Below, in pieces: positions 1 through 46,416 of a stretch of 46,416 nt of DNA. Every line of letters begins with the position of its first letter. Position 1 is the first letter of the stretch. This DNA comes from a virus: positions 1 to 46,416 of the IMG/VR virus record IMGVR_UViG_3300042691_045046. The stretch is one strand, 5' to 3'. A program made the position numbers and the translations under genes. The notes beneath the pieces were generated by a model. That model was not told the origin of the DNA, searched no databases, and worked only from the letters and a program-made list of their open reading frames with translations.

Positions 1-1323
1 AAAGAATTCGTTAGTGTACAACCAATGAACTTACCTTCTGGTCTTGTATTCTATCTTGACTTCAAATATGCTAATGCTATTAGACCATTTAAAGCTGGTG
101 ATTCTCTCTACAGTGCTAATCCAAACACAAATGTAACTGATTTCGCTAGCACTGCTTCTTTATATGGTGCTGGTCGTTTTGGTTATTCTATTAACCAATA
201 CACTGCTTCCGTTACTAATGCAGGAACTGGATCTGCTACTTGGGCTGATTTTAACTTTGATTCTAACTATTCTGCTTCTGCAGCTTCTAGTCAGTACAAA
301 AAAGTTTTAGTTCCATTACCTTCTAACTATGATGTGAATGGTGTTCGTGCTTTTGTATTTACTTCCGCTTCAACTATTGCTGCTACTGATGTATTACAAG
401 CATTTACTACTGTAACTAATAATACAGCTTCTTTCATTGTTACTGGTTCATTAATTGCCGCTAATATGTCTCCAACCGCTGCTACTGTAACATTATTCTA
501 TGATGTTCAGCCAGCTCCAGACGCTCGTGGTGATTTCGAAGATGGTAAGTCTAAAACAAATGCTCCTACCACTATCGATATTCCTTCTATCGACGTTCAG
601 TTGAAATCTGAAGCTATCGTTGCTAAAACTCGCAAGTTAAAAGCACAATGGACTCCAGAATTCGCTCAGGACTTGAATGCTTATCATTCAATTGATGCTG
701 AAGCTGAATTAACTGGTATCCTTTCTCAATACATTTCTATGGAAATCGATCTCGAAATCCTTGATATGTTAATCCAGAATGCTTACACTGTTGATTATTG
801 GAGTGCTGTTAACAACCAATCTATCTCTTCTGCTGGTCAATCTGCTACTAGCTTAGGTTACTACAACACCCAAGGTGGTTGGTTCCAAACTTTAGGTACT
901 AAATTACAGAAAGTTTCTAACACAATCCATCAGTTAACTTTACGTGGTGGTGCTAACTTCCTCGTATGTTCTCCTTCTGTTGCAACTATCCTTGAATCTA
1001 TTCCTGGATTTGCTTCTGATGGTGATGGCGAGAAAATGGAATTCAACTTCGGTATCCAGAAAGTTGGTTCTTTGAATAGCCGCTACAAAGTATACAAGAA
1101 CCCATACATGACTGAGAACGTAATCCTTATGGGTTACAAAGGTGCTCAGTTCCTTGAGTGCGGTGCTGTATTCGCTCCATATGTTCCATTGATCATGACT
1201 CCACTTCTTTACGATCCTAACACCTTCACTCCTAGAAAAGGTTTGATGACTCGTTACGCGAAGAAGATGATCCGTCCTGACTACTATGGTAAGGTATATG
1301 TTGCTGGTTTGAATACCCTCTAA
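1..1323 (+). CDS. gp23: Major capsid protein, T4 gp23-like (5' end missing)
   Basis: Forms the hexameric shell of the phage head. The reading frame is open from the first base, and the residues before the first in-window ATG (base 25) read KEFVSVQPM, which matches the internal gp23 region around 'VQPMxxPxGxxF'. That ATG is therefore internal and the gene is cut by the window edge. About 440 codons are present; T4 gp23 has 521, so roughly 80-100 N-terminal residues are missing. The segment LKAQWTPEFAQDLNAYHSID (near residue 210), followed by AEAELTGILSQYISMEIDLEILD, is the conserved gp23 block (T4: 'A-x-Y-x-x-E-L-A-Q-D-L-K-A-x-H-G-L-D'). The C-terminus has the 'GYKG' and 'MTPLLYDPNTFTPRKGLMTRYAKKM' type signature. 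A terminator follows 37 bases after the stop. Identity as MCP is firm. Confidence 0.95.
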   Translation, partial: KEFVSVQPMNLPSGLVFYLDFKYANAIRPFKAGDSLYSANPNTNVTDFASTASLYGAGRFGYSINQYTASVTNAGTGSATWADFNFDSNYSASAASSQYKKVLVPLPSNYDVNGVRAFVFTSASTIAATDVLQAFTTVTNNTASFIVTGSLIAANMSPTAATVTLFYDVQPAPDARGDFEDGKSKTNAPTTIDIPSIDVQLKSEAIVAKTRKLKAQWTPEFAQDLNAYHSIDAEAELTGILSQYISMEIDLEILDMLIQNAYTVDYWSAVNNQSISSAGQSATSLGYYNTQGGWFQTLGTKLQKVSNTIHQLTLRGGANFLVCSPSVATILESIPGFASDGDGEKMEFNFGIQKVGSLNSRYKVYKNPYMTENVILMGYKGAQFLECGAVFAPYVPLIMTPLLYDPNTFTPRKGLMTRYAKKMIRPDYYGKVYVAGLNTL

Positions 1324-1336
1324 TCCAACATATAAT

Positions 1337-1354
1337 CTAACCCCGTAAGGTTAG
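1337..1354 (+). other. Small hairpin in the capsid gene 3' UTR
   Basis: A 6-bp perfect inverted repeat, CTAACC (1337-1342) and GGTTAG (1349-1354), with a 6-base loop. It lies just upstream of the stronger terminator hairpin and may protect the abundant capsid mRNA 3' end. No function is proven. Confidence 0.4.
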
Positions 1355-1360
1355 TAAAAG

Positions 1361-1390
1361 AACCCGAGCGCAAGCTCGGGTTTCTTTTTT
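1361..1390 (+). terminator. Intrinsic terminator after major capsid gene
   Basis: A perfect 9-bp stem, AACCCGAGC (1361-1369) with GCTCGGGTT (1374-1382), is closed by a GCAA tetraloop of the stable GNRA class. It is followed by TCTTTTTT (1383-1390). This is a textbook Rho-independent terminator. The ATATTTAT motif of the next gene overlaps the end of the T-run. Confidence 0.9.
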
Positions 1391-1398
1391 ATATTTAT
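1391..1398 (+). promoter_or_regulatory. Late-promoter-like motif ATATTTAT before phoH
   Basis: Exact ATATTTAT octamer, 14 bases before the phoH ATG and immediately after the capsid terminator. The phoH gene would otherwise be untranscribed past the terminator, so a promoter is expected here. It is one of 12 such octamers upstream of genes in this window. Confidence 0.65.
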
Positions 1399-1412
1399 AG
1401 CAAACGTGTTGC

Positions 1413-2084
1413 ATGACTGAAAACCTTCCCAAAAAGAAGAGCTTCAAAAATCCGATTAAATTTGCGGTTACTCTCAACGAAGAGCAGAAAGAAGCTAAAG
1501 CAATTGTTCTCCAAAACAAAATTACAGTATTAAAAGGCAGTGCAGGTAGTGGTAAATCAATGTTAGCAGCACAGGTTGCTCTTGATTTATTATTTCGCCA
1601 TGAAGTAGAGAAAGTAATACTTACTCGCCCTGCTGTAACATCAGGAGAAGAAATTGGCTACCTACCAGGTGATAAAGATGCCAAATTAGCCCCCTACACA
1701 GCAGCCATTTATGACAACATGTATCGATTATATAATAAAGAAAAAATCGATAAAGAAATAATGGAGGGACATATTGAAGTTATTCCATTAGCGTTCATGC
1801 GTGGTCGTAACCTAACTAATTGCGCCGTAGTAGTTGATGAGGGTCAAAATATCACCCACAGACAAATGGAACTACTATTAGGAAGAATATGTGAAGGTAG
1901 TAAAATGATCATATGTGGTGATACCGCGCAGATTGACTTGAAAGACAAGAAAATGAGCGGTTTTAATTTTATATGCAATAATTTAACTAATGTTTCTGGC
2001 TTTGGAGTAGTAACACTTAAAACAAATCACCGCGATCCAATCGTGGAGGATATATTAAAGGTATACGGCGATCATCGAGATTAA
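1413..2084 (+). CDS. phoH: PhoH-like P-loop ATPase
   Basis: A 223-residue PhoH-family ATPase. Walker A is at about residues 40-50 (LKGSAGSGKS, P-loop G-x-x-G-x-G-K-S) and Walker B at about 140-146 (CAVVVDEGQN), followed by the family sensor region MIICGDTAQIDL. Other family landmarks are the 'LTRPAVTSGEEIGYLPGDKDAKLAPYTAAIYDN' stretch and the 'RGRNLTNC' segment. PhoH proteins are frequent in marine and freshwater T4-like phages. Their exact role is unresolved; an RNA-linked ATPase/helicase-like function and phosphate-stress links have been proposed. Here it sits between capsid and neck genes, with its own late-type motif and an upstream terminator. The start is the first ATG after the motif and has no Shine-Dalgarno sequence. 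Confidence 0.93.
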   Translation: MTENLPKKKSFKNPIKFAVTLNEEQKEAKAIVLQNKITVLKGSAGSGKSMLAAQVALDLLFRHEVEKVILTRPAVTSGEEIGYLPGDKDAKLAPYTAAIYDNMYRLYNKEKIDKEIMEGHIEVIPLAFMRGRNLTNCAVVVDEGQNITHRQMELLLGRICEGSKMIICGDTAQIDLKDKKMSGFNFICNNLTNVSGFGVVTLKTNHRDPIVEDILKVYGDHRD

Positions 2085-2086
2085 GT

Positions 2087-2094
2087 ATATTTAT
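2087..2094 (+). promoter_or_regulatory. Late-promoter-like motif before neck gene cluster
   Basis: Exact ATATTTAT inside the near-palindrome GTATATTTATAC (2085-2096). It lies 23 bases before the gp13-like gene and just after the phoH stop codon. It could drive the chain of overlapping genes from 2118 to 6544. Confidence 0.6.
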
Positions 2095-2117
2095 ACGTGT
2101 TAAATACTACTTAAATA

Positions 2118-3740
2118 ATGGGCGCTAAAGCAATCAATCTAAAAAGACTGTGGGATGAATATTACGGTGATACATCGTATTTAAATCCTGTCAAATGTAA
2201 TACACCATTTGAATATTACGACAACGATCCTGAATTCGTTCGTGATGCTAAAAGTTGTGCTCGTTTTGTTGCACAACGTTTAGGTGCAGGTGGTTTAAGT
2301 AATACACAACTTAATATTTCTGACCTAACTGTGTATGCTGCTTTTGAAGAAGCAGTTACTACTTACGGCAATTTAGTTTATCAATATAAAATCAGAGATC
2401 AATATCTTAACATTGAAGGATCTCCATCAGCTCAGTTTAATAATGCTACAGTTACTTATGTCAACAGCATAGATATAAACTCCCCAGTGTTCTGGTCGTT
2501 ACCTGGAATAGCAACCCAAGCTGATATTGAATATAATACAACCTTCTCCCAGCTAGTTGATGATGGAGACATGTATGTAATTTCAGCTTCAGTTTCTGAC
2601 TTTATATTACTTAACCAAGACTATATAAAATCAGTTACCTTTGCTACTGAATATCATGATCTTGTTTCAGGAAATACAATTGATTTAAGTGCTTTTGTCT
2701 ACAATCAATTAAATAGATTAGGTGGTCCTAGAGTAAATGGGGTGATTACCCCTGGGGAAGAATATGTGTATATCTTTGTTTCAGATTATAATATAGCTGG
2801 TGGATCTCCTATATTTGGAGGTAATACTATTCCAACAATTTATATTCAAGATAGTTTAGAACCTGAATTAAATAATAAGATACTAAGTAATAATCTTGCT
2901 ACATTAACTACTACTATTGCTGAAGATTATGCTTCTGAAGCAGGAGTAGGAGGACATTTTAATGTAATTAGTGGTACTTTACAAATGACAGCTGGTGTTC
3001 AAGATTACGATTTAAATACATGGGCATCAGCTTCTGCATCTTTAAACCCTGGTGATAGAATTGAAATTAGAAGAATATTTTATGAAGAACCACCTGCAAT
3101 CGTTCGTTACTTTGACCCATATGCAGGTACAGGTACTGGTATACAATCATTACTTGAGACTTTTGGATTTGGTCAATTTTCTCCTGGTATTAATTTCTTA
3201 TTAATGCCAATTCATTTTGATGTTCAAAAAATTCAAGCAATTGAATTTAATGACCAAATAAGAAAATCAGCTTATTCATTTAATTTAGTAAATAATAAAT
3301 TAAAGATATTTCCAATTCCTACTTTTGATAAAAAATTATTTTTTGAATATGTAAAAATTAGTGATAAATTTAGTGTTATTAAGGACACTAGAAATAATGT
3401 TGTAACAGATATTATGAATGTTCCTTATCGTAATCCAATTTATTCTAAAATTAATACTGTAGGTAGAACTTGGATTTTTAAATACACCTTAGCATTATGT
3501 CGTGAAATTGAAGCACATATTCGTATTCAATTTGCAAACGTAAACGTACAAGGTGTAGGTTCACTTCAAGGATCTGAATTAGTAGCTGATTCTAGAACTG
3601 AAAAAGAAAATTTAATTACTGAATTGAAAGAAATGTTGAATGAAACATCACGTAAGGGTCAATTAGAACGTAAACAACAAGAATCTCAATTCCAACGTGA
3701 TACATTACAACAAATTCCTTTACCAATTTATGTTTTTTAA
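2118..3740 (+). CDS. gp13: Neck protein, T4 gp13-like
   Basis: Probable head-completion/neck protein (540 residues) that seals the filled head and receives the tail. The N-terminus (INLKRLWDEYYGD, then ISDLTVYAAFEEAVTTYGN at about 66-84) has the connector-type pattern of gp13-like proteins. The C-terminal half carries NNKLKIFPIPT followed by an FFEYVKI strand, a W-x-x-KYTLALCREIEAHI helix, then 'GVGSLQGSELVADSRTEKENLITEL'. This is the order seen in cyanophage gp13 (W-x-x-KYxxALxKxxWG, then GG-x-x-L-x-G and a helical tail). It is longer than T4 gp13 (309 residues), with extra sequence at about 110-300. Position upstream of gp14- and gp15-like genes supports the call. It overlaps the next gene by one base (TAATG). 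Confidence 0.75.
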   Translation: MGAKAINLKRLWDEYYGDTSYLNPVKCNTPFEYYDNDPEFVRDAKSCARFVAQRLGAGGLSNTQLNISDLTVYAAFEEAVTTYGNLVYQYKIRDQYLNIEGSPSAQFNNATVTYVNSIDINSPVFWSLPGIATQADIEYNTTFSQLVDDGDMYVISASVSDFILLNQDYIKSVTFATEYHDLVSGNTIDLSAFVYNQLNRLGGPRVNGVITPGEEYVYIFVSDYNIAGGSPIFGGNTIPTIYIQDSLEPELNNKILSNNLATLTTTIAEDYASEAGVGGHFNVISGTLQMTAGVQDYDLNTWASASASLNPGDRIEIRRIFYEEPPAIVRYFDPYAGTGTGIQSLLETFGFGQFSPGINFLLMPIHFDVQKIQAIEFNDQIRKSAYSFNLVNNKLKIFPIPTFDKKLFFEYVKISDKFSVIKDTRNNVVTDIMNVPYRNPIYSKINTVGRTWIFKYTLALCREIEAHIRIQFANVNVQGVGSLQGSELVADSRTEKENLITELKEMLNETSRKGQLERKQQESQFQRDTLQQIPLPIYVF

Positions 3741-4351
3741 TGAAACAATTTAGAGGAATACAGAAATATCTTAACCTAGCAGATTGTGCATTAGCAGATT
3801 TTCCTGATAATGCTCCAACAGCTTCTATTCCTAAACCGGGTACCCCTTCAACTCCACCTCAGCCTCCAGTAGGTAGTGGAGGAATAGGTGGTGGACCTAA
3901 TACCTATCCTGATGAAGCAGCTGATGCTGCAATTAAGTTTTCCAATCAAAAAGTTGGATATTTTAAAATAGATTTATATAAGACTAAAGTAAATATGTAT
4001 GGTGAATCAACAGAAAAGTGGTATTATCCTCCTGTTGAAGTAAGGTGTTTAATTGATAGAGGTGAATTTGCTTATACTGACACTGAATTTGGTCCTGATA
4101 TAAATCAAACTATAAAAGTTACTATATCAAAAATAGCATTAGTAGAATTAAATTTTACTCCTGAAGTAGGTGATATAATAACAGACCAAGAAAAATATTA
4201 TGAAGTATTTACTGTAGATAGATCGTTTATAACAATACCTGGAGGAACAGGAGCTGGATCTTCCCTAGGAACCCCAGGACAAATTGTATTATTTACTTTA
4301 AGTGCTCATTTAACAAGAACAAGTAAACTTAATTTAATTCAATATAGCTAA
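3740..4351 (+). CDS. gp14: Neck protein, T4 gp14-like
   Basis: A 203-residue protein, probably the second neck component that works with gp13 in head-tail joining. Residues 1-60 are a low-complexity linker rich in Pro and Gly (PGTPSTPPQPPVGSGGIGGG). The folded part starts near residue 70: GYFKIDLYKTKVNMYGES, YYPPVEVRCLIDRGEF, then VTISKIALVE and PEVGDIITDQEKYYEVFTVD. The last segment fits the gp14 pattern of a beta-strand followed by 'PxxGDxIxxxxxxxxFE(I/V)'. It starts on the stop codon of the gp13-like gene and ends on the ATG of the next, so it is translationally coupled on both sides. The call rests on sequence pattern plus gene order. Confidence 0.6.
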   Translation: MKQFRGIQKYLNLADCALADFPDNAPTASIPKPGTPSTPPQPPVGSGGIGGGPNTYPDEAADAAIKFSNQKVGYFKIDLYKTKVNMYGESTEKWYYPPVEVRCLIDRGEFAYTDTEFGPDINQTIKVTISKIALVELNFTPEVGDIITDQEKYYEVFTVDRSFITIPGGTGAGSSLGTPGQIVLFTLSAHLTRTSKLNLIQYS

Positions 4352-4692
4352 TGGGATTATTAGGTAAAATACTATTAAACGAAGGTATCACAATTTTTAG
4401 ATGTGATGTGTTAATTAAAACAGCTGCTGATCAAAATAAGGTAGAAGTTTATAATGAGATTAGAGCATTAAGTGGTGTAGTTGTTGTTACTATTGAACAA
4501 AGTGACTTTTTAGATGCTAAAGCAACTGATAAATATGAATATTCTTTACTTAAAATAAAGTATATTGGTAGAGGAGATGCAAAAACATCAATTAAAGAAA
4601 TTGGTATAGATGCTGTAACTAAAAACAGAGTTCCTGGTTTATTACAATTTATACCTAGATATCCAACAATTATTAAAGTAGGATCATATTAA
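4351..4692 (+). CDS. Unknown small protein in neck cluster
   Basis: Not recognised. 113 residues. The alternation FRCDVLIKTAADQNKVEVYNEIRALSGVVVVTIEQSDF, then EYSLLKIKYIGRGDA and KTSIKEIGIDAV, gives a beta-alpha-beta-beta-alpha-beta order. That resembles a small ferredoxin-like or ACT-like sandwich. There is no catalytic motif, signal peptide or membrane segment. Its ATG overlaps the gp14-like stop (TAATG), so it is co-translated with the neck genes. It is probably a small virion or assembly protein; this role is inferred only from position. Confidence 0.75.
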   Translation: MGLLGKILLNEGITIFRCDVLIKTAADQNKVEVYNEIRALSGVVVVTIEQSDFLDAKATDKYEYSLLKIKYIGRGDAKTSIKEIGIDAVTKNRVPGLLQFIPRYPTIIKVGSY

Positions 4693-4702
4693 TTTATATA
4701 AG

Positions 4703-5089
4703 ATGAAATTAGTAGACATTTTAAAAGAATTAGAAAAACCAAAACAAATTTACGCTGATAAACCAACAGGTAGAGAACTTACTATTGCTGATTTAACTCC
4801 TGAAGAGCGTGATGAACTATTTAAAAAAGGATCTATCATGGTAAAAATGCCTGCTGATCCTAATCGTCCTGAAATTACTAGTGCTTCTCAGGTAATTAAT
4901 TTACCTAAGATGGATCAAGTAAAGAGAGATGTAATTCAAAATAAAAGAGAATTTGATGTATTTCTTTATTCACCAGATCCTGATATTAAAGCAATAGCAA
5001 AAGAAATAAATAATATCCATAATAAATTATTCAGAGCATTAACTGCTCTTGATAAATTAATCGATCTTAAAAGAAGAGGTAGAGTATAA
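4703..5089 (+). CDS. Unknown small protein between gp14 and gp15
   Basis: Not recognised. 128 residues. A short N-terminal helix (MKLVDILKELEKPKQIYADK) precedes a middle part with the acidic phrase LTPEERDELFKKG. The C-terminal helical region PDIKAIAKEINNIHNKLFRALTALDKLIDLKRRGRV looks amphipathic and could form a coiled coil. It starts 10 bases after its upstream neighbour and shares a TAATG overlap with the gp15-like gene. Its place in the neck operon suggests a structural or chaperone role, which is unproven. Confidence 0.75.
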   Translation: MKLVDILKELEKPKQIYADKPTGRELTIADLTPEERDELFKKGSIMVKMPADPNRPEITSASQVINLPKMDQVKRDVIQNKREFDVFLYSPDPDIKAIAKEINNIHNKLFRALTALDKLIDLKRRGRV

Positions 5090-6327
5090 TGAGAGATAGA
5101 AAACCAATACCAAAAAACCAAGCAGAAATAGTACAAGATACTATTAATCCTTACCTTAACCAGGGAAAACCAGTTAGTCAAAATGTGTTCACTCACCGTG
5201 ATAATAGAGCATTAAATACTACTCGTAAAACTGATAAGATAAAGGATATTGCAATTGGTTTAGAAGATATTGACTATGCTCTGATGTATTATTTTCAAAA
5301 TATTATTAAACCAACAGTTATACAAGATGGAAATAGAATAGCTGTTTCTATTATGTATGGTTCACCTGAACGTTGGCAATCTGTTCAGGCAGATGGATAT
5401 TATAGAGATACTAATGGAAAGGCTGTTTTTCCTCTTATAATGTTTAAAAGAAATAATGTTGAAAAAAACAGATCATTAGGAAATAAAATAGATGGTAATT
5501 TAGCTTCTTTATTCCAAACATTCGAAACTAAATATAATCAAAGAAACCAATATGATCAATTTTCTGTTTTAACAAATAGAGTACCATCAAAACAATATTA
5601 TGTTTCTGTAGTTCCTGATTATGTTACTATAACATATGACTGTGTTTTATTAACAAATTATGTTGAACAAAATAATAAATTAATTGAGGCAATTGAATAT
5701 GCTTCTGATTCATATTGGGGTGATGCTAATAGATGGCAGTTTAGAACATCATTAGATACTTTTGGTGTAACAAATATTATTAATACTGGTGAAGACAGAG
5801 TATCATCTACTACTGTTAGTTTAAAAGTAAATGGATATCTAATAGCTGACTCTATTAACCAGCACTTATCAGACACTAACCTTCATTATTCCCCAGCTCA
5901 AATCAAATTTACACTTGAAACTGACAGCAGCTCAGAAATATTAACAGCAGGAGGAAAACCAGCACCAAAAACAGCTATGGGTGGAGCTTCATTTGCTGAT
6001 TCTTACAATGTAAATATTAATTCTCAAATATCTATTCCTGAGGAAATATCTAATTATTTATTAGCAAACAAAACATCATATGCTAGTGTTGTAACAACAA
6101 ACACAGCAACATTTAATATATCTTTCCTTACAGCCCCCTCACCTTTACCAGCTACTGATAAAAATAGTTTTACATATTTTGTAAATGGTCAATTAGTAGA
6201 CATTAATTCCGTAACTGATTTTACTGATAATGGAGACGGAACTTGCACATTAACAATAGATACAGGTCAATTACAATATACTTTAGTTTCTACTGATCAA
6301 GTTATAGCAATAGGTAAATTCCAATAA
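5089..6327 (+). CDS. gp15: Tail sheath stabilizer / tail completion protein, gp15-like
   Basis: Caps the head-proximal end of the tail tube and sheath and joins tail to neck. 412 residues; T4 gp15 has 272. The gp15 order is visible: a strand IAVSIMYGSPERW (about 85-97), PLIMFKRNNVEKN (about 117-129), then YVSVVPDYVTITYDCVLLTNYVEQNNKLIEAIEY (about 172-205), a DxxRFRTSLDTFG-type strand, and VSSTTVSLKVNGYLI (about 243-257). T4 gp15 has the matching 'MIYELSIFTRYEDDMFQIVEQILPYF' and 'RRIEWSLTFEVNGWMYP'. The C-terminal 150 residues (SYASVVTTNTATFNISFLTA and following) are an extra, probably beta-rich domain absent from T4. It shares a TAATG overlap with the preceding gene. Confidence 0.75.
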   Translation: MRDRKPIPKNQAEIVQDTINPYLNQGKPVSQNVFTHRDNRALNTTRKTDKIKDIAIGLEDIDYALMYYFQNIIKPTVIQDGNRIAVSIMYGSPERWQSVQADGYYRDTNGKAVFPLIMFKRNNVEKNRSLGNKIDGNLASLFQTFETKYNQRNQYDQFSVLTNRVPSKQYYVSVVPDYVTITYDCVLLTNYVEQNNKLIEAIEYASDSYWGDANRWQFRTSLDTFGVTNIINTGEDRVSSTTVSLKVNGYLIADSINQHLSDTNLHYSPAQIKFTLETDSSSEILTAGGKPAPKTAMGGASFADSYNVNINSQISIPEEISNYLLANKTSYASVVTTNTATFNISFLTAPSPLPATDKNSFTYFVNGQLVDINSVTDFTDNGDGTCTLTIDTGQLQYTLVSTDQVIAIGKFQ

Positions 6328-6328
6328 A

Positions 6329-6544
6329 ATGGCACGATTAAGAATAGAACAACTATTATCTAATATGACCTATGATACTGGGTCAAACCAACTTACTATT
6401 AGTGGCAGTAATAATGCCCTAATTATATCGGGTTCTGTAATTGTTACTTCAACTTCAACTACAACTGGTTCTCTTACTATCCAAGATGTTGATACATTTG
6501 GTGACAGTGGTAGTTTCTTTACGCTAGATTTAGGCGATTATTAA
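6329..6544 (+). CDS. Small Ser/Thr-rich putative virion protein
   Basis: 71 residues, not recognised. The middle (LTISGSNNALIISGSVIVTS, then TTTGSLTIQDVDTF) has the same 'xITGSLxV' beta-strand style as the repeats in the large fibres downstream. It may therefore be a minor fibre-associated or adaptor protein. It starts one base after the gp15-like stop codon. A late-type motif overlaps its final codon. Confidence 0.65.
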   Translation: MARLRIEQLLSNMTYDTGSNQLTISGSNNALIISGSVIVTSTSTTTGSLTIQDVDTFGDSGSFFTLDLGDY

Positions 6545-6551
6545 TATTTAT
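6544..6551 (+). promoter_or_regulatory. Late-promoter-like motif before giant fibre
   Basis: Exact ATATTTAT, 49 bases before the fibre ATG. This is the longest leader of the set, and it contains two perfect palindromes (6556-6571 and 6581-6592). Confidence 0.6.
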
Positions 6552-6555
6552 TAGT

Positions 6556-6592
6556 AGCTATATATATAGCTTTTCACCATTAGTATATACTA
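6556..6592 (+). repeat. Two perfect palindromes in giant-fibre leader
   Basis: AGCTATATATATAGCT (6556-6571) is a 16-base perfect palindrome followed by TTTT. TAGTATATACTA (6581-6592) is a 12-base perfect palindrome. Both lie between the ATATTTAT motif and the start codon at 6601. They could be protein-binding sites or RNA hairpins controlling the 7.3-kb gene, but A+T-rich self-complementary runs also arise by chance. Confidence 0.5.
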
Positions 6593-6600
6593 AAAATTAA

Positions 6601-9600
6601 ATGGCTAATCAATATTTAAAATTACGCCGTAGTAGCGTTCCTGGCAAAACACCTGATACAGGTTCTCTTGATTTTGGCGAAATAGCTCTTAATACATACG
6701 ACGGTCTGGCTTTTATGAAAAAGTCAGGATCTAATGGTGAAGAAATTGTTACAATTGGCTCTACAATAGGCTCATTCTCAGGTTCATTTACTGGTTCACT
6801 TCAAGGTACAGCAAGTTGGGCAATTAATGCTTTAACTGCTTCTTATGTGTCTAATTTGCCTGTTATAGATAATTCTAGAATTGTAACAGGTAGCATTACG
6901 GCTAGTGTTGGTGTTGAATTTGATAAAGCTTTTAAAGTAGAAAACAATATCCCCGATCCTTCAGGTAATACTACTTTATTACTTATTAATCAGAGTGGTA
7001 GTGTAGCTATTAATACCGGCTCTTTTGACCCAAATAATCCAGAAACATTATTAATTATATCTCATGATGATACAACATATAATTTAATTGTTGGTAGAAG
7101 TAATACTGACAATTATTCTCAATTTAATATTAAAAATCAAAGTAGTGGATCATTAGCTTCATCTGATATTGTTGCTACAAACGATATAGGAAATGAGGAC
7201 GATTACTACGTTGATTTAGGTATTAATAGTAGTACTTATGATAATCCATTTTTTGTAGGTAGCGCTAATGATGCTTATTTATATTCAAAAGCAGATGATT
7301 TTTATATTGGTAATGCAAAAACAAGCCAAAAACTAGTTTTATTTAATGGTGGATCTGATGCATTAACTAACGCAAAATTAGTTCTTTTAGATAATAATCA
7401 ACATGAATTAACAGGTTCTATTAATATAACTGGAGATATATATACTCCATCTATTTCCCAAAACCTTTCTCTTTCTGAATCAATAGTTGCTGTAGATACA
7501 ACTACTGGATTATTCCAATATACCAATAATATATCTTCTGCTTCTTTTGCATTAACAGCATCATCAGCAGATGATTTTACTGTTAGAGGTACTTTAACAG
7601 CACAAACAATTCATGCTCAAACAATTACATCTTCTACTGAATATGTAACCGGATCAACTATATTTGGTTCTTTATTAACAGATACCCATCAGTTTACCGG
7701 ATCAGTAGATATAACTGGTTCTTTAATTATAAATGGTACCTCTTATACTGCTGCTACTAGTGGAACTAGTGGTACAGCCGGATCAGCAGGTACAAGCGGA
7801 ACTGCTGGCTCTAGTGGAACTGCCGGTTCATCTGGTTCATCTGGTACAAGTGGTTCTAGTGGTACTAGTGGTTCAAGCGGTACAGCAGGCTCTAGCGGCA
7901 CTAGCGGTACCTCAGGCTCTAGTGGTACATCAGGTTCTTCAGGAACCTCAGGCTCTAGCGGCAGCTCAGGAACATCAGGTAGTTCTGGCTCCTCAGGCAC
8001 ATCAGGAAGTTCTGGTACATCTGGCTCATCAGGAACATCAGGTAGTTCTGGTTCCTCAGGCACTTCTGGTTCAAGTGGCACATCAGGTACAGCTGGATCA
8101 AGTGGATCTAGTGGTACTAGTGGTTCTAGTGGTACCTCAGGTTCTAGTGGCACTAGTGGCTCTTCAGGCACCTCTGGCATTTCAGGTACATCTGGTTTAA
8201 GTGGTTCATCTGGTACTTCTGGATCTTCTGGCTCAAGTGGTACTAGTGGCACCTCAGGGACTGGTTTTGACACAATTAATTCTCCTAGTCAAGGCAGAAT
8301 ACTACTATCAGATGGTACTACAAACGCGGCTACTGCTTCTTCCGCTTTAATTTATAATAATAACAACTTTAATATATCAGGAAGTACTACTATTACAGGA
8401 TCATTAACTGTAACTGATACAATTACTGCTCAAACATTAGTTGTACAAACTATTACTTCATCTGTTGAATTTATAACTGGTTCTACTCGATTTGGTAGTT
8501 TACTTTCTAATACTCATCAATTTACAGGCAGTGTTAGTATAACTGGTAGCCTATCAGTTAAAGACCTATCATTAAATAATTTAGCTACATTTGTTGTTGT
8601 TGACCAAACAACAGGACAATTATATTATAATACAGCAGGAGCTGCTGGATCCTCAGGCACAAGCGGTACAACAGGTACTAGTGGAACTTCAGGTACTTCT
8701 GGTGAAAATGGAACTAATGGTACCTCTGGAACAAGTGGCACAAGTGGTATCAATGGTTCCTCAGGCACAAGCGGTACTGCAGGCACCTCAGGCACAAGCG
8801 GTACTGGATTTAATACCATCAATAATCCTGCTCAAGGCAGAGTATTATTATCAGATGGTAGTATAAATGCAGCAACAGCATCTGCTAATTTAACCTATAG
8901 TGGAAGTGCTTTATATATAACAGGGTCTGTATACATTTCAGGATCATTAAATTACACATCAGGATCTTTAAATAATGTAAACTATATTGATTTTAATTTA
9001 AATCCAGGAGTAGCTAGTGCAATTGGAAGATTAAAATTTGATTCTGGAGAAGGTACTTTACAACTTGGTTTAGTAGGTGGTAATGTTATTGCTAACATAG
9101 GCGAAGATTTATTCCAATATGTTTATAACAATACAGGAACTTCCCTAACAAAAGGCCAAGTTGTTTATATCTCTGGATCACAGGGTAATAGAATAGCAGT
9201 AAAACTGGCCTCAGCAGCTGCTGAACAAGGCTCAGCTAATACACTTGGTTTTGTTGCTGAAACAATAGCAGCCGGTAATGAAGGTTGGGTACAAACGGAA
9301 GGCACCTTAAGAGGATTAGATACAACTGGATTAATAGGAGGAAAACTAATATTCCTAAGCAGCTCAGCTGGTCAATACACTCAAACTCCTCCTGTAGCAC
9401 CAAATCATGGTGTAAGATTAGGATATGCCGAAAGAATAGATAATAATGTAGGTTCAATCTATATTAAGATAGATAATGGGTATGAATTAGGTGAATTACA
9501 TGATGTGGTAGATAGTACAACTACTTCTTCATATGGTGATTTATTTATTAAGAACGGTAATGTTTGGATTAATTCAAAACAATTAACTGGCTCTTATGGG

Positions 9601-12600
9601 CTTACAGGTTCGTTAACAGCAACTACAATTAATACAACCTATTTAACAGCTAGTGGAAATAATTACCCAACTAATCCGGGTACATCAAGTTATTTTTTAC
9701 AAACAGATGGTACTGGTAATTTAAGTTGGAATTATGTCAGATCAGTTTTGGAAAGTGTTAAAAATGTTGGAGCAACTACATTAATAAAAGGTACTCCTGT
9801 TTATGTAACTTCATCAGTTGGTAATACAGCCGAAGTAGTTAAAGCAGATGCTGCTAACCCTTTATTAATGCCTGCTACTTATATCTTAAATGAAACCTTA
9901 ACAGCAGGCCAACAAGGTTTAGGCATAGTATTAGGATTTATAAACAATATTGACACTTCAGCATTTAACGAAAGTGATCAAGTATATGTTAATGCAGGAG
10001 GAGGCTATACAAATGTACAACCAACAGGATCTGTACTAATACAACCTTTAGGTACAGTTGTTAGAGTAGATAACACCAATGGAAGTATAATGATTTCCAA
10101 TACTGGTGTTACTAATAGCTTACCTAATATCAACCCAGGTTATGCTTGGGTTGGTAATAGTGATTGGTTACCTACAGCAACTGCAACTTCATCTTTTAGA
10201 CCTTATATAGATAATATAGTAACAGTAGGACTATCAGGTAGTGCTACAAACTATAATTCAATTAAGACAGCTGTAGATAGTATTACTGATGCTTCTGAAA
10301 ATAATACCTACACAGTAAGAGTTTATCCTGGTATCTATATTGAAGATACAATCACAGTTCCTTCTTGGGTAGCTGTAAAAGGTGATAGCTCAATATCAAC
10401 TGTAGTTTCTGCTTCTAATCCAAGCCAAAGTATATTCATAATGAGTGACCAATCTATGGTCATTGATATGCAAATACAAGGCTCAACCTACACTGGATCT
10501 TCAGCTGTATATTATTCTTCTCCAACTACACCTCAAAGAAATGCTATTGCATATGTTGAAAATGTTCGTTTTGGTACTAACTATACAAATGCAACTTGTG
10601 CTGGTTCTGGAAGTGGTAATTGTATATTACAGTGTTCTAATGTAAAATATGGTGGCTACACAGATAATACTTTACAAAAATCATTTGATATTGGTTTCCG
10701 TGTAACAGGTAGTGGGGGTAGTATTGGTAGAATGCAGTTACGTAACGTAACTTCTACTAATGGTGGTGTAGCAGGAACTGATAATAACCAAATATTTGCA
10801 TTAGCAGATGCTCCTGGTTGTACGTTTATTGTTAACGGATGCTTGTTAACAAGAGCAACGGGTACTGCTAGAGGTACTGGATTTAAAGTATATAATGGAG
10901 GTTCACTTCGTTTAACAGGTGTTAACTTCCAAAGATGGATAAATGGTATATGGGCACCACAAACAGGATCTGCTCCTTCAATTGATGCTGTTGCACTTAA
11001 CTTTGAAAACTGTACATATGATGTTTTAATTGAACACACAGGTTCAACTGGTAAAATATCTGGTACTGATACTTTCCTTAAAACTATTATCCCTGCTACT
11101 GCTTCTCTCTATGAAGTAGGTCAAGACCCAAGAAGAATAACTGTAGCTAAAAAAGGAGGTGATTTTACCTCTATTAGTGCCTCTGTTGCTTGGATTACAG
11201 ATTCTTCAGCTGATAACAGATATATAATTGAAGTAGGCCCTGGCCAATTTACAGAGAAAACAATTGATTTAACAGGTAAACCATATGTTAGTATTGTAGG
11301 TAGTAACATTCAAACTACCCAAATCTTCCCAAGCTCATCTGCTCAACACATTATTAAGATGGGTATTAATAACGAAGTATCCTTCTTAAATTTAGCAAAC
11401 GCTGGGTCTGGATACTCAGCCTTGTATATAGATGATATTGGAGATTTTGCACAAGCACATAAAATATCTATATATGATTGTGATAGAGGTATAACTGTAG
11501 ATGCAAACACAACTGATACTCAATTTTATGGTGAATACATTGATATAAACGGAACCTTTAGTTATGGTGTTTATGTATCATCTAGTAATGGAGCCTCATC
11601 GTATTGTAACTTAGAAAACTATTACTTATTCCCATCAGCAAGTGCTGCTATAGGTAATTATGCTGTAGGCCCTAGCTCCAGTTTAAATCTTTATACTTCA
11701 CTATTTAAAGGTGATTCTACGGCTAACTCAATAGCTGTTAAACTAGAAAACGGTTCAACATTAGAAGCATCTGGTCTAGATATACAAGATTGGGACTATG
11801 GATATGTTGTTCCTAATATAGGTAATCCTCCATTATTTAGAATAGTAGGATCAATGATTCATGATTCTTCTACTTATGATTTTGATGTACAAAAAACAGG
11901 CACAGTAGGTAGATATCAAGGGGTATCTGATCACAGTAAGATAAACAATGTAAGTGAAGAATTCTATTGGAATTTCTTAGACGATACAGACGGTGAGAAT
12001 GATGTTACACGTAAATTATCTGTAACTTTTGCTGACGGTACCCATACAGATGCTACAACCCTTATCTTTAACGGCTCACCAATGGGTGTTATATCAGGAG
12101 GTGAGATAACAATCTCTAGTAGTTTAACTGTCACTACAGCTGCTGGATTTGGTTATTTACATGACCCTATTAATCCTGAAGTATTTAAAAGATATGATTG
12201 GGTAGATGGTGATATAACTTTGTCTCCTAATACAAATAACTACATCTATATTAATAGCAATGGTGTATTATCAGCAGCTGGTACAACACCTAACTTTGCA
12301 CAAAATATTATATTAGGAAGAGTAGTTACAAATACTACTGGAGTAGAATTTATAGATCAAAGTCCATGGAATGCAGAACATACAGCTAATAGATTATCTA
12401 AATTTAATAGAGAAGCCCTTGGACCTGTATTTGCTGATGGCTCTATAGTTACCGAAAAATCAGGGTCTGCCTTCAGATTAGACGTAACACAAGGTAACTA
12501 TTATTTCTCAGAAAATAACTTCCTACCAGCAGGTACATCATCAATTAATTTGACACAATATTATCAAAGTGCTTCAGTTTGGGCTAGATATACTTCATCT

Positions 12601-13893
12601 GTAGTACCAAATAATGTATATGCTTCAGGCAGTGCTTTAGTAGCAATGTCTGCTTCATATTATACCAAACATACAGTTTATTTAGTAGGTGATGGAGCTG
12701 ATGAAGAATATTTCTTAGTAATTAATAACAACCAATATTCAAGTCTAGTATCTACAGAAAATGCTGATTTACCAACTATACCAACATATTTTAATGATGG
12801 TGTAGTGCCTCTCGCAGCTGTGTATGTCCAATCAGGCTCAGCTAATATAACTCAAATTCAAGATATCAGACCGATAATTGGTTTTAGAGCAGCTGGTGTA
12901 AACGCATCTTCTGTACACGGTAACCTCTTAGGTCTAAATGCTGATGATCACACACAATATCTTCGTGTTGATGGTTTTAGAGAAATGACTGGTGATCTTG
13001 GATTAGGTGGGAATGATATTTATAATGTTCTCTCATTATCAGGGTCAAGTGTTATAACTAACACTTTACAGATTAAAAACTTAACTTTAGATAATGCTCA
13101 AACTAGATTTGTAGTTACTGACACAAACGGAAATACATTTTATAGAACATCTGGTGCTGATGGGAGTAGCGGAACATCAGGAAGTTCTGGATCATCAGGC
13201 ACATCGGGCTCAAGTGGTACCTCAGGCTCATCAGGTACAAGTGGATCTAGTGGCACTAGTGGCTCAAGTGGAACAACAGGTTCAAGCGGTACAAGCGGTA
13301 CCTCTGGTTCAAGCGGTACTTCTGGTTCAAGTGGAACAAGTGGTATTTCTGGCACAAGTGGTACTAGTGGCTCTTCAGGCACTAGTGGTTCAAGTGGAAC
13401 AACAGGTACAACAGGCACTAGTGGTACTTCCGGTACAGGCTTTAATACAATCAATAGCCCTGCTATTGGAAGAGTATTATTATCAGATGGCACAACCAAT
13501 GCTGCTACTGCTTCTATTAGTATGAGCTTTGCAAGCGGTATCTTAAATGTAACTAGCTCAATAATAGCTACTAATTTTACCGGCTCATTATTAGGTACAG
13601 CTTCGTTTGCCGCTACAGCTTCATTTGCATTAAATGCAGGTGCTGCTGGATTAAGAACAAAAGCAGGATCAGTAGCACCAGGTTCTTTTGCAGGTAATCC
13701 TAGAAAAGCAACTGTAACATTTACTTCATCTTTTGCAAATGCAAATTACGCAATTGTAGTAACAGGTGAAGATTCAAGAACATGGACTATAGAAAGTAAA
13801 GTATCAGGATCATTTATTATTAATGCCAACAGTAATGTAGCATTAGCAGGAACAACATATTGGATAGCAACAGCGTATGGGGAAACTAACTAA
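6601..13893 (+). CDS. Giant tail fibre with collagen-like blocks and beta-helices
   Basis: A 2430-residue adhesion fibre protein. The N-terminus (QYLKLRRSSVPGKTPDTGSLDFGEIALNT) is the common 'LRRSxxPGKxPxxxxLxxGEIAxNTYDG' virion-attachment segment. Gly-X-Y blocks lie at residues 388-555, 680-736 and 2185-2280. They are almost only G, S, T and A and contain no proline. Each ends in the same cap, GTGFxTINxPxxGRxLLSDG-xxNAATAS. Two beta-barrel-like repeats (about 840-970 and 1040-1175) share 'G-x-x-V-Y-(I/V)-(S/T)-(G/S)-S-x-G-N' phrases. Two pectin-lyase-like beta-helix modules follow (from about 1205 and 1512), each with V-x-PG-x-(Y/F)-x-E. Near residue 2110 is HGNLLGLNADDHTQYLRVDG, a familiar fibre motif. 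The C-terminal domain has TFTSSFANANYAIVVTGED. It has its own late-type motif. Confidence 0.9.
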   Translation: MANQYLKLRRSSVPGKTPDTGSLDFGEIALNTYDGLAFMKKSGSNGEEIVTIGSTIGSFSGSFTGSLQGTASWAINALTASYVSNLPVIDNSRIVTGSITASVGVEFDKAFKVENNIPDPSGNTTLLLINQSGSVAINTGSFDPNNPETLLIISHDDTTYNLIVGRSNTDNYSQFNIKNQSSGSLASSDIVATNDIGNEDDYYVDLGINSSTYDNPFFVGSANDAYLYSKADDFYIGNAKTSQKLVLFNGGSDALTNAKLVLLDNNQHELTGSINITGDIYTPSISQNLSLSESIVAVDTTTGLFQYTNNISSASFALTASSADDFTVRGTLTAQTIHAQTITSSTEYVTGSTIFGSLLTDTHQFTGSVDITGSLIINGTSYTAATSGTSGTAGSAGTSGTAGSSGTAGSSGSSGTSGSSGTSGSSGTAGSSGTSGTSGSSGTSGSSGTSGSSGSSGTSGSSGSSGTSGSSGTSGSSGTSGSSGSSGTSGSSGTSGTAGSSGSSGTSGSSGTSGSSGTSGSSGTSGISGTSGLSGSSGTSGSSGSSGTSGTSGTGFDTINSPSQGRILLSDGTTNAATASSALIYNNNNFNISGSTTITGSLTVTDTITAQTLVVQTITSSVEFITGSTRFGSLLSNTHQFTGSVSITGSLSVKDLSLNNLATFVVVDQTTGQLYYNTAGAAGSSGTSGTTGTSGTSGTSGENGTNGTSGTSGTSGINGSSGTSGTAGTSGTSGTGFNTINNPAQGRVLLSDGSINAATASANLTYSGSALYITGSVYISGSLNYTSGSLNNVNYIDFNLNPGVASAIGRLKFDSGEGTLQLGLVGGNVIANIGEDLFQYVYNNTGTSLTKGQVVYISGSQGNRIAVKLASAAAEQGSANTLGFVAETIAAGNEGWVQTEGTLRGLDTTGLIGGKLIFLSSSAGQYTQTPPVAPNHGVRLGYAERIDNNVGSIYIKIDNGYELGELHDVVDSTTTSSYGDLFIKNGNVWINSKQLTGSYGLTGSLTATTINTTYLTASGNNYPTNPGTSSYFLQTDGTGNLSWNYVRSVLESVKNVGATTLIKGTPVYVTSSVGNTAEVVKADAANPLLMPATYILNETLTAGQQGLGIVLGFINNIDTSAFNESDQVYVNAGGGYTNVQPTGSVLIQPLGTVVRVDNTNGSIMISNTGVTNSLPNINPGYAWVGNSDWLPTATATSSFRPYIDNIVTVGLSGSATNYNSIKTAVDSITDASENNTYTVRVYPGIYIEDTITVPSWVAVKGDSSISTVVSASNPSQSIFIMSDQSMVIDMQIQGSTYTGSSAVYYSSPTTPQRNAIAYVENVRFGTNYTNATCAGSGSGNCILQCSNVKYGGYTDNTLQKSFDIGFRVTGSGGSIGRMQLRNVTSTNGGVAGTDNNQIFALADAPGCTFIVNGCLLTRATGTARGTGFKVYNGGSLRLTGVNFQRWINGIWAPQTGSAPSIDAVALNFENCTYDVLIEHTGSTGKISGTDTFLKTIIPATASLYEVGQDPRRITVAKKGGDFTSISASVAWITDSSADNRYIIEVGPGQFTEKTIDLTGKPYVSIVGSNIQTTQIFPSSSAQHIIKMGINNEVSFLNLANAGSGYSALYIDDIGDFAQAHKISIYDCDRGITVDANTTDTQFYGEYIDINGTFSYGVYVSSSNGASSYCNLENYYLFPSASAAIGNYAVGPSSSLNLYTSLFKGDSTANSIAVKLENGSTLEASGLDIQDWDYGYVVPNIGNPPLFRIVGSMIHDSSTYDFDVQKTGTVGRYQGVSDHSKINNVSEEFYWNFLDDTDGENDVTRKLSVTFADGTHTDATTLIFNGSPMGVISGGEITISSSLTVTTAAGFGYLHDPINPEVFKRYDWVDGDITLSPNTNNYIYINSNGVLSAAGTTPNFAQNIILGRVVTNTTGVEFIDQSPWNAEHTANRLSKFNREALGPVFADGSIVTEKSGSAFRLDVTQGNYYFSENNFLPAGTSSINLTQYYQSASVWARYTSSVVPNNVYASGSALVAMSASYYTKHTVYLVGDGADEEYFLVINNNQYSSLVSTENADLPTIPTYFNDGVVPLAAVYVQSGSANITQIQDIRPIIGFRAAGVNASSVHGNLLGLNADDHTQYLRVDGFREMTGDLGLGGNDIYNVLSLSGSSVITNTLQIKNLTLDNAQTRFVVTDTNGNTFYRTSGADGSSGTSGSSGSSGTSGSSGTSGSSGTSGSSGTSGSSGTTGSSGTSGTSGSSGTSGSSGTSGISGTSGTSGSSGTSGSSGTTGTTGTSGTSGTGFNTINSPAIGRVLLSDGTTNAATASISMSFASGILNVTSSIIATNFTGSLLGTASFAATASFALNAGAAGLRTKAGSVAPGSFAGNPRKATVTFTSSFANANYAIVVTGEDSRTWTIESKVSGSFIINANSNVALAGTTYWIATAYGETN
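7762..8265 (+). repeat. Collagen-like Gly-X-Y tract 1
   Basis: 168 consecutive residues in Gly-X-Y register, dominated by GTS, GSS and GTA triplets. Codons vary (GGT/GGC/GGA, TCA/AGT/TCT/AGC), so the protein pattern rather than the DNA is conserved. Pro is absent, so any triple helix would have to be stabilised in another way, such as threonine glycosylation or trimerising caps. Confidence 0.9.
8638..8808 (+). repeat. Collagen-like Gly-X-Y tract 2
   Basis: 57 residues (680-736 of the fibre) in Gly-X-Y register with occasional GEN, GTN and GIN triplets. It ends in the same GTGFNTINNPAQGR cap as the other tracts. Confidence 0.88.
13153..13440 (+). repeat. Collagen-like Gly-X-Y tract 3
   Basis: 96 residues (2185-2280 of the fibre) of GTS/GSS/GTT triplets. 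It lies just before the C-terminal receptor-proximal domain and ends in the GTGFNTINSPAIGR cap. Confidence 0.88.
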
Positions 13894-13901
13894 ATATTTA
13901 T
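13894..13901 (+). promoter_or_regulatory. Late-promoter-like motif before second fibre
   Basis: Exact ATATTTAT one base after the giant-fibre stop, with only 8 bases between it and the ATG at 13910. If transcription starts about 7 bases downstream, as at T4 late promoters, the transcript would be nearly leaderless. Confidence 0.5.
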
Positions 13902-13909
13902 ATTAGATT

Positions 13910-15589
13910 ATGCCAATATTTTATACAGATTCAGGTAGTTTTAACGATTTAAGTGTTACAGGAAGTGCTTTTATAAGTAGCTCTTTAACTGTAGGAAATT
14001 CTATTACAGCACAAACTCTTGTCGTACAAACAATTACATCATCAATTGATTTTGTAACTGGATCTACTCGTTTTGGTAGTCTGTTAAGTAATACACACCA
14101 ATTTACTGGATCTGTAAATATAACTGGTTCTCTCACTATAAATGGAACTTCATTTACTACTGCTACTAGTGGAACTAGCGGCACAGCCGGCTCAAGCGGT
14201 ACCACAGGCACAAGTGGAACTGCTGGAAGCTCAGGTACTACAGGCTCTTCTGGTACAGCTGGTTCAAGTGGTACTACAGGCACAAGTGGCACTAGTGGCT
14301 CTACAGGTACTAGTGGTTCAAGTGGCACTAGTGGTTTTACAGGTACAAGTGGTTCAAGCGGTACAACAGGTTTAAGCGGCACGTCTGGTTCAAGTGGTAC
14401 TACAGGCACAAGTGGTACTAGTGGAACCAGCGGCCAAACAGGTACTAGTGGTACATCAGGCCAAAACGGTACAAGTGGTACAAGTGGCTTATCAGGCACA
14501 AGTGGTAGCTCAGGAACCTCCGGCAATTCAGGTACAAGTGGTTCAAGCGGTACAACAGGTTCAAGCGGCACGTCTGGTCAAACTGGTTCAAGCGGTACAT
14601 CTGGTCAAACTGGTTCTAGTGGTACAAGTGGTACAAGTGGACAAAGTGGTTCTAGTGGTACAAGTGGTCAAACGGGTAGTAGTGGTACTAGTGGCCAAAC
14701 AGGCACAAGCGGTACTAGCGGAATAACAGGTACTAGTGGTACCAGCGGATTAACAGGCACAAGCGGTACTAGCGGATTAACAGGCACAAGCGGTACTAGC
14801 GGAATAACAGGCACAAGTGGTACATCTGGTCAGGGTACAAGCGGCACTAGCGGTCAAACAGGTACTAGTGGCACTAGCGGATTAACAGGTACTAGTGGTA
14901 CTAGCGGAATAACAGGCACAAGTGGCACTAGTGGATTAACAGGCACAAGTGGCACTAGTGGATTAACAGGTACAAGCGGTACATCTGGTCAGGGTACTAG
15001 TGGTACTAGTGGCCAAGGCACAAGCGGCACCAGTGGATTAACAGGTACAAGTGGCACCAGTGGGTTAACAGGTACAAGCGGTACCTCTGGTCAAAATGGT
15101 ACTAGTGGTACTAGTGGCCAAACAGGCACAAGCGGTACTAGCGGAATAACAGGCACAAGCGGTACTAGCGGAATAACAGGCACAAGCGGTACAGGCGGTA
15201 CCAGTGGTCAAACGGGTAGTAGTGGTACTAGTGGTATAAGTGGTGGTTTTACTAGTTTTTCTAAATCGATTGTTATAATTAATAATAGCCTGGTTGCTCA
15301 ATCCGATACTGGTTCATTTGTTGGCTGGAGAGCCCCCTTTACTTGCACTGCCAGTCTAGTAGCAGGATTTAGAGATAGTGGATCTGGTTTAGTAGTAAAT
15401 GCATTTAAAAATACTGCTGCAACTGCCCTATTAGCTTCAAATCTTTCTGTTAATATAACCGGATCTTGGGTATCAAGCTCAACATTACAAAATACAAATT
15501 TTAATATAGGAGATACGCTATATTTTAATATAGTAAACTTTACTGGTTCTTTAACAGAAATAGGTGTACAGGTAGACTTTATAAAATAA
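13910..15589 (+). CDS. Second collagen-like tail fibre protein
   Basis: A 559-residue fibre protein. Residues 1-85 repeat a module found twice in the giant fibre: [20 protein letters not shown], then [23 protein letters not shown]. Residues 88-445 are a long Gly-X-Y tract made mostly of GTS, GSS and GTT with regular GQT, GIT and GLT triplets and no proline. Three places read GTSGQGTSG, which drop one residue and break the triplet register. The C-terminal domain (about 446-559) is a beta-rich head: [50 protein letters not shown]. It may sit beside or extend the giant fibre. The function in receptor binding is inferred from architecture. Confidence 0.85.
14171..15244 (+). repeat. Collagen-like Gly-X-Y tract of second fibre
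   Basis: 358 residues of Gly-X-Y triplets. The second half has a higher-order period: GTSGTSG followed by LTG, ITG, QTG or QNG, about 9 residues (27 bases) long. G-Q-G register breaks occur near 14827, 14987 and 15012. Confidence 0.88.
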
Positions 15590-15602
15590 TTATAATTAAG
15601 TT

Positions 15603-18600
15603 ATGGCAATATCATACTCAGGATCTTTTGCAGCAGCTAACAATAAAGTAGCAGGTACCTCTCTTTTATTTACTTCTACTAAAAATATCCCTTCAGGAAG
15701 TCTAGCAATAATATTTGTAGGAATAGACAACCCAGGAACAGGTAATAATACAAACTTTATTACTAGTGTAACAGATAATGGAGCTGCATATAACTTTTTA
15801 CAAGGTAATGGATTCAATAATACAGTAAGGACTATAGCAACACAATCTGATGGTAAAATATTAGTTGGTGGTGATTTTTCTGCTTATGATGGGCAATTTA
15901 TTAACTATATTGCTCGTTTACATACAAACGGGATTTTAGATACTAGTTTTACTCCACCACAAAATATAAATGGGCCTGTATTTAAAATAATTATACAACC
16001 TAATGAAACAGGATCTATTTTAACTAATGGTGTTTTTTCTGTTGGTCCTTCTCCAAATATTTCAAGAGTATCAGATGGTGGAGGTGCTACTGGAGATAGT
16101 CAAAATGCTGCTTTACTTGCTGGAGGAAGTACTGGAAGTGGTGCACTTAGCTGTACTGAAGAATTTAATGGATCTACCTGGATAAATGGAGGAAGTATGA
16201 TTAATGCTAGAGGCAATCCTTCACTTACTGGTACTCAAAATGCTGCTTTAGCAGGAGGATTTGACTCCATTGTAAATCGCTTTACTGAGGAATACGATGG
16301 TACTACTTGGGCTGCTGGAGGACTTACAATTGGTGATAATATACGAGGAGGAATAGGAGGCACGGTAAATGCTGCTGTAGCACAAATAAGTTATAGTCCT
16401 ACCAATATACAAGAATATGATGGTACTTCTTGGACAGCAGCAAATCCTATGAGCACTCTTAGAAATAGTTCCATAGTTGGTACTCAAAATGCCGCTTTAG
16501 CACCAGGTGGTATTCAAGATGCTACTACTCTGGCTGTAACTGCTACAGAAGAATATAATGGAACTACCTGGGCAGGTGGAGGATCCCTACCCATTAGTAC
16601 ATATAATAATCTATCAGTTGGAATTCAAAATAATGCTTTAACTATAGGAGGACAAAATGAATTTTCTGTTCAGCGCACTAATAGTTCTTTATATAATGGC
16701 ACTGTTTGGACAACAGATTCTACTATAATTGGGAGCGGCATTGGTGGTAGTAACCAAGGATCTGGTACTAGTAATTTAGCTTTATTTGTCAATGGTGATA
16801 AGTTTCTTGCAGGTTCATGCACTGTTTTAGAATATAACGCTACAAATGTATGCCTTGACACTTCAGAAAAAATAATAGCTGCAGGATCTTTTACAGGAGG
16901 TGCTGCCCGTATGGATCTAAATGGTAATATAGATGTATCATTTAATTGTGGCTCAGCATTTAATAATACTGTATGTACCGTAATTATACAAGATGTTACA
17001 GAATATACAGCTAGTATTAATAATATATGGACAGCTGGAGGTGCTATGATTACTGCAAGACATGCCTTAGCAGGAGCTGGTACTCAAAATGCAACTGTAG
17101 CTTTTGGAGGAAATATTGTTAATACTACAGGAAGATGTACTGAAGAATACGATGGTACTACTTGGTCATCAAGTAATAATTTAATTAATGGTCTATTTTA
17201 TCCTGGAGGAGCTGGTACTCAAAATGCTGCTTTAGCTTTTGGAGGGTCTTCAGGATCATTTATATTATCATGTACCGAGGAATACGATGGTACTACTTGG
17301 ATAGCAGGAGGATCAATGGGAAATGCTTCAGCTTGCTTAGCAGGAGCTGGTACTCAAAATGCTGCTTTAGCTTTTGGAGGACAATCAGGATCACTTTTAT
17401 CATGTACCGAGGAATACGATGGTACTACTTGGACAGCAGGAGGAAGTTTAAACACTGCTAGATGTACTTTGGCAGGAGCTGGTACTCAAAATGCTGCTTT
17501 AGCTTTTGGAGGAATTTGTACTATTTCTCCTACTATAGTCACTCCTTTCACTGAAATATATGATGGTACTACTTGGACTTTTGCAGATAGTTTAAATAAT
17601 GCAAGATGGGCATTAGCAGGAGCTGGTACTCAAAATGCTGCTTTAGCTTTTGGAGGAGCTTCAGGACCAATATTATCATGTACAGAACAATATAATGGTA
17701 CTGTTTGGGAAGGTAGTTTACCTTTAATTAATACAAAATATCTAACCGCTGGAGGCACTGGTACCCAAAATTGCGCTTTGTCTTTTGGAGGACTCTCAGG
17801 AACATCATTATCATGTACTGAAGAATATGGTACTTTTCAAAATACTTATACTACTAAAATTATATTTGGTGGTCTTTTTACTAGCTATAGTGGTTCTACT
17901 TCTAATGGTATTGCTCGCATTAATGGAAATGGAACATTAGATACTTCATTTAATACAGGCGCTGGTTTTAGCACTGCTGATGTAAGAAACTACCAGTTCT
18001 ATAGTTCATCAACATGCTTATTAGCAGTAGGTAATTTCACCTCTTATTCAGGTTCAGCTCGTAACAGGATTGCTCTTCTTAATGCAACTAATGGTACCCT
18101 TATTCCTACTTCTTCATTTAATATAGGAGCCGGATTTAATTCTGCTGTTAACGATCTAGCTGTTCAATCTGATAATAAAATAGTAGCTGTAGGAGCCTTT
18201 ACAACATATTCAGGCTCAAATGTAAATCGTATTGCACGTATTAATACTACAGGATTAATAGATTCTGGATCAACTTTCAATACAGGGGCTGGATTAAATA
18301 ATACAGGAAGTGTTGTAAAATACTATACATCTGGCTCTACTGATGTTATACTAATTGGAGGTATCTTTACTACCTATTCAGGATCAACCCAAAGTGGTTC
18401 TGTTCGAATATTACCTAGTGGCTCTAGAGATACTGACTTTAATATAGGCTCTGGTTTTGGCACAACAATAGGTGCTAATGATTATTTGATTCGGCCTGAT
18501 GGGAAAATAATAGCAATAGGAGGATTTACCAGATATTCATCATCCTTTACTCCTTTTCCCAATCGCATAATCCAGCTTAATCCTAATGGCTCAGTTGATG

Positions 18601-19178
18601 CTAATAGAATTGGAGGAACTTGGTCAAAAGTAAGAGAATATTCTTCAAATGATGCAGCGGCTGCTGGTTCTACTCTAGCAATGTTTTATTTAACCTCTTC
18701 TGGTTATGTGCCCATTGGTACTTCTTTTACTGCTTCTTTAACTAGTTCTGTTGTTGCAAAAGCAGCAAGTGGATTAATATTTAACACTGACCGGGCAGCT
18801 ATTGTATACACAGGTTCAGTAACATCTTCTGCAGCTGGTGGTACTTCTCAACCTATTCGTATAAATTTAGCTAACTTAACTAGTGGCAGTGGTAACTACC
18901 TATTTATAAGAGGTATTGCATTCGAAAATGCCGATAATCAGGTTACTCTTACCCCAACTTCTCAATATAGTACTGATGTAACATCAAATGCTGGTACTCA
19001 AGGTGGAACTGCAGCTACAAACCAAAGTGTTAGGGTTGAATATAGAATATTAACTACATCTTCATATTTTTCAAATCCCACCTCGTCTGTAGCAGCTAGT
19101 AATGCATCTATTTTTTGGACATTCTATGAGACAGTAATTGCTGCTAGAGGTAGAACATATTATATTTTACTAGATTAA
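15603..19178 (+). CDS. Fibre-region protein with nested beta-propellers
   Basis: 1191 residues, probably a virion adhesin. Three levels are visible. (1) Residues 1-66 end in SVTDNGAAYNF and residues from about 1005 begin TWSKVREYSSNDAAAAGSTL. Together they read like one interrupted beta-sandwich domain ('SVTDxxGNTWxKVREY'). (2) Between them lie seven delta-60-type (DUF5122) repeats; the first reads VRTIATQSDGKILVGGDFSA, ending LDTSF. (3) Repeats two and three are each split between 'IIQ' and 'KII' by about 288 residues of kelch-like blades (about 133-421 and 464-751). Their signature is GTQNAALAFGG plus CTEEYDGTTW, six blades each. The kelch blades of insert 2 are nearly identical in DNA. It follows the collagen-like fibre by 13 bases with an AAGTTATG start context. 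Confidence 0.8.
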   Translation: MAISYSGSFAAANNKVAGTSLLFTSTKNIPSGSLAIIFVGIDNPGTGNNTNFITSVTDNGAAYNFLQGNGFNNTVRTIATQSDGKILVGGDFSAYDGQFINYIARLHTNGILDTSFTPPQNINGPVFKIIIQPNETGSILTNGVFSVGPSPNISRVSDGGGATGDSQNAALLAGGSTGSGALSCTEEFNGSTWINGGSMINARGNPSLTGTQNAALAGGFDSIVNRFTEEYDGTTWAAGGLTIGDNIRGGIGGTVNAAVAQISYSPTNIQEYDGTSWTAANPMSTLRNSSIVGTQNAALAPGGIQDATTLAVTATEEYNGTTWAGGGSLPISTYNNLSVGIQNNALTIGGQNEFSVQRTNSSLYNGTVWTTDSTIIGSGIGGSNQGSGTSNLALFVNGDKFLAGSCTVLEYNATNVCLDTSEKIIAAGSFTGGAARMDLNGNIDVSFNCGSAFNNTVCTVIIQDVTEYTASINNIWTAGGAMITARHALAGAGTQNATVAFGGNIVNTTGRCTEEYDGTTWSSSNNLINGLFYPGGAGTQNAALAFGGSSGSFILSCTEEYDGTTWIAGGSMGNASACLAGAGTQNAALAFGGQSGSLLSCTEEYDGTTWTAGGSLNTARCTLAGAGTQNAALAFGGICTISPTIVTPFTEIYDGTTWTFADSLNNARWALAGAGTQNAALAFGGASGPILSCTEQYNGTVWEGSLPLINTKYLTAGGTGTQNCALSFGGLSGTSLSCTEEYGTFQNTYTTKIIFGGLFTSYSGSTSNGIARINGNGTLDTSFNTGAGFSTADVRNYQFYSSSTCLLAVGNFTSYSGSARNRIALLNATNGTLIPTSSFNIGAGFNSAVNDLAVQSDNKIVAVGAFTTYSGSNVNRIARINTTGLIDSGSTFNTGAGLNNTGSVVKYYTSGSTDVILIGGIFTTYSGSTQSGSVRILPSGSRDTDFNIGSGFGTTIGANDYLIRPDGKIIAIGGFTRYSSSFTPFPNRIIQLNPNGSVDANRIGGTWSKVREYSSNDAAAAGSTLAMFYLTSSGYVPIGTSFTASLTSSVVAKAASGLIFNTDRAAIVYTGSVTSSAAGGTSQPIRINLANLTSGSGNYLFIRGIAFENADNQVTLTPTSQYSTDVTSNAGTQGGTAATNQSVRVEYRILTTSSYFSNPTSSVAASNASIFWTFYETVIAARGRTYYILLD
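17073..17810 (+). repeat. Tandem kelch-blade repeats, insert 2
   Basis: Near-identical units of 132-144 bases. The phrase GGAGCTGGTACTCAAAATGC recurs at 17073, 17208, 17343, 17475 and 17619, and a diverged copy lies near 17752. Spacings of 135, 135, 132 and 144 are all multiples of three. AATACGATGGTACTACTTGG also recurs. High DNA identity points to recent duplication or recombination. Confidence 0.88.
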
Positions 19179-19185
19179 TATTTAT
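19178..19185 (+). promoter_or_regulatory. Late-promoter-like motif (with adjacent TATAAATA)
   Basis: Exact ATATTTAT overlapping the stop region of the propeller gene, 15 bases before the ATG at 19201. A T4-orientation TATAAATA also occurs at 19186-19193, only 7 bases before the ATG. Confidence 0.55.
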
Positions 19186-19200
19186 TATAAATAAGAATAT

Positions 19201-19455
19201 ATGCCTTATTATTATCAAGCTACTAATTGGGGTAAAGGATTTATCACCCATGCAGATAATGAATCCGCTCACATTGCAGGGTACCCTGCTGATATTTGGG
19301 TAACCGAAAATACAGCTTGGGCAGCACGTGTTAGTGCTACTGAAAAAACACAAGCAGAAGCACAAGCATTAGTTGATGCTGTTGTTGCACAAGCACAAGC
19401 AAATTGGACTGCTGAATCAGGTCAATCTTATCCTCAACCAATTGTGCTTCCTTAA
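19201..19455 (+). CDS. Small putative virion protein
   Basis: 84 residues, not recognised. The N-terminal part (YYYQATNWGKGFITHADNES, then YPADIWVTENTAWAARV) has alternating hydrophobic and aromatic residues. An Ala/Gln-rich helix follows (TQAEAQALVDAVVAQAQANW). There is no signal peptide or metal motif. It has its own late-type motif and directly follows the fibre genes, so it may be a minor fibre or baseplate component. That is inference from position. Confidence 0.7.
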   Translation: MPYYYQATNWGKGFITHADNESAHIAGYPADIWVTENTAWAARVSATEKTQAEAQALVDAVVAQAQANWTAESGQSYPQPIVLP

Positions 19456-19480
19456 TTTGGAAATACAAATTTAGTTTCGT

Positions 19481-19488
19481 ATATTTAG
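19481..19488 (+). promoter_or_regulatory. Weaker late-type motif ATATTTAG
   Basis: A seven-of-eight match to the ATATTTAT octamer, 18 bases upstream of the ATG at 19507, at the entrance of the accessory enzyme block. Confidence 0.35.
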
Positions 19489-19506
19489 TTATAAAATAAG
19501 TCTGTT

Positions 19507-20184
19507 ATGGAAGAAAATAATCAATTAGCTATTACTGAAGATCTAAAACACATTTTAGCTGTTTTAAAACCGGGTGATGCACAAGAAATTCTCCGTTTAA
19601 AGGATGAATTAGCTGATAATTGGAACAAAAAACAAATCTTTAGAACAGAAACTGAAATGCGCGTTTCAGTTCTCAATGATGGTAAATTCCCAACACCAGC
19701 AGCCAAATACTGGCAATCAGTTAGAGAAATGTCAGCACACTTTGATGCTATGATGAATCTTTCATTTGATATGAGACGCAGTGAAGTTGAGCGCCTCAAA
19801 TTAGAAAAAAAAATGAAAGAAGCTGAAGAAGCAGATGATCAACTTGAAATTATGTCTCTACAAATTGATTTAGATCAGAATCTATACAATAAAGCTTGTA
19901 TGGAACAAGTAGCTCACGATCGTGTTCGTGAAATTAAAACTTGGTCTAAATTAAAAACTGAATTGGATGATGGATCATTTGATACACAAGAGGTAAATAC
20001 ACATCAAGCAGTCAGCCTACACCATCGTTTAGCATACAGAGCTAGCGCACTAAATGAACATTCAGACCCAACTGAAGTAGCTAATGTAATGGGCCAATTA
20101 CAGACAATGGAACGTTTGAAACAACAAAATGCTTTAACTCATGAACAAGTTATGGCACAAAAACAGTTACAAAATAAGCAGTAA
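19507..20184 (+). CDS. Unknown helical protein
   Basis: Not recognised. 225 residues, strongly helical and charged. Residues 95-120 (RRSEVERLKLEKKMKEAEEA) and 170-225 have coiled-coil character, and the C-terminus is Gln-rich (QVMAQKQLQNKQ). No catalytic motif, membrane segment or cysteine cluster was seen. The start context is TCTGTTATG, like several neighbours. It overlaps the next gene by one base (TAATG), which ties it to the oxygenase-like genes. It could be an assembly factor or chaperone for the fibres; no sequence motif proves this. Confidence 0.75.
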   Translation: MEENNQLAITEDLKHILAVLKPGDAQEILRLKDELADNWNKKQIFRTETEMRVSVLNDGKFPTPAAKYWQSVREMSAHFDAMMNLSFDMRRSEVERLKLEKKMKEAEEADDQLEIMSLQIDLDQNLYNKACMEQVAHDRVREIKTWSKLKTELDDGSFDTQEVNTHQAVSLHHRLAYRASALNEHSDPTEVANVMGQLQTMERLKQQNALTHEQVMAQKQLQNKQ

Positions 20185-20768
20185 TGCAATTTATATATTC
20201 AAATCCTAAGGCTTTAGATCCTGGGTTTTGTGAAGAGGTTATAGATTTATTTGAGAAATCTCCACTAAAACATCCTGGTGCTTTTAGATATAATGAAGAA
20301 GTTGTGCAAAAGTACGACATAAAAAAATCAATGGATATTTCCTTTGATCCCTCTTTTCTACAACATCCTGATTGGGGGAAACCTCTAAGATATTTAGTTG
20401 ATGTTGTTGAAGAAAATGTATCAAAATATATTTTTAAATATGAGCAAGCATTCCAAAAAATGGATAACTTTAGGCTAGATACTTTATTTAACATGCAGCG
20501 ATACGAACCTGGAGAAGCCTTCTATGGTTGGCACTGTGAAAGAGCAGGCCTACTGGCTTCAGGTAGAGTGTTAGTTTGGATGGCTTATCTCAATACTGTT
20601 ACTGATAATGGAGGAACCCAATTCTACTATCAAAACCATATTGAACAACCAGAACAAGGTAAATTATTAATTTGGCCTACTGATTGGACTCATACTCATA
20701 GAGGTATCCCCTCATTAACACAAACAAAATATATTTTTACTGGATGGTATACACATTATAAAAAATAG
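20184..20768 (+). CDS. 2-oxoglutarate/Fe(II) oxygenase, P4H-like
   Basis: 194 residues with the double-stranded beta-helix pattern of 2OG-Fe(II) dioxygenases. The proximal iron ligands are probably H117 and E119 in GWHCERA, a 'HxD/E' motif. Between them and the distal motif lies VLVWMAYLNTVTDNGGTQFY, the usual prolyl-hydroxylase-like strand pair. The distal histidine is H172 in THTHRGIPS, and the 2-oxoglutarate-binding basic residue is probably the Lys in TKYIFTGW. The expected role is hydroxylation of a protein or small-molecule substrate using O2 and 2-oxoglutarate. The substrate is unknown. Fibre collagen-like repeats lack proline, so collagen-type prolyl hydroxylation of those tracts is excluded. 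It starts on the preceding stop codon. Confidence 0.82.
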   Translation: MQFIYSNPKALDPGFCEEVIDLFEKSPLKHPGAFRYNEEVVQKYDIKKSMDISFDPSFLQHPDWGKPLRYLVDVVEENVSKYIFKYEQAFQKMDNFRLDTLFNMQRYEPGEAFYGWHCERAGLLASGRVLVWMAYLNTVTDNGGTQFYYQNHIEQPEQGKLLIWPTDWTHTHRGIPSLTQTKYIFTGWYTHYKK

Positions 20769-20770
20769 TT

Positions 20771-21358
20771 ATGGAATTTAAGGTTTTTGAACAATTATGG
20801 TTTGCAATTCCTGTTTGGGAATGCCCTGTTTCTGGGATTGATAATGATGAAATTAAACAATACTGCTTAAAAATAAGAGAAAAAAAACCTGGTGTTGTTA
20901 TTTCTAATAGAGGAGGATGGCACAGCAACGAATTACTCTTCCCAGTGCCTGAATCACTTCAAACACTAATTGATGATATGACTGTGTTTGTAAACGATGT
21001 TTGTTATCGCTATACAGGCACACAATTAAAATTTGGCAATTTATGGATTAATATTAATGGTTATCATGACTATAATTTACTCCATGATCATCAAAAAAGT
21101 GTATTATCTGGGGTGTATTATGTAGATGTACCTGATAAAAATATGGGTGATTTAGTATTGCATAGAGGAGATAATGCTGAATTCTTCTTAAAAGATGTTA
21201 ATGAACCAACAATGGCAAATGCTCTTAGTTGCATTAAACAAGCCAAAACATCAACCTTTTATCTATTTCCTAGTTGGATTAAACATCATGTTGAACGTAA
21301 TGAAAGCCATAAAGAAAGAATATCTGTTGCTTTTAATTTTGTTCCTTTAAATGCCTAA
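20771..21358 (+). CDS. 2OG-Fe(II) oxygenase family protein (type 5-like)
   Basis: 195 residues. It fits the putative 2OG-Fe(II) oxygenase family common in cyanophages (PF13759-like). It has LWININGYHDYNLLHDHQKS, then VLSGVYYVDVP, then FYLFPSWIKHHVERN and HKERISVAFNF. The metal ligands are probably in H105-D106-H107 and at H172 or H173, with R183 binding 2-oxoglutarate. In cyanophages these proteins are widespread but their substrates are unknown. It follows the P4H-like gene by two bases with a TAGTTATG start context, so the two oxygenase-like proteins are co-expressed and could act in sequence. Family assignment is good; the reaction is not known. Confidence 0.8.
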   Translation: MEFKVFEQLWFAIPVWECPVSGIDNDEIKQYCLKIREKKPGVVISNRGGWHSNELLFPVPESLQTLIDDMTVFVNDVCYRYTGTQLKFGNLWININGYHDYNLLHDHQKSVLSGVYYVDVPDKNMGDLVLHRGDNAEFFLKDVNEPTMANALSCIKQAKTSTFYLFPSWIKHHVERNESHKERISVAFNFVPLNA

Positions 21359-21369
21359 TAAACATAATA

Positions 21370-22332
21370 ATGGAAGGATACACTTACCAAGCAAAGAAAA
21401 AAAATAGCAATATTACTGCCTCCACCCCAGAAATATTAACAACAGAAAAATACCTAGTATGGCATATTGATGGAGGATTAGGTAAAAACATTGCCTCAAC
21501 TGCCCTATGCCAAACAATAAAAGAAATCCACCCAGATAGAAAACTGATTATGGTTGTTTCTCATCCAGAATGCTTTTTAAATAACCCATTTATTGATAGA
21601 GTTTATTTCTCAGGAAGTAAATCCTATTTTTATGATGATTATATAAAAGATAAAGATACTCTATTCTTTAAACAAGAACCATACAACCAAACTGACCATA
21701 TTCTGCGCAAAAAACACCTAATAAATAATTGGTGTGATATTTTAAATATACCTTATACAGGCCAACAACCACAGATATTTGTTAATATGGCTCAGAAGAT
21801 GACTACTGGGTTGTGGTTGAGAAATAAACCAACAATGGTTTTACAAACCAATGGTGGTCCACTTACAGGTCAAAAATATGGTTATTCTTGGGCTAGAGAC
21901 ATTCCCTATGAATATTCTCAACAAATAGTAGATCAATATAAAAATGATTATCACATATTTCAAGTAACTAGACCTGATTCACAAAAACTAGATGGTGTTG
22001 AAGTAATAGATAAGGCAATGACTAATATGGAATTATTTGCTCTGATGGTCAATGCTAAAAAACGTGTATTGATTGATTCTTGTCTACAACATGCTGCGGC
22101 TGCATTTAAACTTCCATCAACTGTATTATGGATTGGTACATCACCTATTGTATTCGGATATAATATTCATAACAACATTGTAGTAAATCCTCCAAAACAA
22201 GGTGGTCTTAAATTAATTGATTCATATATGTTTGATTATAATTTAGATGGAATATTACACGAATGTCCATATATAGATGCAAGCGAGATGTTTAATATAA
22301 ACGATATTTATGACAGTATAAACAAACAATAA
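21370..22332 (+). CDS. Glycosyltransferase family 9-like (heptosyltransferase fold)
   Basis: 320 residues, GT-B fold, resembling ADP-heptose glycosyltransferases of family GT9. The N-terminal domain begins YLVWHIDGGLGKNIASTALC, with QTIKEIHPDRKLIMVVSHPECFLNNPFIDRVYF. This is the GT9 'GGLGDxxxxTPxxxALKxxxPxxxIxxxxxPxxxxLxxNPxID' layout. The C-terminal domain has TMVLQTNGGPL, then MTNMELFALMVNAKKRVLIDSCLQHAAAAFKLPSTVLW, the family's 'DSxxxHxAAAxxxPxVxLW' donor-site region. It lies two genes before the FkbM methyltransferase and shares a TAATG overlap with the next small gene. The likely donor is a nucleotide-activated heptose or related sugar; the acceptor is unknown. Confidence 0.8.
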   Translation: MEGYTYQAKKKNSNITASTPEILTTEKYLVWHIDGGLGKNIASTALCQTIKEIHPDRKLIMVVSHPECFLNNPFIDRVYFSGSKSYFYDDYIKDKDTLFFKQEPYNQTDHILRKKHLINNWCDILNIPYTGQQPQIFVNMAQKMTTGLWLRNKPTMVLQTNGGPLTGQKYGYSWARDIPYEYSQQIVDQYKNDYHIFQVTRPDSQKLDGVEVIDKAMTNMELFALMVNAKKRVLIDSCLQHAAAAFKLPSTVLWIGTSPIVFGYNIHNNIVVNPPKQGGLKLIDSYMFDYNLDGILHECPYIDASEMFNINDIYDSINKQ

Positions 22333-22517
22333 TGTATATAGTATTAATGCAATTTATCCCTGAAAATGATCAAATCTGGGTAGCCAAACTAAACCCAAAC
22401 GACCCAGAATATATCTATCCTACTGAACAAGAAGCAATAGATAAAGCAGCTGAATTACAAGCAGCTGACCCAACAGGTAGGCAGTATAGAGCAAACCCTG
22501 TTAATAGTGGGGCTTAA
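22332..22517 (+). CDS. Small unknown protein in glycosylation block
   Basis: 61 residues, not recognised. It reads IVLMQFIPENDQIWVAKLNP, then YIYPTEQEAIDKAAELQAAD: two beta-strands followed by an Ala-rich helix. It has no cysteines or membrane segment. It is coupled to the GT9-like gene by a TAATG overlap, so it is probably translated, possibly as a small partner. Function unknown. Confidence 0.6.
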   Translation: MYIVLMQFIPENDQIWVAKLNPNDPEYIYPTEQEAIDKAAELQAADPTGRQYRANPVNSGA

Positions 22518-22518
22518 A

Positions 22519-22526
22519 ATATTTAA
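22519..22526 (+). promoter_or_regulatory. Weaker late-type motif ATATTTAA
   Basis: Seven-of-eight match to ATATTTAT, just after a stop codon and 8 bases before the FkbM gene ATG. Confidence 0.3.
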
Positions 22527-22534
22527 AGTAAGTT

Positions 22535-23527
22535 ATGATACAAAGTTATAGTTTTTGGAGTGAATGGGATATTAATGAACAAAAAATATGTTATGGTACT
22601 TATCAAGACATTAATGAGCCTTTAATAGTATGCTTGAAAGAATACATGTCTGATGTAGTATTGTGGTCACGTGATTATGATGTTTTTCCTAAAGATGTTG
22701 CTTTTTGGATGATCCCTATATCTAAAAATGTATACAACTATGAAACTGATCCTTATTTTTCCGGAGTAAAAATCTGTATTTATAAAAAATTAGATGAAAA
22801 GAAAATATATGAGTATCCTTACTTTACTAAGTTTGTAGATTTACCTCGAGTTTCATTAAGCAATACTATTCCTTATCATTATAATTATAGTGAGTTTTTT
22901 ATTGAAAATAAGTATAAAAGGTTTTTTAAAGATAAAAAATTTAAAAATGTTATAGATGTAGGAGCAAATATAGGAATATTTACTGAGTATTTGCTATATC
23001 ATGATATTACTAATCAAATAACTTCAATAGAGTGTGATAGCAAAGCACTAAATGACCTAAATAAAAACTTCAAAAAAGACCCTAGAGTCAATATTATTGC
23101 TAAAGCACTTCACTATGAAGAAACATCACTTTCCTTCTACCAATCAGAAAACAACCCAGTAATTAGTAGTACTATTCATCCTGATAGACTTAAAAACCAT
23201 AATGTTGGCATTAAAGGAGATAAAGAAGTAAAAGTAGAAACTATTACCATAGAAGATTTATTATCAATTTACGGTTTTATAGATTTATTAAAGATAGATA
23301 TTGAAGGGGGAGAATATGATGTTATAGAAAATACTGATTCTAAATGGTTTTCTTATATTAATAATGTTTTTATAGAATGTCATTTTTTTGAAGAAAACTA
23401 TAAAGAAAAATACAATAATATTTTAACTAAATTAAAATCTGTTGGTTACAACATAGAGGAATATGAAGAAAATCAAAGTACTACTTACTTAGGAGGTAGT
23501 GAAATTATATTTGGATCTAAAAAATAA
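22535..23527 (+). CDS. FkbM-family methyltransferase with N-terminal beta domain
   Basis: 330 residues. The C-terminal two thirds is an FkbM-type SAM-dependent methyltransferase. Motif I is VIDVGANIGIFTEYL (about 140-154), the acidic SAM ligand follows in TSIECDSKAL, and the family signature LLKIDIEGGEYDVIEN is at about 250-265. FkbM enzymes O-methylate sugar or polyketide hydroxyls, so this enzyme probably caps a glycan. The N-terminal 110 residues are a separate beta-rich module with FWMIPISKNVYNYETDPYF. A similar module (WWIIPTPLHIYNFAQNPDF) precedes the FkbM domain of the next gene, and both are followed by a 'NYxExFIxNKY' linker. The start context is AAGTTATG. Confidence 0.85.
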   Translation: MIQSYSFWSEWDINEQKICYGTYQDINEPLIVCLKEYMSDVVLWSRDYDVFPKDVAFWMIPISKNVYNYETDPYFSGVKICIYKKLDEKKIYEYPYFTKFVDLPRVSLSNTIPYHYNYSEFFIENKYKRFFKDKKFKNVIDVGANIGIFTEYLLYHDITNQITSIECDSKALNDLNKNFKKDPRVNIIAKALHYEETSLSFYQSENNPVISSTIHPDRLKNHNVGIKGDKEVKVETITIEDLLSIYGFIDLLKIDIEGGEYDVIENTDSKWFSYINNVFIECHFFEENYKEKYNNILTKLKSVGYNIEEYEENQSTTYLGGSEIIFGSKK

Positions 23528-23534
23528 AAAACAT

Positions 23535-23542
23535 ATATTTAA
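23535..23542 (+). promoter_or_regulatory. Weaker late-type motif ATATTTAA
   Basis: Seven-of-eight match to ATATTTAT within ATATATTTAATATA, 6 bases before the ATG at 23549. Confidence 0.3.
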
Positions 23543-23548
23543 TATATT

Positions 23549-26500
23549 ATGAAAGTACTATTTCTAGCCCCTCATCTATCCACAGGAGGAATGCCTCAAT
23601 ACCTTTACAAACAAATGGAAGTTTTAAGTGAAAGTTGTGAAGTATGGTGTATTGAATGGGATAATATTACCGGAGGTGTTTTAGTTGTTCAACGTAACCG
23701 AGTAGCTAACCTATTAGGAGATAAATTAATTACCCTAGGAGAACCCAAAGAAAAACTATTTGAATACATTGAAAAAATAAATCCAGATGTTATTCATCTT
23801 CAGGAAATTCCTGAAATGTTTATGTCATACGATTTAGCTGTAAAATTATATAATCCAAATAGAAAATATAAGATAGTTGAAACTTCTCATGATTCTAGTT
23901 TTGATATTTCAAATAAAAAACATTTTCCTGACCATTTTGCAATGGTTAGTCAATATCAAATTGAAGCCTATAAATCATTAGATATACCTTGTGAATTAGT
24001 AGAATACCCAATTGAGTATAAAACAAGAACAAAATCTAGAGAAGAATTATTAGCTGAATTAGGATTAGATCCTAATAAAAAACATGTTATTAATGTTGGT
24101 TTATTTACCTCTAGAAAAAACCAAGCTGAAGTTGTTGAATATGCTAGGCAAATGCAAGATTATCCTATTCAATTCCACTTTATTGGTAATCAAGCAGATA
24201 ATTTTAAATATTATTGGGAACCCATAATGAAGGATTTTCCTTCTAATTGTAAATGGTGGGGAGAAAGAAGCGATGTAGATACATTCTATCAAATGGCTGA
24301 TTTGTTCTTATTTACCTCTAGGGGGCATATCAATGACAAAGAAACAATGCCATTAGTGATTAGAGAAGCTATTAGCTGGAAAGTTCCTTCCTTAATATAC
24401 AATTTAGACGTATATTTAAATTACTTTAACAAATATGATAATATTGAATATCTAGATTTTAATAATAAATTAAAAAATATAGAAAAAATCTTAACAAAAC
24501 TAAATATAACAGGTAATCAAGTCAACAATTATTTTGATATACAATATGAAGGAGCAAGCAATAAATTTGCTATAACCTACAAAAAGAATGAGCCAGCAAA
24601 ATATAAAATTTCTATAAAAGATAAAGATTCTAATGCTCCTATATATTGGTTTTCAACTGAATTTAATAATGAAGGAGATCATTGGTGGATAATACCAACA
24701 CCTCTTCATATTTACAACTTTGCACAGAATCCTGATTTTGGTTCTTTCTTAGTAGAATTCTATGATGAAAACAATAATTTTTTGTTTGATAAAACAATAT
24801 TTTTAAAAGAAATTAAAAAACAAAAATTAAAATTAAATCTAAAAAGTCCATTTGATTGTTTGTTTACTAACTATAATGAAATGTTTATAGATAATAAATA
24901 TGATTGTTATGAGTTAGATAAAATGGAAACCGTTTTTGATATTGGGGCTAATTGTGGATTATTTTCACTTTTAGCAATTGAAAAAGGAGCAAAAAAAGTA
25001 TATGCATTTGAACCAAATCAAGAATCTTTAGTTAATTTAAATCAAATAGCAAAAGGATTAAATATAGAAGTAATAGATAAAGCAGTTTATACTACAGATG
25101 AAGACCTAACATTCTATATTGATCCAAACAACACCACAATTGGAAGTATTTCAGAAGATCATATAATAAATGGTGGAAGTAAGGTAGAAAAAATAACAGT
25201 ACCCGCAATATCTCTTAAAACTTTTATAGAACAAAACAATATAGAAAAAATATCATTGTTAAAAATGGATATTGAAGGTGCCGAGTATGATATTATAGAA
25301 AATCTTGAAGATGAAGTTTTTGAAAAAATAGATAACTTTCTTATAGAATACCATGATAATGAAGGTGAAAAAGTAGAAAAACTAATTCAAACATTAGTTA
25401 AAAAGGGATTTGATATTGATCAAATTAGAAATCAAAACTCCAAAAATAATGATGATATATTAGAATCATACAAATCTTCCCCTCTTGGAACCATATTTGC
25501 TAAGAAATCCCCAGAAGAAAAATTATTAACTGTAATTATACCTACATATAATCATGAAAAATATATTGAACAGTGTGTTGATAGTGCTTTGATGCAAAAA
25601 ACATTGTTTAATTTTAATATTTTAATATCTGATGATCGCTCAACAGATAATACATGGAATATTGTGCAAAAATATAAAGATATTCCAAATGTAATTGTTA
25701 AACAAAATGAAGTAAATTTAGGTCCAACCCCTAAAAGACTTCATGCTGTTTTAAAAGAATCCAAATCGGAATATATTACTTTATTAGATGGAGATGATTA
25801 TTATGTTGATGAAAATAAATTACAAAAACAGGTAAATTTTCTAAAAAACAATAAAGAATACTCTATTTACAGTGTTGGATACTACCAGAAAGAACTTGAT
25901 GATTCTAACTTTATGAATATCAATTACTATGGTGTAAAAGAAGAAGTTATTTTAAGAGATAACATGGAGGCTAATTATGTTTCTTTTGGCTTTATGTTTA
26001 GAAATAGTCTTATTAGAGATATGGAATTTCCTGATTGGTATTTCCATGAAGATCTTTTTGATGGATACTGGGCTTTAAATAATATACTTTTAGAAAAAGG
26101 AAAAGGAAGAAATGATAAGTGGGTAGGTGGAGTTTATAGAATAACACCAAATGGAGCTTTTGGAGAAAAAAGTAAAGAATGGAAAGATGAAGTATCTGAA
26201 AAACAAAGTCGAATAATTAAATCTGCTTTTCCTAATGTAAATAAAGACTTTTTAGTAAATGAATCTAATTTGAATTTACAAGATGTATATGATAAACATT
26301 TTTCAGTACAATATAAAGAAGTTCCCTATCTAAAAAGCCCTATGGATTATGTACTTCACCAAATGATAATTATGTCTCTAAAACCAGATTTAATTATAGA
26401 AATTGGGACCTATAGAGGTGGTGGTGCTTTATATTATGCTGATTTATTGTATTTGTTAGGAAAAGGAGAAGTACATACTATAAATGTAGGAAATGAAATA

Positions 26501-26869
26501 GTAGATCAAAAGGTATTTAATCATGGTCAAATAAGATTTTTCTATGATGGTTTTGAAAACTATGATTTAAATCTTACTAAGGGATTTGAAAAAATACTAG
26601 TTATAGATGATGCATCCCATAGCTATGTAGACACACTGAGATCTCTGAATAAGTTTAGTAAAGTTGTATCTAAAGATTCTTACTTTATTGTTGAAAAAGG
26701 AGTAGTTGATTTTGTTAAAACCTCAGTCAATTACAACGGTGGACCACGTAGAGCTATTGATGAGTTTTTACAAACTAATTCTAATTTTGTTATAGATAGA
26801 AACTGGTGTGACTACTTTGGTACTAATGCTACTTTCAATTCAGATGGATATTTAAAAAGAATTAATTAA
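23549..26869 (+). CDS. Four-enzyme fusion: GT4, FkbM, GT2, CmcI-like
   Basis: 1106 residues with four predicted catalytic domains. Residues 1-320: GT-B/GT4-like transferase (MKVLFLAPHLSTGGMPQYL; VINVGLFTSRKNQAEVVEYA; MPLVIREAISWKVPSLIY). Residues 330-425: beta module WWIIPTPLHIYNFAQNPDF. Residues 440-640: FkbM methyltransferase (VFDIGANCGLFSLLA; LLKMDIEGAEYDIIEN near 572). Residues 655-890: GT-A/GT2 transferase (TVIIPTYNHEKYIEQCVDSA; ITLLDGDDYY, the DxD-type metal site near 746). Residues 920-1106: CmcI/cephalosporin-hydroxylase-like Rossmann domain (LIIEIGTYRGGGALYYADLL; KILVIDDASHSYVDTLRSL; DSYFIVEKGVVD). Such an array would build and methylate an oligosaccharide without releasing it between steps. 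Acceptor unknown. The one-base TAATG overlap links it to the next gene. Confidence 0.85.
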   Translation: MKVLFLAPHLSTGGMPQYLYKQMEVLSESCEVWCIEWDNITGGVLVVQRNRVANLLGDKLITLGEPKEKLFEYIEKINPDVIHLQEIPEMFMSYDLAVKLYNPNRKYKIVETSHDSSFDISNKKHFPDHFAMVSQYQIEAYKSLDIPCELVEYPIEYKTRTKSREELLAELGLDPNKKHVINVGLFTSRKNQAEVVEYARQMQDYPIQFHFIGNQADNFKYYWEPIMKDFPSNCKWWGERSDVDTFYQMADLFLFTSRGHINDKETMPLVIREAISWKVPSLIYNLDVYLNYFNKYDNIEYLDFNNKLKNIEKILTKLNITGNQVNNYFDIQYEGASNKFAITYKKNEPAKYKISIKDKDSNAPIYWFSTEFNNEGDHWWIIPTPLHIYNFAQNPDFGSFLVEFYDENNNFLFDKTIFLKEIKKQKLKLNLKSPFDCLFTNYNEMFIDNKYDCYELDKMETVFDIGANCGLFSLLAIEKGAKKVYAFEPNQESLVNLNQIAKGLNIEVIDKAVYTTDEDLTFYIDPNNTTIGSISEDHIINGGSKVEKITVPAISLKTFIEQNNIEKISLLKMDIEGAEYDIIENLEDEVFEKIDNFLIEYHDNEGEKVEKLIQTLVKKGFDIDQIRNQNSKNNDDILESYKSSPLGTIFAKKSPEEKLLTVIIPTYNHEKYIEQCVDSALMQKTLFNFNILISDDRSTDNTWNIVQKYKDIPNVIVKQNEVNLGPTPKRLHAVLKESKSEYITLLDGDDYYVDENKLQKQVNFLKNNKEYSIYSVGYYQKELDDSNFMNINYYGVKEEVILRDNMEANYVSFGFMFRNSLIRDMEFPDWYFHEDLFDGYWALNNILLEKGKGRNDKWVGGVYRITPNGAFGEKSKEWKDEVSEKQSRIIKSAFPNVNKDFLVNESNLNLQDVYDKHFSVQYKEVPYLKSPMDYVLHQMIIMSLKPDLIIEIGTYRGGGALYYADLLYLLGKGEVHTINVGNEIVDQKVFNHGQIRFFYDGFENYDLNLTKGFEKILVIDDASHSYVDTLRSLNKFSKVVSKDSYFIVEKGVVDFVKTSVNYNGGPRRAIDEFLQTNSNFVIDRNWCDYFGTNATFNSDGYLKRIN

Positions 26870-27954
26870 TGGATAATTTTATAATTCATCTTCATCTTTA
26901 TATTACTAATAAGGAAGCAGAATTAACAGCCTTTATTAATATTAAAAATCTTAAAGAACATGGATTTAAAATATTAATAACGTCACCCTTTAATTTGCCT
27001 GATTATTTTTATCCACATATAGATTATTTTTTATTAGATAGAGAAAATCAAATATTTAAAGAAAAATATAAGGATATTGAACCTATTATTTGGTGGAATC
27101 AAATAGATCCTAATATGACTTTTAATTTTCTTATAGATGGATTTCAAACCCATGGATTAGCTGTTTTAAGATCTATGATAAAAGGATCAAGTATAGCTAA
27201 AGCATTAGGATATGAGTATATTATTCGATTTGAATATGATGATCTTTTTGGGAAATATTCTTTAAATAAAATAAGTGAAATTTGTAGTTTTGTAAAAGAT
27301 AGTGATTTAAATTTTTATTTATTTAAAAATCACTATAATGATTCTAAAAAAGATGTATCTACTCATTTAATGTTTTATAAAAGTCAAAAATTTTTAGATA
27401 TATTTGAACCTATAAAAGATGAAAATGATTATATTTCCTTTTTAGAAAAAATGGAAATACCCAAAAAATCCTTAATATTGGAAGAATTCATTTATAGAGC
27501 AATAGATTTATTTGGAGAAAAGATCCATTATGAAAATGGATTTGCAATGAAAACAGAATTTTATGACACTCAATTCAATACCCATCAAGCCCCTTTAGGA
27601 GTAACCAAGGGAGTCCTCTCAGATGTTATGAGAATAAAACGAAATTCTATATATGATCCTTATAAGCTTTGTCTTGTTTGTAGAAATGTAGATTCACAAA
27701 CTCCAATTTGTATTTACTTTGATGTATTTGATCATGATCAAAACTTATTATACACAATGTCTTTTCAATTAGATTGTATAAATGAATGGAAATTAGATTA
27801 TGTTCATGAAGTTAAAAATGTAGGCTCTATTAAAATAAGACACGGAGATGATCCACATCATAAAACTTTTTTGGTTTTAAATAATGAAGATGGAGTTACT
27901 ATTAGAAATGCTGACCTAGATGGAGCTTTACCTGAAATTACTTTCAAAATATGA
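26869..27954 (+). CDS. Putative GT-A-like glycosyltransferase, unassigned
   Basis: 361 residues, no firm family. The N-terminus (FIIHLHLYITNKEAELTAFI, then INIKNLKEHGFKILITSPF) and the middle YEYIIRFEYDDLFG (about 114-127) fit a Rossmann-like GT-A fold. In this fold an acidic pair (E-x-D-D) could bind the sugar nucleotide and metal. LILEEFIYRAIDLFGEKIHY (about 204-223) resembles a GT catalytic-acid region. The C-terminal 100 residues (CLVCRNVDSQTPICIYFDVF, then SIKIRHGDD) look like an extra beta-sandwich. The gene is flanked on both sides by transferases, with one-base and four-base overlaps, so it belongs to the same glycan pathway. Assignment as a transferase is inferred from pattern and context. 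Confidence 0.6.
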   Translation: MDNFIIHLHLYITNKEAELTAFINIKNLKEHGFKILITSPFNLPDYFYPHIDYFLLDRENQIFKEKYKDIEPIIWWNQIDPNMTFNFLIDGFQTHGLAVLRSMIKGSSIAKALGYEYIIRFEYDDLFGKYSLNKISEICSFVKDSDLNFYLFKNHYNDSKKDVSTHLMFYKSQKFLDIFEPIKDENDYISFLEKMEIPKKSLILEEFIYRAIDLFGEKIHYENGFAMKTEFYDTQFNTHQAPLGVTKGVLSDVMRIKRNSIYDPYKLCLVCRNVDSQTPICIYFDVFDHDQNLLYTMSFQLDCINEWKLDYVHEVKNVGSIKIRHGDDPHHKTFLVLNNEDGVTIRNADLDGALPEITFKI

Positions 27955-29051
27955 AATTTACTATAGTTACTAGTTTTTATAATGGTTCTCATTTTATTTC
28001 TAGATTATATGAGAGAATAAAAGCCCAAACTTATACAAATTGGGAATGGATAGTTACTGATGATTTTTCCTCAGATGCAGAAGACGCTAAAGAAATTCTA
28101 TCATATATTTCTAGTAGAGATAGAAAAATAAAATATGTAGAGCAATCTTCTAAAAAAGAAATGTTTTATAACCCTCAAAATTTTTGTAAAGAGGCAGAAA
28201 TAATTATACAAATGGATCAAGATGATTATCCTCTACCTAAAGCATTAGAAGTATATCATCATTTCTTTACTAAATTTCCTGATACTATAGTAATTACTGG
28301 AGCCGGAAATTCATTTAGAGAAGATGGAAACTGGATGAATTTTCATAATCCTGATTTTGTAGATCAAAAAAATATGACCTGTGGTTATTTAACCTATTTA
28401 AGAGCTTGGAGAAATAACCCTAATATTAATTATGATTTTAATCCAAACGATTGGATGAAATATTACTATAATGACTTATCTATACTATGCACCCTAGAAG
28501 AACAAGGCAAAATACTCCATCTCCCTAGAAACTTATATTATTATAATTATAGAGAAAATTCTATATCTCATACATTTTATGCTAATGAAGCTGTAGAAGA
28601 AGGACAGGAATTAATAAGAAAAGTTAATGCTAGACGTATTAATAAAGATGTAGATACGTTTAATAGATATTTTGAACCTATACATAAAGAATCATTATGT
28701 TTGATGGATCATAACTTAAATGATGTTAAAGTTCAACAAAAAATAGTTTATTTAGACAAACAATTAGATTTTAAGAAACATTCATTACTTAAAGAATTAT
28801 TTTTTGATCATGATTTAAACATAAATAAAATAGATGGAAATGAAGATGCTTTGATTTGCGTATTAAGGGATAAATCTGATTTAGATTATTTTTTTGATAT
28901 AGATAATAAATATAATATAAAAAACAGCCAACTAGTTATTTGGAATCAAGCCAAAAATCCTTATACTAATATTTTACTAGATAAAGTGTCTCAAAAATAC
29001 CAATTCTGCTACTCAGCAGCTTATCAATTAATTATCAACTTAATAAAATGA
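27951..29051 (+). CDS. Glycosyltransferase family 2
   Basis: 366 residues. The first 220 form a GT-A/GT2 domain: FTIVTSFYNGSHFISRLYER, then AQTYTNWEWIVTDDFSSD (nucleotide-sugar binding), and IIQMDQDDYPLPKALEVY with the DxD-type metal site near residues 89-92. The usual acceptor-side 'E-D' motif is less clear; LSILCTLEEQGKILHLPRNLYYYNYRENSIS (about 172-205) occupies its place. The last 140 residues are a less conserved helical and beta tail. It starts inside the stop codon of the previous gene (ATGA) and ends in the same way with the next one, so three genes are translationally coupled. It probably adds a hexose or similar sugar to the cassette's glycan. Confidence 0.85.
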   Translation: MKFTIVTSFYNGSHFISRLYERIKAQTYTNWEWIVTDDFSSDAEDAKEILSYISSRDRKIKYVEQSSKKEMFYNPQNFCKEAEIIIQMDQDDYPLPKALEVYHHFFTKFPDTIVITGAGNSFREDGNWMNFHNPDFVDQKNMTCGYLTYLRAWRNNPNINYDFNPNDWMKYYYNDLSILCTLEEQGKILHLPRNLYYYNYRENSISHTFYANEAVEEGQELIRKVNARRINKDVDTFNRYFEPIHKESLCLMDHNLNDVKVQQKIVYLDKQLDFKKHSLLKELFFDHDLNINKIDGNEDALICVLRDKSDLDYFFDIDNKYNIKNSQLVIWNQAKNPYTNILLDKVSQKYQFCYSAAYQLIINLIK

Positions 29052-31135
29052 AAATAATTAATGTCACGCCGGGCTTATTACCAATCCCCCCTAATGGTTG
29101 GGGTGCAGTAGAAAAAATTATATGGGAAACACATAATGCTTTATTAGAATTAGGGTATAATTCTCAAATTTTATATTTGGACGAAGTAAAAGATTATGAT
29201 GTAGTTCATATCCATGTTGCTAATCTAGCTAATTTAGCACATGAGCGTGGTATTCCTTATTATTTCACTATGCATGACCATCATGCCTACCTATACGGAA
29301 AAGATTCTCAAGTATATAAAGAAAATCTACAAGCAATAAAAAATGCTAAAAAAGCATTTGTACCTGCTAAATTTTTAATTGATTATTTTGAAGGAATACC
29401 TGAATATTTTTCCCATGGAGTAAATACAGACTATTTCACCCCAGGGGAATTTAAAGAACATAAATTATTGTGTGTAGCAAATAATGGTTTTATTCATGAT
29501 CAAGCTGAAGATAGAAAAGGTTTTGGGTATGCTATTGAAGCAGCAAAACAATTAAATTTGCCTATTACAATAGCAGGTCCTATTAATAATAAAAAGTATT
29601 TTGATACTTTTCCTCCTGATTATGATAAACTTACTATTCTTTATGATCTTAATGAGGAACAACTAAGAAAATTATATCAAGAACATAGTGTATTTATTCA
29701 TGCTTCTATATTAGAAGCAGGTCATCCTAATTTAACATTGTTAGAAGCATTAGCTTCTGGTTTACCTATAATAGGAACATATGAAAACAAAGATGGATTA
29801 GATGGAATGGTTATAGTAGAAAGAGATGTAGATCAAATAGTAAAAGCTTTCAATAAAATTACTGCTAGACAACTAAAGTATGACTTATATTCATTTAAGG
29901 CAAGGCAACAGGCATTACATTTATCTTGGAAAAACAGAACAAAAGATTTATTAAAAAAATATGAGACAAATATGAAAGATCAATTAATATCTATTTATAA
30001 ATCAACAAAAAAGTTAGGGATACCTTCAAAAGTAAACGTTCCTAAATTTAATATTAATTTTATTAATGGTCCGTTTGCTGAAATATTAGATTCACCTTAT
30101 AAAAAACATAAAGTAAGTTTTATTAATAAAAAATCTAATGTAGTAGAATATTCTCAAGAAATAAGTACTAATTGTTGGGTTAGAACAAGCAAACAATATT
30201 ATATAGATTGGAAAATAAAAATAGAAGATGAGAATGGTAATTTAATATATCAACATGATTTAGATCTTAAAGACAAAAGAGTATATATTGCTTTAGATTC
30301 TAAATCATTAGGTGATACCTTAGCTTGGTTTCCTTATGTTGATGAATTTAGAAAAAAACATAACTGCAAAGTTATATGCTCTACATTCCATAACTATTTC
30401 TTCCAATCACAATACCCAGAAATTGAATTTGTTAAACCTGGAGATACTGTTTATAACTTATATGCAATGTATGTTATAGGGTGGTTTTATAATAGTGATA
30501 ATGTTGTTGATTTTAATAAAAATCCCTTTGATATTAAACAACAAAATCTTCAAAAAACAGCATCTGACATTTTAGGATTAGATTTTGTAGAAGTAAAACC
30601 AAAGTTAAAAAAACCATTAGTTGTAAAGAAAAAACAAGTTGCAATTGCTATACATAGTACAGCACAAGCAAAATATTGGAATAATCCTACTGGATGGCAG
30701 GAAATAGTTGATTGGTGTAATGAACAAGGATATGAAGTTGTACTATTATCTAAAGAAGAAGATGGTTATATGGGTAATAGAAATCCAACCGGAATTAAAT
30801 ACCCTGATTCTTTTGATATGGAAACAACTGTAAAAACACTTAATGAATCAGAAGTATTTATAGGTATAAGTAGTGGATTAAGTTGGTTATCATGGGCTAC
30901 CGATACCCCTACTGTGGTTATTTCTGGATTTACTGAAGAATATACCGAACCTGATAGCTGCTATCATATTAGCGCCCCAGAAGGTAAATGTAGAGGATGC
31001 TTTAATTCCCATAGACTAGACGCTGGTGATTGGAACTGGTGCCCAGTACATAAAGGAACACAACGTCAATTTGAATGCTCTAAAGAAATATCTGCAGATA
31101 GAGTAATAGAAACTTTAAAAACAATATTAAAATAA
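29048..31135 (+). CDS. GT4 fused to autotransporter-type O-heptosyltransferase
   Basis: 695 residues with two transferases. Residues 1-310: GT4-like domain (IPPNGWGAVEKIIWETHNAL; VVHIHVANLANLA; SVFIHASILEAGHPNLTLLE, then ALASGLPII, the E-x7-E donor motif). Residues about 330-695 match the bacterial autotransporter strand-loop-strand O-heptosyltransferase family (TibC/AAH type): a beta-rich start (NGPFAEILDSPYKKHKVSFI), DSKSLGDTLAWFPYVDEF, NLYAMYVIGWFY, AIHSTAQAKYWNNPTGWQEI and EVFIGISSGLSWLSWATDTP. Its cysteine finger is C648, C651, C665 and C677 (CRGCFNSHRLDAGDWNWCP, then QFEC), which binds iron in TibC. Family members transfer heptose to serines in repetitive surface proteins. Here the obvious phage-encoded candidates are the Ser/Thr-rich fibres. 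The fusion to GT4 could extend the glycan. Confidence 0.9.
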   Translation: MKIINVTPGLLPIPPNGWGAVEKIIWETHNALLELGYNSQILYLDEVKDYDVVHIHVANLANLAHERGIPYYFTMHDHHAYLYGKDSQVYKENLQAIKNAKKAFVPAKFLIDYFEGIPEYFSHGVNTDYFTPGEFKEHKLLCVANNGFIHDQAEDRKGFGYAIEAAKQLNLPITIAGPINNKKYFDTFPPDYDKLTILYDLNEEQLRKLYQEHSVFIHASILEAGHPNLTLLEALASGLPIIGTYENKDGLDGMVIVERDVDQIVKAFNKITARQLKYDLYSFKARQQALHLSWKNRTKDLLKKYETNMKDQLISIYKSTKKLGIPSKVNVPKFNINFINGPFAEILDSPYKKHKVSFINKKSNVVEYSQEISTNCWVRTSKQYYIDWKIKIEDENGNLIYQHDLDLKDKRVYIALDSKSLGDTLAWFPYVDEFRKKHNCKVICSTFHNYFFQSQYPEIEFVKPGDTVYNLYAMYVIGWFYNSDNVVDFNKNPFDIKQQNLQKTASDILGLDFVEVKPKLKKPLVVKKKQVAIAIHSTAQAKYWNNPTGWQEIVDWCNEQGYEVVLLSKEEDGYMGNRNPTGIKYPDSFDMETTVKTLNESEVFIGISSGLSWLSWATDTPTVVISGFTEEYTEPDSCYHISAPEGKCRGCFNSHRLDAGDWNWCPVHKGTQRQFECSKEISADRVIETLKTILK

Positions 31136-31160
31136 TTTGGTTGTCTTCTAAATTTATTAT

Positions 31161-31168
31161 ATATTTAT
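31161..31168 (+). promoter_or_regulatory. Late-promoter-like motif before small-gene cluster
   Basis: Exact ATATTTAT within TATATATTTATATAC, 22 bases before the ATG at 31191 and after the last glycosylation gene. The symmetric flanks resemble the motif at 34569. Confidence 0.6.
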
Positions 31169-31190
31169 ATACGAAACAAAAAACAAATTT

Positions 31191-31442
31191 ATGGTATTAC
31201 TTATTATTGCAATTATTGTAGCTGGTGTTGTAGCTGCAGTTGTTTTAAACAGCAAAAAACAGTCAACTGAAACCCAGGCAAGTTCAGCTCCTGAACAACC
31301 AACTCCTGTTGTTGAAAAGGTTGAAGAAGCAGTTAAAGAAGTAGCTGCTGAGGTTAAAAAACCAAAAAAAGAAATTACTAAAAAACCTGTTGCTACTCCT
31401 AAACAGTCTGTTTCTAAAAAACCTTCAAAAAAGAATAAATAA
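31191..31442 (+). CDS. Small membrane-anchored Lys/Ala-rich protein
   Basis: 83 residues. Residues 2-20 (VLLIIAIIVAGVVAAVVL) form one hydrophobic segment followed by NSKKQ. This predicts a single membrane span with the positively charged tail in the cytoplasm. The rest is low complexity: Ala/Glu/Pro in the middle (VEEAVKEVAAEVKKPKK) and a highly basic end (KKPVATPKQSVSKKPSKKNK) like an H1-type nucleic-acid-binding tail. It lacks lipobox or enzyme motifs. It is the first gene behind a strong late-type motif and overlaps the next by one base. It might be a holin/spanin-like or other membrane factor, but nothing proves this. Confidence 0.75.
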   Translation: MVLLIIAIIVAGVVAAVVLNSKKQSTETQASSAPEQPTPVVEKVEEAVKEVAAEVKKPKKEITKKPVATPKQSVSKKPSKKNK

Positions 31443-31696
31443 TGAGTGAAGAATCTAAATTTATTTCTGAAGAAGAATTGCTTCAAATTAAATCTTTTAA
31501 AGCTCAAAAAGATAATATTGCTTTTTCTCTAGGTAAAAATCGCCTTGAAAAAGAAACACTACTTGCTTCTTTCAGAAATGTTGCTACTCAAGAGCAAGAA
31601 TATTATAATAAACTCTCTATTAAATATGGAGATGGTAGTCTTGACCTAAATACAGGGGAAATTATTCCTTTCAATAATAATGAACAAAATAACTGA
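31442..31696 (+). CDS. Small coiled-coil protein, paralogue A
   Basis: 84 residues. It is a helical hairpin (SEEELLQIKSFKAQKDNIAF; RLEKETLLASFRNVATQEQE) ending in KYGDGSLDLNTGEIIPF. The same ending, KYGTGSINSETGEITPI, closes the protein at 31921-32190, and both have the order helix, linker, helix, 'YGxGSxxxxTGEIxP'. They are therefore paralogues. The function is unknown. The gene is TAATG-coupled to the membrane protein upstream and overlaps the zinc-ribbon gene downstream by 17 bases. Confidence 0.75.
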   Translation: MSEESKFISEEELLQIKSFKAQKDNIAFSLGKNRLEKETLLASFRNVATQEQEYYNKLSIKYGDGSLDLNTGEIIPFNNNEQNN

Positions 31697-31913
31697 AATA
31701 TTTAGTTCATGGGTTGCCGCTGCTGATCCAACACCTGAACAACAAGCAGTAGCCGAATATCGTGCTGCTGTTTGTGATTCATGTGAGAAAAAAAAATATA
31801 TTACTGCTATTAATTCATTTATTTGTGGTGCCTGTGGTTGTCCTTTAAGTAAAAAAGTATTTAGCCCAAGACCCGGACCTCAGGCTTGCCCATTAGCTAA
31901 ATGGGAAAAATGA
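31680..31913 (+). CDS. Small zinc-ribbon-like protein
   Basis: 77 residues with C-x-x-C (CDSC, about 32-35), C-x-x-C-x-C (CGACGC, about 49-54) and a final CP in QACPLAKWEK. This is the arrangement of a small phage zinc-ribbon family with a 'CPxxKW' end. It probably binds one zinc and may contact nucleic acid or protein; the role is not established. The 5' end overlaps the preceding gene by 17 bases. The first ATG at 31680 was chosen because no other in-frame ATG precedes the cysteines. Confidence 0.78.
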   Translation: MNKITEIFSSWVAAADPTPEQQAVAEYRAAVCDSCEKKKYITAINSFICGACGCPLSKKVFSPRPGPQACPLAKWEK

Positions 31914-31920
31914 TTAAGTT

Positions 31921-32190
31921 ATGTCACAATTAACACAAGAAGAATTACAATCAATTAAAGAACTCCAATCTAAGTATAACCAAACATTATTTGAAATTGG
32001 TGTAGCTGAAGCGCAGCGTTTAGCATTGGTAGAGCAAGTTGAAAAACTTGAAAATAATAAGAAGACATTATTAGGTGACCTTTCCACAATTGAACAAAAA
32101 GAAAACGACCTAATCAAATCACTCCAAGATAAATACGGAACCGGGTCTATCAATTCAGAAACGGGAGAAATCACACCTATTCAACAGTAA
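31921..32190 (+). CDS. Small coiled-coil protein, paralogue B
   Basis: 89 residues. It has two long amphipathic helices (LTQEELQSIKELQSKYNQTL; EAQRLALVEQVEKLENNKKT, then STIEQKENDLIKSLQ) and a short C-terminal KYGTGSINSETGEITPI shared with paralogue A at 31442. This suggests a duplicated antiparallel coiled coil with a small beta-hairpin cap. The start context is AAGTTATG, with no Shine-Dalgarno sequence. It directly precedes the tail sheath gene but is separated from it by a late-type motif. Function unknown; probably tail-assembly or virion associated. Confidence 0.77.
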   Translation: MSQLTQEELQSIKELQSKYNQTLFEIGVAEAQRLALVEQVEKLENNKKTLLGDLSTIEQKENDLIKSLQDKYGTGSINSETGEITPIQQ

Positions 32191-32214
32191 TCTGCGTTTT
32201 ATAGCGGTTTTTGG

Positions 32215-32222
32215 ATATTTAT
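32215..32222 (+). promoter_or_regulatory. Late-promoter-like motif before tail sheath gene
   Basis: Exact ATATTTAT, 44 bases before the ATG of the sheath gene. Confidence 0.6.
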
Positions 32223-32266
32223 TATTAGGTCAATCCTATTAAAATTTTCAAAAACAATTATACAAA

Positions 32267-33976
32267 ATGGCAGAAAAAATCTTATCTCCTGGCGTATTCC
32301 AAAATGAATCAGATCAATCATTGGTTCAAAGAGGTATACAAGGTACGGCAACCGCTATTGTTGGTCCAACAGTAATGGGTCAACCATTTATTCCTACCTA
32401 TGTAACTTCTTATAGCGAATATGTATCCAAATTCGGAGAAACATTCAAAAGTGGTAGTTATTATTACGAATACCTTACATCATTAGCTGCTAAGGATTTC
32501 TTTCAAAATGGTGGTCAAACATTACTTGTAACTAGAATTATTAGTGGAACCTCCAATCTTAGTACCTATGCAAGTTCTTCAGTAGCTGATATTAATGATG
32601 ATACAGTTGATAATTCATTTGAACTTGAAACTTTAGCATGGGGTAACCAAATGAATAATAGTAGCGGTACTGAAGTTAGTGGTGCTTTGCCAAACGGTAG
32701 TGCAACCAATGTTCGCTGGGAAGTTACAACTGTAAATACAGGAAGTGGTACATTTACTTTAACAGTTCGTGCTGGTAATGATAATAATGCTCAAAAGAAT
32801 TATTTAGAAACTTGGGCTAATTTATCATTAGATCCAATGTTACCTAATTATATTTCTCGTGTAATTGGTGATTTAAAACCTGTATATGATGCTACAAATA
32901 ATATCATCAACTATAATGGTTCTTATGCTAATGCTTCTCAATATGTTCGTGTTAAATCTGTATCCAAACCACACATAGATTCAATTGATAATAATGGTAG
33001 CTTCAAATCAACTCAATATAGTGGTAGCTTACCAGCTGTAGGAAGTGGTTCATTTGGTGGTGGGGCTGCAGCAACAGCTAACCAGCAATTAATGAATGAA
33101 AATATCACAACAACTAATATTCAAGGATTTGCTCCTGCTGATTATGTTACTGCATTTGGTATTTTAACCAATAAGGATGAATATAAATTTAATGTATTAA
33201 TTGCTCCTGGTGTTGGTTTAGATTGTAGCGCTGCTTCACAATTAATTTCAACAGCTGAAGGTCGTGGTGATTCAATTGCCATTGTAGGTGCAGGTATTTA
33301 TGGTACTTCTATTTCATCTGCTGCTAACGCTGCTGCCGGACAATCAAGTAATTATGCAGCTTGTTACTATCCTTGGGTTCAATTATATAGCTCTGGTTTA
33401 GGTAAGGCTGTTTGGTCTCCTGCTCCTACAGTAATGGGTGGTGTATTTGCATTTAACGATCAAGTTGGTGCTGAATGGTTTGCACCTGCTGGTTTAAATC
33501 GCGGTGGTGTTCCTTCAGTATTACGTGCTGAAAGAAAATTATCTCAATCTGATCGCGATACATTATATGAAGCAAATGTTAACCCATTAGCTACATTCCC
33601 TGGAGAAGGTGTTGTAGTATTTGGCCAGAAAACATTGCAGAAAAAACAAACCGCTCTTGATCGTGTAAACGTTCGTCGTTTGTTGATTGCATTAAAAGAC
33701 TATATCGGCCAAGTAGGTAACAACTTAGTATTTGAACAAAATACAAATGTTACTCGCAATCGCTTCTTAGCTCAAGTTAACCCATACCTTGAATCAGTAG
33801 TACAACGTCAAGGTTTATATGCTTACAAAGTAGTAATGGATGATTCCAATAATACTCCTGATGTAATCGATCGTAACCAACTAGTAGGTCAGATCTATAT
33901 CCAACCAACTAAAACTGCTGAATTTATTATCTTGAACTTCAACGTACAACCAACTGGCGCTACATTCCCTGCATAG
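32267..33976 (+). CDS. gp18: Tail sheath protein, gp18-like
   Basis: 569 residues. Forms the contractile sheath around the tail tube. The N-terminus has LSPGVFQNESDQSLVQRGIQ, then GTATAIVGPTVMGQPFIPTY. This is the sheath 'SPGVxxxExDxSxxxxxxxxxxxAxVGxxxxGPxxxPxxVxS' pattern, followed by 'FxxxFGxxxxxSxYYYYLxxxxxxxFFxNGGxxLLVTRI'. The C-terminal core has LNRGGVPSVLRAERKLSQSD, INPLATFPGxGVVVFGQKT-like sequence, and NVRRLLIALKDYIGQVGNNL, then FEQNTxxTRxRFLxQVNPYLESV. These are the strands that interlock neighbouring sheath subunits. Length and order match the family. It has its own late-type motif and is followed by the tube gene. Confidence 0.95.
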   Translation: MAEKILSPGVFQNESDQSLVQRGIQGTATAIVGPTVMGQPFIPTYVTSYSEYVSKFGETFKSGSYYYEYLTSLAAKDFFQNGGQTLLVTRIISGTSNLSTYASSSVADINDDTVDNSFELETLAWGNQMNNSSGTEVSGALPNGSATNVRWEVTTVNTGSGTFTLTVRAGNDNNAQKNYLETWANLSLDPMLPNYISRVIGDLKPVYDATNNIINYNGSYANASQYVRVKSVSKPHIDSIDNNGSFKSTQYSGSLPAVGSGSFGGGAAATANQQLMNENITTTNIQGFAPADYVTAFGILTNKDEYKFNVLIAPGVGLDCSAASQLISTAEGRGDSIAIVGAGIYGTSISSAANAAAGQSSNYAACYYPWVQLYSSGLGKAVWSPAPTVMGGVFAFNDQVGAEWFAPAGLNRGGVPSVLRAERKLSQSDRDTLYEANVNPLATFPGEGVVVFGQKTLQKKQTALDRVNVRRLLIALKDYIGQVGNNLVFEQNTNVTRNRFLAQVNPYLESVVQRQGLYAYKVVMDDSNNTPDVIDRNQLVGQIYIQPTKTAEFIILNFNVQPTGATFPA

Positions 33977-33991
33977 GGGATGTAGTTGCTA

Positions 33992-33999
33992 ATATTTAT
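33992..33999 (+). promoter_or_regulatory. Late-promoter-like motif before tail tube gene
   Basis: Exact ATATTTAT, 24 bases before the ATG. It sits inside an inverted repeat, TTGCTA (33986-33991) and TAGCAA (34003-34008). Giving the tube its own promoter fits the need for many copies. Confidence 0.6.
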
Positions 34000-34023
34000 T
34001 AATAGCAATAAAATAAACATAAA

Positions 34024-34509
34024 ATGGCAGTATTAGACGCTAACGAAATAATGTTCACAGCCTTTGAACCTAAAGTTCAGAATCGTTTTATCATGTATAT
34101 TGATGGTATTCCGTCGTACTTGATTAAAAAGGCTTCTGCTCCTGGATTCGAAGCTGGTGAGATTATTTTAGACCACATTAACGTTTACCGTAAAGTAAAA
34201 GGTAAAGTTAAATGGAATGACATGACTTTAGAATTATACGACCCTGTAACCCCATCTGGTGCACAAGCAGTAATGGAATGGGCTCGTTTAGCACACGAAT
34301 CAGTAACTGGCCGCGATGGTTACTCTGATTTTTATAAAAAAGACATCACATTAGACATTTTAGGCCCAGTAGGTGACGTAGTAGGTGAGTGGATTGTTAA
34401 AGGTGCTTATTGTAAAACAGCCACATTCGGAGATTACGATTGGAGTGCTGATGCAGCAATTAGTTTATCTGTAACATTAGCAATGGATTACTGTGTACTC
34501 AACTTCTAA
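34024..34509 (+). CDS. gp19: Tail tube protein, gp19-like
   Basis: 161 residues, close to T4 gp19 (163). It stacks as hexamers to form the inner DNA-conducting tube. Conserved pattern: FEPKVQNRFIMYIDGIPSYL, IKKASAPGFEAGEIILDHIN, VYRKVKGKVKWNDMTLELYD, then ARLAHESVTGRDGYSDFYKK, DITLDILGPVGDVVGEWIVK and GAYCKTATFGDYDWS. The gene has a promoter-like motif upstream and a strong terminator downstream, so it is an isolated high-expression unit, as expected for a multi-copy structural protein. Confidence 0.95.
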   Translation: MAVLDANEIMFTAFEPKVQNRFIMYIDGIPSYLIKKASAPGFEAGEIILDHINVYRKVKGKVKWNDMTLELYDPVTPSGAQAVMEWARLAHESVTGRDGYSDFYKKDITLDILGPVGDVVGEWIVKGAYCKTATFGDYDWSADAAISLSVTLAMDYCVLNF

Positions 34510-34534
34510 AAGATCCTTCATATTTTTTTCTTTT

Positions 34535-34562
34535 GGTGTCTGCTTTTGCAGACACCTTTTTT
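34535..34562 (+). terminator. Intrinsic terminator after tail tube gene
   Basis: A perfect 9-bp stem, GGTGTCTGC (34535-34543) with GCAGACACC (34548-34556), has a TTTT loop. Six Ts follow (34557-34562). A late-type motif begins 7 bases later. Confidence 0.92.
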
Positions 34563-34568
34563 CTGCAT

Positions 34569-34576
34569 ATATTTAT
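34569..34576 (+). promoter_or_regulatory. Late-promoter-like motif before gp26-like gene
   Basis: Exact ATATTTAT in the symmetric setting ATATATTTATATAT, 22 bases before the ATG at 34599 and directly behind a terminator. Confidence 0.65.
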
Positions 34577-34598
34577 ATATACACAAATAAAATAGTTT

Positions 34599-35357
34599 AT
34601 GGCCGAATTAAAAATCCCAACAGAAACAGTTACATTACCCTCAAAAGGTTTATTGTACCCCGAGACCTCACCACTTGCTAAAGGTGAAATTGAAATGAAG
34701 TATATGACAGCTAAGGAAGAAGATATCCTTACTAATGCCAATTATATTAAAAATGGCATAGTAATCGATAAATTACTTCAGGCATTAATTGTTACACCAA
34801 TTGATTATAATGAATTATTAATTGGAGATAAAAATGCAATTTTGATTGCTGCCCGTATCTTAGGCTATGGCAAAGAATATGCCTTTAAATACACCAATTC
34901 AGATGGTCAAGAAGTAGAAGCAACTGTTGATTTGTCTAAACTAGAAGACAAAGTAATAGACGAAAAATTATTTAAGCGTGGCTCAAATGATTTTATCTTT
35001 ACCCTACCCCATTCAGGTAATACAATTACTTTTAAGTTATTGACACATGGCGATGAACAAAAAATTGAAGCTGAAATTAAAGGATTAAAAAAAGTAAATC
35101 CAAATATAACAACTGATGTTACCACTCGACTAAAACATATGATCACCTCAGTTGAAGGAAAACGTGACCAAAAAGATGTTCGTGATTTTGTTGATAATTA
35201 CCTTATTGCAAAAGACGCAAGAGCACTTCGTGAATATTACAACAAAATCTCCCCAGACATTGAAATGAAATTTATACCTGAAGATGAAAATTATACAGGG
35301 GAGGGTATAACAATTCCTATTTCTCTTAACTTTTTTTGGCCTGACGCCGGAATATAG
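34599..35357 (+). CDS. gp26: Baseplate hub assembly protein, gp26-like
   Basis: 252 residues, matching the T4 base-plate (gp26-like) family. N-terminal TLPSKGLLYPETSPLAKGEI, then MKYMTAKEEDILTNANYIKN, GIVIDKLLQALIV and LLIGDKNAILIAARILGYGK. Later come FKLLTHGDEQKIEAEIKGLK and the C-terminal IPISLNFFWPDAGI. Family members act in baseplate hub assembly. The last codons sit on a run of seven Ts (35331-35337). A second open frame, offset by +1, continues past the stop with a conserved-looking sequence that lacks its own ATG. The gene may therefore make both a 252-residue protein and a longer frameshifted form, as the G/GT tail chaperones do in other tailed phages. Confidence 0.8.
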   Translation: MAELKIPTETVTLPSKGLLYPETSPLAKGEIEMKYMTAKEEDILTNANYIKNGIVIDKLLQALIVTPIDYNELLIGDKNAILIAARILGYGKEYAFKYTNSDGQEVEATVDLSKLEDKVIDEKLFKRGSNDFIFTLPHSGNTITFKLLTHGDEQKIEAEIKGLKKVNPNITTDVTTRLKHMITSVEGKRDQKDVRDFVDNYLIAKDARALREYYNKISPDIEMKFIPEDENYTGEGITIPISLNFFWPDAGI

Positions 35358-35613
35358 ATTATATGTATTTTCTCAAATTCATGACATAGTATTTCACGGT
35401 AAAGGTGGATATGATTGGGATACTATATACAACATGCCTATCTGGCTTCGTCGTTTTACATTTGAAAAAATTAAAGAACATTATGAAAAAGAACGCGGAG
35501 AAGCAGAAAAGCAACAAAACCTGATGAATAATAAAAGTAAAAGTAACATATCACGTCCTAACATATCACCACCCCAAAATCCAACATATACAGCTAAGGC
35601 GCCTAAGAAATAG
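35338..35613 (+). CDS. Frameshift extension of gp26-like protein (no own start)
   Basis: This frame is open from 35311 to a TAG at 35611-35613 and has no ATG before the middle of the protein (MPIWLRRF). Entering by a +1 (or -2) shift on TTTTTTT at 35331-35337 would replace WPDAGI with GLTPEYRLYVFSQIHDIVFH, then GKGGYDWDTIYNMPIWLRRF and TFEKIKEHYEKE. This makes a product of about 337 residues (246 + 91). The part upstream of the ATG is dense in hydrophobic and aromatic residues and looks like real protein. The 40-residue end is Asn/Ser/Pro-rich. An alternative is an unusual non-ATG start, or a base-count error in the T-run that splits one gene. A 10-bp hairpin overlaps the stop. Confidence 0.65.
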   Translation, partial: GLTPEYRLYVFSQIHDIVFHGKGGYDWDTIYNMPIWLRRFTFEKIKEHYEKERGEAEKQQNLMNNKSKSNISRPNISPPQNPTYTAKAPKK

Positions 35614-35620
35614 GCGCCTT
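35596..35620 (+). terminator. Perfect hairpin before tape measure gene
   Basis: AAGGCGCCTA (35596-35605) pairs with TAGGCGCCTT (35611-35620) over 10 bp with a 5-base AGAAA loop. The right arm contains the stop codon of the frameshift extension. No clean T-run follows, so termination may be weak; mRNA end protection is another possibility. Confidence 0.55.
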
Positions 35621-35622
35621 CA

Positions 35623-35630
35623 ATATTTAT
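35623..35630 (+). promoter_or_regulatory. Late-promoter-like motif before tape measure gene
   Basis: Exact ATATTTAT right after the hairpin, 18 bases before the ATG at 35649. Confidence 0.6.
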
Positions 35631-35648
35631 ATGATGTAATACCAAAAC

Positions 35649-38300
35649 ATGGCTACTTCAGAAGAATCAAAAAAACAGATAGAAACTTTTCAAAATGAAC
35701 TTGCCAAGATCCAGCAAAAAATAATAGATGTTGGTGGATCTTTAGGTGACAATTTGGTAGGAAAGCTTACTGACTCTGTTATTGCTGCTAGAAAATTTTC
35801 TGAACCTTTAAAAGAAGCAGCAAGTATATCAGCACAATTAAATAAATTATCTGATGCAAATGAAGCACTTATAATTAAAAGAAAAGTTGCTGAAGATAAT
35901 TATGTTAAAGCTTTACAAAGTGGAAATGATATAGCAATAGAAGCAGCAGAAACCAAATTCAAACAATTATCAGCTGAATTAGGAATAAAGCAGCGCCTTG
36001 AGGATCAATTAAGATTTTTACAAGGTATAGCTGAAAAAGAAAGAGAGATAACAAAAGAAAGAGAAAAACAAAAGAATTTAACTGAACAAACTAAAAAATT
36101 ACTTCAAGAAAAATTTAAACCACTTGCTGAATTATTTACAGTTGCTGGTATTTTAAAAACAATAGTGGATGGTGGAAACCAATTTGATAAAACTTCTGTA
36201 AGTATAAGTAAAAATATAGGTTATGGTGCTAGTGAGGCTAATAGAATGGCTAGAGGAATGCAACTTACTAGTGTGTTCTCTAACGCTACTAACCTCACAA
36301 TGAAAAATATGACTGAGGCTATGGGGCAATTGAATGAAGCTACTGGATTTGTAGCTGAATATTCAAAAGACACCCTAGAAACTCAGATAATGTTAACCAA
36401 ACAATTTGGTCTAACAGGAGAAGAAGCTGCAGGTATATATAAATTATCAGTACTAACTGGAAAATCATCAGAAAAGGTTAATGATGAAATGGTTGGTGCT
36501 TTTGTTGCTGCTAGAAATGCTGCTAAAGTAGGAGTACCATTCAAAACAGTAATAGCTGAAGCATCTAAATTATCAGGTCAATTAAAAGCTAATTTAGGGG
36601 CTAATCCTGAAACTATTGTTAAATCAATAGTGCAAGCTAAAGCATTAGGTACTACTCTTGAACAAACAGCGTCTCAAGGTGAAAAACTTCTTGATTTTAG
36701 TTCATCTATTGAAAGTGAATTAAAAGCAGAATTATTAACTGGTAAGCAATTAAATTTAGAAAGAGCTAGAGCTGCTGCTCTAGCCGGTGACCAGGTTGCA
36801 TTAGCTGAAGAATTAAATAAAAATATTGGATCATATGAAGACTTCACTAAAATGAATGTTCTTCAACAAAAAGCCTTAGCTGAATCTGTTGGATTAACTA
36901 CAGATCAATTAGCTAATCAATTAGAAAAACAAAAACTAGCTAAAGAATCTGGTAAGTCATTAGCCCAAATTACTAAAGAAGAAGCACTTCAAGCTGAAAA
37001 AAGAAAAGAAATACAACAAAAATTTAATGATATAGTTGAAAAACTACAAAATCTAATAGGTACTATAGGTGCTTTATTTGCACCTATAATACAAGGAATA
37101 ACCTGGCTTGCCGATCATGCTTTTGTTCTATACACAATCTTAGGACTAATTGCACTAACTAGGCTCCCAGCAATGGCTAAAAGTTTTAAAGGAATAGGAG
37201 ATAGTGTTAAAGATACAGCACTCAATGCTAAAAAATTATTTAGTAAAGAAGGAAGAGCAGAATTATTTGGTGGAGCTGCTGCTGGTGGAGATAAAGTAAA
37301 AGAAACAGCAGAAAAAACAGCAGATGCTAGTGGGAAAGCAGGAGCTGGAGGACCAAAAGCAGGTGAAGGAATTAAAAATACACTTAAAGGAATATCATCA
37401 GGGATTAGTTCATTTTCAAAAGTTAAAGCTTCTGATATTGCTAAAGTAATAGGTGCTTCTGTTGCTTTAGTATTACTTACTCCTGCTGTGCCTGCTTTAT
37501 TAGCATTACAATTTGTAAATGGTAAATTAATTAAACTTGCTTTAACAGGATTAGGAGAAGGATTAGCTGCTTTGGGAGGTGCTTTAAAAGATCCAAGAAT
37601 TATGCTTGGATTAGGTGTATTTACTGTAGCAATGATAGGATTAGGATATGCTTTAAACCTAGCAGCACCTGCAATAGAAGCATTTGGTAAAGCAATAAAA
37701 TCTGCATTTGAAGGAATAGGAGCAATTATTACAGCTGCTGCTGCTGGTATATCTACTATATTTAATTCATTACAAAATGTAGATGCTTCTAAACTACTAG
37801 CCATAGGTCCAGCATTAATAGGAATAGGAGTAGGATTAGCATCACTTGGTGCTGGTAGTGTAATAAATGCTATTGGTACTTTTTTAGGTGGTGATCCAAT
37901 TAAAAAAATAGAACGATTAGCAGCATCGGGAGATGGATTACAAAAAACAGCAACGGCTCTCCAAGCATTAGCTGGAGCTTTAGCAGGAATATCATCAGCA
38001 TTAAGTGCAATAGACACATCCAAGTTAGAAGCCCTAAATAAATTTTCAGTTACTCAATCTTCTAATTCTGTAGTTAGTGGAATTACAGATTTTATTACAT
38101 CTCCTATTAAAGCAATAGGTGAAGCAATAGGAGGAAAAAATGAAAATATAAATACTGGAATTGATCTTACCCCAATGATTAATGCTATTAATGAGGTTAA
38201 AAAATCTATTGATAACTTGTATAATAAAGATACAGCAATTAACATGGATGGTAAGAAAGTAGGTACTACATTAGTACAAGGTTCATATAGAACAGCATAA
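35649..38300 (+). CDS. gp29: Tape measure protein, gp29-like
   Basis: 883 residues. Expected to set tail length, occupy the tube lumen and act in DNA entry. Residues 1-170 are helical and charged with coiled-coil stretches (AEKEREITKEREKQKNLTEQ). The central part (GGNQFDKTSVSISKNIGYGA; TMKNMTEAMGQLNEATGFVA; QFGLTGEEAAGIYKLSVLTG) is the typical helix-rich tape-measure core. From about 470 come long hydrophobic helices (LQNLIGTIGALFAPIIQGIT; LYTILGLIALTRLPAMA) and Ala/Gly-rich membrane-like stretches (AKVIGASVALVLLTPAVPAL; LGLGVFTVAMIGLGYALNLA) suited to membrane insertion. It is longer than T4 gp29 (590), predicting a longer tail if the rule holds. Position before baseplate genes supports the call. 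Confidence 0.85.
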   Translation: MATSEESKKQIETFQNELAKIQQKIIDVGGSLGDNLVGKLTDSVIAARKFSEPLKEAASISAQLNKLSDANEALIIKRKVAEDNYVKALQSGNDIAIEAAETKFKQLSAELGIKQRLEDQLRFLQGIAEKEREITKEREKQKNLTEQTKKLLQEKFKPLAELFTVAGILKTIVDGGNQFDKTSVSISKNIGYGASEANRMARGMQLTSVFSNATNLTMKNMTEAMGQLNEATGFVAEYSKDTLETQIMLTKQFGLTGEEAAGIYKLSVLTGKSSEKVNDEMVGAFVAARNAAKVGVPFKTVIAEASKLSGQLKANLGANPETIVKSIVQAKALGTTLEQTASQGEKLLDFSSSIESELKAELLTGKQLNLERARAAALAGDQVALAEELNKNIGSYEDFTKMNVLQQKALAESVGLTTDQLANQLEKQKLAKESGKSLAQITKEEALQAEKRKEIQQKFNDIVEKLQNLIGTIGALFAPIIQGITWLADHAFVLYTILGLIALTRLPAMAKSFKGIGDSVKDTALNAKKLFSKEGRAELFGGAAAGGDKVKETAEKTADASGKAGAGGPKAGEGIKNTLKGISSGISSFSKVKASDIAKVIGASVALVLLTPAVPALLALQFVNGKLIKLALTGLGEGLAALGGALKDPRIMLGLGVFTVAMIGLGYALNLAAPAIEAFGKAIKSAFEGIGAIITAAAAGISTIFNSLQNVDASKLLAIGPALIGIGVGLASLGAGSVINAIGTFLGGDPIKKIERLAASGDGLQKTATALQALAGALAGISSALSAIDTSKLEALNKFSVTQSSNSVVSGITDFITSPIKAIGEAIGGKNENINTGIDLTPMINAINEVKKSIDNLYNKDTAINMDGKKVGTTLVQGSYRTA

Positions 38301-38304
38301 TTAA

Positions 38305-38312
38305 ATATTTAT
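38305..38312 (+). promoter_or_regulatory. Late-promoter-like motif before baseplate genes
   Basis: Exact ATATTTAT, 20 bases before the ATG at 38333. It could serve the closely spaced run of baseplate genes from 38333 to 45010. Confidence 0.6.
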
Positions 38313-38332
38313 TCGTATAAAACAAATAAACC

Positions 38333-38635
38333 ATGGGATTATTAAACAAATTAAAAGACAGTATTCTTGGATTGGGTGGTGTAAAACCACAACAATTTGG
38401 TGTGAATCCAATTCCACCTAATTCATTGCATGAATTATATTCTGTCGATGGAAATCCAAATGTTAACTGGCGTTTAATTAAGGGTAATTTACCTAACAAG
38501 CCACAACCATCTACTTTAGATGAATTGGATTCTAAAGCTCCAAATCTAAAACCAAACGGAGTTGTATCACAAGTATACAAATCTAAATCTGGTCGTAGAT
38601 ACAAAGATTTGGGACCAGCAGAAGGACGCTACTAA
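38333..38635 (+). CDS. Small baseplate-region protein of unknown function
   Basis: 100 residues, not recognised. It opens with an amphipathic segment (GLLNKLKDSILGLGG). A Pro/Asn-rich body follows (VNPIPPNSLHELYSVDGNPN) and a basic end (SQVYKSKSGRRYKDLGPAEG). There is no membrane segment or cysteine. It is 10 bases ahead of the tube-initiator-like gene and behind a late-type motif, so it is very probably expressed as a minor tail protein. No function can be assigned. Confidence 0.72.
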   Translation: MGLLNKLKDSILGLGGVKPQQFGVNPIPPNSLHELYSVDGNPNVNWRLIKGNLPNKPQPSTLDELDSKAPNLKPNGVVSQVYKSKSGRRYKDLGPAEGRY

Positions 38636-38645
38636 TATAATATAA

Positions 38646-41135
38646 ATGCCCCTACTTGATTTAAAAACCGACTTAAAATCACTTAAGTACGGAAACGATC
38701 GACCAGGAGGAGGTGACAGCGGCCAACCATACCAACAAGTCGATATCAATAAAGTTGATAGTGGCTTTAACCGTTTTCGAATGACTAAATTCGACGATGG
38801 TTTAGTTAGAGGTGGTGTTGTAGGTGCTGCTAATGCTTCAATTGTTGATACTTTCCGTATAGGGAAATTTCTTAAGGACTTTCCAAAAGGTCCTTTATTT
38901 ATTGTTAAACAAATTGGTTTACAATTATCTAATCCTCAATTAGAAACTAAAAAATTATCAACAAATAATCCTACTAAAGGTGGTGGGTTATTAAGAAATG
39001 TTGGTAATTTTGTTTTAAATACAGCAAATAAAATAGTTAATGCTGTAGGTCCTACTCGTATCTACAATTTAGGTATCAATACATTAGCACAAGTTCCTGT
39101 TAATGCTTTTGGTGTTCATTTTAATAGACATGGTTTATTACCTATTCAAGATGAACAAACTAAATATCTAGCTGTTGCTCAAAACAATAATAACGAAGAA
39201 AATAATAGATTAACTGGATTAAGAAATAGATTTGGTTTAGGTGCTAATTATGATCTTAATAAAGGCAACATTAAATTAAGAAGAAAAGAACAAAGAACTT
39301 TAGGAGTAATAGCTACTACTTTTGCTGGTGGCGTTCCATTTGCAAATTCTGTTTATAACGATATTCAAAATAGCAGAATTGCTGACTATATAGGAGGACC
39401 TAATTCAATCTATGGCATCGGAAGAACACTAATCAAAAGAACCCCAGAACGTACTAATGATAATCTTAAAATAGATTATGCTAAAAATAGAAATTTTAAT
39501 GGACAACACATTTCTGAAGTTAAAATAAGTAGTAGTTTTGATTTTGGAATATCTTTACTTACTAATTCTAATTTAGCTAGTAGTAGTTTTGATTTAGCTA
39601 AAGGTAATAATTTTAGTAGTTCTTTATTAAACTATGATATAAAAAATAATCGCCCTGGATTTGAAATAAAACTTCAGGATTTCCCAAAAATAGCCAGTTC
39701 AAGCTTAGGCCCTGATTTATCCTCATTAATTCCCGAATTAAATCTTAAAGAATTTAAAATCAACCCTCCATTAATGGTTCCCGAAGGGGGAGAAAGACTA
39801 ATATCAGGATTTGGAGATGGAGTTGGACCTGATCGCCAAATTGAAATTGCTAGAATAAAAGATACTGTTAAACCTCCTAAAATTCAAATAGGAAATCCAA
39901 TTCCATCATTATCTTCTAATGATAAACTTATAAGAAGAAGTATTATAACTTCTTACAACGAGAATAAAGAAGCTTTTAGATATAAATCAAAAGAAACAAC
40001 AGATAATTTAACTAGAATATACAAAACTGAAAGTCTAGACGATCAAATTACAGCTAATGCTGTTCAAGTATCTGTATTAGATAGTAGAATTCAACCCTAT
40101 ATAAACATTGATTCAAATACGGATCATAGCAGTATAAGAGATATAACAGCTATTAAATATAATTCATCTATACCTTCCCAAAGAGCATATAGTGAACTTA
40201 TTAATGCTATTAACAAAATCCCCTCTAAAGAACTATACAGCACCATAAACCCAGATACCCTCCAGCAACAAAATAAAACTAATAATTTATTATCTAGTGA
40301 TGGAGTAACAACTCTTCGTAATCCTTCCTCAACAGGTTTTAATACAAACCCACAAAATGAAATTGTTTATTTTAATGGTATTCAAACAAATGGCCAATAT
40401 GAAAAAGTAGTAATTAAAACTGGGGGTAGCTGGAATAAGGTATCTCGTGAGCAGAGAATAGGAAGTGGAAGACAGGATTCTATCAACTTAACCCCTATAT
40501 TTGACGCAGGCGGGTATTGGGGAAATGATGAAATAGGAACTCATAATATAAGAGATTTAGTTAGATTTAGAATTCAAGCTATTGATGGAACTAGTCCAAC
40601 AACAGGAAAATGGATGGTATTTAGAGCATATCTAACTGATTTATCTGATAGCAGTGATGCTACTTGGAATGAAGTAAAATATGCTGGTAGAGGAGATAAA
40701 TTTTATATATATGATGGATTTAATCGTAAAATAACTATTAGTTTTAAAGTTGCTGCTTTATCAGAGGGTGAAATGCAATTTATCTATCAAAAATTAAACT
40801 TCTTAATGGGAAATGTAATGCCAGACTATACTGAAAGCGGATTGATGAGAGGCCCATTAGTAAGAATGTCAATAGGCAACTGGATAGATGGACAAACAGG
40901 TATAATAAATAATGTTGGTTTTAAAATACCACAAGATTCACCATGGGAAATAGCAATAGATGAACCAGAAGGAGGACCAAAAGTATTAATACTACCCCAT
41001 ATAGTTGAAGTATCATTAACCTTTACCCCTATCGGATCAGAAACAAGAGCAAATAATTTAATTGCTGCTAAATCACTTACTACATCTCATATTGCCCAAA
41101 ATAATACAGGTGATATAGCAACTCAATATATATAA
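38646..41135 (+). CDS. Baseplate/tube-initiator protein, gp48/gp54-like C-terminus
   Basis: 829 residues. The C-terminal quarter matches the tube-initiator type: YAGRGDKFYIYDGFNRKITI, SFKVAALSEGEMQFIYQKLN, FLMGNVMPDYTESGLMRGPL, VRMSIGNWIDGQTGIINNVG, FKIPQDSPWEIAIDEPEGG, LPHIVEVSLTFTPIGSE. In contractile tails this fold forms the first ring on which the tube polymerises; T4 has two such proteins, gp48 and gp54, and I cannot tell which is closer. The N-terminal 550 residues are poorly conserved and Asn/Ser-rich, and could wrap along the baseplate or tube. The gene is far longer than T4 gp48 (364) or gp54 (320), so the N-terminal extension is unusual. Confidence 0.75.
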   Translation: MPLLDLKTDLKSLKYGNDRPGGGDSGQPYQQVDINKVDSGFNRFRMTKFDDGLVRGGVVGAANASIVDTFRIGKFLKDFPKGPLFIVKQIGLQLSNPQLETKKLSTNNPTKGGGLLRNVGNFVLNTANKIVNAVGPTRIYNLGINTLAQVPVNAFGVHFNRHGLLPIQDEQTKYLAVAQNNNNEENNRLTGLRNRFGLGANYDLNKGNIKLRRKEQRTLGVIATTFAGGVPFANSVYNDIQNSRIADYIGGPNSIYGIGRTLIKRTPERTNDNLKIDYAKNRNFNGQHISEVKISSSFDFGISLLTNSNLASSSFDLAKGNNFSSSLLNYDIKNNRPGFEIKLQDFPKIASSSLGPDLSSLIPELNLKEFKINPPLMVPEGGERLISGFGDGVGPDRQIEIARIKDTVKPPKIQIGNPIPSLSSNDKLIRRSIITSYNENKEAFRYKSKETTDNLTRIYKTESLDDQITANAVQVSVLDSRIQPYINIDSNTDHSSIRDITAIKYNSSIPSQRAYSELINAINKIPSKELYSTINPDTLQQQNKTNNLLSSDGVTTLRNPSSTGFNTNPQNEIVYFNGIQTNGQYEKVVIKTGGSWNKVSREQRIGSGRQDSINLTPIFDAGGYWGNDEIGTHNIRDLVRFRIQAIDGTSPTTGKWMVFRAYLTDLSDSSDATWNEVKYAGRGDKFYIYDGFNRKITISFKVAALSEGEMQFIYQKLNFLMGNVMPDYTESGLMRGPLVRMSIGNWIDGQTGIINNVGFKIPQDSPWEIAIDEPEGGPKVLILPHIVEVSLTFTPIGSETRANNLIAAKSLTTSHIAQNNTGDIATQYI

Positions 41136-41139
41136 TAAT

Positions 41140-41442
41140 ATGAATCGATACGACAATACACCTATATTAATAAAAGACTACAGACCTTATTATAAAGGAA
41201 GATTTTATCCAAATATTCCTTTGTCAGAATCTGATATATATGTTATTACTACTGTAGGTGATAGACTAGATTCATTAGCTTATAGCTATTATCAGGATGC
41301 TACTTTGTGGTGGATAATATCAATGGCAAACAACAATGTAACTTATGGTGCCTTATACCCTCAGCCTGGTACTCAATTAAGAATACCAACTGATTTAAAT
41401 AATGTTTTGAATTTGTATAATCAATTCAATAAAGCAAGATAA
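41140..41442 (+). CDS. gp53: Baseplate wedge protein, gp53/LysM-like
   Basis: 100 residues. It has a LysM-like core: YVITTVGDRLDSLAYSYYQD, then ATLWWIISMANNN and LYPQPGTQLRIPTDLNNVL. The 'GDRLDxLAxxYYxDxxLWWxIxxxNN...PGxxLxIP' pattern is the tail LysM module found in T4 gp53 and in P2 gpX-type proteins. T4 gp53 has 196 residues, so this is a short version. Its N-terminus reads DYRPYYKGRFYPNIPLSESD. It probably clamps baseplate wedges to the hub. It lies four bases after the tube-initiator-like gene and five before the hub gene. Confidence 0.75.
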   Translation: MNRYDNTPILIKDYRPYYKGRFYPNIPLSESDIYVITTVGDRLDSLAYSYYQDATLWWIISMANNNVTYGALYPQPGTQLRIPTDLNNVLNLYNQFNKAR

Positions 41443-41447
41443 ATGTT

Positions 41448-44400
41448 ATGTCTATATTTAAAGAAACGTTTAAGAAAGGAGTAGAAAACCAGCTAAAAGC
41501 AAGGCAAGAAGCTATAACTGAACGTACTCCTGATGCTATTCAATATTTTAATTCAAGAAATGCTTGGATTAGAATGACATCTGCTGTTGAAGTAGGTGGT
41601 AGTGGTGAATTGGCAAGAAATTACGTTTTACTAGGAGGAACATTATATAACGGTAAACTAAGATCCGGAGTTGGATCAGGTAATGAAGCATATAGCACTA
41701 AATCACCAGGAGGTGCAACTCATAGATTAGGTATTCGCCCAATGCCTGGTATAACATCTATTGATGTTAAATCAAAATCCGCTTATGGGTCCTTAAGAGA
41801 AGTTGAAGTCAAATTTCAAGCCTGGGACTTAAGACAACTTGAAGACCTAGAGCTACTCTATATGCGCCCTGGCTATTCAGTATTAGTAGAATGGGGATGG
41901 GCACCTTACCTAAACAATAGTAAAAAATTAGAAAGTAATATTAATTTTGTAGATAGTGTTTTAAATGGAGGACCAACTAAAGAAGAAATTTGGAAAGAAA
42001 TATATAATAAGTCTGCCAACAATGGCAACTATGATGCAATTTATGGATTTATAAAAAATTATAGCTGGTCAGCTAGAGCAGATGGAGGATATGATTGCAG
42101 TACTACTCTAATTACAATGGGAGAAATTCTTGAATCTTTAAAAGTTAATTATGGCCCATACCAAACAAAACCCCCAGATAAAAGTTTATTTGGTGTTTTA
42201 GACGCTTCTTATTTTCAAAAAGATACTATTATTTCTAAAGCATACAATCAAAATATTATTGCAGGAATATGTAGTGAACTGTATGAAACAATAAAAAAAC
42301 AAATTACTACTAATACTACTGAAGGTACATTTAATGGTTGGACCTTTTATAGGTTTAATGTAGACATAGCCGGCAAAGATCCAGGAAACACTATTGTAAG
42401 TGAAGGAGCTCAAATTTATATTACTTTAAAAGATTTTGTTAGTATTTTAAACAAATATGTTTTAATATCTGATACAAAAGCACAAAAACCCTTATTAGAA
42501 CTTTCTGTATATTGTGGAGATCATAATGGAGGTACTACTACACCTCTTACTTGTTTAGGTGATATACAACAACTATCAACAGATCCTTCAATATGTTTAA
42601 TTAAAAATATAAATTGGACTAGTCCAAGTAGTTATTTAGGCATAGAAGTTAGTACTGCTAATCTTGCAATTACAAAAAAGATAATGGAAACTTTAAGCCA
42701 AGACTATTGGTATAATGGTGATTTTACTAAACAACAATTAGGAGTTATAGGTAATATTTATGTAAATTTAGATTATATATATTCATTAGTAACAAATCCT
42801 AATGTGGCTGCACAAGATAAAAAGGAAAAAAATGATATCGCGTTGTTTGATTTTATCAAAACAATGATGTCTGGTATAAATGCTTCTATAGGGAGTGTTG
42901 CTACTTTTGAATTGTTTTTAGATCCTGTAGATTCTATAGCTAGAATAATAGATGTAAACTACACTGGTAATAGAGAAGAAGACTGGGCTAAAGCAGTTAC
43001 TATAGAAATACAAAAACTGGGATCTGTAGTTAGATCATATAAACTAGAATCCCAAATATTTCCAGAACAATCTACTATGGTTGCTATCGGTGCTCAAGCA
43101 CAAGGAGGAGCTTTAGGTGAAAATGTTAATACAATGGTTGATTTTAATCAAAATCTAATAGATAGAATTATACCTAAAAAAGATTCACCTCTTTCTTCAT
43201 CCTCTTCTAAAACAGCAGCTGATACAGAAGCTGAAAATAAAGAAAAAGAAAAAATAAGAAAAGAAAATTTATCTATTTTAATTGATTATATAAGTAAAAT
43301 TGATCCTGATTTTTGGGAAAGTAAAGGTGATTTTGATGCTGGTGAAGCTTCAAAATATTCTAATGCTTTAAAAGATCAAATTAATTACTATAGAAGTAAT
43401 ACAGAAGCAGATAATAAAAATAGAGCTATTATTCCTACTAAATTATCTATTGAAATGGATGGTATTGGAGGAATTATAATTGGAAATATTTTTAAAATCC
43501 CCGAAGAAATACTACCTAGAGGATACAAAGGAGGAGGAGCAGGCCCTTCTAAAATAGGATATGTTGTTACTGGCATTGGTCACTTGGTTCAAGGTAATGA
43601 TTGGAAAACTAATATAGATGCTCAATTTATAATATTGGATCCACCTAAAAAAGGAATATCTACTGCTAATTCTAAAGCTATTAAGGCAGGTAATAGAGCC
43701 GCTCAAAGCCCAACAAAATCTGATAGACCATCTCCTAAAAATCCTAAAGATATAGAGAAAAAACCAGTAGACCGAACCCAACTCCCAGGCCCTCCATCAA
43801 AAGATATTCCACCAAATATTACAGTAGATAAAGTAATAGCAGCAATGCAAAGAAAAAACTATGTTATTTATGCTAATACTGCTTTTGGTAGAAATAAATT
43901 AAATTTAGTTGGAATTAGAGAAAAAAATAAAGCCTTCAATTCTCCAGTGTCAGATTTCTTTAATGATTATGTGGTAATGTTTTATTATGATAGTGCTGGA
44001 AGAAGACAAGAACGTATTGGGTTCCTTACAACTACACCTGGTCTTTTTTATGAATTAGAATACTATGGTAATGGCAACCCAGCTAAAAACTATAAGGGTA
44101 CAAGAACAGTTGTAATGAAAGAAGGGCAATGGATTGATAAATTTTATAAAGGATTGCATAAATCAAAACCTGCTTTAGTTCAAATTACAAGTAAAGCTAA
44201 AGCTAAAGTTTTATTAGGACTTATAGATTATCATAAAGATGATAGTTTAAATGCTACATATAATGATGTAGCTATAATTAGTGGAGAGTTTGCTACTAAT
44301 ATTCACTCTTCTGGACAATATGGGCCTAATGATCCTAAAAAGAAAGTAGGTAGATGGTCTGGTGGTTGTCAAGTACTTAGATCATATGATGACTATTTAT

Positions 44401-44489
44401 GGATGATGCAAGCAGCAAAAAACCAATTAGATAATACAGGTTATAAATTTTTTAATTATACTCTATTAAATATAGCTGATATAAAATGA
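41448..44489 (+). CDS. Baseplate hub protein with C-terminal L,D-transpeptidase-like domain
   Basis: 1013 residues. The N-terminal 400 look like a hub or tail-spike base protein: MPGITSIDVKSKSAYGSLRE, then VEVKFQAWDLRQLEDLELLY and MRPGYSVLVEWGWAPYL, the 'D-x-R-x-L-E-x-L-x-x-L-Y-M-R-P-G' hub pattern. A middle part (about 400-760) includes the late strand IPTKLSIEMDGIGGIIIGNI, and a Pro/Lys linker follows at about 760-800. The C-terminal domain (about 805-1013) has NIHSSG with H953 and RWSGGCQV with C974. This matches the His and Cys of L,D-transpeptidase-like folds (H-x(14-20)-S-x-G-C). It could cut or remodel peptidoglycan during injection, the role of the gp5 lysozyme in T4. It overlaps the next gene by four bases (ATGA). 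Confidence 0.75.
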   Translation: MSIFKETFKKGVENQLKARQEAITERTPDAIQYFNSRNAWIRMTSAVEVGGSGELARNYVLLGGTLYNGKLRSGVGSGNEAYSTKSPGGATHRLGIRPMPGITSIDVKSKSAYGSLREVEVKFQAWDLRQLEDLELLYMRPGYSVLVEWGWAPYLNNSKKLESNINFVDSVLNGGPTKEEIWKEIYNKSANNGNYDAIYGFIKNYSWSARADGGYDCSTTLITMGEILESLKVNYGPYQTKPPDKSLFGVLDASYFQKDTIISKAYNQNIIAGICSELYETIKKQITTNTTEGTFNGWTFYRFNVDIAGKDPGNTIVSEGAQIYITLKDFVSILNKYVLISDTKAQKPLLELSVYCGDHNGGTTTPLTCLGDIQQLSTDPSICLIKNINWTSPSSYLGIEVSTANLAITKKIMETLSQDYWYNGDFTKQQLGVIGNIYVNLDYIYSLVTNPNVAAQDKKEKNDIALFDFIKTMMSGINASIGSVATFELFLDPVDSIARIIDVNYTGNREEDWAKAVTIEIQKLGSVVRSYKLESQIFPEQSTMVAIGAQAQGGALGENVNTMVDFNQNLIDRIIPKKDSPLSSSSSKTAADTEAENKEKEKIRKENLSILIDYISKIDPDFWESKGDFDAGEASKYSNALKDQINYYRSNTEADNKNRAIIPTKLSIEMDGIGGIIIGNIFKIPEEILPRGYKGGGAGPSKIGYVVTGIGHLVQGNDWKTNIDAQFIILDPPKKGISTANSKAIKAGNRAAQSPTKSDRPSPKNPKDIEKKPVDRTQLPGPPSKDIPPNITVDKVIAAMQRKNYVIYANTAFGRNKLNLVGIREKNKAFNSPVSDFFNDYVVMFYYDSAGRRQERIGFLTTTPGLFYELEYYGNGNPAKNYKGTRTVVMKEGQWIDKFYKGLHKSKPALVQITSKAKAKVLLGLIDYHKDDSLNATYNDVAIISGEFATNIHSSGQYGPNDPKKKVGRWSGGCQVLRSYDDYLWMMQAAKNQLDNTGYKFFNYTLLNIADIK

Positions 44490-45010
44490 AAATTCCTCTA
44501 AACATAATAACTACAGGGAAATATACTATAGGAAAAGAATTTATAAATACTATAGATAAAAAAGAATATCAAGGATATTATTATGAATTGAATGGTAAAA
44601 CCTTTGCTGGGAAAGAATTTAATGAAAATGCTCCGGAACTTAAAAAAATAACAGATGTATCTTTTTACTTTGATAAAATAAATAAAACATATGCTTCTCT
44701 AACTAAAATCAATCCTACTAATATTATTGATCCTAAAAAAATTGTTAATAGAGTATTTGATTATGATGCACAAGAACAATATTATTATACCTATTATGCT
44801 AAAAAACTCAATTCTAATCCTATTTTAATTAGAGAAATAGATAAAGAAACATACTTGTCACTTCAAAATAATGCTAATTGGCAAGTTATAGCTTTAGTTA
44901 CAAATGATGGAGATGGATTTATATTAGAAGATGAAATAGTTAGAGCAGAAACAATAATGCCTGGAATAGCAGACTGGTTAACTTCAACCCCAGGTATGGG
45001 GGGAATTTAA
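44486..45010 (+). CDS. Unknown protein coupled to hub gene
   Basis: 174 residues, not recognised. It reads NIITTGKYTIGKEFINTIDK, then EYQGYYYELNGKTFAGKEFN and ENAPELKKI. The pattern 'GEF-(x)n-Y-x-G-x-YYxxNGxxFAGKxF...APEL' suggests a conserved small beta domain, followed by a helical middle and an acidic strand region (GDGFILEDEI). It ends in a Gly/Met/Pro-rich tail (WLTSTPGMGGI). It is translationally coupled to the hub gene (ATGA overlap), so it may be a spike tip, hub plug or chaperone of the peptidoglycan-acting domain. That is inference from coupling only. Confidence 0.7.
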   Translation: MKIPLNIITTGKYTIGKEFINTIDKKEYQGYYYELNGKTFAGKEFNENAPELKKITDVSFYFDKINKTYASLTKINPTNIIDPKKIVNRVFDYDAQEQYYYTYYAKKLNSNPILIREIDKETYLSLQNNANWQVIALVTNDGDGFILEDEIVRAETIMPGIADWLTSTPGMGGI

Positions 45011-45035
45011 TTTTTTAAGTCAAAGATTTTATCTT

Positions 45036-45043
45036 ATATTTAA
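45036..45043 (+). promoter_or_regulatory. Weaker late-type motif ATATTTAA
   Basis: Seven-of-eight match to ATATTTAT in the 50-base gap between the unknown protein and the polymerase-like gene, 17 bases before the ATG at 45061. Confidence 0.3.
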
Positions 45044-45060
45044 TTTAAAGGTTATGAAAT

Positions 45061-46356
45061 ATGTTTTATGTTATAGAGAAATCATCTCAATTACCATTTA
45101 AATTTGAAGATTGTTTTATTAGGTTTATTCCTAAAAACGACAATTTCCATCCTGCACTTACTGATTTAAGTCTTATCTACATTAGACCACTTAATGATAA
45201 AAAAGGATACATACTGTGTCTAGACCACACTGAATCATTCAGTCTGGATAAAAATGAATTATTTGATTGGTTAGTAAATTATACTGATAGATTATGGGTA
45301 ATAAATAAGAAGGAAGCAATGCATTGGTTTCCTTATCCTAATAAATTATTTGATGCTCATTTGCTTGAATTTATTGATTTGAGTAATGCATTAAGCAATA
45401 AGTGTATTGACTATTACTACAGACACCACATTAATTTACCTAATGTTAATTGCTTAATTCCAATTAGCAAACATTATGAAGAATGTGAAAAAGTATTTGC
45501 CGCTACATTACCTACAATTCAAAAATACACCCTAACTAACACACAATTCCAATTCCAGAACTTCAGAACAACTGAAGTGTTCCATCAAATTGAAAAACAG
45601 GGTATTAAAGTAGATAAAAACTGCTATATAAACCACTATCAAAATAAAATACAATATCCCGAATTTAATTTAAATAAGAGCAAATTATACACCCAATACA
45701 ACTTATATAATACCACTACGCGTCCATCTAACACCTGTAATAGTATCAATTTTGCAGCATTGAATAAAGATAATGGTGAGCGTGAATGTTATAGACCAAC
45801 AAATGATAAGTTCGTTGAAATTGACTTTCAGGGATATCATCCACGTTTGATTGGTGAAATGGTTAAATTTCCATTTCTTAATACTAGAAACACATATGAA
45901 ACTCTAGCTACAATATTGAATGTTACTCCACAAGAAGCTAAAGAATTAACATTTAAACAGCTATATGGTGGTGTTTGGAGCGAATATCAAGATAAACCAT
46001 TCTTTAAAGAAGTAGCTATGTATGTTGATGGTTTGTGGAATACATTTCAATATGGAGGGGTCGTCACTACTCAAAATAAAATATTTATACGTGACCAATT
46101 AGAGGATATAAACCCACAGAAATTATTTAATTATGTGGTTCAAAGCACTGAAACATCAACTAATGTTCAGTTACTTGAATTGGTACTAAATTATTTAAAA
46201 GATAAAAAAACTAAAATAGTATTGTATACCTATGATGCGTTTTTGTTTGATTATAGTAAAGAAGATGGTGAAATTTTTGAAACCATCAAAGAACTGCTGC
46301 AATACCCGATAAGCATCAAGCAAGGCAAATCATACCATGGTTTAATTAAAATATAA
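45061..46356 (+). CDS. Divergent family A DNA polymerase-like protein
   Basis: 431 residues. The C-terminal half fits the family A palm and fingers. Motif A is FVEIDFQGYHPRLIGEM with catalytic D255. Motif B is EAKELTFKQLYGG with K294, F298 and Y302 at the correct i, i+4, i+8 spacing. Motif C is TYDAFLFD with catalytic D392. Unusual features: the steric-gate Glu after motif A Asp is His260, the 'HDE' motif reads YDA, and the arginine four before K294 is missing. The N-terminal 130 residues resemble a DnaQ-like exonuclease (DLSLIYIRPLNDKKGYILCL; LWVINKKEAMHWF), but the acidic residues expected in 'NxKxD' are absent, so proofreading is probably lost. It is shorter than a full Klenow fragment (about 600). 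The earlier ATG at 45054 is out of frame. Confidence 0.78.
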   Translation: MFYVIEKSSQLPFKFEDCFIRFIPKNDNFHPALTDLSLIYIRPLNDKKGYILCLDHTESFSLDKNELFDWLVNYTDRLWVINKKEAMHWFPYPNKLFDAHLLEFIDLSNALSNKCIDYYYRHHINLPNVNCLIPISKHYEECEKVFAATLPTIQKYTLTNTQFQFQNFRTTEVFHQIEKQGIKVDKNCYINHYQNKIQYPEFNLNKSKLYTQYNLYNTTTRPSNTCNSINFAALNKDNGERECYRPTNDKFVEIDFQGYHPRLIGEMVKFPFLNTRNTYETLATILNVTPQEAKELTFKQLYGGVWSEYQDKPFFKEVAMYVDGLWNTFQYGGVVTTQNKIFIRDQLEDINPQKLFNYVVQSTETSTNVQLLELVLNYLKDKKTKIVLYTYDAFLFDYSKEDGEIFETIKELLQYPISIKQGKSYHGLIKI

Positions 46357-46364
46357 ATATTTAT
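46357..46364 (+). promoter_or_regulatory. Late-promoter-like motif overlapping the next ATG
   Basis: TATAAATATTTAT (46352-46364) holds TATAAATA (46352-46359) and ATATTTAT (46357-46364) back to back. The second overlaps the ATG at 46363. If it is a promoter, the transcript would have to start inside or after the start codon, so this copy may act differently or be fortuitous. Confidence 0.35.
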
Positions 46365-46416
46365 GACAGACAATATATTTTTCGATTTGAACAAACTATT
46401 CTGCACATTTACTACA
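46363..46416 (+). CDS. Start of a further gene (3' end outside window)
   Basis: 18 codons remain in frame to the window edge: MTDNIFFDLNKLFCTFTT. The ATG follows the polymerase-like stop codon by six bases, matching the tight packing elsewhere. Too little is visible for any functional call. Confidence 0.5.
   Translation, partial: MTDNIFFDLNKLFCTFTT

Follow-up and report, generated by a model that had tools for sequence, protein, structure and literature searches.

The window, the whole stretch of DNA analyzed here, is an IMG/VR virus record of 46,416 bases from an uncultured phage. It covers the structural region of a myovirus: genes for the major head protein, PhoH, and three large fibre-like proteins precede the locus under study, and those for the sheath, tube, and hub follow it. 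All genes given coordinates below lie on the plus strand. Fibre A (6601–13893, 2430 residues) and fibre B (13910–15589, 559 residues) are the putative acceptors of a glycosylation system. Counted as strict Gly-X-Y runs of at least four triplets, fibre A contains three tracts (55, 18, and 31 triplets; 312 residues), and fibre B contributes 114 triplets, mostly GTS (342 residues). The original prediction had put these tracts at more than 670 residues; long proline-free tracts are indeed present, but the strict count is 654. Serine or threonine occupies 86–91% of the X and Y positions, and neither proline nor lysine occurs among the 654 residues, so the tracts lack the proline that favors a triple helix in collagen-like proteins. 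Fibre B nonetheless passes the Pfam collagen model (PF01391, 162 bits; cut-off 27). The third protein, fibre/adhesin C (15603–19178), carries DUF5122 (delta-60) β-propeller repeats and is not of the Gly-X-Y kind; it is a neighbor whose membership in the system is only possible.

The genes between fibre C and the tail sheath (32267–33976) all run in one direction. A conserved protein with no assigned function (19507–20184), which marks the locus in relatives, is followed by two 2OG-Fe(II) oxygenases (20184–20768, PF13640; 20771–21358, PF13759/TIGR02466) and a GT9-fold protein (21370–22332). Beyond these are an FkbM methyltransferase (22535–23527); a 1106-residue fusion of GT4, N-domain, FkbM, GT2, and CmcI/rhamnosyl O-methyltransferase domains (23549–26869); a predicted GT-A-fold glycosyltransferase (26869–27954); a GT2 glycosyltransferase, assigned by family match (27951–29051); and a protein that joins GT4 (residues 1 to about 330) to a TibC/AAH-type O-heptosyltransferase domain (about 331–695), the proposed initiator of the glycan (29048–31135, 13.5 kb from fibre B). 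The last four genes are joined by a TAATG overlap at 26869 and ATGA overlaps at 27951 and 29048, as had been noted from the sequence. Every glycan-enzyme gene named in the original prediction was recovered, the GT9-like gene by fold and the others by family matches or the GT-A model; the interval assigned to them, 20184–31135, holds the glycan enzymes but opens with the two oxygenases, which had gone unlisted. The N-terminal domain of the FkbM protein recurs in the fusion protein (E = 4e-43). A single domain in every cassette enzyme was considered and rejected, as recurrence is limited to this FkbM N-terminal domain, which gave no match to the N-domain of the heptosyltransferase.

A conserved core and a variable cassette

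Relatives identified through the 19507 protein retain its gene, both oxygenases, and the GT9-like gene. Four of them (L087, L092, L095, and L097) are without everything from FkbM through the TIGR04414 gene, and no Gly-Ser/Thr tract was found within reach in these four. Because the core is kept by cassette-free relatives, we place the cassette proper at 22535–31135, in a variable slot that lies ahead of the sheath and has it as its right-hand border. The whole span had been read as one cassette; the description holds for this part of it, but the oxygenases and the GT9-like gene form a separate conserved core. The 2OG oxygenases were considered as collagen hydroxylases of the system and rejected: they persist in relatives that have neither tracts nor cassette and are therefore not tied to it.

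The GT9-fold protein has no Pfam match. An AlphaFold2 model (13 homologues) was of fair quality (pLDDT 79.5) and matched GT9 enzymes and TibC, with VIA-align Z scores of 21.8 to 3tov and 19.3 to 1psw. The fold is thus that of GT9, but a lysine replaces the catalytic aspartate: in 13/13 homologues, GGLGK stands at the position (judged by motif) of the catalytic LGD of TibC. This makes the activity of the protein doubtful, and it is possibly not a heptosyltransferase. The gene belongs to the core that cassette-free relatives keep, and its proposed part in fibre glycosylation is not supported.

The 26869 protein has no match in Pfam, PHROGs, or NCBIfam. Only its first ~240 residues are modeled well (overall mean pLDDT 62, the C-terminal part being without a confident model), and this part is predicted to adopt a GT-A fold (Z of about 13, a score shared by many GT-A and nucleotidyltransferase chains), in keeping with its earlier description as a glycosyltransferase-like protein. 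Among the nearest solved folds is the PBCV-1 capsid glycosyltransferase (2p72/2p73), a viral enzyme that acts on a virion protein. The identity is 7–13% and the match is tied with many GT-A folds; we therefore make no claim as to family.

The TibC/AAH-type domain and its possible sugar donor

TibC and AAH are bacterial autotransporter heptosyltransferases (BAHT), and TibC heptosylates serine (PMC4358343). A dodecameric assembly is a further mark of the family. The C-terminal part of the 29048 protein is a full TIGR04414 domain (292.8 bits; curated cut-off 200), whose nearest solved structure is TibC (4rap, E = 8.5e-58). The residues on which TibC depends are the catalytic Asp-110, Thr-226, Lys-230, Trp-305, and the four cysteines of an iron finger (PMC4358343). 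Their counterparts in the window are D423, T538, and K542, with C648, C651, C665, and C677 as the iron-finger cysteines; the Trp-305 equivalent is present in all 69 phage sequences, the window included, and the set as a whole is conserved in 67–69 of the 69 phage enzymes. Residue 300 of TibC, the position that governs stereoselectivity, is serine in the 29048 protein, as it is in AAH, an enzyme able to use either stereoisomer of heptose (PMC4358343). The likeness to BAHT thus extends over the whole catalytic domain, the N-terminal domain region, the key contacts, and the iron finger, and the prediction of a TibC/AAH-type O-heptosyltransferase domain at 29048 is upheld.

The 29048 protein would act like a BAHT enzyme, yet it lacks two marks of that class. 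Arg-286 contacts adenine and is needed by TibC (PMC4358343); it corresponds to T594 in the 29048 protein and to V, T, A, I, or L in 67/69 phage enzymes. The donor nucleotide may therefore differ, and we place the 29048 enzyme in a sister subfamily, outside BAHT in the strict sense. Second, the partner of a BAHT enzyme is an autotransporter, whereas the putative partner of the 29048 enzyme is a Gly-Ser/Thr collagen-like protein; enzymes of this type have phage fibres or (Gly-Thr/Ser)n proteins encoded nearby. The enzyme also differs from BAHT in being phage-encoded, in its fusion to GT4, and in sharing a cassette with glycosyltransferases and methyltransferases. The idea that loss of Arg-286 distinguishes tract-paired enzymes was rejected, as the enzymes of loci L429 and L436 keep the arginine and still have tract neighbors.

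The arginine bears most directly on a reading in which the tract is the acceptor but the transferred sugar is something other than ADP-activated heptose. Arg-286 is gone from nearly all phage enzymes and from most of the tract-paired chromosomal ones, but the threonine, lysine, and tryptophan that contact phosphate and sugar are retained, and the same substitution is found in Methylobacter. Furthermore, ten phage records have the gene for an HldE-C-like nucleotidyltransferase immediately next to that of the enzyme, and an HldE-N-like kinase follows in both phage records examined. Both score below their family cut-offs, and their position beside the enzyme would fit a heptose donor. We consider a different sugar unlikely, while giving the possibility some weight. 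Supply of the donor by the phage itself was rejected: no HldE-like gene is present in the 182,846-bp record, the long relative nearest to the window, so the window phage would rely on a host donor.

Where enzyme and tract occur together

The co-occurrence of enzyme and tract was tested in three samples. The first comprised 50 records gathered by similarity to the sheath, the 19507 protein, or the enzyme, and is thus partly enzyme-selected. The pattern (Gly-S/T-S/T)5, sought at the DNA level, was present in 18 of the 27 records that carry the enzyme and absent from all 23 that do not (Fisher p = 4e-7, a value that overstates independence, as many of the records are related). Cassette-bearing relatives without such fibres had been named as evidence that would count against the prediction. 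A strict tract is indeed missing from nine of the 27 enzyme-bearing records, one of them of 133 kb, but most of these are fragments.

For the second sample, contigs were picked by (Gly-S/T-S/T)8 alone, with a Gly-X-Gln collagen-like pattern as the control. TIGR04414 scored above its cut-off in 21/50 tract-picked contigs, compared to 1/39 controls. When eight contigs with weak tracts were removed, the enzyme was present in 21/42, and in 8/9 of those above 100 kb; the verified tract contigs without it (21/42) were mostly short.

The domain is rare in phage records overall, occurring in only four of 50,697. One is that of the cultured Microcystis phage Mel-JY01; the other three are from huge phages that are uncultured, two records being of 735 kb and one of 636 kb. 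Mel-JY01 encodes a 1016-residue tract protein (176 triplets) that lies 1.7 kb before the enzyme gene; its frame is open on the plus strand and ends at 3052 of PP395634, in a stretch for which the annotation gives hypothetical proteins on the opposite strand. The tract pattern matched over 1,200 times in the 735-kb record that was searched and not at all in the enzyme-bearing 636-kb phage (LR756504).

The third sample was chromosomal. Lone TIGR04414 genes (near 300–327 bits) from Methylomonadaceae, a Polaromonas MAG, and two other gammaproteobacterial genomes are adjoined by an exported or lipobox (Gly-Thr/Ser-Ser/Thr)n protein in 10/11 loci, and these partners are small proteins. In one such pair, from Methylobacter (locus L420), the tract protein is encoded at 6920–7783 and the enzyme at 7824–9122. 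At locus L472/L494, no tract protein was found within about 6 kb. Enzymes of the autotransporter type (about 660 bits in Methylomonadaceae, plus an Anaerovibrio pair) lay beside a tract protein in 0/5 loci, four of which were seen with a flank of only 1.5 kb. In the tree, the autotransporter-type enzymes are split from the remainder, and the Methylomonadaceae enzymes are placed beside the phage enzymes, the joining node having a support of 0.45. As no further sugar enzymes are in view at the tract-paired chromosomal loci, the tract would be the simplest acceptor there. The expectation that enzyme and fibres occur together was therefore favored each time it was tested.

These counts also bear on a reading in which the enzyme glycosylates some other virion protein, such as fibre C or a baseplate protein, and is paired with tracts through common descent within a hypervariable tail module. 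Cassette and fibres do sit in one variable region, both differ among relatives, and the GT9 core accompanies fibre-C-like repeats. The pairing recurs, however, in contigs picked by tract alone and in chromosomes, where the pair consists of just an enzyme gene and a tract-protein gene. We regard this reading as quite unlikely.

Proposed fibre glycosylation and its relation to known systems

Less probable again is that the enzymes modify a surface glycan of the host (O-antigen or similar) and so change a receptor or exclude superinfection. Relatives of GT2, GT4, FkbM, and CmcI are common in O-antigen and exopolysaccharide clusters, and one GT2 domain weakly matches a GtrB PHROG. Against this, no transmembrane-like segment was found in any cassette protein, which disfavors surface modification, and the cassette has no flippase, polymerase, or polyprenyl-phosphate glycosyltransferase. 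It lies amid late structural genes, its last enzyme belongs to a kind that acts directly on protein, and the lone chromosomal copies accompany a protein with no glycan cluster. That the glycosyltransferases act on phage DNA, as some phage enzymes are known to do (cited in PMC12619734), is hardly credible, given that no base-modification genes adjoin the cassette and that the strongest family match is to protein O-glycosyltransferases.

We therefore favor, with a probability of roughly 0.7 for the reading as a whole, a tract-specific TIGR04414 subfamily that, with extension and methylation of the glycan, would give the fibres a protective coat. Late in infection, the C-terminal domain of the 29048 protein would start O-glycans on serines and threonines in the collagen-like tracts of fibres A and B, whose proline-free Gly-(Ser/Thr)-(Ser/Thr) repeats would take the place of the autotransporter passenger; this would happen in the cytoplasm, before assembly. 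The first sugar would most likely be heptose, drawn from a nucleotide sugar made by the host. The remaining cassette enzymes probably build on this first sugar: the fused GT4, together with the GT2 and GT-A enzymes, would lengthen the glycan, and the FkbM and CmcI methyltransferases would O-methylate it. A dense sugar coat could then lend stiffness or protection to tracts in which no proline is available to hold a triple helix. The benefits named in the original prediction, namely a stabilized helix, a shielded virion, or altered receptor binding, are conceivable effects. The three pairing tests thus support the original proposal, in which a phage-encoded TibC/AAH-type enzyme glycosylates the Gly-Ser/Thr fibres of the very phage that carries it; it is from this pairing that we infer the modification itself.

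BclA of Bacillus spores has a glycosylated collagen-like stalk, with O-glycans on Gly-X-Thr triplets. Its triplets are proline-containing (GPT) and its glycan is rhamnose-based, unlike what is proposed for the proline-free phage tracts, and we know of no TibC-type enzyme in that system. Glycosylation of virions has been described in mycobacteriophages, at the C termini of capsid and tail-tube subunits (Freeman et al., 2023, cited in PMC12619734). There, too, phage-encoded glycosyltransferases act on the phage's own virion proteins, which in the window is predicted from the genes; the part of PMC12619734 that gives this account mentions neither a TibC-type enzyme nor a collagen-like acceptor. 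Thus, BAHT enzymes (PMC4358343) and virion glycosylation were already known. We found no relevant paper in the open-access literature on phage heptosylation or on a collagen-like protein with a heptosyltransferase, and no report there, for either phages or bacteria, in which a TibC-type enzyme accompanies a collagen-like protein of the Gly-Ser/Thr kind.

A broader reading, which we hold tentatively and at somewhat less than even odds, is that phages and bacteria share one system in which TibC-family enzymes O-glycosylate proline-free Gly-Ser/Thr collagen-like tracts, dense sugar holding the fibre together in place of proline or hydroxyproline. It would operate on the tail fibres of environmental and huge phages and on exported proteins of methanotrophs and other bacteria, with a donor that is possibly not ADP-heptose.

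The analysis predicts a concrete enzyme–acceptor pair for a family whose members had been known solely from autotransporter systems, and the two-gene bacterial pair and the one cultured phage make it simple to test. If true, it would explain how a collagen-like fibre functions without proline. Sugar-coated fibres would then be expected in many environmental and huge phages, which would have a bearing on host recognition and on the way sequence is used to interpret phage fibres of the collagen-like kind.

Fibre and collagen-like proteins in the window and in Mel-JY01

Towards its C-terminus (window 13438–13890), fibre A weakly resembles the fibre protein Caf1, at E = 0.0016 and below the Pfam cut-off. 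Fibre C (window 15603–19178) consists of beta-propeller repeats of the DUF5122/delta-60 type; in relatives, several copies occur at varied positions within the same locus. In the cultured Microcystis phage Mel-JY01 (PP395634.1), the + strand of the stretch L498 (positions 2–3052) encodes a Gly-Ser/Thr collagen-like protein of 1016 amino acids; it is absent from the annotation of that record, in which most of the frame is instead covered by a pair of − strand genes for hypothetical proteins.

Tandem TIGR04414 genes in Anaerovibrio

The Anaerovibrio locus L431 contains a tandem pair of autotransporter-type TIGR04414 genes (7809–10279), near which no Gly-X-Y protein was found.

Oxygenases and the GT9-fold protein

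The 2OG-Fe(II) oxygenases (window 20184–21358) are likewise found in the related loci L085, L087, L092, L095, and L097, and several relatives have extra oxygenase-like genes alongside them. The 2OG-Fe(II) oxygenases, the GT9-fold protein and the 19507 protein are retained together, with or without the glycan cassette. The GT9-fold protein (window 21370–22332) has lysine in place of the catalytic aspartate, as seen in 13 of 13 homologues. This GT9 relative may lack catalytic activity or may act differently.
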